A stretch of 64,000 bases of DNA from the NCBI GenBank assembly GCA_951799445.1, contig OX637297.1:3286001-3350000 (forward strand). Reading direction: 5' to 3'. The translations under genes were made by a program, and so were the position numbers. The notes below the pieces were generated by a model that worked only from the letters and a program-made list of their open reading frames with translations, ran no database searches and was not told the DNA's origin. Positions 1 to 64,000 of this stretch are shown piece by piece; the stretch's first letter is position 1, and each line of letters begins with the position of its first letter. Origin of the DNA: Pseudisothecium myosuroides (taxonomy: Eukaryota; Streptophyta; Bryopsida; Hypnales; Lembophyllaceae).

Positions 1-397
1 AACCAAAAAAAAAAACTCCTCCTTTGTTGTAGACTGTATAACTAAAGTCATTTTGAAAACCAAAGAAGATCTCAAAAGTCTATGACTTTCCCACCATAGG
101 TCCATCGCCGCAAAATAAAGCCCACGCAGCCCTCCTCGTCAAGGGCTTTCGAATGGTGCTCATTATATGAGAAATTTGCACACAAAAGATAATTAATTTA
201 GAATAATTTATTAATTTAAAAGGACCAAAAAAAACTCAAATATTTATAATTTATGCACAAAACTTTGACATGTCACAAAACAAAGCCCGTACATCCCTCC
301 TTGCTGAAGGCTTTCCGATAATATCAAGCATGTCCCCGGGAATGCACAGTTCGGGAGATCTAAATGTAACAAATAAAACAAAACTTACAAAACAAAA
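1..397. repeat. Degenerate AT-rich satellite-like sequence
   Basis: Two related phrases recur about 169 bases apart, near 109-150 and 276-315. Both contain an AAA(T/C)AAAGCCC stretch, then CCCTCCT, then AAGGGCTTTC. No gene is visible. The spacing and AT-richness match the satellite family farther right. Confidence 0.5.
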
Positions 398-1661
398 CAA
401 ACAAACTAAGAGCCAAACTTAAGGACTGGTATGGATAAACTCTTTCAGGACGTGCGCCCTGGCCATAAAAAAATTTGAGTGTGTAAATATTTGGAATGTT
501 AACAAACAATTGGTATGCCCTGACGTGCTGTTTTCCGAAGTCAATAGAAATATAAATTCCTATTTTCTTATTTCAGTGAGCACTTTCAAATTCAATAACT
601 TTCACACCATACGTACAAACATCAAGAAACAAAGCCAGTGTGCCCCTCAGTCCTTGCAAATAATTTTCTAAAAATACCCTCTACAATACAACCCATGCAT
701 GGTCCAAAAATTCACGTTCAGAAAGCCTTACAACTTAAATACAAATAAATTAGCTTCAATATTTTATCTCATTCTTTTATTTCACGTAGTATATGTTAGA
801 AAATGGGGCACTAAATTTAGTGCACTCATGAATTATTATTCCATGAAGTATTTAGAACTTGTACAATATTTTTGACCTGCTTTTGGATGCCAATTCCTTG
901 ACATTTGAGATTTTAGTTCTTTAAACTACAACGTCTGGCTACTTCTCATTCTTTTATTTCACGTAGTATATATTAGAAAATGGGGCACTAAACTTAGAGC
1001 ACTCATGAATTATTATTCCTTGAAGTATTTAGAACTTGTACAATTTTTTTGACTTGCTTTTGGATGCCAATTCCATGACATTTAAGATTTTAGTTCTTCA
1101 AACTACTAGGCATGGCTAATTCAAATTTGGTTATTTCACGTAGTACATGTTAGAAAATGGGGCACTAAATTTAGAGCACTCATAAATTATTATTCCTTGA
1201 AGTATTTAGAACTTGTACAATTTTTTTGGCCGTCTTTTGGACGCCAATTCCATGACATTTGAGATTTTAGTTCTTTAAACTACAACACATGGCACAAACA
1301 AACTAAGAGCCAAACTTAAGGACTGGTATGGATAAACTCTTTAAGGACGTGCGCCGTGGCCATAAAAAAATGTGAGTGTAAATATTTGGAATGTTAACAA
1401 ACAATTGGTATGCCTTGACGTGCTGTTTTCCGAAGTCAATAGAAATATAAATTCCTATTTTTTTATTTCAATGAGCACTTTCAAATTCAATAACTTTCAC
1501 ACCATACGTACAAACATCAAGAAACAAAGCCAATGCACCCCTAAGTCCTTGCAAATAGTTTTCTAAAAAAACACTCTACAATACAATCCACTCATGGTCC
1601 AGAAATTCAAGTTTAGAAAGCCTTACAATTGAAATACAAATAAATAGCTTCAATATTTTTT
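398..1661. repeat. Direct duplication of a ~365-bp block around a tandem triplet
   Basis: The block at 398-767 recurs at 1295-1661, offset 897 bases, with few differences. Both copies start at CAAACAAACTAAGAGCC and run to an AT-rich tail with TAGCTTCAATATTTT. Between them lies the 177-bp tandem triplet. The 64-residue open frame at 1372-1566 lies wholly inside this repeat and is not convincing as a gene. Confidence 0.85.
777..1294. repeat. Three tandem copies of a 177-bp unit
   Basis: The phrase TTATTTCACGTAGTA begins at 777, 954 and 1131, an exact 177-base period. Each is followed by TTAGAAAATGGGGCACTAAA and later by AGTATTTAGAACTTGTACAA. The unit length equals that of the larger array at 2441-4205, suggesting a common satellite origin or common nucleosomal phasing. 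Confidence 0.9.
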
Positions 1662-2440
1662 GGAATAGAAGTATTACTTAGTTAGGTACATATCATCTAC
1701 AAACCCAGAATTTTATTGCTTCCTATTTTCTTTGCATTGTATATTACGTTTGGAACAGATTTGTTAAAAAATAACTCAAAATATAATTATATACGGCATG
1801 CAATGAATTTTTCAAAAATTACAAATAATATGGCCCTAATATATGGTATGTGCATAAAATAATAAAACTAAATAATGTACTATTGAAGGTGATGTCTTTG
1901 ATTTTCTTTAACATTATTATTGATATTTTATACCGTTGTGAAAAGTAATGACATACAGTTTAAGTGGAAGATAAGTAAGTTCAAAATTCATGTGAGACAT
2001 GACATTTTCAAGATTAATAGAAGAAATCTGGACAACATGTTGTTGATGAGACGATCATGTTGTTGTGGAAGTTATAAAATTCTTTAAGATTTTTATTCTA
2101 CAGAAATATTCAATTTATACCCATTTGAATTCATCACCTTACAAATTACAAAAATTATTGATGAATTCTGCTGGTACTTTCATGGCCATGATTACAAAAA
2201 GTCATAGATTTTTTTACATGCATTTTGTCCACTTATTTATTATAAAATTGGGAATAAAGCGTGCCCTACACTTAAATGGCTACCGATATCAAAATATCAA
2301 ATGTCAAAGATACTTGTACGCAAATGCTCGAAACACATTAGAGGAAGTTCAAAATATTCTTAGGACTCAGAATCTCCAAAAATATGCAATTCAAACCCGT
2401 TGAAATATATGTCCACATTAATTCAGAAAAGTTGAACAAA
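1662..2440. other. AT-rich spacer without recognisable genes
   Basis: Low-GC sequence between two repeat blocks. A 112-codon open frame at 2065-2403 has no recognisable motif and biased Lys/Phe/Ile/Tyr composition, as expected by chance in AT-rich DNA. Confidence 0.6.
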
Positions 2441-4205
2441 GTCATGAAATTGGAAGGAGGAGGAAATAAAAAAATAAATAGAAGTTGCAAATGTAAAAAA
2501 CATTCGAAATCCATGAGCTCCTCCAATTTGGGCCTTTTTTTCTTAAATTCAAAAAGAAAACAAAAAACAAATACCCCTCCGGCTTTGCTATAGTTTAAAT
2601 TAAATAAAACTATAAAGTCATGAAATTGGAACGAGGAGGAAATATAAAAATATGTAGAAGTTGCAAATGTGGGAAACATTTGAAATCCATGAGCTCCTCC
2701 AATTTGGGCCTTTTTTTCTTAAATTAAAAAGGAAAACAAAAAACAAATACCGGTCATCCTTAGCTGTAGTTTGAATTAAATAAAATTCTAAAGTCATGAA
2801 ATTGGATCGAGGAGGAAATATAAAAATATGAAGAAGTTGCAAATGTGGGAAACATTTGAAATCCATGAGCTCCTCCAATTTGCCCCTTTTCTTCTTAAAT
2901 TAAAAAGGAAAACAAAAAACAAATACCCCTCCGGCTTTGCTATACTTAAAATTAAATAAAACTCTAAAGTCATGAAATTGGAACGAGGAGGAAATATAAA
3001 AATATGTAGAAGTTGCAAATGTGGGAAACATTTGAAATCCATGAGCTCCTCCAATTTGCCCCTTTTTCTCTTAAATTAAATTGGAAAACAAAAAACAAAT
3101 ACCGGTCATCCTTAGCTGTAGTTTAAATGAAATAAAACTTTAAAGTCATAAAATTGGATTGAGGAGGAAATAAAAAGAACATGTAGAAGTTGCAAATCTA
3201 ATAAACATTTCAAATCCATGAGTTCCTCCAATTTGGGCTTCTTTTTCTAAAATTAAGAAGGAGACCAAATAAAAAACCCTCAGCCTTTGTTGTAGTTTTA
3301 TTTTTTTTTAAAACCTCTAAGGCCATGACATTGGAGCGAGGAGGAATTTAAAAAAATATGTGGAAGTTGCAAATGTAGTAAACATTTGAAATCCATGAGC
3401 TCCTCCAATGTGGGCCTCTTTTTCTAAAATTAAGAAGGAGAACCCTAAATAAATACCCCTCGTCCTTCGCTGTAGTTTAAATGAAATAAAACTTTACAGT
3501 CATGAAATTGGATTGAGGAGGAAATAAAAAAAACATGTAGAAGTTGCAAATGCGGGAAACATTTGAAATCCATGAGCTCCTCCAATGTGGGCCTCTTTTT
3601 CTAAAATTAAGAAGGAGAACCCTAAATAAATAGCCCTCATCCTTTGTTGTAGTTTAAATGAAATAAAACTTTAAAGTCATGAAATTGGATTGAGGAGGAA
3701 ATAAAAAGAACATGTAGAAGTTGCAAATCTAGTAAACATTTCAAATCCATGAGTTCCTCCAATTTGGGCTTCTTTTTCTAAAATTAAGAAGGAGACCAAA
3801 TAAAAAACCCTCAGCCTTTGCTGTAGTTTTATTTTTTTTTAAAACCTCTAAAGCCATGACATTGGAACGAGGAGGAATTTAAAAAAATATGTGGAAGTTG
3901 CAAATGTGGTAAACATTTGAAATCCATGAGCTCCTCCAATGTGGGCCTCTTTTTCTAAAATTAAGAAGGAGAACCCTAAATAAATACCCCTCGTCCTTCG
4001 CTATAGTTTAAATGAAATAAAACTTTACAGTCATGAAATTGGATTGAGGAGGAAATAAAAAAAACATGTAGAAGTTGCAAATGCGGGAAACATTTGAAAT
4101 CCATGAGCTCCTCGAATTTGGATCTGCACTTCTAAAATTAAAAAGGAGAAAAAAAAAAATACCACTAAGTAAAGACATCTGCTGCTGTAGGTTGAATAAG
4201 TAAAA
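2441..4205. repeat. Satellite array, ten 176-178-bp units with higher-order structure
   Basis: Units start at about 2441, 2617, 2793, 2969, 3145, 3321, 3499, 3676, 3853 and 4030, each near GTCATGAAATTGGA followed by GAGGAGGAA and later CATGAGCTCCTCCAAT. Units 5-6-7 closely match units 8-9-10 at an offset of about 531 bases, giving a three-unit higher-order repeat. Units 2 and 4 are also nearly identical. Overlapping minus-strand open frames here are repeat shadows. Unit length is nucleosome-like, as for many plant centromeric or heterochromatic satellites. Confidence 0.92.
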
Positions 4206-6018
4206 ACTCTAGAGCCATTAAACATGAAATATAAAAACTCTAATGCTATGAAATATAATTTTTTCCATTTGAATCCATTTGAACTTCTTTTGTCCGCGAA
4301 AAAAAAATTTGGAATGAAATGTGTCCTGTACTTTAGTCGCCTTGAATATGAGTTGTCATGGATTCGTTTATGTGAATGCTTTATTTTTATTTTGAAGGAA
4401 ATTTTACCCAATCATTAGAACTTCATGTCCATGTGAATTAAAGCAAATTGGGAATGAATTTTGCTCTACAGTTTTTTGGCCACAAATTTGGATTTTCATG
4501 GATTTCTATACGTAAATGCTTTTATTTTGACCTTTTGTTTGTCTTGTTTGTGCAAATTCCATAACTTTTGGAATGGAAGGGCATTAAAGTATGGAATTTG
4601 TGAGTTCCACCTTCTTTTAAATTCACGGAGGGAGTGCAAATGGGGTACAATCCACGGAAGAAAAGAAAATATTTAATGAATGTTTCATGGTAGATTATCA
4701 AAACTTAAGTAATTTGAACCTAAGTCTATGAATTGAGAAATAAAAAAAAGGCTTACTTTATTTACACTTTTAAATATAAAGTTTAAGCCTTCTTGTACAC
4801 TATTCTATATATTAAAATTTCTCTGTTTCTCTCTCTATATATTAAAAGATAGAAACCATGAAAGTAGTGTGTTCATGAATACAAGTGAACGTGAATCTAT
4901 TAATTTGCAGCAACTCCTATATTTTTGTCCTCTTACGTACTAGGTTGAAGTTTATAACTTTTTGTTCTTAAATGCTTTAAAAAATAGGCAGTGAAGGGTC
5001 ATTCATTGAATAAAGTTCCTTTTGTAAATTAAAAAATAAAGACCATGATATTACTATATTCATGAATCCTACATGAATGTTTATATCATTTTGAACTTCT
5101 ATATTTTTCCCTTATACAACCCTATATCAAATTTATCACTTCTTGCTCTTAAATTTTTTGAAATACAACACAAGGTCAATTGTTTATTAGACTCTTTTTG
5201 TAAATTAAGAAATGTAGCCAATGATTATAGTGTGCTTTTACAACTACACTCAATCTATGAATAATTTCCAACTTCTATATTATATTTTGAACACTGAAGC
5301 ATATAAACTTGATGAGTTGTTGTTCTTCAGTTCTTTCAAATACAATGCTTTAATTAGATTAAATTTATTTTTGTTTCCTCTTATAAATGAAAAAAATATT
5401 ACCATGCACATACTACATATAATAAAAATGGTTATTCATGGTTGTTTTTATAATTGGAACACCTCGGTCGCATACAAGTAACTCTAGGAATTAGCAATTG
5501 GGGCTCCTGTTGCATGTATTATGGAAGACAAACAATTTTAAATTTAGGCCAATATTGTTATTCAATGTGTATTCTTGCAATTCTATCCCAAATGTGTTTA
5601 ATGTGCAAAGTACTTTTACATCAAATAAATGAGCATTAGTTGTTTTCAAGAAATTAGTGGATAGTGTCACTCATTATCAATAAACAAACTTTCCACGGTC
5701 AACAAGTAGGTGTTCAAGGGTGACAGATTGACATTCAGATCCCTATCAAATTTAGGGATTTGAATGTGCTCCATACAATACATTGTTAAACTAGATTCAA
5801 TAAGTCATGAGAATTAGGGTGCCTTATACCAAGAAATATATACTTTTGGAAGCCATTGACGTGAATAAAGAATACTGTAGATACTTCAATTTCTGTGGCT
5901 GTAGGTTTATGATATAATTACATCAATATTTAATTCAAAAGTACAACGTACTTATATATAATAATATTGACCTATTTATGGAATGTCAATTTCAAGAAAA
6001 AAAACTAGCTCGCTCGTG
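4206..6018. repeat. Degenerate ~190-bp repeats and AT-rich spacer
   Basis: Between about 4,850 and 5,480 a loose motif recurs about every 190 bases: CCATGA(A/T), TTCATGAAT, AACTTCTATATTTT, then TTGTAAATTAA. These look like old satellite units. No coding region, RNA gene or mobile element end is evident in the rest of the interval. Confidence 0.5.
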
Positions 6019-6027
6019 TAGGATGAA

Positions 6028-6285
6028 CTACACAAAATAGTGAAACTAAATTGCCTTGACAATTAGGTTGCCGTACTTCCAGAAAATTACTTTACAAGAA
6101 ATTAAAATCAACAAATATTTCTACAAAACTTTTTATTTGTATATTATATGGAGGTTCACCAGTCCCAATTACAACAATACTTAATTCCGAAGTAATCTAT
6201 TCTTGTAGAGAAACAATAAATGTTTATATAGTGTAGACTGTCAAGAAATTTGTAATGGGCAACCTAATTTCACTATTTTGTGTAG
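6028..6285. mobile_element. Mutator-type MITE (258 bp)
   Basis: Terminal inverted repeats start CTACACAAAATAGTGAAA at the left end, with the same sequence on the opposite strand at the right end. The element is flanked by a 9-base target duplication, TAGGATGAA at 6019-6027 and TAGGGTGAA at 6286-6294, with one mismatch. A 9-base duplication is characteristic of Mutator-like elements. There is no coding capacity. Confidence 0.85.
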
Positions 6286-6294
6286 TAGGGTGAA

Positions 6295-7956
6295 GGTACT
6301 AGAGTTTAGGGCAACGTTTGGGCTTGGTGTGGTTCAGGGCCGGTTATCAATGGAGAAGGCGGGTATTCAGAACCGGTTACAAGTACGGGTTCAATCGTGG
6401 CCGGGCGGGTATCAACCGGATATCTGCGGGAGAGGGCTAGGATTTTGTAGATTCGTGGTTAGGGTTTGGCGCTCACTTTTGTCAGCATAATTTTCTCCTG
6501 TCTGTGCTTAGCGGTTCTTGAGATTGAGTTTTGGCTTGTCGTTTCTCCCTGTTTGCATGCAAGCCGAAGTTCTTGAGGAGCGTGGATTTCGTTCCATTCT
6601 AGAAACCTGCAGTGCGAGTGCGACGACGTAGGTTTTTTTTTTGTCACTTGCGAGTGCTTGTTAGCTGACGATTAAGCTTCTTCCTCGCGGTGACAGCCTG
6701 GTGCGTCGAAGCTTCTTCCTCGTGTTGACAGACTTGTGCGTCAAAGTTGCAGTGGGACGACGGAGCTTCTTCCTCGCGGTGACAGCTTGGTGAGGGGCTT
6801 CCCATCTTCATTTTTTTCCTCTTGTTTCCTCTTGTTTACTCTGTTTACTCTTGTTTACTCTTCTCTCCAGTACTTGCTAGTTTGTATTAGAGTTTGTTTT
6901 GGATGGAGGTTGTGGTGGCGGGAGGTTGAGCATGCATTCAGCAAGTTGTACCGTGTATTACATGAGTGGGGACGTGTTTCTAGAGTTCACTGCGATCTTC
7001 TTCATTTTGCTTTTCAGTCGTTGCAAATGTAAAATTGAGGTGTCTGATTGAGTCCACCAGCAGGTTCCAATGAGCCTTCGTGTGGCTGAGGTTTTCTTAC
7101 CCTGAATGTGGTGCTTCACTGATTGTGGGAGTTCCCAGTCAGTCATGACTTTAGAGCCGTGTTTACGACCTCATTTGAAGCGGTGTATTTTGGTTCCATT
7201 TTGCGATGACTAACTTTCTGTTTGCGGTTGTAGCCTGCAGTGACGACTATTGGATTTGTATCCGACCTTGGATCTCGTGAAGCCGGCTCGGGGGAAGAAG
7301 TATTGTGGAGTTTACGGTGAGTTTGTTCTCATCAATTGTTAATTGCTCTTGAATTCTGCTTTGCTTGATTGGCTTCTTCAAGATTGTTTGTCATTGTCCG
7401 TTGGAAATGCATTTTGGAATTCCAGAGTTTGCAGTTGGCTAAGTTTGTTGTTGAAAAGTATACGGTTCCTAGGGTTTCCACAGTTTTATGTTGCTGGAAT
7501 TGCTTGCAGTTAGTAGGTTTCATAAGGAATGTACGTGATTAGGGCTTGAGGGTTTAGTAAAGGCTGCATTCGAAGGCATTTCAGTTCTCATGTATGATAA
7601 TGCCATAGATCTGTGTGACTGTGGATTCTATTAGTACCAAAAGCTCTGAATTTGAGCCTGGTTTTGTTCTGTAGGTCAAAATGAAAACGTGAATGTAATA
7701 GTGGTGGTGCTTGAATTTTAAATTTTTGCCTACAGAAGGATTTGGGCATGTGCTTGGATTACGCAAGTTGTGGTTAGGATTCACATTCAGGATTGTGTTG
7801 GGGTTCTGGTTTGTAATGTCTGTAGGGTCTGGTTAGGGTTGGGGTTACTTTTGCTTCAAGTCTGTAGGGTCTGTGCAGGGTTTCTGTAGGGTTTGTGTCG
7901 ATACCCTTGTTCCCTGAACCCCCCCTGCTTCGAAGAGTGTAGCTCGAAGCACATTT
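6295..7956. other. GC-richer leader-like region with CCGG motifs and a short tandem repeat
   Basis: Composition shifts sharply from AT-rich to mixed. Around 6,330-6,425 there are several (A)ACCGG(T/A) motifs. At 6674, 6709 and 6761 the phrase AGCTTCTTCCTCG is repeated with a following GACAGC/GACAGA-TGGTG. A possible splice donor GTGAGT lies near 7,316. No long open frame is convincing. It resembles an untranslated leader or promoter, possibly of Element 1, but no transcript boundary can be fixed. Confidence 0.4.
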
Positions 7957-8944
7957 AGCTTGAGCCAAGCTAAATTTCAGTAACCTGATTTATGAAATTA
8001 GCTCGACCCGAGCTAAAATCAACAAAACCTGGCATGAAATAACAAAACATGCGTTAGCGGCCCTGAAGACACAATAAAATTGAACAAGGCTCGCCCATAT
8101 AATAGGCAAGAAACCCTAAAAATCAGCTCGAATCGAGCTAATTTGCAACAATGCAGCGCGCGAAGTAGCTAGGGAAGAGAACCACTTCAAAAAATAGAGC
8201 ACCACGAACAGAAAAGATATAAGAAACCACTCATTCAGCTCGACTCGAGCTAAAAAAATGACAAGATTATAAATAATACATAGTAAGAGAACCAAAATAA
8301 AACAGCTCGAATCGAGCTCACAGTACAATATTCTAAAATATAAACAAGATACAAATAAGAGAGAAGAAGTCACCTAAGTGCTAAACATAAAGCAAAACAA
8401 AAAAGAGCCAAACGAACAGATGCACGAGGAGGGACCCAGAAAGATTTAGCTCGATTCGAGCTAAAGAGAACAGATAACTTGAGTTAAGTAGAAAACACAA
8501 ACAAAACTAAGAAAAAAAACATAAATGACTAAATAAGAGGTCAACAAGTGGATATCAACCTCGATCAGCAAGTATAGCAGCAGAGCTCAACCTGTCAGCT
8601 TGACTCGAGCTACATACATGAGACGAGTAGAACATGAAAACAAAACGAGAACTGAATACGGAAGCTCGAATCGAGCTGAAAAGATAATATTCTCAGACAA
8701 AAACAGATACAGAAAAAAGGCCAAACCCGTAGCAAGCTGATAGCCAAGGTGAAAGCGAATATAGAAGCAGTCAGAGAGGTAGACATAAGTAGGGCAGGTA
8801 GGAAGAAGTCAGCTCGATTCGAGCTAACGGGACGGCAAGCTAGAAGCAAGTGCAGAACGAGGAGTGTGGCATTCAAGAAACTGGAAATTTATGGGGAACA
8901 ATGTGTGGCCGCTCTAAGGGAGGATATTCAACTCGAGTCGAGCT
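7957..8944. repeat. Palindrome cluster in Element 1 leader (10 copies)
   Basis: Copies of AGCTCGA-N-TCGAGCT or close variants lie at 7957, 8000, 8125, 8237, 8304, 8448, 8597, 8663, 8811 and 8930. The first and last are the most degenerate (AGCTTGAGCCAAGCT and AACTCGAGTCGAGCT). Spacing is irregular (43-149 bases), so this is not a tandem repeat. The central base varies (A, C, T). Perfect dyad symmetry suggests a binding site for a homodimer. Confidence 0.92.
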
Positions 8945-8985
8945 AACATTGACTATAAAGCTAAGCAATGTTCGTCATGCTGCAG
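8945..8985 (+). promoter_or_regulatory. Leader intron 3' end and acceptor before gene A start
   Basis: The last leader palindrome ends at 8944. A polypyrimidine-poor acceptor TGCTGCAG ends at 8985, two bases before the ATG at 8987. The matching place in Element 2 also has an acceptor (TTTAG) just upstream of its ATG, supporting a spliced leader in both. Confidence 0.5.
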
Positions 8986-10432
8986 AATGGAGAGGCAGGT
9001 CGAGAAACTCGTGCACTACTACAAGAAATCTGAGGTCCAGAGAGTTGAAGATGATGGGGAAGGAGATGACTTCCTCAATGATGGAGAGTACTGGGAGTTT
9101 GTGTTCTCAGAGAAGGTAGATAGCTGGACTCTCCTCATGATCCCATGCTTTGAGCAAATCTGCTTCGCCGTGAAGTACAAAGGGATGGACACCTACCTCC
9201 CTCTCTTGTATGATGAAAGAATAAAAGACGTTGTGGAAGACGTCTTCCCCACCATCAAGGTCCACTATATTACCACCTAGAATGACCTTCCTCCAGAAAA
9301 GCAGTACAACTTCACGCTGCACTTCGACTCCCAGCTGATTCCCTTCCACGTAACCCACTTCATGGAGTCCCTGGCGACGACATCGTTCCAGGATGAGATC
9401 AAGGAACTGGAGGAGAAGGTTAACGAGAAGTGCTTCCAGAAAACAAACGAAGAGCCTCTCACTGGTCGGAGGCTATGCACTAAAATCAGAGCTCTGTTCC
9501 AGGACTTCGCGGTCCTGAAAACTAAAATACAAATCGACCGTCAGAGCAAGGCTACCAGGAGCGTCTCATTGAACGCCGGAAGCCAAGGACCCAGTCAGGT
9601 GTCTATTGACAACCAATCCCCTGGGGAGTCGTCAAAGCGGGGAACGCGCAACTGACAGTCGACGACAACACCAAACCGTCCACTTGCAAAGAGCAATTTA
9701 GTGACAACGTCAGCGGTGGTACCAACTGAGAAAACTGGAGAGCACTCTGCTGTGGACAACATCAGTCAGGACATGAGTATAGTCCCAGAATCATTGCAGA
9801 CAAATCAAAACCCAGACTACGAGGAGTCCAATGAGGCGTACAAGAATTTCTGGAAAACCTGCGTAGATGTGTTTCTCTACAAGATTGAGAAGAAAGAGTT
9901 CACCATTGACAAGCTGATCCAGGCTCTGGCCTCTCTAAATATCCGAAGCAAGGAACAAACCATCATTGAGGGCATGATGCACTATCTCTGCAATATGCTG
10001 AACCACAGCAACCGGCAAACATTGTGCGTCATGCCAACGAAGAAGCCAACAAGGGAAGGTGACGACTCTTGGACCGAGATCAAGGACGGAGAGTTCTACA
10101 TCATTAACGGGCAACGCAGTGTCTAGGCCAGCAAGCTCATGGAGGACCCGAAGTTCAATATTGACCCGGCCACAGTGAAGGACTTGAGGACCTGGAATTG
10201 CTACATTGCATGGACAGAGGACAACGAGACACTTCGTTCTATTTCGGCCTACTTCAACAGAGTCAACCATTTCCAAGCTATTCAGTCGTTGTGGGCAACT
10301 AACGTACTGGGCGCCCGACATGTCTGGGAGGAGATGGGATCACCGCACAATCCGAAAGAGGACACAGAAGCCGGAGCTGTCACCAAAGCGAGGCGCACTA
10401 AAGCTGCATTTGAAAACAAGAAGAAGTGGACG
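8986..10432 (+). pseudogene. Element 1 gene A, exon 1
   Basis: Reading from the ATG at 8987, one frame runs 482 codons to the donor ACG|GTAAGTG. It is interrupted by TAG at 9278, TGA at 9653 and TAG at 10124, with no frameshift. I do not recognise a named domain. Homology to Element 2 is clear: WTEIKDGEFYIINGQRSV corresponds to FSEIKNGKFMIINDQHSV there, and a following segment with W...W(T/S)...NH...QS.W(A/G) also matches. The two proteins align across the stops, so the coding capacity once extended through them. The stops could come from C-to-T change of CAG and CGA codons, or TAG might be bypassed. A DNA-binding or structural role is only inferred from the palindromes. Confidence 0.7.
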
Positions 10433-10545
10433 GTAAGTGATTCACCTCGAGTCGAGCTGAACTACGCTATGCTTGCTATTGTGAAGTAGTTGTTCACTGC
10501 ACGGTCATTACCTTCTCGCTGATCAGCTCAAATTGAGCTAACAAG
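10433..10545 (+). other. Element 1 intron 1 with two palindromes
   Basis: The intron runs from GTAAGTG to AACAAG|GAT, 113 bases, phase 0. It contains palindromes at 10444-10458 and 10525-10539, the first 11 bases after the donor and the second 6 bases before the exon. Element 2 has an intron at the corresponding place that ends in the same AACAAG acceptor and also holds two palindromes. Confidence 0.75.
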
Positions 10546-11931
10546 GATCCTGACGTTGGTTGTCCGGTGTTGATGCAAGAATTCACTAAGGCCATGCAGA
10601 TGCGTTTCTCTATGATTGACGTTACAAAATCGCATCAGAAGTCCAAAGCCAAGGACTCAAAAGGCAACACCACCATCACAAATGAGATTAGCCTCATCAC
10701 TGCTCCTGTAGATGTGTTCAATCTCTGGAGCAAAATCATCTCTAGTGCTGCGCATGGCGAGCTCATTGATGCGGACACCTTGAAGAAGTTCAATGTCAGA
10801 TCGTCCTGGAAAACCGAGAACGGGATGCTAAACAAGGAATTCTTCAAGTTCTTCGGAAATCTCATGAATGACGACCTCACTATCTTGGCTAACCACATTT
10901 TATACAAAACGGGTGACAAGAGGATGTATCCTCAACCGAAGGTGACAATTAAGAAGACAACGTCAATTCTCGAAAGTTGTTACGCTTCGAAGGATTGGAT
11001 TGAGAGGCGCAAACGAAAGGCGTTCGTGAAGAAGGAGTTGAACAAGATTGATCCGACATTGGGTTTGCTGAACGCGGTGGGGGAGCCTGTAATGGAGAAG
11101 TGGAAGGACTATAAGAAGAAGTACAATGTCACATCTGTGACGATGAATGTACTCATGGAACGGCCGAGGGATGCCTTCTTCTCCGACGTGAAGCAGAAGA
11201 AATCCAAGAACAAGTCCACGGAAGAAATTTCGGACCAGGCTGCTGAATTCTTCAAAGTCTTCTTACGACAATGGAAGAATTTTGTCCTGCCATCGGCAAT
11301 GGCGCACTACGCGCCATACGACATCGCAAAAGACCAGCACGCTCCATGGCCAAGGGTTGTGTGGACAGTTGACAGCCTTGGAGATCTCGATCTCGGCATT
11401 ATCGACTTCCGGTACATTCCGGGGGTGCTTTCGAAGAAGGACGGGACAATTGCAATTCCTTACTTCAACACCGTCATATTCTCTTTGAGAGGGAAGCAGC
11501 AGCCTAAATTTGAGGACATCCCGACGTGGTTATTCATATGCGCAGACATGCAGGAGTAGACGCAGGTGATCGCTTTCGTTGAGAACAACAATGTCCTCAG
11601 CAAGTACAAGTGCACGTTCACGGACTACATACCAGCACAATACAAGCGGATGGGGGACATGGCCTCCGCCAAGGCGAAGTCACTCGACAAAGTGCTGTTG
11701 ACGTTTCTGACAAGTCCAGCGTGTACAAGGGGAGGCGACATTCCGGAGGTGTTTCTGGCTCCGGACAATGATACTTTCAATAAGCCCCGAGGGTACAACG
11801 AGTTGGAATTCCGTCTCTACAACACGGAGTTTTGCATGGAATTTTATCTGTGGGTGGTGAAGAAGTTCTGCTCTCCCGGAATGAGCGTATTCTCTGTCTT
11901 TGTAGGAAGAAAAGTCACTTGCGCAGCAGTG
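10546..11931 (+). pseudogene. Element 1 gene A, exon 2 (most conserved core)
   Basis: There are 462 codons in one frame, phase 0 at both ends, with one internal TAG at 11557. This is the best-conserved part against Element 2: WIERRKRKAFVKKEL corresponds to WVKRRKRKKVVLDEL, PKVTIKKT to PKVSMNKT, and MEFYLWVVKKF to MEFYIDILQTF. A strongly basic stretch follows the PKVTI block. No DDE, RT or helicase signature was found, so this is not a recognised transposase. A loosely similar pattern (P..(I/V)T(V/I)...(N/T)(T/S)I) occurs in the 30-kb gene, hinting at a wider family. The donor GTG|GTAAG at 11932 fixes the end. Confidence 0.75.
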
Positions 11932-12153
11932 GTAAGTTCCTTACAGCTCAATCAGCTCGAATCGAGCTGATGTATCACATCCATTTGTATTGTTTCCTTC
12001 TGCTGCGATAAGTGTGACTCCTGGATGAACTGATTCGTTATGGAAGGAATTAGCTCGACTCGACCTGAATCAACGACTGGTTTAGTTCGAATCGAGCTGA
12101 AGCTATCGTGTACTCTCCAAACTAATGCCCGGAGTGAATTTCTTAATGTGCAG
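11932..12153 (+). other. Element 1 intron 2 with three palindromes
   Basis: The intron is 222 bases from GTAAGT to TGTGCAG. Palindromes lie at 11954-11968, 12052-12066 (last bases degenerate) and 12084-12098. The corresponding Element 2 intron is 226 bases and also carries palindromes, so position, size and content are conserved. Confidence 0.8.
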
Positions 12154-13110
12154 ATGAGTTCAGTGAACGTCTGGGCGGCTGGAGTTACCAACGACACAGG
12201 GTTCTGGAATGATATTGCCCTGGCCGCCATGAAACTGGACAAGGCGGACTTTCTGGAGGGGGGGTATAAGGTGTAGGCTTCTGCGCGCAAGAAGCCTCCA
12301 GTGTCTCAATCGACTCCTTCGTCGTCGCGGAAGAGGAAGCAGTCACCCTAGGATTCGCCTTCCACTGGGCGGCGCGAGAAGGCACCAGTTGCAGAGCCCG
12401 AAGTCCTCTCTAACGATGAAGGCGACAAGCAGGACTACTATGTCCAGCAGGTGCTGGACGAGCAACTTCTGGTGGATGCCAGCACTTCGGTTCCTCCCAC
12501 TCCGACCGAACATCGGGGATCGTCGGCCTCAAGCGGTCACGTGCAAGAGGAGCAACCCTCAAGCACGCCTTCGTCTGCCGTCATGCCAAAGAAGAGAAAA
12601 TTATCTAAGCGGGACGAATACATGGAGTGGAGGTTCGTGGAGCTGGAGAAGAGACAAATGGGGCAATTCTAGTACCAGCATAACACGAGGATGGATAAAC
12701 TGCAGACGTACATCTTGGTGGACTCTGCAAACAACACCGATAAGCTGGACTCCATCATCAATCACTTGAGGGGTGCAAGACCAATCTCCTCATTTGAACC
12801 CCCGATGCTGAGGCCGCAGCTGCTGCTTGAAGGTCTGCCTCCCTTATCAGGCAATGTGGCTCCATTGGATCCACTGGGTCTCCCTGAGTTTGCTATCTCG
12901 GCACTCCCTTCGCAGGCTCCTCCTCCTCCCCCACTGCCCCCGCCATCATCAGCTGACGCGCAGGTGACTCCTGCCGACGCTCAAGCCATGCCAAGCCTTC
13001 CAGTCGCGGGAGGTGCTCAGCATCAGCTACCGGCCGAGCAGCCAACGCAGTTAGATCTGCAGAGTCCTGCGGTGCCTAGCCTGGACTTAGGCGCAGGTGC
13101 TCCTCAATAA
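12154..13110 (+). pseudogene. Element 1 gene A, exon 3 (nuclear-type C-terminal region)
   Basis: Starts right after TGCAG with ATGAGTTCAG and reads 318 codons to a TAA at 13108. There are TAG stops inside at 12274, 12349 and 12670. The first 40 residues match Element 2 (MKLDKADFL against DKLDYKDFL). Then come a basic Ser-rich spacer (SRKRKQSP), a classical SV40-like nuclear localisation motif PKKRK with following basic residues near 12,586, a predicted coiled coil (EYMEWRFVELEKRQM onward) and a Pro/Ala/Gln-rich tail. Nuclear location and self-association are reasonable inferences. The terminal stop is TAA rather than TAG. Confidence 0.7.
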
Positions 13111-13346
13111 TCACTGGATGTCACTTGTACAGTTTAGCTCGACTCGAGCTGATTTTTGCCATAGGTTGTATGTAGTTGTAGTCGTTTTGCAGAGACTACA
13201 ATCATTTTTCTAAAACGAAACTTCTAGTGGACTGAACCATGGAGTTCATACATTTTGCAGCTCATTCATGTATTTATATCTCATTTTATGAGGCTCTAAT
13301 ATAAGGGTTTTTTATGAATATTTCCTTGTACATTCTTGACATGCAG
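13111..13346 (+). other. Spacer or intron between gene A and the NIF exons
   Basis: Contains one perfect palindrome at 13136-13150, 26 bases after the gene A stop. Element 2 has a degenerate palindrome overlapping its gene A stop. A T-rich tract and ATGCAG acceptor end the interval. A donor CAG|GTGCTC just before the gene A stop would join the two reading units in frame, so alternative splicing into one long protein is possible. Confidence 0.5.
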
Positions 13347-13624
13347 GCACTGCAAATATTGTAGAATGTGTTTCTCCTCCCGTCCCTGAACTTGTGAATA
13401 CTACTGCTCAGCCTGTGCCTGGTCCGGTGGAAAGTGATCAAACTAATCTCATTGAAAGCAATGACCTCGTGTCCGTCCTTGAGTCTGGACCGTCCACATC
13501 TCTCACACTGGCGGCAGATGATGTTGTCATCTCAGATGCGGACCTACTGGAGATTCGCATTCCAGAGCCGGCCGTCGTGACGAAGGACGCTTCCGTGGAG
13601 ACTATAGAGGCGTCGCAGCAAAAG
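13347..13624 (+). CDS. Element 1 NIF gene, acidic linker exon
   Basis: Open frame from the ATGCAG acceptor to donor AAG|GTATAA, with no internal stop in the used frame. The roughly 92-residue segment is rich in Glu, Asp, Ser, Val and Pro and has no domain I recognise. Element 2 has an acidic linker exon at the same relative place. No upstream ATG for an independent NIF gene is obvious, so it may be spliced to gene A exon 3 or to an unseen 5' exon. Confidence 0.5.
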
Positions 13625-13799
13625 GTATAAATCATGCTGCTGATTTGGAACCTTCGAGGGTATTCTTTTTTTGTGTTCATTTTTATTTTAAGAATGATTT
13701 AGTCACCGCAAATATGAGCATCCCCGTCATTTTGCGTGAAGTTCCAAATGTGCCAGTACAGGGTAATAACTGGCTGCACATTTGTCTATTGTCTAGCAG
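13625..13799 (+). other. Element 1 intron before the HAD domain
   Basis: The intron is 175 bases, GTATAA to GTCTAGCAG, phase 0 on both sides. It contains no clear palindrome, unlike the gene A introns. Confidence 0.6.
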
Positions 13800-14519
13800 G
13801 AATCCGGTCCTTCTTGTAATGTAGGAGGAACTTCGGAGGCAGTTGATCTTCCATTGAAGTCCAGGGTGGTGGAGAAGTGGATCAACGTCGTCCTGGACCT
13901 CAATGGGATATTATGTATCTGTGAAGATTTGAAGTTTAACGGTTGGTCCAAACGCATCCCTGATGCCGTTCAGCCACACTCGGCTATCCATGCCGCCGTA
14001 GTGGGACCCAAGCTAGTTTACGTTCGCCCAGGATGTTCTGAGTTCCTATGTCAATTAGGCAGGATAGCTTCCATTTCTGTGTGGAGCTTGATGAAAAAGT
14101 CCACCAACGAAGAAGTGGCGAAGTATCTCTTCGACGGGCTGGATAGGCCTTTAGTGATTCTCAGACAAGACTCCTGTAAGACACTTAAGTGCAGAGATAG
14201 GACGGGAAGACCGTCAACGTACAGGGAGCTAGGCACGGAGAAGGAGTTGTTTCTTAAGAATCTAAATAACCTGTTCACTGGCATCCAGGGTAGATTCACT
14301 GCTGAGAATACAATCGCCGTGGACGACAGTCCAAATAAGCACATTCTCAACAACTCTAAGAACGTCATTCTGCCTGAAACGTGGACAAATAGGGGACATG
14401 GTCCAAAGGACAGGTTTCTCCTGGATGTCCTGCTGCCTTGGTTTCAGGGCCTTCACCTTGCTCGAGAGGAAGGACTGAAGGCGTTTAGGGGAACGGCGGT
14501 CGCTAGAATTGGTCGCTAG
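13800..14519 (+). CDS. Element 1 FCP1/NIF-like HAD-fold protein, probably catalytically altered
   Basis: The exon encodes about 240 residues to a TAG at 14517; the frame continues a further 25 codons to another TAG. The FCP1-homology (NLI-interacting factor) signatures are visible. Motif I is INVVLDLNGIL, with Asp at 13896 but Asn at 13902 where family members have the second Asp of DxDx(T/V). A Val-Tyr-x-RPG block follows, then a VWS segment and motif III VDDSP at 14319-14333, then a conserved Trp. The nucleophile is kept and the acid/base Asp is lost, as in Element 2, so a non-catalytic peptide or CTD-binding role is plausible. Host FCP1-like proteins dephosphorylate the RNA polymerase II tail. 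No frameshift is seen within the domain. Confidence 0.75.
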   Translation, partial: ESGPSCNVGGTSEAVDLPLKSRVVEKWINVVLDLNGILCICEDLKFNGWSKRIPDAVQPHSAIHAAVVGPKLVYVRPGCSEFLCQLGRIASISVWSLMKKSTNEEVAKYLFDGLDRPLVILRQDSCKTLKCRDRTGRPSTYRELGTEKELFLKNLNNLFTGIQGRFTAENTIAVDDSPNKHILNNSKNVILPETWTNRGHGPKDRFLLDVLLPWFQGLHLAREEGLKAFRGTAVARIGR

Positions 14520-14910
14520 ATGCTCTGCGACGAGAAAAACCATTGGGAATATGACAAGCTGATGGAGATTGTCACTGCGTTGCCATTTATTCGCTAGAGC
14601 TAGAGTGTGGGGTTTGTAGCTTAGGACAAGTGGATCTGCGGTTTAGTAGATTCTCATGTACTTTAGCTTGAATCGACCTGATTTGCACATTTTTGAACTG
14701 CCTGATGGATTGTTTTCTTCTTAATCCAGAAAATAAAAAAATTATTCTATGGTTTGGCGTGGTGAACTCTGTGCCTCAATTTAGCTCGGATCGAGCTGAT
14801 TTGTTTGTTGTTTTTGGCTACGTGATTTCTGCATGTACGGATGGCTGCTGCTTAGAGTTTATGGCGTTACCTGTGCTTTGTTAATATGTTTACCTGATAC
14901 TTGTTTTTAG
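14520..14910 (+). other. Element 1 3' spacer with two palindromes
   Basis: Variants AGCTTGAATCGACCT at 14665-14679 and AGCTCGGATCGAGCT at 14783-14797 are the last palindromes of Element 1. The interval ends in a T-rich acceptor-like tract TTGTTTTTAG at about 14,910. Confidence 0.7.
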
Positions 14911-15383
14911 ATTGTGCGCACATCAATTTCGCCTGATGAGGATGGTCATCTGCCATGCTCCGCGTCGGTGGACTCAATAATGGACTATGGGCAATACAAA
15001 ATCTTGAGCAGAGGAAACTTCCTCTACTCGGCGGCCACGGCAAACTTCACTATGGACTTCTCCTCCAGGCCCTTAGAAGATGGTGTGGTCAACAGCCCGC
15101 CAAGTGGAGTTTCGCGTCAACCGGCCTCTCGATCCCCTTCTCCGCCGAGGATCCAGGGACCCCTTGCTTCTCGATTGTCACCGGCTGTCCGACAAGGCGA
15201 CACAGAGAAGGCTTTACCAAGACGCTCCAGACACGTTACCTGCGTCGGTGTTGATGGCCACATTTCCGGTAGGGTCTCCTGCCTTACAAGGAGGGACTCC
15301 GTATCGTCGGAGAATACTTCCCCGTTGATGCGTCTCGTCTGGAGGTGTGCAAAAGTTCAAAGCACCTCATAGAGTCCAGCTAA
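14911..15383 (+). other. Possible 3' exon of Element 1, reading frame unresolved
   Basis: A GC-richer stretch follows the acceptor. One frame is open for about 150 codons to 15,372. Another frame starts at 14,955 and reads through a TGA at 15252 and a TAG to a TAA near 15,381; it gives a more protein-like composition (for example PYKEGLRIVGEYFPVDASRL). I recognise neither product. No counterpart was found beyond the NIF exon of Element 2. Confidence 0.3.
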
Positions 15384-18214
15384 GTGGATGCATTCCTCCA
15401 GTGCATGATATGTAGGACCGAAAGTTCCTAGAATTGCAGAGGCTTCAGAGCAGGCGGGAGTACAATGGGACTAATACTAGGTACACTCGGGGACCCAAGA
15501 TTCTAAAAGCGATGGAGATACAAAAGTGTAAATCGCACATGTAGGGTCTGTTCACATTGTAGATTGAGTGTCTATAGGTACATGCATGATAGCATTGTGT
15601 AGATATTATGTAGAACTCAAGTGCTAGAGTGAATCATACTCATGACAGTTATATACATTTCTTTGGTCTTTTAAGGATCGGAAAGGAATTGCCCTGCAAT
15701 TTTATATTGGTCAACGAAGTTTACTATAAATAGATGACCTTTTTATAATGAATGTTGTACTCTTGTCCATGTTTTCAGCAATCATTCCCTGTTGTTGGTA
15801 TTCTTTTCTTCTATTCTGATAGTTTTGATACATTGTTTGTCCATTATTTCTCTAAAAGTTAGCTCTCGCAACTCTCAGTTCACTGGAAAACCCTCATTTT
15901 AATGAATATAATGTTCTTGGGTGTTTTTGACAATTGTAATGAATGTTTTGTGTTTTTGAACACTTATTAAAATGCGTTTTGATTGTTGCATGTATCAAAT
16001 TTGATGTCAATTTTCATTGTCTATTAAAATATATATGATGAGATTTAAATAAAGATTTGATTGTTGGCATAGTTATCATTAAAAATTTCTACTTTTTAAT
16101 TGCCTTCAAATAATGTGAAACATTGTAGAAAGTTGACAACTTGTTATAAATTGGAATGTTTACAAGTTGGGAGTTCATAATAACAAATTTCATAATTTTT
16201 GGGCCTATAAAACATAAGTTTATGACCTTGATACACCAACATCTTCAAATTAAATATTTTAGTGAGTGTAATATGAAATGTCAATTAAATAATAAAGCGA
16301 TGAGAATTCCAATGATAAGAAACAATTGATGAAATTAAAAGATAGCCCAAAAGACATAATGTGAAATTTTTTTTTTATTAAAAGAGTGAAAATTGAATCA
16401 AAATGTGCATTTCAAAGGTCAAAACACCATTTACAAGCTAGGCTTATCCTTTCATGTGCTACGCTTACATTGGCCAAATCCCCTCAATCTATTGACTTTT
16501 TTGTCCAAGCACCCAACTACCTAGGCTTTGGGATTTAAAAAAAACAAAACAATAGCTTGTTATGTAAATCTAACTGCATATAAAGATGGCCAACTTGATT
16601 CTTCAAAGCATCACTTCAAGTGCGACTTCATTTAAATATTTTTAATAATAAAAAAAGCACTTCAAAAAACAAATTGATCACATTCTGGTCGTTCAGAAAG
16701 TTAAGGGTTAAGTTTGATCCTAATTTTTTATGTATGTTGCATATTTTTATGCCCAACATTCACCCAAAAATCCTTCATTATCGAACAAAACAAAATTCCT
16801 AAAGTTTATAAATACTATAGCGTGCCAAAAATTAAGTTAGATTTTCATTTATAATTACCTATAGGGTGCTTAAAATTAAGACCAAGTAGCTTTTTTTCTA
16901 CTAAAAGGGTCCTTTAAAATCATGATTACTAAGTAAATAGCCTCCAAACAAATAGGTGGTTAACGCACGTGGTTACAAAACATAAGGGGAAGTGACCTCC
17001 CCGAGTTGAGCAAATGAATTTTATGATTTTCAAATATATATTTTATATCCTCCACATTTGTACAAGTAGGCAACCTTGAATCTATTTTTAAAATGTAAAA
17101 GTGGTTTTAACTTCTTTTTTTTGGTTAAATTTCAATACCACAATGTCCTTCCAATTTCCAAATGCCTTATTTTTGGTTTATTTTAATCTTCTTTTCCTAT
17201 TTCTAAAAAATCCTAAATGCTCTTAGACAGTTTTTCTGAAACAAATTCTCGGATGTCAAATTCTAGTGATGTCCAATTAGTTATTGCAATTAAAGTTTTT
17301 GAAAAATGGTTGTAAGTGACTAAAATTTTGGGAAAATAAACTCAAATTTATGATAAATTAAAATTACCTACACCCACGGTCATAGGTCCTTCATCATTTT
17401 TTTCTATAAAAAATTCCCTACTCACAAGCTCACAGGCTCACACGCTAGCAACTCTAGTTACATGGACAACAAAACAAAGAAGCCAACATGATGGCCCAAG
17501 AATCAGCAACCTGTAGTTTTGGCCGGATTCAAAAATGCCCCCCTATTGAAACATACAATGAAAACACACATTAAAGCACACATTCAAGGACACATTCCAA
17601 ATGCTTTAGGATCATTCAATCAACTATAAAAATCTCTAGGAATGCATAGGTTGTCCAAGTAGAATTTTAGGTTTGCTGGTCAAAACAGATGAAGACATAC
17701 CTGAAAGCAAGCACTCAAACATACATTCATGTTGGAAAATACAAATGGGGCAAGGGAACACCCAACAAAATTTATACATGTGTGTATAATACAATTTAGA
17801 GTACAAAACTGGCCCCTTGGTCTTTCCTACTTCTTCAATGTTCTGCAAACGATTCCAAAAATGCTAAACTCAGTTCAAGGCCTATAATATGAAGGTCAGT
17901 GGCAAAAAGAAAACGCTCAAAAAACAAAACAAAACTAGGCTATTTTATATAGCCGTCACATACCTTGAATCCGCATTCTCAAAATTCCTCAAGTACCACG
18001 CTACGCAGGGGTCACCCAGACTTTTGTCAACGCACGCCAGTCTTCACCGATGCCAATCTAAACCTCCGAAGGTGCCCACCCACTAGACAGTATGTCCACC
18101 ACCGAAACTAATTCAGCATTGCTAAGCTCACACAAAGTAGTAAATCGAAGTCGATTGGCAATAGGCATATTCAGACGCCAAGACTTTGACAGCACTCCGA
18201 GGTTAGTATCAAAC
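15384..18214. other. AT-rich intergenic sequence
   Basis: No convincing gene, repeat or element end is visible. Short open frames (16,620-16,802, 17,636-17,848 and 17,889-18,086) lack motifs. Confidence 0.6.
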
Positions 18215-19776
18215 CACTACTAGAAAAGGGGGCTTGAATTAATACATTTTCTGTTGATTTGTGTTGATAGTAACTATCCATGTTGCGAAAATGGCAATTT
18301 CACATAAATTGCATAAATTTGTTATATGTGAAATGTTTGGTACATGAGCTCAACATCAACTACCACATCATCAAAAATTATTATTAATAATATTAAATAA
18401 TAAAATAAAATAAAATAAAAATTTAATTTAATAATAATAATAATATTTAATAATAATATTAATAATCAAAAAATTATTATTACTCGAAAATTCACCACTT
18501 AGGCAAAATCTACCATACAAGTAGGATGCCACATCATTAGACCCACCATATGCATAGGACTAGCACATCAAGAGATTAATTAATTAAATTAAGTTAATTA
18601 ATATTTCCATATTTTTTGCACTTCAAAATTTAAAGTAAGAGATTGAGCTCTACATTCCAAGAAATCCAATGTACTTCAAGAATTGAACTTTGAATGCCAC
18701 TTACTTTGGTGTGTGAAGAAAGGAGAAGACAAGGGCTTTATAGGAGTGGGGTGGTAGGAGGTGAGACAATGCATATGGGATATGCAATTGGAGCTCAACC
18801 ATTCATAGTTAAGTTACAAGTAAGAATTGTGGTCAAAGTAGGATTTCAGACCTCATTTAGGCATAGTAGATTGATTTTTTTCAAAAAACTTTGAACTAAT
18901 AAAAGTTGACAAATCAAGTTAAGTTTTATGTCCAAAAATCAGTTTGAGATTTCAAAACTCCATTCAAAAGTTATGGACAAATTTCAGATAGGATGTTTGA
19001 AATTGTCAAACAAAATGTCCCTTCCAACCCCTCTTTGAAATTTGTCCATAACTTTTGATTGGAGTTTTGAAATCTCAAACGGATTTTTGGACATAAAACT
19101 TAACTTGATTTGTCAACTTTTATTAGTTCAAAGTTTTTTGAAAAAAATCAATCTACTATGCCTAAATGAGGTCTGAAATCCTACTTTGACCACAATTCTT
19201 ACTTGTAACTTAACTATGAATGGTTGAGCTCCAATTGCATATCTCATATGCGTTGTCTCACCTCCTACCACCCCACTCCTATAAAGCCTTTGTCTTCTCC
19301 TTTCTTCACACACCAAAGTAAGCGGCATTCAAAGTTCAATTCCTGAAGTACATTGGATTTCTTGGAATGTAGAGTTCAATCTCTTATTTTAAATTTTGAA
19401 GTGCAAAAAATATGGAAATCTCAATTAACTTAATTTAATTAATTAATCTTTTGATGTGCTAGTCCTATGCACATGGTAGATCTGATGACGTGGCATCCTA
19501 CTTGTATGGTAGATTTTGCCTACGTGGTGAACTTCCGAATAATAATTTATTATTATTATTATTGTTATTATTATTATTATTGTTATTATTATTATTAAAT
19601 TAATAATAATAATTTTTGATGACATGGCAATTGATTTTAATTGATGTGGCACATTCAAAAGGACCTTCATCCTACATGGCATTATCAACAGAACTATGCT
19701 AAAAAAAGTATCCGAATCAAGTCATCCTAACCAACTGAAAATTCTACAGAAATGGACACTGAATTTTCTAGTAGTG
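18215..19776. mobile_element. 1.56-kb CACTA-like foldback element with 3-bp target duplication
   Basis: The ends are CACTACTAGAAAA and its complement TTTTCTAGTAGTG. AAC occurs immediately outside both ends (18212-18214 and 19777-19779). The whole element is close to an inverted repeat centred near 19,011: 18,694-18,894 and 19,128-19,328 encode almost the same 66-residue frame on opposite strands, differing at three residues. The loop is about 40 bases near 18,991-19,032. TA-rich tracts lie symmetrically at about 18,365-18,480 and 19,540-19,620. There is no transposase. Three-base duplications and CACTA-like ends point to CACTA transposase mobilisation. A transcript would fold into a long hairpin. 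Confidence 0.88.
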
Positions 19777-19779
19777 AAC

Positions 19780-20690
19780 CTAGAAACCTGGAAATCAACG
19801 TCGGGGATGCGGTTCTAGCGTCACTTTGTAGCAACGTTGTACTTCGCTAGCCAATATGTATAATATTCAATCCGCGGGGTGACCAGCGAGCGCCACTCTC
19901 GGTTGATGGAGGCCACTTGCGGGATTGTGCGCAGCCGAATTACGCGACCTCCAACGTGCAACCCAATCTCGTCCCACAGATCAAGCAGTACAGCTAGCCC
20001 CTGCAAAACACAAAGAAGCATGTGGTCAATGGGGACAGCCTCTACCTGGTCAGCCCAGCCCACGTCTCCAGCATCAACAAAACAAGCCATTGGCGAAACT
20101 AACTAGGATCACTTGGGAGATTTGGCCCAAAAAATTGCTTGAGGAAACCATATGGCAACGCACATTCACACGGCCTAAACTGCAGCTTGGACGCAAGACC
20201 CTCCATGTTGTGAAGCAGCTAAGGAGATCCTAACACGGCTGCAAAAAACGCAACAACAACAATGACGTGGACCAATTTCTAACAAGCAAGCGACGCAAAT
20301 CCTACAAATAGTCACTTGCGGAGCAGGCAACACACATAGCAGCGTGGAACTCAAAATCGTAGTGGAGTTTCACAATCCTACCCACACAAAGCAGCGACAC
20401 TCAACACAAGGAAGCGATTCAGGAATAGGAAAGGGGTCTTACAGAAGAGCCTACTTCACAGGAGATGGTAGAGAAATTTGCAGAATACATAGCTGCAAGC
20501 TTAGAATTGCAGTCAGGGGAGATGTTGCGTGATTTTATAAGCCTCCCACATGTGTACTGCGCCAAGTGTTCACCTAGCCCATGGTTCCCCCCTTCTTCAG
20601 AACCGGGACCCCTGTAAATTAAAGTTAGTATACTAAACCCAATAGACCTGAATAAATAAGACAATGCATTAGTAATCCAGAACTTAGTAC
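19780..20690. other. Low-copy-looking sequence with a possible 89-codon minus-strand frame
   Basis: A GC-richer patch carries an open minus-strand frame at 19,821-20,090 with a plausible protein texture (LLDLWDEIGLHVGGRVIRL, then VASINREWRSLVTPRIEYY). I cannot assign it. It could be an exon of a degraded host gene. Flanking frames on both strands look accidental. Confidence 0.3.
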
Positions 20691-21420
20691 CAAATCAGCC
20701 GTCGAAGGGGAAAAAATGAGTGTTTACGCAATGTGGCATACCACATGAGCCGCAAGAGCTCATAGGAAGGATTGGTTTACAGGATTAGAAGTGACACATT
20801 GGAGAATAAAATGAGTGGTTTAGGGAAAACAACTGAGTGCTTAGGGGATACAATGAGTGTTTAGCGGACCACAAGGTATTGATTAGGAGCACAATTGAGT
20901 GTTTAGGGGAGCACAGAAGAGTGTTTAAGGGAAAATAAAAAATAAAAAAAATCAGAGAATTAAAAATGAAATTTGTTTAGAGAAATGACACTTCCTCCCT
21001 AAAAGACAAAAGGCTTAAATATAATTACTAATTATTACTACAACATGTGGGACTATTAATGGAATTGAACTTCGTAATCCGTTCACACATGTGATGTACG
21101 GTACACAATCTGTGAAGAAATGTTAAATCTCAAAATTTCCAAAAACACAAACATTACAAGCAAAGTCCAAATGCATAGAGAAGACTGGTTATTTATGACA
21201 ATATTTGCAAATCTACAGACGTTACAAGCAACTCACCTTGTCAGCATAGAGAAGACTTTTTTTTATGGCAATATTTAGAAATCCATAGACATTATATGTA
21301 CCTCACTCCTCAGCATAGACAAGACTGGACAAACATCTCAAAATTTGCAAATCCATTTACATTGCAAGCCACTCACCTCCATAGCATACAGAAGAGTTGT
21401 TATTGATGACATGTGATTCA
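20690..21420. repeat. Two small degenerate tandem repeat arrays
   Basis: From about 20,715 to 20,930 a phrase like (A)TGAGTGTTTAGGGGA recurs about five times. From about 21,140 to 21,410 a unit of about 75 bases recurs about four times, containing GCATAGAGAAGACT, then AAATCTA/CCATAGACATTACAAG and ACTCACC. Neither contains a gene. Confidence 0.65.
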
Positions 21421-23197
21421 CCATATATTGGTGGTCTTCAAATTTATTGGATTTAGTAAAACTAAAATCTTGCAAGGGCAAACTGAATCAACTGTACATA
21501 TAAACCCGACAAACACAAGGAAAAAAGTGCATCAATAATCCAAGCACATTTTTGAACAGAAGTGAGCAATGTGGATCAAAAAATGGCACTCACTACACAT
21601 TGAGTCCAATTTGAATCGGGAACAGTCACTAGTGCTCTGCAACAAACTTGTTCAAAGCATTGGCATCTTCATGGTTTAGGGTGTACACAGAATTACTTGC
21701 ATTGAATGATAGAGTAACCGTGGTTATGATAGATTCAATATCAATCCACTTTGTGTCACTATGGTCATATTTAAGTTTATTCAAGTCTGGAACTCCACTA
21801 AAATATTGCAACATAACTTGAAGAGGGCACGGACTGGTTGTTTCTCTTCCTGTGCATTCAGTGCGGTTCAACAAATTGATTAGGTGGCAAAGAAGACCCC
21901 ACTGTGTCCCTACCTTCCTCCGCATTTTCTGAACACACCCAATCTACCATGAGCACTTGTCAGCCCCTTCTAATATGGTACTTGGGCTCCCCTTCTTAGA
22001 TGCACCGGATTTGCGGACCCTCTTCCGTTTAGTTGCAGCTTTGACTGTAGAGGTTGTCTTTGTGCTTGTTCGTTGCACAAAAAAATGCCACATTCAGATC
22101 CTAGTCCTAGAAGGCAAGTACTAGATGAAGATGCAGCCGTGATATAAGTATCATGGTTGTTAAAATATAGTGAGTGCTTAACTTTGGTTTAACGGTCCTT
22201 GGACAGAAAAGGATTTCCATTCAATTGAAAAACTAGAGTTGATTTAAAGATCATGTGACCACCATAGTCAACATACGGGAGCACTTTTGGAGGAGGTACG
22301 CATGCTGAAAATTGGACTTCTTGTCCATTCAAAACATCCGCAAACACATCACGTGTTTCTTCAACCACAAGTTCAAGCGGATCAAGCTCGTCATCCACCA
22401 ACTCATCTTCTAAATTCGCCACCGTTGCTACACAGTTCTCCATAGCAAGTGGAGGAGCGCTGGCAATTGTCTCCTTCATCACCTCCCAGTTGCCATCTTC
22501 ACCGCGCATTGGCTTGGCAGCAGGTGTATACGACATGAATTTCAGATCTGCTTTCTCGGAAATCCATGGTTTAGTGAACCACACCTTCCAAGCTACGGTA
22601 GCATGAACTATAGGAGCCATATTCAAGCCTCTCAAAGTCCGCTGCGCCAAGACAAAACCTTCTTTCAAAGCATCCACAATTTCTGAGTTTGTTGGAATTT
22701 TGTTGTAGTCACCAAGATCACATGGAGTCTCACCTTCTTAGTAATGGGTGCAACTGGGCCCATATATTCTCCATCTTGTTGTGGAATTTTTTGAACTTCA
22801 AACCATTCTCACCGTATTCAATAGCAGACATCTTATTTAGAGTATTAGCTGTGTTCACAAGTTCATGAAAATCATATGCTCTTTCTTGCCCAACCATCCT
22901 CCCAATTTTTGGAAAAAGATTTCGCATACATCACTACCTGTCAAGTGCAAGGGTACCGGAAGATGTACGTAGCGGTCCCTAAAGTGATAGATTAGGAGCA
23001 CAACAAAAGAACAAGACAATTGGATATCTATAAAGCATTACTGACTTATAAAGTGTTGTGCTTCTATAAGTTGCTTAGAATTTCCTAACACAAAATGATC
23101 ACCGTGTTTTAGCCACAATTTCCACAACCGGAAGAAAAAAGAAACCTTGGTTGCTAATCCCAACCTGCCTCGCAAGTCAACCGTCTGCGAACAAAAC

Positions 23198-23336
23198 CAT
23201 TAGAGAAAATCTGGGGCCTCCGGAGGGCTACTTCATAGCCCTCCGAGGTACCTTGAAATTTATTTTTTTTTGCTTTTTTCCCCTATTCCTGCCTAGCTGA
23301 AACTGCAGCGACAGTGGCACGGGAACCGAAATTTAC

Positions 23337-23376
<40 letters not shown>

Positions 23377-25382
23377 TTTTTTTTTTTTTTTTTTTTGACT
23401 TCAATTTCGGGATTTATTCCTAATGATTTCGAAAAGTCTATTGCTGTTTTGATCAGAATAATTTGTTCGTAATTTTAAATCTATATGATTTATTGATTCT
23501 TGAACAGATGAAAAGAGCCTTATAACAAAATCTTTACCACTTACTAGTGGTCGTAAGATATACTTATATACAACACCATTAGTATCAGTTACACAGACGA
23601 TTTACCTTCCCAAACCAGAGCTCATAATTCAAACAAGATGTGATAACTATCTCTGGTACCTGACATGAGAAAATACTATGAGCAAGATACCTCTAGCTAT
23701 TCTGCACATTCGGATTAAATTACAATTGACGGCTTTTGGGGTGCGTGCCCTAACTCGCTGGGTTTATTATAGCTTGTATTGAATTGGTTGGTAAGCCAAT
23801 TTGCATGAATGTGTTGGCCTTACGAAGCCTTGGATAACTGCTCTCTCCTTTCTCAGTATGAACTAGTCTGCCCAAACTGGACGGTCTTTTTGTTGTGGTA
23901 ACAATTTGTGACACAAAGCAAGATCAGAGTGGCTGTAACTTGGAGGCAAGGGTCTGTTTGTGGCGCAAGCGTACGAAAATGGTTTTGGGTTCTCAAAACA
24001 ACGGGCAACAGGTATTGTGCCAATTACGTAGCTTTTTGAAACCAACCTTCTTGTAAGGAAACCTGGTTTTCGTTTTTTATGTTATATTGAACAATTTTCT
24101 TTGGTGATTTTACAATAACAAGTAGTGGTAGCTTGCAGACACCTCGTACACGTCTAGTGGCATAATAATAGTTTGTTGTTTGGCATGGGTACAGGTGAGG
24201 GCTACCACCTCCTCAGAATTTTGCAAAAATTTCAAAAATTCTTTCAAGTTACGACCTGTGGTGAAATATGCACTGGATAGCTCTTTGAAATACTACGTCT
24301 GGATTGACAAATCCGAGGCACTTGCTGTATTCTTCTTTTGCTGCATATACTCTGAGTTTCAAACATTTGTTGTTTTGGCCGTGTGTTTATCTCCTTGAGT
24401 CCTGGCCCTTGGGGTCAATCAACTTCCCATTTGTTTGCTGGTTTTGATTAGGATACAAACTACTGTTGAAAGTTTATCTCATATTATACTTTCAAATAGT
24501 TGTTTTTATGAGGGACCCCTCGGGCCCATGCTTGAACACTGTTACGCTTAAAGAGTGATGTACTAGTAATACATTGACAGGTGATAAACACTTGTTTAAA
24601 AATAGGTTGTATACACCCAATTTTTTTTTGGACTCCGTCCAGAACTTTTTGTCAATACTACAAGTTTGATTCTCCTGTCTAGTTCACTACTAAATGGAAA
24701 CTCTATTTAGGGATTTATCCTCTTACGCCCAATTATTGGGGCTGGGCTTCATCCATGCTTCGATACTGATCACTGGGAAAGCTATATTCTTTTACAAATA
24801 CTTTTTTGGATGGGTACTCTTTCACATGAGAGATTTTTCATTTACAACCTATTTTTTTGAACAAACATCCCAACTACACAGGTAGCAAATTTTGGTGATA
24901 CGAAGTGGGTACTAAGTTGTGATATTTATCATAAATTCTCTTGAGTATACCAAGACTGTATCTAATCTGCTTGTTTACTTAGGCTATGCTCCGATAGTGA
25001 TACGTATTACTATTCGGTAGTAGTAACTTTGAATCCTCTGTTAATAACTTGATAATGAATTTTTGTGGAAAACGAAAATGATTTATACCTCCTATTTCAA
25101 GTTTGATTTTCATAAGGGATTTAGAATCTACTCTGATTCTATCGGAGAAGTATCGAAACAAAATTTTTTTTTAAATTTTTATCTTAAAAAAATTATTAAA
25201 AACTTTAAAAAAGTTTTAAAAAGTTTTAAAAAAAAGAATTCGCGATTTCTGACTATTTCACAAGCAGTTAGCAAAGCTGACTACTCACTGCAGGACTATT
25301 CTGGAGTGACAAGCCAAGCTCTGAAATAGCTTGGCTTGTCACTCCGGAGCAGCCCTCCAGAGGGCTGATATTTCTTCTAATG
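23198..25382. mobile_element. Unclassified 2.2-kb element with hairpin-rich terminal inverted repeats
   Basis: The left end has CATTAG, an A-rich stretch, then CCTCCGGAGGGCTACT at 23217-23232. The right end, read on the other strand, has CATTAG, an A-rich stretch, then CCTCTGGAGGGCTGCT at 25348-25363. The imperfect inverted repeat is about 36 bases. The left end forms a hairpin at 23217-23248. The right end has two, at 25303-25346 (18-base stem GGAGTGACAAGCCAAGCT) and 25350-25367. It interrupts the large minus-strand gene. There is no long coding frame, and an AAT microsatellite and T-run lie inside. No target duplication was found, so the family is open. Confidence 0.6.
23339..23397. repeat. 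(AAT)n microsatellite and adjoining T-run
   Basis: About twelve AAT/ATA triplets are followed by an uninterrupted T tract of about 20 bases, inside the 2.2-kb insertion. Confidence 0.95.
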
Positions 25383-25415
25383 CATGTCAATGTATTCCGA
25401 GAAATCTGAAGGTAT

Positions 25416-25746
25416 CACTATAACAAAATGTGGTAAAAAAAGCCGTAGTCAAAATTGACTACGGGTTTTTTGGCCATGGTTTTGTGCATGCGCGCATAGT
25501 GGGCAGTAAACTTCTTTTACAATTTACCACTGCATATTTTGGAATTTTGGAGTGTGTAATATACCATTAGAAAGGTATTCAAAAGAGCTTTCCAATGGTA
25601 TATTACACGCTCTAAAATTCCAAAATATACAGTGAAAAATTACAAAAAACCTTGATTGCGCGCGTAGTTGTTCTGCACAAAACCATGGCCAAAAAAACCA
25701 TAGTCAATTTTGACTACGGTTTTTTTTACCACATTTTGTTATAGTA
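25416..25746. mobile_element. 331-bp CACTA-like MITE inside the split gene
   Basis: Left end CACTATAACAAAATGTGGTA. The right end is its complement except for the outermost base. TAT lies immediately outside on both sides (25413-25415 and 25747-25749), consistent with a 3-base target duplication. The arms pair nearly full length, including an internal GTAGTCAAAATTGACTAC palindrome repeated at both ends. The insertion falls within the coding frame of the large minus-strand gene after LDTKTY. Confidence 0.82.
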
Positions 25747-26123
25747 TATGTCTTTGTATCCAATGTGCGCTCCTTGTGAGCTTCTTTGGAATCTCGTAGC
25801 AGCTTCAAACAATGGCGAACTTTAGCTTGACAAATTCTTCGGGTAGAAGCCCAATTTTGCCTAACTTTATGGTCCACATCTTCCTGCCTAAGTCTGTGCT
25901 GGTCAATTGTGAACCAGTTATACACGAAGCCCAAATGCTCATGTGTACAAACATCGCCCCCTAGCTGCAATACTCGAACCGCTGAAAGTAGAGGGTTTAT
26001 CAATTTTTTCCCGTTATGTATATAATCTTGATCATGCAAGCCGCGTGCATTCCCTAAGTCGTCCAATAAAGATGTTAGATTCCACTCTTCTCAACCAATA
26101 GTTAGACAAGGACCAACCATACT

Positions 26124-26735
26124 TCAATAATCTTGTAACATCAACTGCCTTCTATGGGAATCTCCATCGCTGGAATGTCCTACGACAAGCCCAACAACAG
26201 ATAAACATTTTTTATCCCATAACGCATCAATAGTATCCCATTGTTTACAAATCCAACTAGAATTAAATGTGTTATAGGTGCAACAGGCAACCACCACTAG
26301 GCGAGGCAATTTATCGTGTAGAGGATTCACCACAATGACCCTCGCAAATTCTCCTACCTTATTACATCTGAACGCCTCAAGAATATTACTATATCCATCT
26401 TCTCCAAAGCCAACTACGGGCTTGAAATTTGAAATGCAGACGTGGTTCTCACTTGGTCCACAAAAACCAGTTGAAGTGTCCTACTTCGGTTTATAAGCTA
26501 CTCTGCCCTTCACTTTTGTTTCGTCCTCTACGAGTATTACAAGAACCGGTCTAGTAATACCGTAGGCTGCCTTAGCGCTTCTGTAAATCTCTGCAACAGA
26601 ATCAAAAATCTCATCATGCTCACCAAGTATGAATTGAACCCCCTTTCTATGATCCCTCTTAATTGTATTGTAGACAGGTTCCGCATAATTCAAGCTAAAG
26701 ACATCACACATTCTCTTACCACCATAAACCTTCAT
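26124..26735 (-). pseudogene. Central segment of the large split gene with a TAG stop
   Basis: One frame continues from 26,735 to 26,124, with a single TAG between VAYKPK and DTSTGFCGP. The VEDETKVKG acidic motif and the conserved-looking GFCGPSENH are the most motif-like parts of the gene. The frame then passes two TGA codons and resumes at 26,066 with FVYNWFTIDQHRLR. Confidence 0.5.
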
Positions 26736-27469
26736 GATTTGGGCAAATGATTTAGTGTTCTTGCTGTATCACTTCCTTCCATTGTCATGGTTAAGGTTTC
26801 GGGCAACGTCCCTCATAAAATCCCACAACACAGGTCTAACCCCGAAGGCACCAGTTCTATGAGCATTAAGTATATTATTGTAAAATTTCATCAAATTGTG
26901 CTCAGAAGAGGATTCGTTGGCCATTTCCCTTAATGTTAGGCACTTGACCTTCAATTGTACGATCCTAGCTTTAGTAGACCAGTGGTTGAGTTTTTTTGAC
27001 CTCAACTTCTTCCTCATGTTCCTGCCATGACGAACAAGCTCTGCAACAGTTAAATACCCGATTCTCCTACCAACGCTAGTAGTCTTAGTGCCCCTTTTAT
27101 CCAGTGCATGATCCTCTTTGACCACCCTCTTCGAGAAATCATTCTCTTGCAGTATTTGAGCACACTTTGAGCATGTGAGATTTACAAAGCCTTTCCCCAA
27201 ACCACAGAATCTGTCACATTCCTTGTGTCTAAACGCACCACTAATCTATACTGCAGCCCCATTCACATTCATAGACGCAAGCAGATGCGGTTCACTAAAC
27301 CAATTTCTTCCGGACATGTGACCCTCTAGGATGCCTTGGACAGCATAGGACAAACCATTGTATAGACAACATGGATCTCTAAACCCCCAACACATCAAAG
27401 CCTTCACAACATTACCATCAAGATCTGAAGTGGACCACGTACCTTCTTCGCTGCATGTCGACCACCCAC

Positions 27470-28093
27470 TCAACTACGAATGTAAGTCGGGCTGATTGGA
27501 ATGGGCGCTTGTGCTTCCTGACCTACTGGAGTACTGGGCCTTCCACACATCCCTGTTAGCAAGCCGGAAGCCCTCTTTGTTGGTACTTGGATAGATTCAA
27601 TAGCCAAAATGTGCTTGGATCTTCCCATATAGTTTCTCAAATTAGCTTCCAGATTTTTTTTTGGTAGACACAGATTCAGCAGCTCCTTGCAATATGGACA
27701 CTTGACCTTGAACCAGAAGCTCTTAGGGTTTGGTGTATCAACGTCTCCCACAACTGTGAATGACAAGATACCAGCATCCATTTCCGAATTCATGGCATCC
27801 AAAATGGATACACCCTCTGCGATCAACTCTTTATGTTTAGACGGAGATAGCGGCACCAATTTTTCCTTTCCTACTGCAAAGGTTGGATGATTAAGGAAGT
27901 TTACATGGTGCTTCCAGCACCAATTCTTGATGTATTGAGTACTTGCAAGGTGGCTGGACTTGAAATTGGAGAAGAGATTAGCAATCACAGAATTGGTATG
28001 TAGGCTGCTGTCACCATCGCATTCTTTCTTGCATTCCAAGCAAAACAACTTGACGATCCCCATACCATTTTGATCCCGTGATGCAACACCCAT
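27470..28093 (-). pseudogene. Zinc-finger-like N-terminal segment of the large split gene
   Basis: A 207-codon uninterrupted frame. CLECKKEC near the start, then HLASTQYIKNWCWKHH and KCPYCKELL, suggest paired zinc-binding sites. This segment was joined to the upstream frame by a one-base shift near 28,090, where the preceding frame ends in a run containing LEDNKW. Confidence 0.5.
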
Positions 28094-28644
28094 TTGTTGT
28101 CTTCTAACGAAACATCTTTCAAATCTCTCTTTATTCTTTCAACTTGCTTGAAGTATCACTCCATGACGTCCTTGGAAATGATCTCAGATTGCCAAAAGAT
28201 CTCACTGTCTTCACTACAGTCACCTTCACCGCTAACCCTAGAAGAACCAAGAAGATCTGCTTGAATCTCCTTTTCTCCGTCCCACGTTAGAACATCAGGG
28301 AATCCTTTGTTCAAAAAACTCTCTACCGCTGCCTCCACATCGCAAGGAGTCGGAGTTTCAATTCTCCGCCGCTTGTTTGCTTCAAGGTTGTAGGTTTGGA
28401 CGGGTAAGATGTGCACTTCCTCCAAAATGTCATTGAGAGCTCTGATTTTCTTCCGGATCCTACAATTGTCTTCGACACCCTAATAGTCAAACGACCAATC
28501 TAAAACATTTGCCGACTCCAGCATCCCACGCAAAGCAGCATACAATTTGGCATCCCCAACCTTGACCTTCCCAAAGTATTCTAGAACTCCTTCCTCTTCT
28601 TCAAGTGTCCACAACTTGATATGCCTCTCCCTTGACGATGCCAT

Positions 28645-29760
28645 CAATCCCTCTGTCAATGCAAGCCACCCTAAACCTTAGAGAAAAACTCCCCTAAACC
28701 CCCAAACCTGAATCAATTGTGGATGGAGAAGAGGAGTAGTATTCTAGCAAACCCTAAACCATTGAACCCCACCTATCTTCCCAATGCCGAAACCTTGTGA
28801 CACAGAAGCCCAAATCAAAAATTGCATAGAACCCTGAATGCCTCCCACAACAAACGGTCTTGCAACGGTGACTCCAACGAAGCAGCGCCTCAAACCCTAG
28901 TCCCTCACAAACGACACAAAGCTCTGAACCCTCTCCACGTCAACAAACAACGTTTGCCACGATTTCATCCGTATTTGCAGACGACGGATGCCAGAAGGTT
29001 TCTCATCCAAGCCAGAAGTCCAACTAACCACCATAATTGAGCCTACAAATAGTAAATACCTAGGATCCAATTCTCTAACCGTATCTTAGATCAGATTTTT
29101 ACAAATGTGAGGTATTATTAAGGCATGTATATTACTTCAAAGTGATAGTACAATATTTTGTATACCATATATTACCTCTAATTTTTTTCTAATTTTTTGA
29201 CACTATGAATTAAACCCTCTCTATATTATGCCGCACATTATTTGCTAAAAAATTCTAAGTGACCCCCCCGAGGCCGCGTGTGCAATTGTAGTGCGTCTAC
29301 AGTGTGCTGACATTTTTTTGCACTGTATTGGGCTGATGGTGTAGATTGTTCTCAACGTGCACATTGTTATGAAAAAGTCCAGCAACAGTGTTTGCTCCTG
29401 TAGCCCATCGCCAATTGATTTCTATAAAAAAAACGCATTTGTTCTTTGGACCTACGTCACGCAATAGCACTAACACGTCAAAAGCATTGAAGGACTCTCC
29501 TTGAAAACTCAAAGAGTACGCTGACACCGTCACTGATGAAAAAATGAGGTGGACCTAAGGAAAGATAATGATGCTGTAGGAGCACGAAATGTAAGGATAT
29601 GGTTAGTTAGCTAGTAATATGAAAGAAGGAGTGAGAAATGGTAAAAAAATTTAGCTTTTTGCAAGGCTTAAATACGAGTTTTACCAAAATTAAGATTTCT
29701 CTAGTATAGGATAATCGTAAATAGATAAATAGGTTAAGAAAGGGAATTAGAATTTCCTAA
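28645..29760. other. Upstream region of the split gene and spacer
   Basis: The 28,645-29,000 part contains several AACCCTA motifs and probably includes the 5' leader of the minus-strand gene. A 78-codon minus-strand frame at 29,297-29,533 looks protein-like (FDVLVLLRDVGPKNKCVFF) but I cannot assign it. The rest is AT-rich without features. Confidence 0.35.
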
Positions 29761-30231
29761 TTTTACCAGATGTCCGGAACCGGATACGGAACCGGGGATT
29801 AAATCAAGACTTGTTCAATATACCGGGGCCGGGTATGAACATGTACCGGAAGATACCGGAGATCCTACAGGAAGTCGTTAGGGCAATTCTGCGATCCAAC
29901 AGCTCTATCGGAAGATAAGGAAGACCATTTAACGGTCACAATCTTCCAAGATTTCGGCGGAAATGGGAAACCCTAAACGGCTGGACGAGAGAAGACCTAG
30001 GGGTCAGCGCTTCTACCCACACTTCTCATTCTGGAAACTGGAGAACCCTGAGAGCGCTCGGAGTGGTTGTGTTGTGAGTTAGGTTGCGAGGAGAAAGAGA
30101 GAGCTCTGAGTTTCCGGACCCGGGAGAGAAAATTAGGACCAGTGCTTGGTCTGAAGAATCTGTAGCTTTGCATTAGTGAGGGATTGTGTGAGGTTTGTTT
30201 TTTAGAGAGATTGGTAGAACTTTGGAGTGCA
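29761..30231 (+). promoter_or_regulatory. CCGG-rich leader of the 30-kb gene
   Basis: Within about 100 bases around 29,770-29,870 there are CCGGAACCGGATACGGAACC, TACCGGGGCCGGGTA and two ACCGGAAGATACCGG-like repeats in otherwise AT-rich flanks. Downstream, a TTTGTTTTTTAG acceptor ends at about 30,204, 28 bases before the ATG, so the leader is probably spliced. The clustering resembles the palindrome-rich leaders of Elements 1 and 2, but the motif is less uniform. Confidence 0.45.
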
Positions 30232-32042
30232 ATGGTGAAGGGCGAAGGAAGTGGAGCTGCCGCACTGAAGTTCAAGAACGTCCTCCTGGTTATCCCGAAA
30301 GATGTCGGTTACCGGAAACAATTGGAGGAGGAACTAGGTCAGATGGGATGTGTGGGTTTTCTACGCCGACCCTAGAAGCTGAGAAACGAGGACATGATTC
30401 GGGAGCTGACGAGGGACCAGTCGAATGAGTGGGACAAGACTTCTCGGGCGCTTCCCAGCAGTTGGACTATCGATATCTGGAAACGGGTTTACGATTTTCC
30501 TCGTCCAGGAGAGGATATGGCTTCCCGAATGCTTAAGTTTGCGGAGGGTAAGTTCTCTGAAGCTCCTCACAGCAATGATGGGTACACAGTCGCAGACTGT
30601 AAGGATGCAAGAGAGAGAAGGTTGCTAGAATTCTTACTCCCGATCCTATATCTGGAGCGGCCAACCCGGATTACAGTAACTTGGGCAAATACGATATTCG
30701 GGGCACTGAGCGGAGAGAGGAAAGTGTTCTGGGCAGGTATTATGAAGGAAAGAGTAGCAAAAATGGTCTCGTCTTTAGGAAATACTAAGGCGACCCTGAT
30801 TGGGCCATTTATCTTTCACTTGTATGAATTTCTAGGAACCCTTAGAGGTCCTGAGAGGACTACCTATAAGGCTGCCGCTACCCTCATGAAGCTGAATATC
30901 ACCCCAAAAGGAGAGGAAAAGAAAGATGAGGAGTCAAAGAGGGAATCATCAGAAAGGAAAGAGGAATCCCCAGAGAAGAAGAAAGGATCCAAGAGTGAGA
31001 GTCGGGAATCCCCGGAACCGGAAGTTCCCCGGGATGACTCGCTGGGGAGGATAATTGAGGATCTGGGGAGGGTCCGAGAAGAGATAGATGTTGAGAGGGG
31101 AGCAGTCAAGAACATATGTGGGCTGCTTGGTGGGATTGAAGCATCTGAACTCGCGGAGAAAGTAGAGGGTTTAGTCCGGGATAGAGAGTCCCGGAAGTGG
31201 GAAACCCGGATTAGGGAATTGACTGATCAAAACCTGGAACTAAACCGGACACTAGAAGAGAGTAAGGGGGGGAAGAAGCTTTCCCCCGAGATTGAGGAGA
31301 CTCTCTGTAGGGTTAGGGCTTTTGTATCAAATTCGGGGAATGTGATTAACAAAGCCAAACTGTTTGATGAAGAAATCCATAAGTCCGAGATTGAGGCAGC
31401 AGCTAAGTCAGTAGAAGTCCTGGCTGAGTACTCCGACGTGATGGAGAAGTTCATGTACGAGATCCGGGATGTTCTCCAGGAGTCGGGATTGTTTAACGGC
31501 TCTAAGAAGGTGCCCATGTCGCCACCTGCAAATGTGAGGCCGAAGGATAAGTCCAAGGAAGAGAAGACACCCGCCAAGGAAATTTCCAAGCGGAAGTCAG
31601 AAGGTGGAGAAGGATCAAGACATGGATCCGGATCCAAGGAGAAGGCCCGGAAGTCCGGATCTGAACTCAAGACACCCCAGAGCAAGGATTCGAAGCCATC
31701 TCCAACGATGCCAATACGACAAAAAAGAAGACAACCCCGAAACGGCGGAGGGAGTTGTCCCCTGTGAGTAACCATTCTGAGGAAGACGAATTGCCAAGTA
31801 ATTTAGTGAAGGAAGGCAACCAGTCTGGATCCGGTTCCCAGTCTGAGTCACATCCGAGTACGGAATCGGAAGAAGAGTCAGAGCTGGTGGCTATCTCCCC
31901 TTCACGGTTCAAGGGTAAGTCTGCCGCGGCGACTAAGGTGAATATGATGAAACCACCTAAATCGTCTCCAAGCAGGAAACAGCCGCCCCGGAAAGGAGCC
32001 ATCAAGCTAGAGGAGCCTTCTCCGAAGCGGCAGAAGAAGTAG
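30232..32042 (+). pseudogene. Transposon-type gene of unknown family (globular domain plus coiled coil)
   Basis: From ATG at 30,232 one frame reads to 31,767, interrupted once by TAG at 30,373. A one-base shift around 31,690-31,765 then joins to a frame ending at TAA 32,042. The first 220 residues form a conserved-looking helical domain with WTIDIWKRVYDFP, DGYTVADCKDARERRLLEFL, PTRITVTWANTIFGALSG and LIGPFIFHLYEFL. Then come a Lys/Glu/Ser spacer, a roughly 130-residue coiled coil and a basic Ser-rich tail with nuclear-type KKKTTPKRRRE and SPKRQKK motifs. No catalytic motif is seen. The PTRIT...NTIFG block loosely resembles the PKVTI...TTSIL block of Element 1 gene A. It is probably a mobile-element protein. 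Confidence 0.6.
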
Positions 32043-33480
32043 TTAGGTAGTTCTTTGGATTGACCATAGCATGGTTAAATATTAAAAATCAAGTTTTTGA
32101 TAGGTAGGAAGCAGTCAGTTAGCTGCTTCTCAGTCGGATGCACCTGGTCTTCACTTTCCAGGTTTTTAGGATCTGAGATCCACATTTTGCGGATCGGCGG
32201 GCTGTGGTAGGAAGTCAACGTGGAGAGGATAAGGAATGACAACTGTCATTCTCTGGGCCTCTACTTTTGATCCCTAGGGGCCTTTAGGGTTCTTGGGGTG
32301 TTTGGTATTTAGGGATTGACCTTGGTTGGAAGCCTCGGGTATTCTTATGTGTATTTTCAGGACTTTGCAAATTGAATTCAGATTTCCACTTTGCAAGTAC
32401 TGGTCTGAAAAGTCTCAGTCTGTGTTGGTATGCCATCAGTGTGTTAAGCATTGGTAGTACGGGTAGCTGGTTTGCAGGTGTTGGAGCAGAATAGATAGCC
32501 CCCGAATTCTATCTAGATCTGGTTCTGGGAGTAATTGGGATTGGTTATAGAAACCTTGTGTACTAAGAGGGAGTTTCAACTGCTGATGTTTCTGGAGTGT
32601 CTTCTGAGTAGGATAGCCATTCCTAGGCTAGGTGAATTCTTCAGATTGGAGTTTGAGTGCTAGCCGACATCCGATGAGGTCCTGCTGTGTCCGGAAGACA
32701 GGAACGAGAAGGTAGATGGGATCTATTAGTTATCGGGGTATCTGATCCAACTCATGGAATTCTATCTGGATAGGTCTGTCGTTGTAGTAATGTGGGGATT
32801 GTAGGGGTTTCCTGAGTGACCTTCTTGTCTGGAGTAACTTCCCAGATCAGTTGTGAGGAAATACTTGCTTTCTGGTTTTCCTTGTTTTCTTTGTTATTTC
32901 TCTTTTAGTGGAACTTCAACCACTTTAATCTAGTGAAGGGTAGGATTTACGTGTCCTTCCTTAATTTCAAGAGCGGACCCCTCTGATGTAGAGGTTAAAC
33001 TATACTATTGTTCACATTGCTTGCTAGATCCGGATCCGGAAAAGGTACAGAATCACGACACTCCTTCCGGTTCCACGTTTAGTTAAGCAGGATACTAAGT
33101 TACTGCTACTGTTGGGAAGAGATGCAGACCTGTTTCGTGTTGATTGGTAATATGTTTAATAGCAAGGTGGAAATAGGAGGAAGTTGACGGAATAAAGATC
33201 AGAAAGTCTAGTTCCTAGTTGTTACATTCCGGATTCCTTTGGTCTTGGGTTTGTGTTCCGGATCCTGTTCCGGGAATTTTGAGTAAACTACGAGTTGACA
33301 TCCTGTGGGAACAATACACGAGTCATCTTAGGTGTTCTTGCGCTAAGTTTAATGCCTAAAGGAGGATTTGTGCTTTCACGTGTTACGACAGATGCCCGTC
33401 AGACATTTGTCTCCGGAGTAGGTGGTTGAGATCCTACTGGCACCATTAGTGGACAATGCAAATCCCTCCTCCCTTGTAGT
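32043..33480. other. 3' flank of the 30-kb gene with scattered CCGGA motifs
   Basis: No long coding frame. TCCGGATCCGGA-like motifs occur near 33,009, 33,231 and 33,255, and single CCGGA motifs near 32,690 and 33,410. They may belong to the same element as the 30-kb gene. Confidence 0.4.
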
Positions 33481-35097
33481 GCTTTTTGTTGCTGACAAAG
33501 CATGTGTCCTACCGTGGCGAGCTAATTGGTGGTGTATTGTCCCCATCGTTGAGCACATCCTCCCTCCATTCTAGAACACGCCAATGTCTATTTGTGAGCC
33601 GACTGCATTCATCACCTCGCACGTACCAAGTGACAACATGCAACACTAATATTAAGATTGGCAATCAACGCATATGTGCAAAGCAAAAAGCAAGATGTCA
33701 TGTACGTGGTAATGTTAGACAATAGCATGGAGTTGCTCATTTTTTTTGGAGGTGGAAGTGATTGTGTTTATAAACAGACACAACAAAAAATGAAAACAAC
33801 ATTCTAGGCACTCAGAACTTCAAAGACGCTTTACGTGGAGGTCAGGCATTGTCCAAAGACGCAAAGGAAGAAACAGGCTATCCCTCATTTGGTGTTAGTC
33901 CATTGTTTTTTCCACTAACATCAACACTGGGAGCGAGTAGATTGCATGACAACAATGATGAGTTGCTGCACTCCTGGTATGATTTTGATAGCTTTCTACT
34001 ATAGCTAAGACAGAGCCAAGAAATGGATGGCCACACAACTATATTGAAGGAATTGACCTTGCAATTTGAAGCCCCAACAAGCATCAACAAAGAAAGTCAT
34101 GTTGCTTTGTTGCAACTACACAACGACGTCGAAGGACATTCACCATCAGGTGCAACGAAAGAAGCAAGGCATACTAAGGCACTCAGGTTGGCATGCCAGG
34201 CAGTAGAACGGCAAAAAACCAATGCCATTACTGAGGAGGCACCATAAATTGGGCCTATATATGTGGCTCCGTTTTGCTAGCCAGGTTCCACAATGTAGTC
34301 TTGCCTATGGAACTGTCGCAGCCAATGCCTGCACACGCGGCATTAGGGCCGTTAGACGCCACTTTGAGCATGGACAACTTGGCACAACAGACATGGGTAA
34401 TTGCACAAAACACATGTACTATTTTCTGTCACACGTTGCATTTTGATTTGTTTTTTGGCCATAACTTTTGCGTTCTGGCTTCAAATGACTCAAAACTCAT
34501 ATGCAAAACACTTATGACTATTAGAACCTTTGTCTAATTTTTTGGAATTTAAAAAAAATGTTTTACTATCCAAAAATAGCCCCAAATTTTATGTCACTCT
34601 TGCTAATTTTCGTTTTTTTGAACAAATTAGTACCCAAATAAATGAACTTTGGAGCTAAAATTTGGAAGAGATGGTTTTATAGTATATTTCTAGCTACAAT
34701 TCAAAGGATTTCTAAAAACAATTAATTATATGTCGAGTAGAAGTCCACAAAATAAGCCTCTTTCTACTTGCATTTTGAAACATGTAAAAAATTATTTTGG
34801 TGGGTTTTTTAGTGAATGACCATCTTTATAGAGTTGCTTCAAATGGACACTATTTATTTTATTTATTTTATATTTTTCCTATTTTTTACTAATTAAAACA
34901 TCAAAATATGTATTTTCTTGAGATTTGACACTTTCCTAATTCTCCTACTTAGAGAATTTTTCTATGATTTTCCTTTGGTGGTTACATTCATTTTATAGGT
35001 TTATACATTAGCCATATTTAAATTTTTTTTTTTTTTTTCTAATTTTAAAGTATTCCCGAAAAAAGAACATGAGTATTGTAAAACGCAATAAAATCGG
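33481..35097. other. Spacer, AT-rich in its second half
   Basis: Short open frames around 33,486-34,540 lack motifs. From 34,440 to 35,060 the sequence is strongly AT-rich. No element ends were identified. Confidence 0.5.
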
Positions 35098-36700
35098 ATG
35101 GTGTTTTGTGCAATCACCCACATCCGATCTAAGACTCGCATTGTCAAAGGGCCCACAGTTGGTTTCATTCATTGTCGGGTGGTACTCTCAAATGCGGAGG
35201 CCTACAATCCAGTAGCGCTAGTTGTATTTGTCTTTAAAGTGCCCCAACCACTACCACCGCAACTTGAGAAGCATGCCCTTGGTAGCAATCAGTAGCAACA
35301 GGCCGATTAGAATTTCTAGCCACCTTTGCTAGGAAACATGGACTAGGTGGGACTTTTTGGATGCACTAGGAAGTCCACCGTTCACAGCAGTTTTTGGTGG
35401 CCCTACCTTTTCTATTTTCAAAATGCCGGCGAAAAATGCACTTTTTGCTTATTTCTATAACGAGAGGACTTTGGACTGCATATGCACTAATACAAACCGA
35501 TATGCTAGCAAACTGCATCAAGACACACACCAACCGCTTGGTGGATGGAAGTGGTGGCGGTTGGATAAGATTGAGTTGAAGGTGTTTCTAGCGGTCTACC
35601 TATTCATGGGAATCAAGCGCCTTCCAAAGTATCAATGCTACTAGAATCACAGCAACTAATTTTTCTACAATCCAAGTATTTTGGGCATCATGAGTTGTTG
35701 TTATGAGGACATTATGCGTTGCTTACATGTTGCTAATGACAATGTTGCAACAGTGCCTGGGGAGGACGCCAAATTTGACAAGCTCTGCAAAATGTGTTGG
35801 TTGTTCACCATAAAGCAGACCCAATTCAAGAGCAATTGGAATTTGTTTCAAGAAGTGATTGTCGAATGAGACAATGATTCTTTACAAAGGAAGGTATTAC
35901 CCTGTGCGACAATACCTATTGAGGAAATCTACAAAGTGGGAAGTCAAAGGCTAGTGTTTAGCAGATCTGCAACACAAATACATGTATGACTTCTAAATCT
36001 GTATGGGATCATTTTTCCGAGAGTCACTAGCTGAAGGCAGTAGAGGAGATGCCAAGTTGCTTCACACTAGTAATTTAATTGCTCAAAGGCTTGCATGGCT
36101 AGTTGCATGTAGTTTGTACAAATAATTACTTCACATCAATGAAGTTACTAATGGAGCCCAGATCCCTTGGCACCTATGAAGTAGGCACGGTTTGTTGCAA
36201 TTGCCTTAGTTTGCCAAAGTCATTGGTGGACCTAAAAATCCTTTCAAAGGAACCGCAAGGACTTTCCTTTGGAGGATGCATACAAGTCACAAAATTTCTT
36301 GTATTGTATTTGTTGATCAAAAGGCTGTGCTACGTATTGTTGTCTACATACTATGCTCCGATTCCTGTCCCTCTTGTAGCATAGCCAATTGTGCCTAGAT
36401 GGATGAATGGGCTTGTAACCGACTTGGATACTTTACCAATATACAAGGCATATTTGGATTTCATGCGTGGTGTCAATGTTGCAAATCAATTGAGAGGCTC
36501 CTACTCCTGTTAACACGCAACCACAAGTGATGGCACAAGATATATTTCTACTTGGTAAACACATTTGTTGTCATTGTCTACATCTTGCACAAAGTGGCCT
36601 TGGAACAGCTTGGTAAGCCACCACAACTACACCTCCAATTTGTTTTACAACTTGCCGATGAGCTCAGTCGGTTGTAGGCCCTGTAGAAGGGTATAGTATC
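35098..36700 (+). pseudogene. piggyBac-like transposase remnant
   Basis: Fragments in order match the piggyBac transposase layout (DDE_Tnp_1_7): an N-terminal NERTLDCICTNTNRYA segment near 35,460; ELKVFLAVYLFMGIKRLPKY near 35,573, where family members have a Met-Gly-Ile-x-x-x-Pro block; IMRCLHVANDN near 35,713; KFDKLCKMCWLFTIK; VCTNNYFTSMKLL near 36,112, where active copies have Asp before the Asn; and DFMRGVNVANQLRGSY near 36,460. Many stops and shifts, and the catalytic Asp replaced by Asn, show that it is dead. No TTAA duplication was identified. Confidence 0.72.
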
Positions 36701-38523
36701 CCAATTTTGTTTGGCAGTGCCCGGTGTTCATGATCTTATTTGAAGTGCACATTGCTGCAATTGCCGCTTCTGCCAAGGCAGACGTCAAACAAATTTCTAA
36801 TGTCTACACCTTGGTGAATGTTTCTATAGAAGCCACTCTATTTTGAGAAGATGAGTGGATACTTGCAATTCATGTGCGGCAAATTGGAGAGCATTGCTAG
36901 TGCTCAAATGACATGTACAAAGACTATGAATACAATAAATTTTATCTACTATAATTATACAACATTAAGCAGCTGAGTAGATTGTATGGTTACTGACTAC
37001 ATGCTAGTTGGAATAGGCATCTTTAGTGCAGGTAATTGTATTTTTTAGCTGTGAAGAGATTTGGGGACCTTAGTTTTTATATGAATTGCAGTTGCATTTT
37101 GGGACATGCTGAGCAGTGAAATTTGATAATGTCATTGATGGAAGCGTACATGCTGCAGGAAAGTGACTAGGTGGTGGAACACGGACGAGGATAGCTTCAC
37201 TCCATTGCAAACTTGCACAGTTTGGTGGGCAATTTTTTTTGAAGCCAAATTTATAATCATAGGACTGCAGTTGGCCTTTGTGCACGTATTTGCAGTCATT
37301 GTACAAATTGTGCACCCTAGTGTGCACCATGTCTAATAGAACGTTGTTTTTCTTGAGGTCAATAGGTCTACTACTTCATGCAAAGACATCGTCATTGGCT
37401 GCTCTGGAAGACCTCTGGTCATTGGTGACAATGTAAAAAAATTGTAAAAAGCTCCGGACATGCAGTGCTCCATTTTCATCCCTAATACGGGTTCTATATT
37501 TGCTCTGAGTTCTGCCTATTGCACTTAAGAGTTTCTATAATGAAATAGAAGTATCATATAACAGCCAACCATGATTTCACACAATCACTAAGCACAGCAA
37601 AGGCGAATCACTGCAGCATTTGATTTGCAATTCCTTTCCCTTGGGACACCATTCCTTTGAAAAATTCGTTGCTGACATCCGGGGTTTTTTGTGCAAACGG
37701 CTGACGTCAATTCCAACGAATCAGTATGTAATTTCTTGACTAATGAGTGAGGCAGCACTGAAGTATGATCTTGGTCAGGAGGGTACGCTGACCGGCAACA
37801 ACCTTCTTCCCATTTCGCATGTTGACAAGTCAGAAGAAAAGTGCCCGGAATTGGTTGCTTCTGCAGCTACGACTAAGTCGAACTCAATGCAAGATGTCCA
37901 TTTCCCAAATGATTTACAATTTCCAAGGTCTGTAAATCTCATGCGGTAGTAGACATGAGCTATAATCACTGTATTTTCAGTAATTTTGCAGACATCTCCT
38001 GTGCCTCGAATTGCAAGTGCATGAAGAAGAAACGCACTGCTGTGTAGTCAACGGCTTGAAGTTTACAATTAAACATTATAATCTCACCATTTGCAAAACA
38101 ATTCACGCCATTTCTTGTCCTCAGTCATAGTAGTCACACATCTTATGGTTAATTCATATCCTCCACTCTCCTCGTTATCAAGGGATGACCTCCAAGATTT
38201 CTTTGTTTTCCCACTACTACAACGCTTCTCAACGACTACAACCACTAAGGTATTAAATAACCTTATACAACATCGATACATATTTCTTTTAATTCAAATC
38301 CTTGCAAAACCCTCCGCAGGGCTTATTCGGACCATTATAGGTGCACATACCTTATTTCTCTCCTCTTATGCTTCCAACTTCCATGTTTCCAAATCTGAAC
38401 TCTACTCAAACGAATATGGCATGGCTTTTTCGGTGAAAACGATAATCAAATACATTCAATTCTAAAAGTACTCTTACCTTATAAGGACGCAAGCAGAGCA
38501 AATTATTAATTCACACAACGCTT
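36701..38523. other. Spacer without convincing genes
   Basis: A few short frames (for example 38,091-38,465 on the plus strand) have no recognisable motif. It may contain the 3' end of the piggyBac element, which I could not delimit. Confidence 0.45.
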
Positions 38524-38823
38524 CTAAGGTAGGGGGTTGTAAAAGCGACCCTTTAAGAGCTGATTGCATATTTGGGAGAACCTAAACTCCTTAAAACAAT
38601 TTTCAATAAATTTTCATGGTAAGAAAAATGGAATTGGCATTTAACCCAAGTCGTTTCATATTTCTTGGACCTTCATGGAATTAGTTATGAATTTTTGAAG
38701 TTGAAAACACAATGGTTTCTAAAAGCGAACCCTTCTTGGAATGTACACTTCTGGTACATGTTAGAGGTAAAATGTACCAAATTGCTTTTGGAGACAAGTC
38801 GCTTTTACAGCCCCCTACCTTAG
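38524..38823. mobile_element. 300-bp MITE, possibly hAT-like
   Basis: Left end CTAAGGTAGGGGGTTGTAAA is matched by the complement at the right end (TTTACAGCCCCCTACCTTAG), with one mismatch. The TAGGGGG-TGTAAAAGCG ends resemble hAT termini, but no 8-base duplication was seen outside the inverted repeat, so the superfamily is uncertain. Confidence 0.65.
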
Positions 38824-39431
38824 TGGAGTTGCCCCCTCGGTATGCGTACAACACTACACTGAATTAGCACAATCTCTTGCAGTTTCAGAATTATTAACAA
38901 AATTTCAACCTCATCCAGTAAATACCTCCATGCACTAAAAACTTCTCCACCAGAAATCATAATTTGCAAGAGGAATAGCACCATCCGTTTTTCCAGACTC
39001 AACCTCACCCAAATTATATTTCAATATATAAGCTCCCAGTGACGGGAAGTCGTTAAAGCTACACGTATTATTCACTGGGCTATTCAGCTTATACTGCAAC
39101 ACTGAAAGGATTAGACAGAGCAGACACCACTATAATATAGTATCTCAACTGAGTATCTCAACAAATGGGCATAGCCAGCATCCATGAATTCTGATACTCC
39201 TTAATGTGCTCCAAGAGTTTTTCCTGAAACATCAAACTGGTCCGAGCATATCATCTGCCTAAATCAAAGAGCCGAGGAAGACGGAGAGATATAATTAAAA
39301 CAGTGGGAAGAATCTGATCTTTCACACAGTCGTGAAATGGTAAATCTAAGATCTGCAAGCGGTATGCACATGCTGAGGCCCGATGACAGATGGTGTCTTA
39401 TAAGACGAGACACTTTCTTTTCCGCAGCCAG
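38824..39431. other. 3' flank of the OCTOPUS-like gene
   Basis: No element or independent gene is seen. It is likely the 3' untranslated or downstream region of the minus-strand gene at 39.4-41.1 kb. Confidence 0.4.
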
Positions 39432-40973
39432 TCATTTGAAGAGATGCCTAAGAACCAAACTTTCGAGTGTCAGAGCTCCCCTCGCAGGATCTTTGGACGT
39501 TTGAACAAGGTGGCCTTCGATGCCTGTACAGGCGTGACTCGGGGCCAATCTCCTTTGTGTCACTGACATGATTGATGACCAGTCTGTCTTGTTCTGAGCA
39601 GTAAAAGGGACCTCTCTGGAATGATTTGATGGACGAAACGCTGTACATCCGTCACGAGAAGGGGGTGAAGTAGAGTCCTGCACGCCATCTGTGAATAATC
39701 TGGTCCCTCTATGGCCCTGGACATTGACTGGTTTAGATAGATCGAGAGACTACTGTGCATGTAACGAGTCCCTTGATAGACTGTCCCTCTTTATGTCCAT
39801 AGTGCTACGGGCTAGGTACAATGGACTAGTTTTATTGCTAGGAGACAACGTCCGTGACCACGAAGTACTCTTGCTTGCAAGCGAAACATGAGAGGCAGAG
39901 GCCGGTTTCACCTTGGACAGTGAGGACCTTGCGGACTTAGAAATGCAGTCTCCAGGGCTTGGCTTCGGTGAAAACACACGGGACAACGGGCTACTTCTGC
40001 AGTCAGAAGTCATAGGAGGATACTGTCTTCTGTAAGAAGTCGTGAAGCCCACGGGTGTTGGTTTAAGTGTCTCAACTTTGAGTCCATTGAGAGGACTACG
40101 GTGGCTACCGGACCGGGAAAAAACCCTCCAAGATGATGACTTGCTACTTGGGTGTGGCACCGGTTGAACTGGGGATGGAGCACCACAGGCTTGATTATCA
40201 TCTGGAGTTTGGGGCCCATAATCTGTTGACACAGAAACATGTGGCTCACGTTTCGCCTCTCTACTGCTCTTACTCCTTCTCCACCGCGTCTGAAAACCTT
40301 CTGGAGTAATTGATTTGTGAGTGAATTTAGATACAAAAGAAGATGATCCTGTCCATGCAGTGGTCTTAATGCTACTGGTCAAATCACACTTCGAGTCCCC
40401 ATAACCCAGTCGTGTTTCACTACCTGCAGCGTACTGCTGTCCATAGAACCTCTCCTCTCTCAACTCTTCGGCTCCATTTTGGCCACGGGGGTTACAGTGA
40501 TGCGTATCTCGAACCTCTGTATTCCGCCTGCTCTTTTCGTCAGGCTGCTTATCTGATTTCCATAATGAGGTTAATGCACTTCGAAGTGAAGCTATCCGGT
40601 GAAATGCAACTCCCCAAGTAGATTTGGCTTTTGAACTTGTAGCGTCCTTCGGTTTCCCGGAGTCGGATAAACTTTTATCTCGTGAAATAATATCTCCCTC
40701 GGGTTTACGCTCCTTTTTACTACGACTTCGATAACTCACACTTGGATAAATAGGTTGAAAACTCTGAGCGCTACTCTCTCTCTCTCTTGAGAATTCTGCA
40801 ACAGAAGTTGATAACAAGGCTCCAGTATAAGTATCAAGTGACTCTTGGTACTCCCCTTGATATGCAGCAAGCTTTGCAAGAGATTTCCGTAAACATAATG
40901 CACAAACACCTTCACCTTGTAGCCCCAGGTGCCACTTGCACCCAGGCCGAGAACTTCCTCCTCTATCTCCCAT
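39432..40973 (-). CDS. Probable host gene: OCTOPUS/DUF740-type Ser-rich protein
   Basis: An uninterrupted 407-codon frame starts at the ATG at 40,971-40,973. Near the N-terminus is CKWHLGLQGEGVCALCLRKS, the Cys/His pattern (C..H...GVC..CLR) seen in plant OCTOPUS-like/DUF740 proteins, which act at the plasma membrane in vascular patterning. The rest is Ser/Arg/Pro-rich and low complexity, typical of that family's disordered body. The frame meets TAG at 39,750, after LHAQ. The same frame then stays open for about 106 codons to a TGA at 39,432, so the natural end could be either; a premature TAG is possible. Codon texture and lack of internal stops distinguish it from the surrounding transposon genes. 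The family call rests on one motif. Confidence 0.55.
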
Positions 40974-41088
40974 AGTCCTAGATATTCATTAAACCGGAGC
41001 CTTGTCACGTTTTCGTAACAATAGAATCGCAGTGCTCAAGATCATTATCCTTGCTTGTATTGGTCTTCAACTCTACCAGTGCATCGAG
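40974..41088 (-). promoter_or_regulatory. 5' untranslated exon of the OCTOPUS-like gene
   Basis: On the minus strand a T-rich acceptor (GCATTTTCAG) ends at 41,089. The following 115 bases lead to the ATG without a better start, so a spliced leader is likely, with an intron extending toward 42 kb. Confidence 0.5.
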
Positions 41089-42340
41089 CTGAAAATGCAA
41101 AAGCTAATCAAAATCTGCAACTCAAGCCACTGAGAACAGATTGAGTGTAATAATTATAATATGGCAGTCAAGTAAGCCCCAAGCTTAAAATCGCTAATGA
41201 GTTACAAGAGTATTCTGTGCAAGATAAATCCCACACTACAAATTAATGACGGATTAGGGATGCACAATCTGACAATTAAAAATGACCCGAAGACAGAATT
41301 CCGCATTAAACTTAAGCCCCTGATTTAATCAGAAGGGGAAGTACTAGCAAAAACGACAACCCTAGCTCAAATCAAACTTCTCAACAATGTAGTGCATGCA
41401 GGTAGTATGCCAAACCCCAAAAATTAAAAGTTAGTCATCAGACGAGCGTGCCACCACTAATTTCACACCTCTCAGGAGACAATGAGATCTCCAAATGCCC
41501 CCTTCTGCCATTGATGAAAGACGACAATGCTTCCGAACAAGAAACTGGTAGGGTTTCAGATTCTTCTATCATATATTGTTCAATCCGACATCGACTTTCT
41601 CTTTAAATGACGCACTCAAGGATCTCGTAAAATACCCAAACCAAGTTCTAAGACAAGCTCAATTGTCCAAATCTAGTGACAATACACTTGGTATCTTTCG
41701 TAGACAGCCCTGCGATAGTCTCATCCGAAAATTCCAATTCGAATAGTCAGTCCTATTACGGGTGAGCATGAATCATTATCTTCGTAAGCGTGAAATCATT
41801 CACAGGACGAGCAAGCAAACGAAACCTATTGGCAACCTTTCTTCGCAAGATGGGCGGCTTGAGTGCTAAGAGCATTAGGTCGGAACAATAACTCAAAAAC
41901 GGAACAACGGCACATGTACTCTCACCTTCATAACTGTCAAATCATTCGCAGGGCCAGCAACCATTCACGTCCTTAAATTTCCACCTCAAACTCGTCTATC
42001 CCTCCCACAGATTGTTCCGCGAGATCCGCACACGAAAAGCTTCTGCCTATTAAAAACTCGACCGCAAACCTCCAAACCTAAACAACCCAACAAATACGAC
42101 CAAAGACGGGTCTCAAAACCTCGAAGAACAATTCTAAAATGTAAATGTCGTAACCCCAAGGAGCAAGCAACTGAAGGTGGAAATACCACAGCCCGACCGA
42201 GACGAACATCCAAGGAGCATTCAACCCGACCGAGATGACAATCGGAGGAACGCTTACAACCCTACTGGAAAGACCCATGTAATCCGTTTACTCGTTTCAC
42301 AGATTTAGATTTATGACATTCAACAACATTTTTTCTGCAT
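41089..42340 (-). other. Probable leader intron or promoter of the OCTOPUS-like gene
   Basis: No long open frame or repeat. The sequence is of mixed composition, unlike the AT-rich transposon-poor spacers. The first exon cannot be placed. Confidence 0.35.
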
Positions 42341-42460
42341 GCCGTAAGGTTGGACCACCAATTACCAACCGGGTACGGGTCTCGGACTTCTAGGGTACCA
42401 GTATTTTGGGCCAGGCAGGACTTCGCTGGGAACCGGATCTTGGAGGCCGGTTTTCATAAG
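42341..42460. other. CCGG-rich segment
   Basis: Contains AACCGGGTACGGG, GGGAACCGGATCTTGG and GGCCGG within 100 bases. It resembles the CCGG-rich segments near 6,330-6,425 and 29,770-29,870. Confidence 0.4.
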
Positions 42461-45149
42461 GTGCAGGACATGCACATCTGCAAGATCCGACAGGAAATGC
42501 CAACTGCCACGGAAATTATAGCGTGTATTATTGGCAAATCTATAGGCTTGTATTAGCAATATTGGTGGCTTGTATTTGCGGTGATTGGCAACATGTATTA
42601 GCGGTGATTAAATGCATATGAGAGTGGCATACCAACTCACAGAAGCTAATTTTGAGATCAATGGTGGTTACTTAGTACATGTGCATGCTAATGGATAATG
42701 GAATTGCCACTGAGCAGTTTCTAGAACCTCCTATGAGTAATTGAGACATTCGCACTGTGGAATATGAATCTACTATCGAGCAACAATGTAAGCATTTTGG
42801 GCCCTGAGGAGTTCATCACATTTGCAATTATCGTCAGTGTTTGGTAAGCTTATACCTTTGCCAAGTCTTTTTTTTTGGAATTTTTTTTTAAGCATGAAAT
42901 GTAAGTTAATGTCATTGGCATCAAAAGAATGCGTTGGCGAATTTGTCGTTGAAGGTGCTTCAAAACACTAGCATGGAGGTTGCACGTCATGAGGAAGATT
43001 ATGTCAAAGGTTTGCCGCATGTGGAGGTGACAGACGGGGAGATTCATACAATTGTGAACAAAGGGCACTTCTTGCCAAGCTTCAAGTACGTGAGGTTGCC
43101 AAGCCCTTCTAATGAAGATCATGGCTGCAATTGGGATTTACAAGTAGAGTCAGTTTGTATTGATAACTATATGTCAGTACGTAGGCTTCTGGGAGTTGAG
43201 AGGATATTCCTGACTAGTTGAAAGTTTGGATACTGGCAAGGATTATGTATCAAAAATTGACTATTGGGCCTGCAATGACATACATGTGTGACTGACGTGA
43301 GTTATCTCAGCCAGATCAATGACCACCCTTCAGTTCCTTTTAATTGTGTGAATAAGTTGGTCCTTTTTTTTATTCGTAATTATGAAAAACTTCAAATGGA
43401 AGTGCAGTCTTGTTACGTATTGATGGCTTCTCACAATATTGATTGACAAAAGATGTCATTTGCATTTTTTAATAGCTACCTTGTAGTCAATGTGAAATTA
43501 CACTTGGAAGATACGAGCTCTGAACTTTATAACTTTCTGCTTATTTCGGTAGCTCAAAGCAATAAAACTATTTCCTACCTAGAAGTATTGAATTGTCCAA
43601 ACTAACTCTTAAATTTATATAAATTTATAAAAAAGAAAATACCACAAAATGAGTTTCTTCACTCACAATCCACATGTTCATAGTGCTCCAAGAATTTGTA
43701 ATTATGAAATTTTACCAGTCTAAAGGTCTACATTAGTAAACTTTAAAACAAGATGAATATGAGGGAAGTGAGCGATCTAAAAAAGAGACTATCAAGAAGT
43801 TTCTTAGAAATTAGTTCCTTAATTCCATTGCTTGAAGCTAGCATTCAAATTAACAATTGTAGTCCACATGTAGAAAGCATTTCAAAGCTACTAACATGAA
43901 TATTGAAATTGGAAATCAATTCATCTTCCCTAACAATGAGTACTGTTTCCTTTACTTAAGCACCAAATTGGTAAAAGTACACTTCTATCTGCAACCTGTA
44001 TACAAAACCAAAATGCTAGTTGTCAATTACATAACAAGGCATGCAAAGATACTTAAAGTTCAATAGTATAGTAGACAACATCAATCAAGTATAGAGCCTT
44101 TCAGAATTTAAAGTTACGAATTCCTTTTCATGTCAACAGGAACTTCATTTTCATATTGATTGCAGCTAGAATTTACAGCAGACTGGGATTACGAACTATG
44201 AAGGAACGAAAAAGAAGCCACATAGCTTGACTACTAGTATTGTGTGTCTAACTGCCCTCAACGTAAGATGGTCTACTTGCAGTTATCGTTGAGCATCAAA
44301 TTCATGTCTGCATTCTTACAAGTCATACACCATAGAATTCCCGTGAATAGTACTAATCAAAAAAGTTCTCTAAACTCGTGCCTATCAGTTTGCAGGCGTT
44401 GCCTTCTTCTATGGCAATTCTTCTGACCACAAGTATACACCAACCACGCACATGGCGGCACACACCACCGCCTTGCATGAAGAAGAGCTGCATGACTATC
44501 GAGGCCTCCATCGCATGACAGGGGAAGCACTAGGAAGTAGTAACGAGGATGAAGATAGCAATTTTGAAAATTTCTCAAATGACAAGCAACCCATTGACTA
44601 TGCCAACTTGGAGGCCCTGTATGTGGATCATTATCAATGTCAAAATGGAGTGACAACACAAGGTCCATGACAACAACTTGCAATCCCCGAGTTGGCACAG
44701 TGTTGCAGCACTACAACTTAGAAGTTGGACCCCTCAACAAATAGAGGGCACACATTCACAAATCCGCTCAGGCAGGGCTCTCGCAATCTCCAACGGTGTA
44801 CACCTGCTAGGAGGCCCGCTAGACATTCCACCTAAGGTAGGCATCTCAAATGCGCCATTGACCTTAAAGCGCCATCTTCAGTGTGTACATCTCCAAAATC
44901 AGATATGTGCCTCCGTGAAAGAAACACTTTTAGAACCAAACTTTGTTCCTTCATAACTTTTGCATACAATATCAAAATGTTGCGTTCTTTGGTACGTTGG
45001 AACCTCCTTTCCCTTGCCAATAAGAACATATAAGGATTTGAATAGTCTAATAGTAGTAATTAGGCACAATAGCAATTAGTGGCGGTTTTGAGATACTTAC
45101 TTTATGACATGGATTGGAACAGTCAATCAAAGTTCGCAGCAGACCTTAC
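42461..45149. other. Spacer with short unassigned frames
   Basis: Frames at 42,934-43,221 (VEVTDGEIHTIVNKGHFLPS within it) and 44,452-44,670 on the plus strand are open but unrecognised. The remainder is AT-rich without element ends. Confidence 0.4.
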
Positions 45150-45154
45150 TAGAG

Positions 45155-45417
45155 TATTGAATACCGCTCCGAAATCCTACATTTCTCATTCATCTAGCCA
45201 CCTATACATCCAACTAGGGCTAACACAAGTTTGTTAGTAACAATAATTCAAAGTAATTAGTAACAGTAACCTAGTAGTATTGTACATTTGTTAATTAGAC
45301 TTAGTGGGGTTTAGAAAACGAAGTAGTGAATAAGCGTAAGCCTCCACTACTCTTGTTATATTTAATCATAATCTTTTCTCTTTAAGATCATCTCAATGAA
45401 TTGAAGCAAGTTCAACA
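45155..45417 (+). repeat. 5' LTR of the copia element
   Basis: The LTR is 263 bases, ending ATTGAAGCAAGTTCAACA. It differs from the 3' LTR at scattered positions, many of them transitions, so the insertion is not recent. Confidence 0.92.
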
Positions 45418-45429
45418 TGGTATCCGAGC
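45418..45429 (+). other. Primer binding site
   Basis: TGGTATCCGAGC directly follows the LTR and differs by one base from the common plant copia site TGGTATCAGAGC, complementary to initiator methionine tRNA. Confidence 0.85.
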
Positions 45430-45721
45430 AAATGGTTTGATCACAATTTAAACAAAGAGATCACCATAGAGAACGAGAGCAAGAGAATAGAGTCAAGCTG
45501 AACCTGAGGAGTGGAGCCCAAGGTGAGTATTGTCAAGATCTTGAAGTCAATTTAGCATTGCTCTTGAAACATGAGAGTGTCGATCGGGTCAAAGATAGAA
45601 GTAAAGTCCGAGTGGAACATAGATCAGAGTATCAGTTGAAGCGCTGCTCTTGAATGACAGAAGATGAGGATTATTATTTAGTCAAGAGATGGAATTTAGT
45701 CTTTAGTCAAACCTAGCAAAG

Positions 45722-46560
45722 ATGGCAGAATTAGGCAATGTTGCATTTAGGGAGGGAGACAAGTTAAAAAGGTTCATAAACTATTACATACAGGCCTTGA
45801 AGATGAGGGCAATTCTGAGAGTAGAGGGACACTGGGCCTTAATTGAGACAAAGCAGAATCCTACTAACTTTCCTGTTACAATAGAAGGAGAGAGCATGAC
45901 CGAAGCACAATTGAAGCGAAAGAAAACCCTAGCGTGTTGGTTATTATTGTTATCAATGTCCAATGACATTATCGATCTTATTGCAGAACATACAGATCCC
46001 GGCCTAGAAAACACTTAAAAACTAGTTTAACTTTGGAGATCAGTCCCAGATACTTACTCTGATGGGGCAACTACAATCACTCCACATGCATGAGGGAAGT
46101 TCAATTGAAGAATACATCAAGAAGGTAAGGGAGCTTAAAAACCGCCTAAATAGCATAGAAGAAAAGCTATCAGACTGGAATGTCAATCAGCTAGTTATGA
46201 ATGGAATACCACGATTGTGCGAGAGCACAATTCAGACACTCACCCACCTCGACTCCCAATATGACATTTGACAAGCTAAGCGCGAGCCTTCTGTCGAAAG
46301 CACACCAACACCAACATCGTGACCAACAAATTGGCGATGAGGAGGTGCTACTACAAGTTTCTAGAGACAACCGAGCCTTCTTAGACAAGGAAGATGTTGG
46401 CCACTGCATGGTCGAGGACCTCCAAGTAGTGGACACTTCGGCATACAGATGTATTCATGCCCACTATCGGTTTGCTTCAACTGTCATCTTTCTAGACACC
46501 TTGTCCAAGATTGTAAGGTACCTTGCAAGCCCCTTGCACATCACAGTTAGGAGTCTGTAA
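45722..46560 (+). pseudogene. copia gag remnant
   Basis: It begins MAELGNVAF and contains the gag-like WALIETKQNP and LHMHEGSSIEEYIKKV patterns in separate frames. A CX2CX4HX4C zinc knuckle is readable at 46473-46514 in a shifted frame. At least two frameshifts and several stops. Confidence 0.75.
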
Positions 46561-46589
46561 AGCATGCGATCTATGCAAACTCAGCAGAA

Positions 46590-47640
46590 ATGTTCAATTT
46601 ACTGTTAGAAGACTATGACTCGTACTACTGGGGCAACGGGCCTTGGTACCTAGATAGTGGCGCCATAGGGCACATCATTGCAAATGTTCAAAAATTAGAC
46701 TACCCACCTGTCTCTTCCGGAGTAGAAACCAGTGAAGTCAAAACAAGAGGGGGGAAATCTCATGCAATACAAGAAACTGGCTCTGCCACTGTAGACACAA
46801 AAAACGGTGCAATAAAGTTGAAAGTAGTTAAGTACGTACCTAGCATAAAGAAAAATTTAGTCTCAGTTGGTGCTATTGCTGATTTAGATCACAAAGTTGT
46901 GTTCTCAAGCAAACAATGTTGGGTCACAAATGAACAAGTTCAGACAGTTGCATCAGGAAGACGAGCTCCAACAAATGGACTATACTGTTTTAAGGATCAA
47001 ATAGCAGAATATTCACTCTACAGTAGTAATATTGCCACACTTTGGCATTGTTTTATGGGTCATCTGAGCTTCCCCAGTCTCTACCACTTGTCGCAAATAC
47101 CACACATAGCCGGCTTGCCAAGGATTAATCTCAAGAAGAAAGTCTGTCCTTGCTACATGGCAAGTTGTCAACATCAAGAACATTTTCCAAGAGCATCGGA
47201 AAATCAAGCAACTAGACCTAGACAACACATCCACACTAATCTCATGGGACCCATGCAGCAAGCATCGCTAGGGGGATCACGCTACGCATTGATCTTCATT
47301 GATGATTTCTTCCGCAAGAGTTGGACCTATTTTCTCAAATGCAAAAGTGAGACTATCAACAAGTTTTGAGAATTTAGATGCAAGATTGAAGTTGAGACTA
47401 GACAACCAATACCTAGAAACTGAATCCAAAGGCTATTGCCTGTACAATAACCACAAGATAAAAGTCATCATTAGTCGAGATGTAGTGTTTGATGAATCAA
47501 AGGTAGGCTTTCAGTACTTAAGCCCAATCAAGCCAGTACATAATATCCTAGGATTGCTCCAAAGAAGACAATATGACAATCAACCTGGAGAGAATGTAGA
47601 AACTATCCTTGCCCAAAATCCAGTATCTGACCCTGCATAA
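46590..47640 (+). pseudogene. copia protease and truncated integrase
   Basis: The protease motif WYLDSGAIGHI is at about 46,635. The GAG-pre-integrase region has LWHCFMGHLSF near 47,040 and a CxxC-like zinc finger (CPCYMASC), with the integrase start IHTNLMGPMQQ and IFIDDFFRKSW. Soon after FLKCKSETINKF the frame jumps to SKGYCLYNNHKIKVIISRDV, the C-terminal part. Thus about 150 residues with most of the DDE core are missing near 47,400. Confidence 0.82.
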
Positions 47641-47979
47641 GCAACCCATACTACAAGCTCAGTACCCGCAAACACATCAGCCATATACTCGCAGCCAACC
47701 TTCCCCTACAAAACAAGCCAACTAGCAATCTGGTCCAAAACACTAGACGGCCTGCTCCGTAGATAAAACACAGGGCCATTTGAATGTGGCTATCCAAGTA
47801 GAAATCAAACACCATCAGCTAAACTTCAAGACTTCTGGACCCTTTTTTCAAAACTATCAGAGGAACTGTTAGACTTTCAAAATGTCTCCCAACAATCAGA
47901 ATGGCAAGAAGCAATAACAATAAGATCACATCTATTCTCAAAAACGAAACTTGGGATGTAATTGATCAACTCCAAAACC

Positions 47980-48751
47980 GCAAACCTATCACAACCAGAT
48001 GGCTACTCAAGATCAAGAAAAATGCCCAAAGAAAGATAAACAAGCTCAAGGCAAGACTTGTTGCCAAGGGATTCTAATAGAAGGAGGGCGTTGATTACAA
48101 CAAAATATTTGCTCATGTTGTTAAATGGTCAACAATCCTGGCTATTTTTGCATTGGCTGCACAACATAATTGGCCTTTACACTAGTTGGACATGATTACT
48201 ACATTCCTCAACGACAACATTGATGAAGATATTTTCATGGAGGTTTTTGTTGAATTCCCTGGATTTGGAGACAACTCCAAGGTATGTAAGATAAATCGTG
48301 CACTCTATGGCCTCAAGCAGGCACCAAAGGCTTGGTATGATCGTATATCAAAATGGCTCAAGCAACAAGGCATGACTGAAAGCAGCAGTGACTCTAACAT
48401 ATACTTCTCAAGATGAGATGGCAAGCTCACTATACTGTTGTTGTATGTTGACGATCCGATTATCACCGGTAGTGATCAAGAAGCAATCGCCAGCTTGAAA
48501 ACAAAGATGCAAGAGGAGTTTGAAATGACAGACTTGAGAGAAGTCCACAACTACCTTGGCGTCAAAATCAATCGGTAAAAAGGTGGCATTTTCATAAATC
48601 AAAGAGGATACATCCAAAAACTACTGGAGAAATTCAATCTACAAAACTGCAATCCAAAGAAACTTCCAATCGATCCCAAGGACCATTTGCAAAAGGATAC
48701 AGGCACCAAAAAAGTGGATCTTTCAATCTACCAATCACTTGCGGGGAGCTT
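47980..48751 (+). pseudogene. copia reverse transcriptase
   Basis: KARLVAKGF near 48,050, VCKINRALYGLKQAPKAWYD near 48,285 and the active site YVDD at 48444-48455 are intact, but stops (TGA after YFSR, TAA after KINR) interrupt the frame. Confidence 0.88.
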
Positions 48752-48754
48752 ACT

Positions 48755-48975
48755 CACTACAAGAGAAAGGGGTGTTTTAAGTGAATTTTTAAGTATAGTC
48801 CTAGACATAAGATTATAAGTAATGACCTTCAAGGAGATTTTCAGCAAACTTTACTAAAAACATATGTGTTTCTAGTAGAATTTTGCTAAAAATCTCCTTA
48901 AAGGTCATTACTTATAATCTTATGTCTAGGACTATACTTAGAAACTCACTTAAAACACCCCTTTCTCTTGTAGTG
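48755..48975. mobile_element. 221-bp CACTA-type MITE nested in the copia element
   Basis: The ends are CACTACAAGAGAAAGGGG and its complement. The element pairs almost end to end. ACT precedes it and ATT follows it, a 3-base duplication with one mismatch. Removing the MITE and one duplicate copy restores the RT/RNase H reading frame as GSLLYLAYTRLDISY, proving that it inserted into a formerly coding copia copy. Confidence 0.93.
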
Positions 48976-49560
48976 ATTATATCTTGCTTACACTCGCCTT
49001 GACATTTCCTATGCAGTTGGCTATGTGTCTAAATACATGCAAGAACCAGAGGAGGCCCACCACCAAACAGCAAAAAAAAGTCTACGTTATCTTCGTCGCA
49101 CGATTAATAATGGAATCTTTTTCTTAGCTGAAAACACCTATGACTTCCATATATATGCCGACACCGACTAGAGAAAAGATCTCAACTCCCAAAAGATCAA
49201 CCTTGGGCATAGGAGATACAAGCATATTTTGGAACAGCAAGCTGCAATCCACTATATCCCTCTCAAGTACCAAGGTTGAGTACAGGGTGCTCACTGACGT
49301 CGCTAAAGATATAATTCACTTTAGATGGATGCTTCACAAATAGGGCGTCCTTGCAGACTCTCCTACAATCCTGCTTAGTGACAATCAATCAAGTCTCAAG
49401 CTAGTGAAAAATCCAGTGATGCACGCAAGGACGAAGCATATCAAAATTCATCATCATTTTCTACAATAAGCTATAAGTGCAGGCACCTTATAAATGGACT
49501 ACATAGCCACAGCCATGCAACTTGCAAATTTTCTTACAAAGCCCCATCCTTACAAAAGCT
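48976..49560 (+). pseudogene. copia RNase H
   Basis: TRLDISYAVGYVSKYM, then IYADTD (family YADADWA), STISLSSTKVEYRVL and DNQSSLKLVKNPVMHARTKH are in the expected order. Stops and shifts are present. Confidence 0.85.
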
Positions 49561-50184
49561 TGGTACAAAACCGACACAAAGTAGGTGTCAGTTCCTCTCC
49601 TTTCTCTAACCTTGAAACCTAACTCTTGCCCACTCAAGAGTTTGCAAGTTATCTATCCATAATGCCTTCCTATTAATCCTATATTTGAAATCCGCAACCT
49701 TAGAGGTTCTTTTAGTGTCACAATTGTCCACCAATCTTTAGGGTGATTCACCAAGTCCCTCCAGTAAGTCTCTGTACTTGAAATTGCAAAATTGCTCACT
49801 CAAAATCCTAGAGTGATCGCCAACGGAGGTATCAGTCTGCATCCCCGCAACATCGCCCCGCATTGGATCCATGCGCCACTGGACAAAGTACCAAAGATAA
49901 ACGCAACCAACCTACACCCTGTTGCACATTCAACAAATTGCTAATACATTGAGCTACAACACCAGCAACAGAATCTGGACCTGCATTCAAGTGACAATTT
50001 TTGATTCTTCATTAGTTTTTGTACTGCAAGAAATGGCAACTAAACAATCTCAAGCTTGTACTTACTAATCCTCATCAGCAGCATTTGATCATTTGTATCA
50101 CGCAACACTTGCATCGCCTCAACTAGCAAGATCAACAAACGCGCCATTCTTCACATCACACTGCTTCCTAAATTAGAAAATTTG

Positions 50185-50197
50185 GAGTGAGGGAGGG
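50185..50197 (+). other. Polypurine tract
   Basis: GAGTGAGGGAGGG lies immediately before the 3' LTR, the expected plus-strand primer site. Confidence 0.8.
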
Positions 50198-50460
50198 TAT
50201 TGAAGATCGCTCTAAAATCTTGCATTTTTCATTCATCCAACCACTTGTACATCCAACCAATGCTGACACAAGTTTGTTAGTAACAGTAATTCAAAGTAGT
50301 TAGCAACAATAACCCACTAGTACTATACATTTGTTAATTAGACTTAGTGGGATTCAGTAATCGGAGTAGTGGATAAGCATAAGCCTCCACTAGTATTGCT
50401 ATATATAATCAGAGTCTTTTCTCTTTGAGATCATCTCAATGAATTGAAGCAAATTCAACA
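50198..50460 (+). repeat. 3' LTR of the copia element
   Basis: The LTR is 263 bases, the same length as the 5' copy, from TATTGAAGATCGC to AAATTCAACA. Confidence 0.92.
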
Positions 50461-50469
50461 AAGAGATGA

Positions 50470-52837
50470 ATACATTCTATAGGACATGACCAACTTGGAT
50501 GTCAGTGCCAGATAGTGATCTAGTCTTTCTAACAGACAAAGGAAGAGAAAGAGCAACAACATTTGGACTGATGAGCAGCTGAAGTCAGTTTTAGCTGAAG
50601 TGGACAAAGGAACTAGCATGAGACAAGTGTCCAAGAAATATGGCATAACTTATTCTTTTCTACGAGACTAGTGTTATGGGATTTGAACGTCTCGCAAACA
50701 GGGTCCTCCACTTGTGTTGAATCTCGTAGAAGAGCAATTCATAGTCAATTACTTGTTGCTATGTGTGATCTCGGTTACGGACTCATTTCCACTAGTTTGA
50801 GGTTAAAAGTGATGAGATAACAAAAGGCATGTGGAATCCTTTCTGAAATGGCATTCCAGGCAAGGATTGGATGAAATGATGGCGCGAAAGACACCCTGAG
50901 CTCACTGTTCAATTTGCACAAGCATTGGATGCTGCACGGGCTCAAGGCTTGACTGCTAAAAATGCAAGTACTTTCTATGACAACCTCAAGGTTCTATACA
51001 ACACGCATGCATACTTTCCAGATAGAATTTGGAATTGCAATGAAACTGGGGTGCAAGCGGGGAGAAACAGCGGTGTACATGTCATTGTACGTACTAGAGG
51101 TGCAAGAAATGTTTACTCCATTGTCCCTAACAAGTGAGAGTGGCTGTTTGTACTAGTGTGCATAAATGCATTTGGAGCATCCATTCCGTCATTCTACATT
51201 TCGGGGCAAGCGCTTCCACAAAATTTTGTTCAAAAGTGTGAGCCTAGAGAGACTACAAATATGCAACAAAAAGCCTAGATGACTTCCTACTTGTTTTGCG
51301 GTTGGATTTCTCATTTCATCATAAATGTACATAGACTAGGGGGCATGTCACCTGAGAGATGACATCTGCTGATCTTAGATGGCCATATAAGTCACGTTAC
51401 TTTGGAGGTGGTAGAGCAAGCCAAAGATGTAGGCCTTGATTTGTTGATGTTGTTGTCACATACCTCCTACGTCCTCCAGCCACTTGAATACAGCATATTC
51501 AAGCCATTTAAGAACAACTTCCAAGCATATCATGATTACTAGAGCAAAGAGAATGTGACTGAGGTAGCATGCAAAGAAACATTGGCACACTAGGTTTCCT
51601 TGGCATTACAAAAAGCAATAACAGAAAAGAAAAAAAAGAACAGATTTAGAACCACAGGTATTTTTTCCTTGGACCGGGGGGTAGTCATACCACACTTGAA
51701 GCCATCAATAGTCTACTCACAAGAGGCAGACAATGACTTGCCCCCACCATGTTCTCAAGCATTGGTCAGGAGGTACTCTCATCTGAAGCAAAAGGTGCTG
51801 TGGACAACCAACACGCAATCAAAGAAGCTCTCAACGATGATCACAAGGACTGCGCAGGTGCCACAGACAAGTATCATGGAGTTGGAGTAACCCTCAGCGG
51901 TATTGACAAGGACTACCTTGAGGCTCAGGAAATTGCTGCGGATTTGGACTCCAAACAAAATGTTGATGTCATGCATTTTTTTGTCAATGCCGACCTTGCC
52001 GACTTTGATTTGGTGGATGACATTGGTGTCGTGGATCTTGATGTCAAATCCCTTGATTTGATTACACGCTTCCTGACTCTACCAATAGTCAGTCTATGAG
52101 TTAGCCAAAGACATTGGGATTGAATTGTAGAATTCACCAAATCAATAATGCTAACAGCTGATGAGTACATGTAGGTTGCGGCGGTATTGCAACAAGCTAA
52201 AGAAGACGTTGCAAAGGAAAAAGAACGCCAACAAGTGGAGAAGGAAGAGCGACAAAAATGGAAAGCAACCAAAAGAGAAGAGGAGAGACTAGAACAACAA
52301 GTACGTGCAACAAAAATGGCGGAAGCCCGAGTGTCCAAGGCCCGCTCATGAGAAGAAGCCTGCATGCAGTGAGAGGAAGCTTGAGCTCTACGGCAATAAG
52401 TTTCTGCACAACAAGCTGAGGAGAGGGCACGCAAGATAGATGAGCACCTAGAGGCCCAACGCCTGAGGATGATGCAAACAGCATAGAGGGCAATGTGGCG
52501 ACAAGAGCATGGATTGCAATCGAAAGGCAACTTCGGTCAAGTGAGTACCGCATTCAGCATTTTCTTCGCAAAGACACCACCATTACCACCCTTGGCCGTT
52601 TCACCAACCCACTTACAACCTCACCACCATTCTATCACCTCATTGCACTCTATGTTGCCTGCAACACCACAACAAACAATTCCTTATGGTATTCCTACAA
52701 CACACTTCTTCCCCCCAATTTGCCCGCAACCTCTGCGATTGTGGACAACCACAACACGGGCAACATCCTCGCCAAGTTTCATGCCGGGATCTGCTGGAAT
52801 TTTGCACCATCGTAGCAGTTGTCATGATGCGGCTTGA
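50470..52837 (+). pseudogene. pogo/Tigger-type (DDE_1) transposase pseudogene
   Basis: The N-terminal helix-turn-helix (Psq type) reads TSMRQVSKKYGITYSFLRD at about 50,611. Next come a CENP-B-like region with ELTVQFAQALDAARAQGL and the DDE core: RIWNCNETGVQAG near 51,026, where the first catalytic Asp is Asn; LLILDGHISH near 51,366, second Asp kept; LLSHTSYVLQPLEYSIFKPF near 51,450, with Glu for the usual third Asp. Downstream is a long Lys/Glu coiled coil (about 52,150-52,480), then a Pro/His-rich tail to 52,837. There are stops of all three kinds and several frameshifts. It abuts the copia 3' LTR, so the copia element may have inserted near its 5' end. Confidence 0.85.
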
Positions 52838-54149
52838 ACGACATTAAGGGTAGGTACTTGTGCTACTATAGTCTTTCCAAGATGGTCATCAAAATTCTTA
52901 GGCTAGGAGCATGTTCCATGGAGGGCCCATTGTAGGGCACGACTTGGCAGCCTTCACCCCCACAATTGTTGGAAGCTCATTTACATGTTCTCTTTTTTGT
53001 AGCATTGTGCCAACAATAATGATTTCACAAATGTCTCTATTTTTTTGTTCTACACCTACCAGAAAGTGGTCAATTTGCTGAGCGGAATTGCCCCACCTTA
53101 GATGTTGGCTACTAATTCAAGGTACTTTTTGCCTTTCAAAATCTATAGTAATTTCAAATTTGACGATAAAATTTTGGAAATTTTGCAGTGGCAACATTTT
53201 GTATCTTAAGGCCGTATTCATTAAAATGAAAAAAAATGCATAAATTGAGACAACTATACCCCATTTGGGGGGGCCTATTTTTAGAAAATAGTTGTTGAAG
53301 GTAAAGATAAATTAGGACTAATACCTGACCGAAATAGAAATTATAGAATCTTGATAAGGAAAAGGCACACAACATGCAAAGCCAAATACACAAGGATAAC
53401 ACGGATTGAGAAATGTTTGTCTATAAGAGATGCCAAAAAGTAAGTTGCATTATTGAAAAAAAGAAATTTACATTAAAGAGTAGGAATATTCTTCAGAACT
53501 CTTTCTTGTATATAAACAGAGAAATCTACTTCGCTTCGTTCATAATACTTTCCGTATTCTATTTATAAGAATGTCAATTCCATTAATAAGAATTACTATT
53601 CTATTTATACTAATCACATGGTTTCCTTAACACGTGTGATCTATCAAACCATGGCTTCAGTATTAAAATGAGATTTTTGCTGCCTCCAATGCTTTCTCTT
53701 TTGCCCATGCTCTCAAGATATCCTCGTGTCGAGAATGCTTGAGAAGTCCACTTCCATTCATGAAGTCGCCGCACGCCTCCAAAGACAATGACTTACTTGC
53801 CTTCACTCTTTGATTCTATATGCACCGAGGAATGTCAAAGTTCTTTAGAGATTTCAAAGGTCGAGGAGATATCTTTTTTTGCATCCTATTGACATTGTTT
53901 ATGTACACATGCCCATTTCCTAATTGGTAAGAGTTGGCAGAACGCCAGCTATCACGTAGAATCCAACGTCTGAAAAAAGTACCATTTGAGTTCATTGATC
54001 GGCTTCTAAGAGACTGTGAGGGGATTGACGAGGTAGTTTGTCTACCATAAATGAATCCAATTCGACCATTCTATTTCCATCTGCCGGAGTAGAATCCACT
54101 CGGTTCACATCCACGTACAGCTTCTTGTGCGGTGTAGGATAAACTCTAT
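52838..54149. other. Spacer without convincing genes
   Basis: AT-rich, with a minus-strand 82-codon frame at 53,154-53,402 lacking motifs. The 3' end of the pogo-like element is not resolved. Confidence 0.5.
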
Positions 54150-54359
54150 ATCCTCGACTCGAGCATACCAAAGTGGCAAGAAAAACGTCGATCGCAAAAC
54201 GCCATTACACAGTATCAACCCGGCAATTGAAACTAATATATTACAAGTTCAAAAATTTACAAAGCTAAAAAATTTGGCGTTGAGTTCATTTGAAAGTAGA
54301 TGTTCGAAAAGTTCGCGTCCCCTATTTACAAACACTATCCTTTCTAATCCTAGGGAAGA

Positions 54360-55212
54360 CTACTTGCTACTCTCTGGTCTAGGACTCTTGCAATCAATCA
54401 TGTAGTTCATTCCCCGAAGCTCAAATTGAGTCCCCATCTTCTTTGCAGACTCCCACATCCCTTGCAAAATATAAGAATGCAATTGCAAATTCGAAGGGAG
54501 CGGATCATGTCCTATCCAATTATTGTTCACATATTCAAGCAATTTTGTCAGACTACATTCTTCGTGCAAGCGTCGAAGCCAAGGAGCCAAGGAGCCAAGG
54601 AGCATGTCATCGTCCTCTTGACCATGGGTCCACGTTCTCAAGAAAATCGCATTCCCCCTTTCATTACACACACTCTTCTCGGGAGAGTCATCAATAAGAA
54701 GGGTATTGTTGGCGTGAAACGATGTCGTGCCACTGGGATTCGAGAACAATTCATCCTCTAAAACTTTGAAGAAAAGGTACTTGTTCTAATTGTCTAGGTG
54801 CATCAAAAATTTTCCCCTTAGCAATCTCAATCCTACCACACTACTCTTGTCCTAGTATATCAAAAGGTTCCTTGATTCCCTCAAACAGGTACCCAACAAC
54901 GTCCTCCATATTTTTCTTTACCATGGAGCTCCAGACAACAACTCGATTTGCGATAAGGGATAACTCATGTAGGAATTCCTTCACCCGTGGACGAGGGAAG
55001 ATGGCTTTCGAACCAACCATAATAGGTTTCTCTGCCGGAATTGATTTGCCCTTCCCTTTATAAGAACATAAGTCTCTGTAGAGGGACCTAGGCGTGCACT
55101 GATATGGAATTCGGTTTATGTCCAAAACGATGTTCAGCCATTTATGCCGCGATGGGGCCACTACTGCGGACACACCCCTAGGTAGAATGTCTCCGCCGCC
55201 CTCCGCTACTAC
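54360..55212 (-). pseudogene. Element 2 FCP1/NIF-like HAD-fold protein
   Basis: From the ATCAG acceptor the exon reads WLNIVLDINRIPYQ (motif I with Asn instead of the second Asp), FPRPRVKEFLHELS, VVVWSSMVKKN and EPFDILGQE, then TAG. After a one-base shift in an A/T run near 54,815, a further TAG follows LDN, then LFFKVLEDELF, TLLIDDSPEK (motif III) and a conserved Trp, ending at TAG near 54,360. All blocks correspond to Element 1. Loss of the second catalytic Asp in both copies suggests that the loss predates their divergence or was selected. Confidence 0.7.
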
Positions 55213-55759
55213 CTGATCATAGAAATACACCATAGAAAAGAAGTTACCTGAATGAATGCATAACAAGGTGAACAAGAAAGCGGGATAAAGCATTGAATGG
55301 CACTAATTGAATGCAGAACACCTCCAAAAATTGGTGGTTTCATTGTGAGCAGATGGTGCACACTTTCAATGAAATTGTGCTGGCCACAAAAAACATTAAG
55401 AAAACAAAATAATTAGGGGAAGCTGAAGGCATTTGCTGTAACCACGTATTTTATATAATGGTCAAAATATAATACATCCGTAGTGTATATATGTAATCTA
55501 TAGCCGGCGATCTATACAACTTAAAACTACGCGCAGTTTCAAATCTATTCTAAGTTAGAGTTGTAGTCAGTGAAGCAAGAAATGCCGACGCCACAAAATT
55601 ATGGAATGTCTGATCCCCCCTGTCAAACCAGAATGAATAGAAATAAGAGTCACTTCATCAGAAATGACAGGTTGATGGAAGTCACAGACTGCATCCACCA
55701 AGCGGTATTTCCTGGACTCATTAGTATTCATAAGGGTCAAAGGCTTCACGAGAGATTAC
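55213..55759 (-). other. Element 2 intron before the HAD domain
   Basis: The intron is 547 bases, GTAATC to ATGATCAG, longer than the matching 175-base intron of Element 1. No palindrome was seen. Confidence 0.5.
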
Positions 55760-56035
55760 CGTAGTCGCGATCTCTGCCTGATGGTGGTCGTCCTTATTCG
55801 TGGAAGGATCGCCTTGTCCTTTTGTCAACACCATCCCCTCTAGGTCATCCCCCTTCACCTCCTTGTAATCCACTAAGTCCTCCTCCTTCTCGTAATCCAC
55901 GTGCTCCTCTTCGACAAGTGGATTGTTGTACTCAAGAACTCGCTCCTCCTCTGCCTCTAAGGCCATAGGGCATCTCTCCACAAGATTATCCTTGACTCGA
56001 GGATGATCCTGAATCTCCTCAATATTTAGGATCAC
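55760..56035 (-). CDS. Element 2 acidic linker exon (approximate)
   Basis: The open frame is rich in Glu, Asp and Val, ending at donor ACG|GTAATC at 55,759, comparable to the acidic linker exon of Element 1. A palindrome (55988-56004) lies inside the open frame, so the exon may really start downstream of it. Confidence 0.4.
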
Positions 56036-56223
56036 TGGAGACTTGTAGGCGCTGTCTACAACAGGATCAATAGCATCCTTTCAGTTGGAGAGGAGGAAAG
56101 ACAGACAGGAGCAGTGATTTGTTGTTGGGATGCACATTCAGCAGGATCACGGACCGAGTTTTGAGACTACGGCTAAACATTGCCACCGGTGGCTGCACTG
56201 CCGATTGGTTGATCATCTTCAAC

Positions 56224-57015
56224 TCAAGGATCCTTTTGACTGGCGAACATTCGGTTGTACTCGGCCAATGTCTTTCTCATCTTCTCCATCTCGGCGTCTT
56301 TGCTCTCCATGTCCACTAAGGAGATAACCCGCTTCTCCCTTGCGGTGACATTGACCGCCTTAGCTTTCTTTTTTCCTCCCTTTTGCTTCCCACGAGAATT
56401 GGATGCATCTTTGACAACGTCGAGGAGAACCGCTACACTGGACATCTCTTCCACAACTAGCACCGCGGGGTTGGTTTTTGAATCGGATTGTTCACCGCTC
56501 ACATCCACGACACTAGGAACCTTCACACATCTAGAGGTGGGATTTGAAGCCGCAATGTCATGAGGCTCAGTGGAAAGACTTGGTGTATGTGCTTGAATCC
56601 CAAGCTCAAGCAGGGAGTCGTTCTCAGCTTCAGTGACATGGATTTCGAGAGCGTCATCTTCATCTCCAACGACCTCACTCAAGATCCGATGTCGCTTAAC
56701 ACGGTTGGACCCGAACTCGTTAATTTCCGTTACTCCAGGATCGGTTCCACCTCCAGAGACTTCTGACGTTGTTTCATCCTCGGATCCCTCACTGTTGTCA
56801 GTGCAACTCTCTTCCTCCTCCTCCTCCCTCGTTGGGCTCTCGACGGCTTTTTTTGGTGGTGGCTTGACATTTAGAGGCCTGATATAGAAGGGTTTGTAAG
56901 GGGAGTTGTCGTGCAGGAAGTCTTTGTAGTCTAGTTTGTCGGCCAGCATCGCAAACTCTCGATGTTTTGTGTTAAGAACATCGTTGGCAATCCCCCAATA
57001 ATGCAGTCCATACAT
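56224..57015 (-). CDS. Element 2 gene A, exon 3
   Basis: An intact 263-codon frame to a TGA at 56,224. The first 40 residues (YWGIANDVL, DKLDYKDFL) match Element 1 exon 3. Then come an acidic EEEEEESC block, a Ser/Thr/Val-rich spacer, a basic GKQKGGKKKAKA nuclear-type motif and a terminal coiled coil (AEMEKMRKTLAEYNRMF). The architecture matches Element 1, although most of the sequence has diverged. The stop is TGA, not TAG. Confidence 0.68.
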   Translation of the reverse strand: MYGLHYWGIANDVLNTKHREFAMLADKLDYKDFLHDNSPYKPFYIRPLNVKPPPKKAVESPTREEEEEESCTDNSEGSEDETTSEVSGGGTDPGVTEINEFGSNRVKRHRILSEVVGDEDDALEIHVTEAENDSLLELGIQAHTPSLSTEPHDIAASNPTSRCVKVPSVVDVSGEQSDSKTNPAVLVVEEMSSVAVLLDVVKDASNSRGKQKGGKKKAKAVNVTAREKRVISLVDMESKDAEMEKMRKTLAEYNRMFASQKDP

Positions 57016-57241
57016 CTGCAAGGTTGAACGAAGAAGTTAGAATCTAAACCTCTTGACTGGAAAACATTGGAGATATTAGAGATGTGTCAGTTATCCTCGA
57101 CACGAGGATGGCAAGACATCTGTAGGAACCCAAGTAGGGAAGCAAGAGAGGTGGAACCAAACAATTGTTGAAACCCAATTCTGAGAGAGGTGATAGATAT
57201 CATTGACTCAAGGATAAGGATAGAGTGGATTGGTAAGATAC
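57016..57241 (-). other. Element 2 intron 2 with two palindromes
   Basis: The intron is 226 bases, ending CTTGCAG|ATG as Element 1 intron 2 ends TGTGCAG|ATG. It holds ATCCTCGACACGAGGAT at 57093 and a degenerate copy at 57199. Confidence 0.8.
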
Positions 57242-58577
57242 CTTTGCTACCAGCATACACTTCAATCCCGCATATATGCCCACACAATTTTCTCCCGACC
57301 TGGCAAAAGTTTGCAAAATATCTATATAGAACTCCATCCGCAATTTGCTAGGTAAGCTCCTCCACTTGTGCTCGTTATTCTTTGTCATCTTTGGCTAGTA
57401 GTATTCGAGCCTCTCCGGAGTAGTATACTCCGTTTTCATCATGTTTTTCATTGACTCCACGTGCTCGTTTCCTTTCTTGAAGAGAAATAGGAGTGGCACT
57501 TCCGGATTATTGGCTCGCGTACTTATATTATTGAGACAAGTGGGACGTACAATGATACCATGCACTCAAATTCCTTAAACTCATCCGCGATGAAATCTGT
57601 GGCGGTTTTGGTATCCCAGTTATCTGTCACTACCCACATCTACACATTTAGAGTTGACATCGCCGGCTCCACGTTTTTCTTCATGGCCTTTAGAAATTGT
57701 AAAAGGGGTGCTGGTTTCTTGGGATTGTATTTTCCCTTCGGAGCCTCTTGAAGTTCCATGATCCCAAAGTTCAACGTCTTCTTGACATACTTCACAGCAG
57801 TACTCTTTGTTAGCGAAAACAAAACCATGTTGTGGTCCTGTATCTAGATCGACCTGAGCATAGACGGAGGTGGTACTTGGCTTCCAAGAAACTCTGCAAC
57901 ATGGGCAGGAGTTCCTTGAATTTATCCGAGAAGTCCTCCGCAAATCTGCCCTTCCTTTTGTTGGCCAGTCGCTTCGCTAGGAACAACTGCGGTATCTCGC
58001 TTAGCAACCAATCCCAGGTGGCTGAAGAGAACCTGTGCCTGCGCTTCCAATCCCGCCACTTCTCGTCAATGACGTTCAAGTATTTGTCTTTCTAATTGAG
58101 TGAGGGCTTCAGTTCCATTAGCTCATCCAGGACCACCTTCTTGCGTTTTCGGCGCTTTACCCACTCCGTGGCAAATGTATTGTTTGGGATCGGGTGCTTC
58201 GTCTTGTTCATTGAAACCTTGGGATAGGTCAAGGTTCGACCAGGCGTGTCGCCAAGCAAATGAGTTGCAAACACTTTGCAGTCCAAATCCGTAAAATGAT
58301 CCATGTGCTTGAAGAATTCCCGCTTTAGTCTATATGTCTTTGGGTTGAAAGTTTTTGCATCCCGAAATGGCTTACAAGTCATTGGGTCAATCAATTTGCC
58401 CTTGGAATGCTTGTTCAGGAATTCCGCCCACAGCCTATAAATGTCGTCTGGCAGCGTGACGATTTGGATTTCGTTTTTTAGGTCTTAGGGTCCCTTGACA
58501 TGAGACCCGTCCTTCTTTGGGTCGATGTTCTGGAATCGCTTGACAATCAAACTGAGGAATTTCTGCAGTGCCATAAT
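57242..58577 (-). pseudogene. Element 2 gene A, exon 2 (conserved core)
   Basis: Starts after AACAAG with LQKFLSLIVKRFQNID, then a TAA after KGP, the shared block WVKRRKRKKVVLDEL, a TAG after KPSLN, a frame shift near 57,850, a TAG after MSTLNV, another shift near 57,530, a TAG after RLEYY and the shared MEFYIDILQTF, ending at donor AAG|GTATCT. The order of blocks is that of Element 1 exon 2. A segment between about 57,530 and 57,600 is shorter than in Element 1. Confidence 0.65.
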
Positions 58578-58780
58578 CTTGTTAGTTTAGCTAATTTGAG
58601 AAATAGGTCAAAGCAAATCTGCGTATCCTCAACTCGAGGGTAAACAAGTAAGTAATTTCTTATGATGGATGGAAAACTAATGATTACTGAAGAACTGACT
58701 TTTAGCAATTAAACGTAAAATAGCTATCACGTTTGAAGTCTATCTTCGGGTCAAGGATCACGTTCTGAGGAGTATTATAC
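58578..58780 (-). other. Element 2 intron 1 with two palindromes
   Basis: The intron is 203 bases, ending AACAAG as in Element 1. Palindromes lie at 58742-58758 (degenerate) and 58625-58641. Confidence 0.72.
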
Positions 58781-60213
58781 CTGATACATTTCGAGGTCGG
58801 TGACAGAGTTGTTCATCCTCTTAGTGCCCTTGTTTGCCACATTCATCGGCCGCTTGAGATTAATCCAAGTGTTGCGGCAACTAATGATTTGGTTACCCCA
58901 CTTTGACTGTACGTGTTCAAGGTGGTTCGTGCTGTTCAGGAACTCCAAGATCCTTGTCAACTTCGCGGGGTTTAGCGACCAGACAAAGTTTGCCTCCCAC
59001 TTCTAAAGATCCTTCTTCCTTTGAGCACCACATCCCTCGATCTAAAATTCTTGCGAGACAATGACGCTGTGCTGGTCGTTTATGATCATGAACTTTCCAT
59101 TCTTGATCTCCGAGAAATTCTTGGGTGGCTGTGGAAGGAGATTGCCTTCTTTGTCAATGGGTGTCAGACACAATTTCTGACGCTGTGTTATGTCTAGTAA
59201 GCGGAGCAACCTTTTCCTCGTGGATATGAGGACGTTATTTTCAATATTTTGAATCACATATTGATCCCTAGCACAAACACACTTGTCGATATGCACTTCA
59301 TATGTTCTTGACTCGATAAGTAGCACGACTTGTGGATTTCCCAAAACACTCGCTGTTCTTCTGCAAATTTATCGTAATCGGGCACCTCCTGGGTTCCTTC
59401 TTCTTCCGCTGTGACGGTGGTCAGGGCTGAACCAAAACTTCTAGCTGCTCTTGGACGTGTGGCACTTGTATTCTTTTGACGCTTTGTGCTTGCTTTTCAG
59501 GTCCCGGATTCGATTTGCTTTCTTTTACTGCCAGCTGAAGGAATGTGCCCCTGCCTACTTGCTCCATTGACGTTCGACATCGTACCTGACTCCGAGTGGG
59601 GTGTGACATCAGTCTTGTTGCAGTCTCTATTCCTGCGTGATCCTCCATTGACTGACCTATCAACCCGGAGCGCGGCGTACCGGTCAAGAGTACCAAAGAT
59701 AGAGGCAATTTTTTTGGTGTTGACGCAGGCATTCTCTGGGTTCCAGGGCCAAAATTTGTCTGTGAACTCTTGTGCTACTGATCCTAAGTGGGTGTTTGCG
59801 ATGAACTCGAGAAACATCTCCATGTTAAATTGGCCGCATACCCCTCCTACTTTTGTTATGACAGAGTGCAGATGTTGAAGGTTTTCTCCTTTGTTGTCGA
59901 CCTGTTGCAGCACAATTGCAATGTACTATTCGTGGTGAATATCAATGAGTGACACCTTCTCGTCTAGGTTCCACTTCAGGAACATTGGACTCCCCTACAT
60001 TTGACGGCGTAGGAAGACATAGGTCTTTGCACGACTGATACCGTAGTTCCAAAACTCTACTACGTCTTTGAACTGCTAGAGTTCTCTATAGCTTGAGGCG
60101 AGGTCTGGGTGGATGAAAGGGTTTTCTTTGAAGGGTTCTCGAACGGCTAGAGAAAAGTGTTGTGTTGCCGAGTAGTCATACGCAGTTGCCAGTATCGTAC
60201 TCATTCTCGCGTC
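58781..60213 (-). pseudogene. Element 2 gene A, exon 1
   Basis: A TTTAG acceptor precedes the ATG at 60,204. The frame passes TAG stops after REL, RQM and HHE, then a TGA after ESGT, shifts frame near 59,345, and passes TAG after SQEF and KKDL before a donor CAG|GTATAA at 58,780. The region FSEIKNGKFMIINDQHSV (about 59,060-59,115) and the following NH...QS.WG segment match Element 1 exon 1. It has at least one frameshift, so it is more decayed than Element 1. Confidence 0.65.
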
Positions 60214-60275
60214 CTAAATGAAACAGAAACTTAGTTTCATGTCACCTTAGTTAGGACCTTTGATCTCCCTGTTCA

Positions 60276-60757
60276 ATCCTCAAGTCGAGGACCTCTATTC
60301 TATCTGCAGCTTACCCTTTATAATTATGTTTTCTGGAGAATCTCCTTGGTTTTAGTGTTTTATGTTGATTGGATATCTTCGACTCGAGGGTAGTTATTTA
60401 GTTCGTTGGTTGTTACCCTTGTGTCGACGATAGTTTGTTTATATTTTGGTATTTTCTTCAACTCGAGGCTAGATTCTACAATCAGAGAATTATTAAACCT
60501 TTTCTATTTCCTATTTCTCACACTATGATGGTCTAGATCTGGTCGTTATCCTCAACTCGAGGATATAATTTATTGTTGTTTTGTTTGGTGTGGTCATCTA
60601 TCCTTGAGTCGAGGATACAGATTGGAGGGTTCTGGGGCTTTTATTATTTTTATTCTGCGTTATTTAATCATATCGGAGTCGTCCAATAGGTTTTATTTTT
60701 GGTTACGTGTTTGAAACTTAACCTTGTCCCGAGGATAGCTATCCTTGACTCGAGGAT
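60276..60757. repeat. Palindrome cluster in Element 2 leader (8 copies)
   Basis: Eight copies or variants fall within 482 bases, immediately upstream of gene A on the minus strand, mirroring the leader cluster of Element 1. The best copies are ATCCTCAACTCGAGGAT at 60548 and ATCCTTGACTCGAGGAT at 60741. The 60415 copy is degenerate. Spacing is irregular. Confidence 0.9.
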
Positions 60758-61504
60758 GCGTACAATGATTTCATGAAACCCTAATTTTGTGAATGCAATG
60801 CTATTGTTTTTACTGGTTATTTAATGACGATTGCATCATACCTGGCATCGGCATTCTGAAAAAACAAAAAACACCCTAAACCCTAAATCTATGCAATCTA
60901 AAGTGTGAACCGACTAATTTTCACAGTGTTATACAATCCTTTCTACATTATGGATTGCTAAGAGAAGGAAAATTCTCACCTGCAGGTTCAGTGGCTAGAA
61001 ACCTCCAACTACGTAAACCTTGATCCAACCACGTCTTCTTCAATGTAAAATCTCCCCCACCTGCTCTTGGAACTGAGACAATTGACAACAAACAAGTCTG
61101 TGTGAATTGCAGGAGGGCAAAAGACATGAATTCTACAAACATATTGTCTGCCTTGACCTACAGCTTCAAAGTAACACCTAAACCCTAAATTAAAGGAGAT
61201 TACAAACACTGGAAATAATTGCAATGTCAATCCATAGAACAAAATGGAAACTGACAAATTCGATTTTGTAAGAAATCAAATTCCATGAAACGAATATTGA
61301 ACAGGAAATCTCATACAAAATTCTAAACACAATTATATGAAGAAGATGATAAAGTCATACATTGCAGCTATTCTGCAAATCTGAAGGAATTAGGTCATGC
61401 GGGGACGTTACCTGAAGATTTTCTTAAATGCTGGTTCCGTATATGAAGCTTGATTTTCAATCAAAAATGCAGCTTAAGAGAAGGATGACGACGACCAGTA
61501 CAAA
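60758..61504 (-). other. Probable upstream part of the Element 2 leader
   Basis: Contains ACACCCTAAACCCTAAAT near 60,870 and no open frame of note. The transcription start cannot be placed. Confidence 0.35.
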
Positions 61505-61749
61505 GGCCATATTTGTTATATTGAGACTTTTCACAGTCTCATTTTTACCTTTGACTCAAAGATAAACCGCTTTATTATTAGTATTTTTTTATAAATAGAT
61601 AACAATATCAACTTTTAGAATTTTATTTTAGAATCACTATTTTAGAATTATTTATTTTTGGTTTCAATTAATATTTTTCAAAATGAATTTACAATAACTA
61701 GCATTTTGTCTCAAAATCTGCAAAAAGTCTCAATATAACGAATATGGTC
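61505..61749. mobile_element. 245-bp foldback MITE of unknown superfamily
   Basis: The ends share G(G/A)CCATATT(T/C)GTTATATTGAGACTTTT in inverted orientation. The interior is AT-rich and non-coding. TACAA occurs just outside both ends (61499-61503 and 61752-61756) and may be the target duplication, but the exact boundary is ambiguous by a few bases. Confidence 0.7.
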
Positions 61750-61927
61750 ATTACAATCCACAGCGCCAACTCCTGCAATCCCAAGCAATCCCACCGCAAA
61801 ACAACTCACGCAATCCTGCCGCTGAGACAAGAGAAAACGTCATCCACGGCTCCAAAATCCCTTCAATGTGTGTCCGCAACTCACACAATCCTGCAATGTC
61901 TCCAGTTCCGTGTGTAAGTTAGCTGGC

Positions 61928-62136
61928 TGAGGTCTTGTTTGTTCATGTCATTCACCAAACAAATCACTCCTTCATTGCCACACCCTAAGCTACCACTTTT
62001 GGAAATCCTTCTACAAACAAAATGTACAGAGGTTGAGGTCTTGTTCGTTCACAAAATTCACCAGAAAAATCACTCCTTCACCGCCATACCCTAAGCTACA
62101 ACTTTTGGTAATCCTTTGACAAACAAAATGTACAGA
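61928..62136. repeat. Tandem duplication, ~106-bp unit
   Basis: TGAGGTCTTGTT(T/C)GTTCA starts at 61,928 and 62,034. Both copies run through AATCACTCCTTCA and CCTAAGCTAC to AAACAAAATGTACAGA. Confidence 0.9.
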
Positions 62137-62903
62137 AGAAGCGCTCAATTTGCATTCAATGTAGAACAATTGCTCACAAACTTGGACCTTGTCAAATTTC
62201 GCAAAAGACAAAGAAACTTACTTGCGCACCAACCGTCGGAATCTACAGTCTGGCAACTGACACCCCCCCTTTAATTTTACACTACGCTCCACCGAAAGAT
62301 GATCGGCACACTTGAAGGGTAGTGAATCCCAAGAAGAAAACTCTACGAAAATCCACACAGAAGCTTCGAACTTACGTGGGGAAGCTCCAAAAACCTGCAG
62401 CGTCAGGTTTACACGAGGATGGGGGGAGTGACGACCCCCAAACCCTACGGGCCAAAAGGCAAAAATTATGTCTGCCCACGTCGCCACCACCACCTCCCGA
62501 GCTGCTCGAAGTCAGAAAAAGGACCCAACTACTTCTTTTTTTAAAGGACCCAGAAAGGCCGCAACTACTTCTTCTTTTAAATTTCATTTGCAAGGCAAGC
62601 AAGCAAGCAGGAAAAATGTAGGAATTTTTTATTTTTCACACAAAGTTTATTTGCAAATTTAAGATCAGAGACCCCAAATTAGGTAGGAGAGGTCTACAAC
62701 TTACCCTAGACACAACTCAAAATAGGGACAAAAATTTACTTTTATCCCCCAAGAACTTGATAGGACTCATTTTGCGTCCTACATAAGGCAGTATGTTGTA
62801 AAGGCTATAAGGCAATATGCTCTAGAAGCAACCATAAACTTAACGTAAACACTGATTTGTCTTTTCCATAGGTTTTAATGAACAGAAACAAATTTGGATC
62901 ATT
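62137..62903. other. GC-richer stretch with overlapping short frames
   Basis: Around 62,218-62,621 both strands carry 75-99-codon open frames, a sign of composition rather than coding. No motif was recognised. It could be a leader of a gene outside the visible features. Confidence 0.35.
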
Positions 62904-63099
62904 TTTCAGAAAAAGAAAAATGGATGCAGAACTTATCACAATTGGTTTCATATTTTTTGAAGCATTTATGAATTATTTATGAATTTTCATAAATTTTTGT
63001 TTTCAGAAAAAGAGAAATGGATGCAGCATCCATCACAATTGGCTTTCATATTTTTTGAAGCATTTCTGAATTACTTATGAATTTTCTTAAATTTCTGTT
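62904..63099. repeat. Two tandem copies of a 97-bp unit
   Basis: TTTCAGAAAAAGA(A/G)AAATGG begins at 62,904 and 63,001. Each copy continues with ATGCAG, ATCACAATTGG, TTTGAAGCATTT and TATGAATTTTC. Confidence 0.92.
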
Positions 63100-64000
63100 G
63101 CAAGTACTTATTTGTGACTGTAGTTCTCCTAAAATCTGTCTAGTTGCAATATGCAAAAATTTGAGGAAATCAAGACCAATGATTGGCTCTTGCAATAAAT
63201 TATACTTTTTTCTTGATTCTCTCAATGACTAAAGAGGTCCATTTAAGAACCATGTCATATTCATTTAAGGCCTAAATATAGGGTCCATTTGAAGAGGCCG
63301 CTTCTTTTTATAGCAAACTACCTTACAAAAAGCGATATTCTTTGGAAGGATGACGTAGTTTACATCCTTAGAAAGGGATGGAACTTTCAATATATCAATG
63401 GATGAAATTTCATTTATTCATCCAAAATGATGTACACTTATCCAAATTGTTGTATTAATACATTGCTTGAAGACTGTAGCCTACACAAATTTCCTCAAGG
63501 TTTTCGATGGATTTTATAGATGTAGACTAAAAAATAAATAATACTGTAAGTCAAGAAATGAAGCACATGTGGAATGAATTTGTAAACATTTTACGAGATT
63601 TAGAATTCATGAGCGTTTTTGAATTGAATGTGCTCATTTTTGTTACTTTACTATGTGAACCAAAATGTTTAGCATAACTAAAGGCAATCCATGCTCAATA
63701 CTTTAAAGAACTTAGAGCCCAATTAAAGTCATAAAATTTGTTTGTGAAAGGAGAAAATAAATTGTACAAGTTATAAGTACCCCTAACATTTGGGATTTCA
63801 TTAACACATTCAATTTGAGGGCTATTTTCATTATAAATAAGTCACGCCCTGTACTTTAAATAAGTCAAAGCGAAAAAGTCATGAAGTTGGTATGTAAAAA
63901 AAGGAAAAAAGAATTGTACAAGTTGCAAACACCGTAGACCTTTAAAATTCATATGAAGAACAATAAATTAGAGGGCTTTTCTCATAAAATTACTACAATA
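63100..64000. repeat. AT-rich, satellite-like sequence at the right edge
   Basis: Phrases near 63,729 and 63,879 (AAGTCAT(A/G)AA(A/G)TT, then AATTGTACAAGTT) recall the satellite unit at 2441-4205 (AGTCATGAAATTGG, then GAAGTTGCAAATG). They are too diverged to delimit units. No gene is seen from 63,100 on. Confidence 0.45.

Follow-up and report, generated by a model that had tools for sequence, protein, structure and literature searches.

Two related elements and their palindromes

The stretch of moss DNA analysed here, 64,000 nt long and referred to below as the window, carries two elements in which a three-exon gene (gene A) is adjoined by a second gene (gene B) with an FCP1/NIF phosphatase domain (PF03031). 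The two copies of gene A are homologous, with ~29% identity, and both elements carry palindromes in the leader, in the introns and next to the gene A stop. Element 1 matches a copy on contig C1 block by block, from a point ~6.2 kb to the left of the window up to position 15918, over some 22 kb that include 177-bp satellite arrays; its last palindrome site lies at 14785, and the 3' end that it has in common with the C1 copy is at 15918.

1..15918, plus strand: Element 1-type repeat, the part within the window (blockwise match to the copy at C1:9021550-9038907)
8123..8946, no strand: TYAGCTCGANTCGAGCTRA palindromes of the Element 1 leader (cores starting from 8127 to 8932, with two further ones at 7959 and 8002)
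8987..10432, plus strand: exon 1 of gene A in Element 1, interrupted in frame by TAG (9278 and 10124) and TGA (9653)
10442..10541, no strand: Element 1 intron 1 palindromes (10446, 10527)
10546..11931, plus strand: exon 2 of gene A in Element 1, interrupted in frame by TAG (11557)
11952..12100, no strand: Element 1 intron 2 palindromes (11956, 12054, 12086)
12154..13110, plus strand: Element 1 gene A exon 3, ending in TAA
13134..13152, no strand: Element 1 palindrome in the A-B spacer, directly past the gene A stop
13797..14516, plus strand: gene B of Element 1, with an FCP1/NIF phosphatase domain (E 4e-15)
53719..54167, no strand: two palindromes downstream of Element 2 gene B (core starts 53723, 54153)
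54507..55143, minus strand: gene B of Element 2, with an FCP1/NIF phosphatase domain (PF03031)
55987..56005, no strand: Element 2 A-B region palindrome, within a short open frame
56214..56232, no strand: palindrome at the Element 2 gene A stop
56224..57036, minus strand: exon 3 of gene A in Element 2, a tail of low complexity
57092..57220, no strand: Element 2 gene A intron 2, two palindromes (core starts 57096, 57202)
57245..58590, minus strand: exon 2 of gene A in Element 2, with the helical region and the methyltransferase-like domain (broken, with frame changes)
58624..58763, no strand: Element 2 gene A intron 1, two palindromes (core starts 58628, 58745)
58775..60204, minus strand: Element 2 gene A exon 1, ParB/Srx-like domain region (stops and one frame change; homologue P0121, 53% identity)
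60275..60762, no strand: seven palindromes of the TATCCTCGANTCGAGGATA type in the Element 2 leader (cores starting at 60279, 60378, 60457, 60551, 60603, 60725 (weak) and 60744)

An earlier note on this DNA had given Element 2 about 15 copies of a palindrome of its own. This palindrome is real and non-random, but it had been described too cleanly: exact ATCCTCGANTCGAGGAT does not occur in the whole 64,000-nt window, while at up to three mismatches it is found 13 times, against a mean of 0.20 and a maximum of 2 in shuffled sequence, and 12 of these 13 sites fall within 54150-60757. Fifteen copies could be registered by hand, seven of them in the leader (the one at 60725 being weak), where eight had been counted before; the two in each gene A intron and the one at the stop are as previously placed, and three more, at 55991, 54153 and 53723, lie beyond the leader, introns and stop. 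The hand register omits near-core rows without flank or symmetry, both in Element 2 (e.g. 54420, 54942, 59307 and 60092) and in Element 1 (e.g. 12860 and 15334).

Element 1 has ten exact copies of the 11-base core CTCGANTCGAG, Element 2 a single one. In many of the Element 2 departures TCGA has become TTGA or TCAA, as C-to-T change at CpG would produce; others lie outside CpG. That the outer flanks differ between the elements is clear from half-site counts in the hand-picked sites, with AG in 34/36, TC in 0/36 and another flank in 2/36 Element 1 half-sites, compared to TC in 23/30, AG in 0/30 and another flank in 7/30 for Element 2. The consensus half-sites are TYAG-CTCGA and TATC-CTCGA, respectively.

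Palindromes across the gene A family

Gene A forms a large family in the window's own 388-Mb genome. Queries with P0121 and with exon 1 of the relative L001 (see below) gave 113 and 93 genome matches, respectively; collapsed by hand, the matches represent at least 85 Element 2-clade and at least 93 Element 1-superclade exon-1 loci, and some of the genomic loci have exon 1 without internal stops. Exact ATCCTCGANTCGAGGAT occurs 53 times genome-wide against once for the reversed control, and CTCGANTCGAG 1266 times against 118 for its control. Fifty of these 53 exact Element 2-type sites are listed; for 29 of the 50 an Element 2-clade gene A stands no more than 20 kb away, and a single one has an Element 1-superclade gene A nearby.

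Forty loci (20 + 20) were sampled by gene A alone, together with ~1.2 kb of leader and 0.35 kb past exon 1. All 40 carry palindromes upstream of exon 1 and 36/40 carry them just past it, and exon 1 itself holds 1 of 398 sites though it makes up 48.7% of the sampled sequence. In some lineages the leader copies appear to stand in tandem, with ~67-bp spacing in L036 (TCAC class) and spacing in multiples of 21 bp in L060; no tandem array was found over the Element 1 or Element 2 leader.

A consensus half-site was derived for each of 49 loci by a palindrome scan assuming no motif, which gave between 2 and 17 copies in each stretch sampled (median 9). The set comprises the 40 sampled loci, L001 and its companion L002, the two window elements and five C1 loci, which come from stretches picked for palindromes (six more such stretches, with gene A absent, were dropped). 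The half-sites fall into the classes TYAG-CTCGA, TYAG-GTCGA, TCAC-CTCGA, TYAA-CTCGA (with TTAA mixed with TTAT in L014 and L045) and TCAG-CGCGG (three sites at a single locus); those of the Element 2 side read TAT[CAT] (TAC in L057), then C, T or G, then TCG[AG]. One stretch from which gene A is absent, L015, has odd mixed sites.

On a maximum-likelihood tree of the exon 1 proteins from the 49 loci, for which the program warns of long branches at L040, L017 and L057, the four outer-flank classes require 3 changes, the minimum possible (shuffled mean 22.4), and the six finer classes 5 changes, again the minimum (shuffled 24.9), with 0 of 200 label shuffles as low in either case. This minimum-change fit indicates that the flanks track gene A, and random variation of the flanks over the gene A phylogeny is not what is found for the main classes. 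Because near-copies favour a test of this kind, 19 representatives with <80% identity were also used, among which motif and protein distance are correlated (Mantel r 0.62, p 0.0001). The correlation is weaker within the Element 1 superclade (9 representatives, r 0.31, p 0.011) and absent within the Element 2 superclade (10 representatives, r 0.00, p 0.47). The co-evolution of reader and tag proposed in the earlier note is partly supported, at the level of the main classes and not within the Element 2 superclade.

When the loci were scanned with six class patterns, allowing three mismatches, none in either superclade carried the type of the other. Mixing inside single elements does occur on a finer scale, in the TTAA and TTAT sites of L014 and L045 and at the arm position adjoining TCGR, which is mixed inside several elements. 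The claim of a conserved core with divergent flanks holds in that the flanks follow gene A, but the core is reduced to ~TCGR-N-YCGA, since other lineages carry GTCGA or TTCGA arms. Motif tracking of the gene tree alone could arise by linked descent.

A scan of bacterial and archaeal genomes found gene A with open exons on two contigs of a cyanobacterial MAG, L001 and L002, which are probably eukaryote contamination. Each carries eight exact or near-exact palindromes, all outside exons and, as judged by eye from splice-like borders, within introns. With gaps taken as differences and extra palindromes present in the L002 introns, the two agree in 25/27 columns inside the palindrome and 45/101 outside in intron 1, in 26/27 and 49/186 in intron 2, and in 61/81 inside palindromes and 186/480 outside in the A-B intron; their exons are 78-82% identical. 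In this one pair, therefore, the palindromes have been kept and the surrounding intron has not.

The gene A protein and its neighbours

Gene A models as a ParB/Srx-like domain followed by an amino-methyltransferase-like domain, the latter with degenerate motifs; Pfam gave no gene A match above cut-off. A ParB/Srx N-domain fold is predicted for exon 1 residues 282-412, with ParB, KorB and Noc as the closest folds, and Foldseek returned no match at E<=0.001 for the exon 1 model (best 6e-3). The C-terminal half of exon 2 is predicted to adopt a beta-class amino-methyltransferase fold, in a weak model (mean pLDDT 54.7; best Z 9.0, little above the usual background).

ParB has a CTP-binding arginine box, GxRRxxA, at the place of which gene A reads INGQHSVAAS, and the sites of ParB, KorB and Noc are palindromic. 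Gene A is thus similar to these proteins in predicted fold and palindromic sites, and differs in its apparently altered nucleotide-binding box, in the methyltransferase-like domain that follows and in belonging to a eukaryotic mobile element. The predicted exon 2 fold is likewise that of CcrM, MTA1 and METTL3-METTL14 (beta-class/MT-A70-type). Unlike in these enzymes, however, catalytic DPPY is absent when placed by eye, its position reading DFRN in L001, DFRY in Element 1, DLRE in P. patens and ELQE in Element 2, and SAM-binding FxGxG has given way, also by eye, to [FYW]xGxK in the copies inspected (YAGSK, FVGRK, WGGGK and YAGLK in the same order). METTL14 is a non-catalytic methyltransferase relative and offers a parallel to a gene A with degenerate motifs. 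As both methyltransferase signature motifs are degenerate, gene A has the look of an inactive methylase that has been retained to bind DNA.

The organism-named relatives of gene A among the matches listed are all Physcomitrium patens proteins (3 of 5710 candidates; a wider search gave 304 proteins at E<=1 among 8000, with the best 120 listed). Two of the P. patens models (P0002 and P0003) unite gene A in one protein with the FCP1/NIF domain that is labelled gene B here; in the window, A and B may form one product or two.

A further gene was found in the E1-type copy L007, where a divergent 961-aa ORF carries DUF7869 (PF25273, E 2.5e-39) and, by eye, DDE-like motifs. It has no other Pfam match at E<=0.1 and does not class as a Mutator-type (MULE) transposase; no terminal inverted repeats were seen, with only the 3' element end delimited. 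A second cluster of TYAG-type palindromes lies just upstream of the transposase-like gene in L007, in the C1 copy and in Element 1. A C1 element of Element 2 type has TATC palindromes both at gene A and ~11.5 kb upstream, where they adjoin an ORF that by eye resembles the start of the transposase-like gene. The copies in introns and in the transposase leader stand far apart, unlike the tandem leader repeats.

Reading the palindromes

We suggest, with slightly more conviction than doubt, that the palindromes are element-private tags, read as dyads by an element-encoded protein, most likely the gene A product, which would switch the element's own transcription. The tags themselves, their place outside coding sequence, their keeping in the one intact pair and their match to gene A lineage are observed, as are the predicted folds, the linked phosphatase and the transposase-like gene of E1-type elements. 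We infer that the gene A product would bind the palindromes at the leaders and introns of its own element's genes, the targets being gene A itself and, where the element is E1-type, also the divergent transposase-like gene with DUF7869. Once bound, it would switch element transcription, in our favoured version by anti-silencing, while the linked FCP1-type phosphatase may act on the transcription machinery. The main lineages of gene A have each shifted to an arm sequence of their own, so that each would act on its own kin without cross-recognising the others.

Linkage does not give a joint shift of many copies per element, on both arms, to a new symmetric sequence, nor the avoidance of exons or the keeping of copies in introns that otherwise diverge, all of which fit a dimeric, element-specific reader. 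These features argue for a reader beyond linked descent. Tandem repeats of the L036 kind could have helped to spread a new arm by slippage, without a reader.

It is unlikely, in our estimate, that the palindromes are instead binding sites of the DUF7869 transposase, similar to the internal or subterminal repeats of DNA transposons, with gene A doing another job. A transposase-like ORF is present in the same E1-type element and has the same tags in its leader, and a transposase would also diverge along with its element. However, the sites cluster in leaders and introns and not at a defined end (last Element 1 site 14785, 3' end 15918), an argument that is weak because the other element end is not defined.

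We regard as improbable a host regulator, activating or silencing, that reads the palindromes while the arm classes drift, carried by element lineage. Linked descent would yield the same tree pattern, and the many Element 2 departures at CpG fit host methylation, but no fewer than four arm classes in one genome, each with both arms changed in 2 to 17 copies of a sampled stretch (median 9), are not what one host factor would favour.

A ParB/parS-like role in partition or clustering, with gene A loading at the palindromes and spreading or bridging DNA, seems very improbable: the closest folds and the palindromic sites of ParB, KorB and Noc speak for it, while the arginine box reads INGQHSV and the sites are scattered across the genes of the element instead of forming one centromere-like site. 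Weakest of all is a role at the RNA level, the palindromes forming hairpins within leaders and introns that are spliced, since an odd-centred palindrome leaves a three-base loop and the Element 2 C-to-T changes fall on either arm, even though nearly all sites lie in probably transcribed introns and leaders and two-sided changes resemble stem covariation.

The preferred reading, of tags recognised by an element-encoded protein, has a counterpart in the VANDAL elements of Arabidopsis. According to two reports (PMC5735166, PMC10398659), VANDAL motifs lie in VANC21 and VANB21 introns and upstream of VANA21, differ between VANC21 and VANC6 and have partly spread by tandem repeats, and anti-silencing is shown for VANC. 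This is similar to the moss elements in that motifs are dense in introns and upstream regions of an element encoding its candidate reader, that related lineages carry different motifs, and that tandem spread may have a moss counterpart in L036 (~67-bp spacing). The VANC motifs are short and in the same orientation, unlike the moss dyads, and anti-silencing, shown there, is inferred for the moss elements. The moss gene A also combines ParB/Srx and methyltransferase-like domains beside a phosphatase, with a DUF7869 transposase-like gene as partner in place of the Mutator-type transposase of a VANC/VANDAL system. As both proteins and dyad site form differ, the moss system would be VANC-like in its working and not a member of that group.

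More tentatively, and with rather more reserve than belief, we propose a self-recognition code evolved by a superfamily of large moss DNA transposons, in which a protein made of a bacterial-type ParB domain and a dead methylase, linked to a CTD-type phosphatase, would read a dyad re-lettered by each main lineage on both arms and in many copies; sequence-specific anti-silencing would then have arisen independently of VANC, with at least four to six mutually blind codes in one genome. The loci, at least 85 of the Element 2 clade and at least 93 of the Element 1 superclade with several arm classes, provide a natural series of readers and tags in one genome. With this series one can study directly how such a protein changes in step with the site that it reads, and whether being illegible to related elements is of benefit to a mobile element. 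The moss elements may represent a second, unrelated case of anti-silencing in plants.

Satellite arrays and 3' end of the Element 1 repeat

The Element 1-type repeat includes 177-bp tandem arrays, which are present again in its copy on contig C1 (C1:9021550-9038907):

Window 767-1293: 177-bp tandem array
Window 2438-4163: 177-bp tandem array

The 3' end of Element 1 itself (window 15871-15921) also occurs in a TYAA-class element (L014:1065-1115; 51 bp, 86%). It recurs as a 34-bp direct copy ~7.1 kb to the left of the window (window -7135), where a neighbouring element may end.

Palindrome classes and other repeats

Further to the left, another palindrome array was found on the window's own contig, C11:

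C11:3270369-3275664 (window -15631 to -10336): array of TTAA/TTAT/TCAA-type palindromes

It probably marks a third element in the neighbourhood of Elements 1 and 2, one that belongs to a different class. Unlike those of the symmetric arm classes, the palindrome of the TCAC class is lopsided and occurs as single-orientation repeats (L034-L037, L041, and L042); in locus L036, it reads TCACCTTGATTCGAGGTGA in the direction of gene A, the candidate palindrome reader.

Window 33352-33528 matches the gene B phosphatase domain weakly (E 0.09) and is possibly a relic of another element. The window also holds two features of other kinds:

Window 6027-6286: short MITE-like inverted-repeat element (29-bp arms, 90%, spacing 202 bp)
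Window 46551-47640: open frames with a likeness, by eye only, to a Copia-type retrotransposon

Gene A in a cyanobacterial bin and on contig C11

Two contigs binned as cyanobacterial (L001, CADCWO010000269, and L002, CADCWO010000243) look like eukaryotic contamination of the metagenome-assembled genome, because the gene A copies they carry bear introns.

Within the moss genome, gene A matches of both superclades (the Element 1 and Element 2 lineages) are several-fold denser on C11 than on contigs C1-C10, with 1.72 and 1.01 matches per Mb for the two superclades on C11, compared to 0.06-0.40 on the others. Stops, as judged by eye, are frequent in the C11 copies. C11 is possibly a sex chromosome or one that does not recombine.
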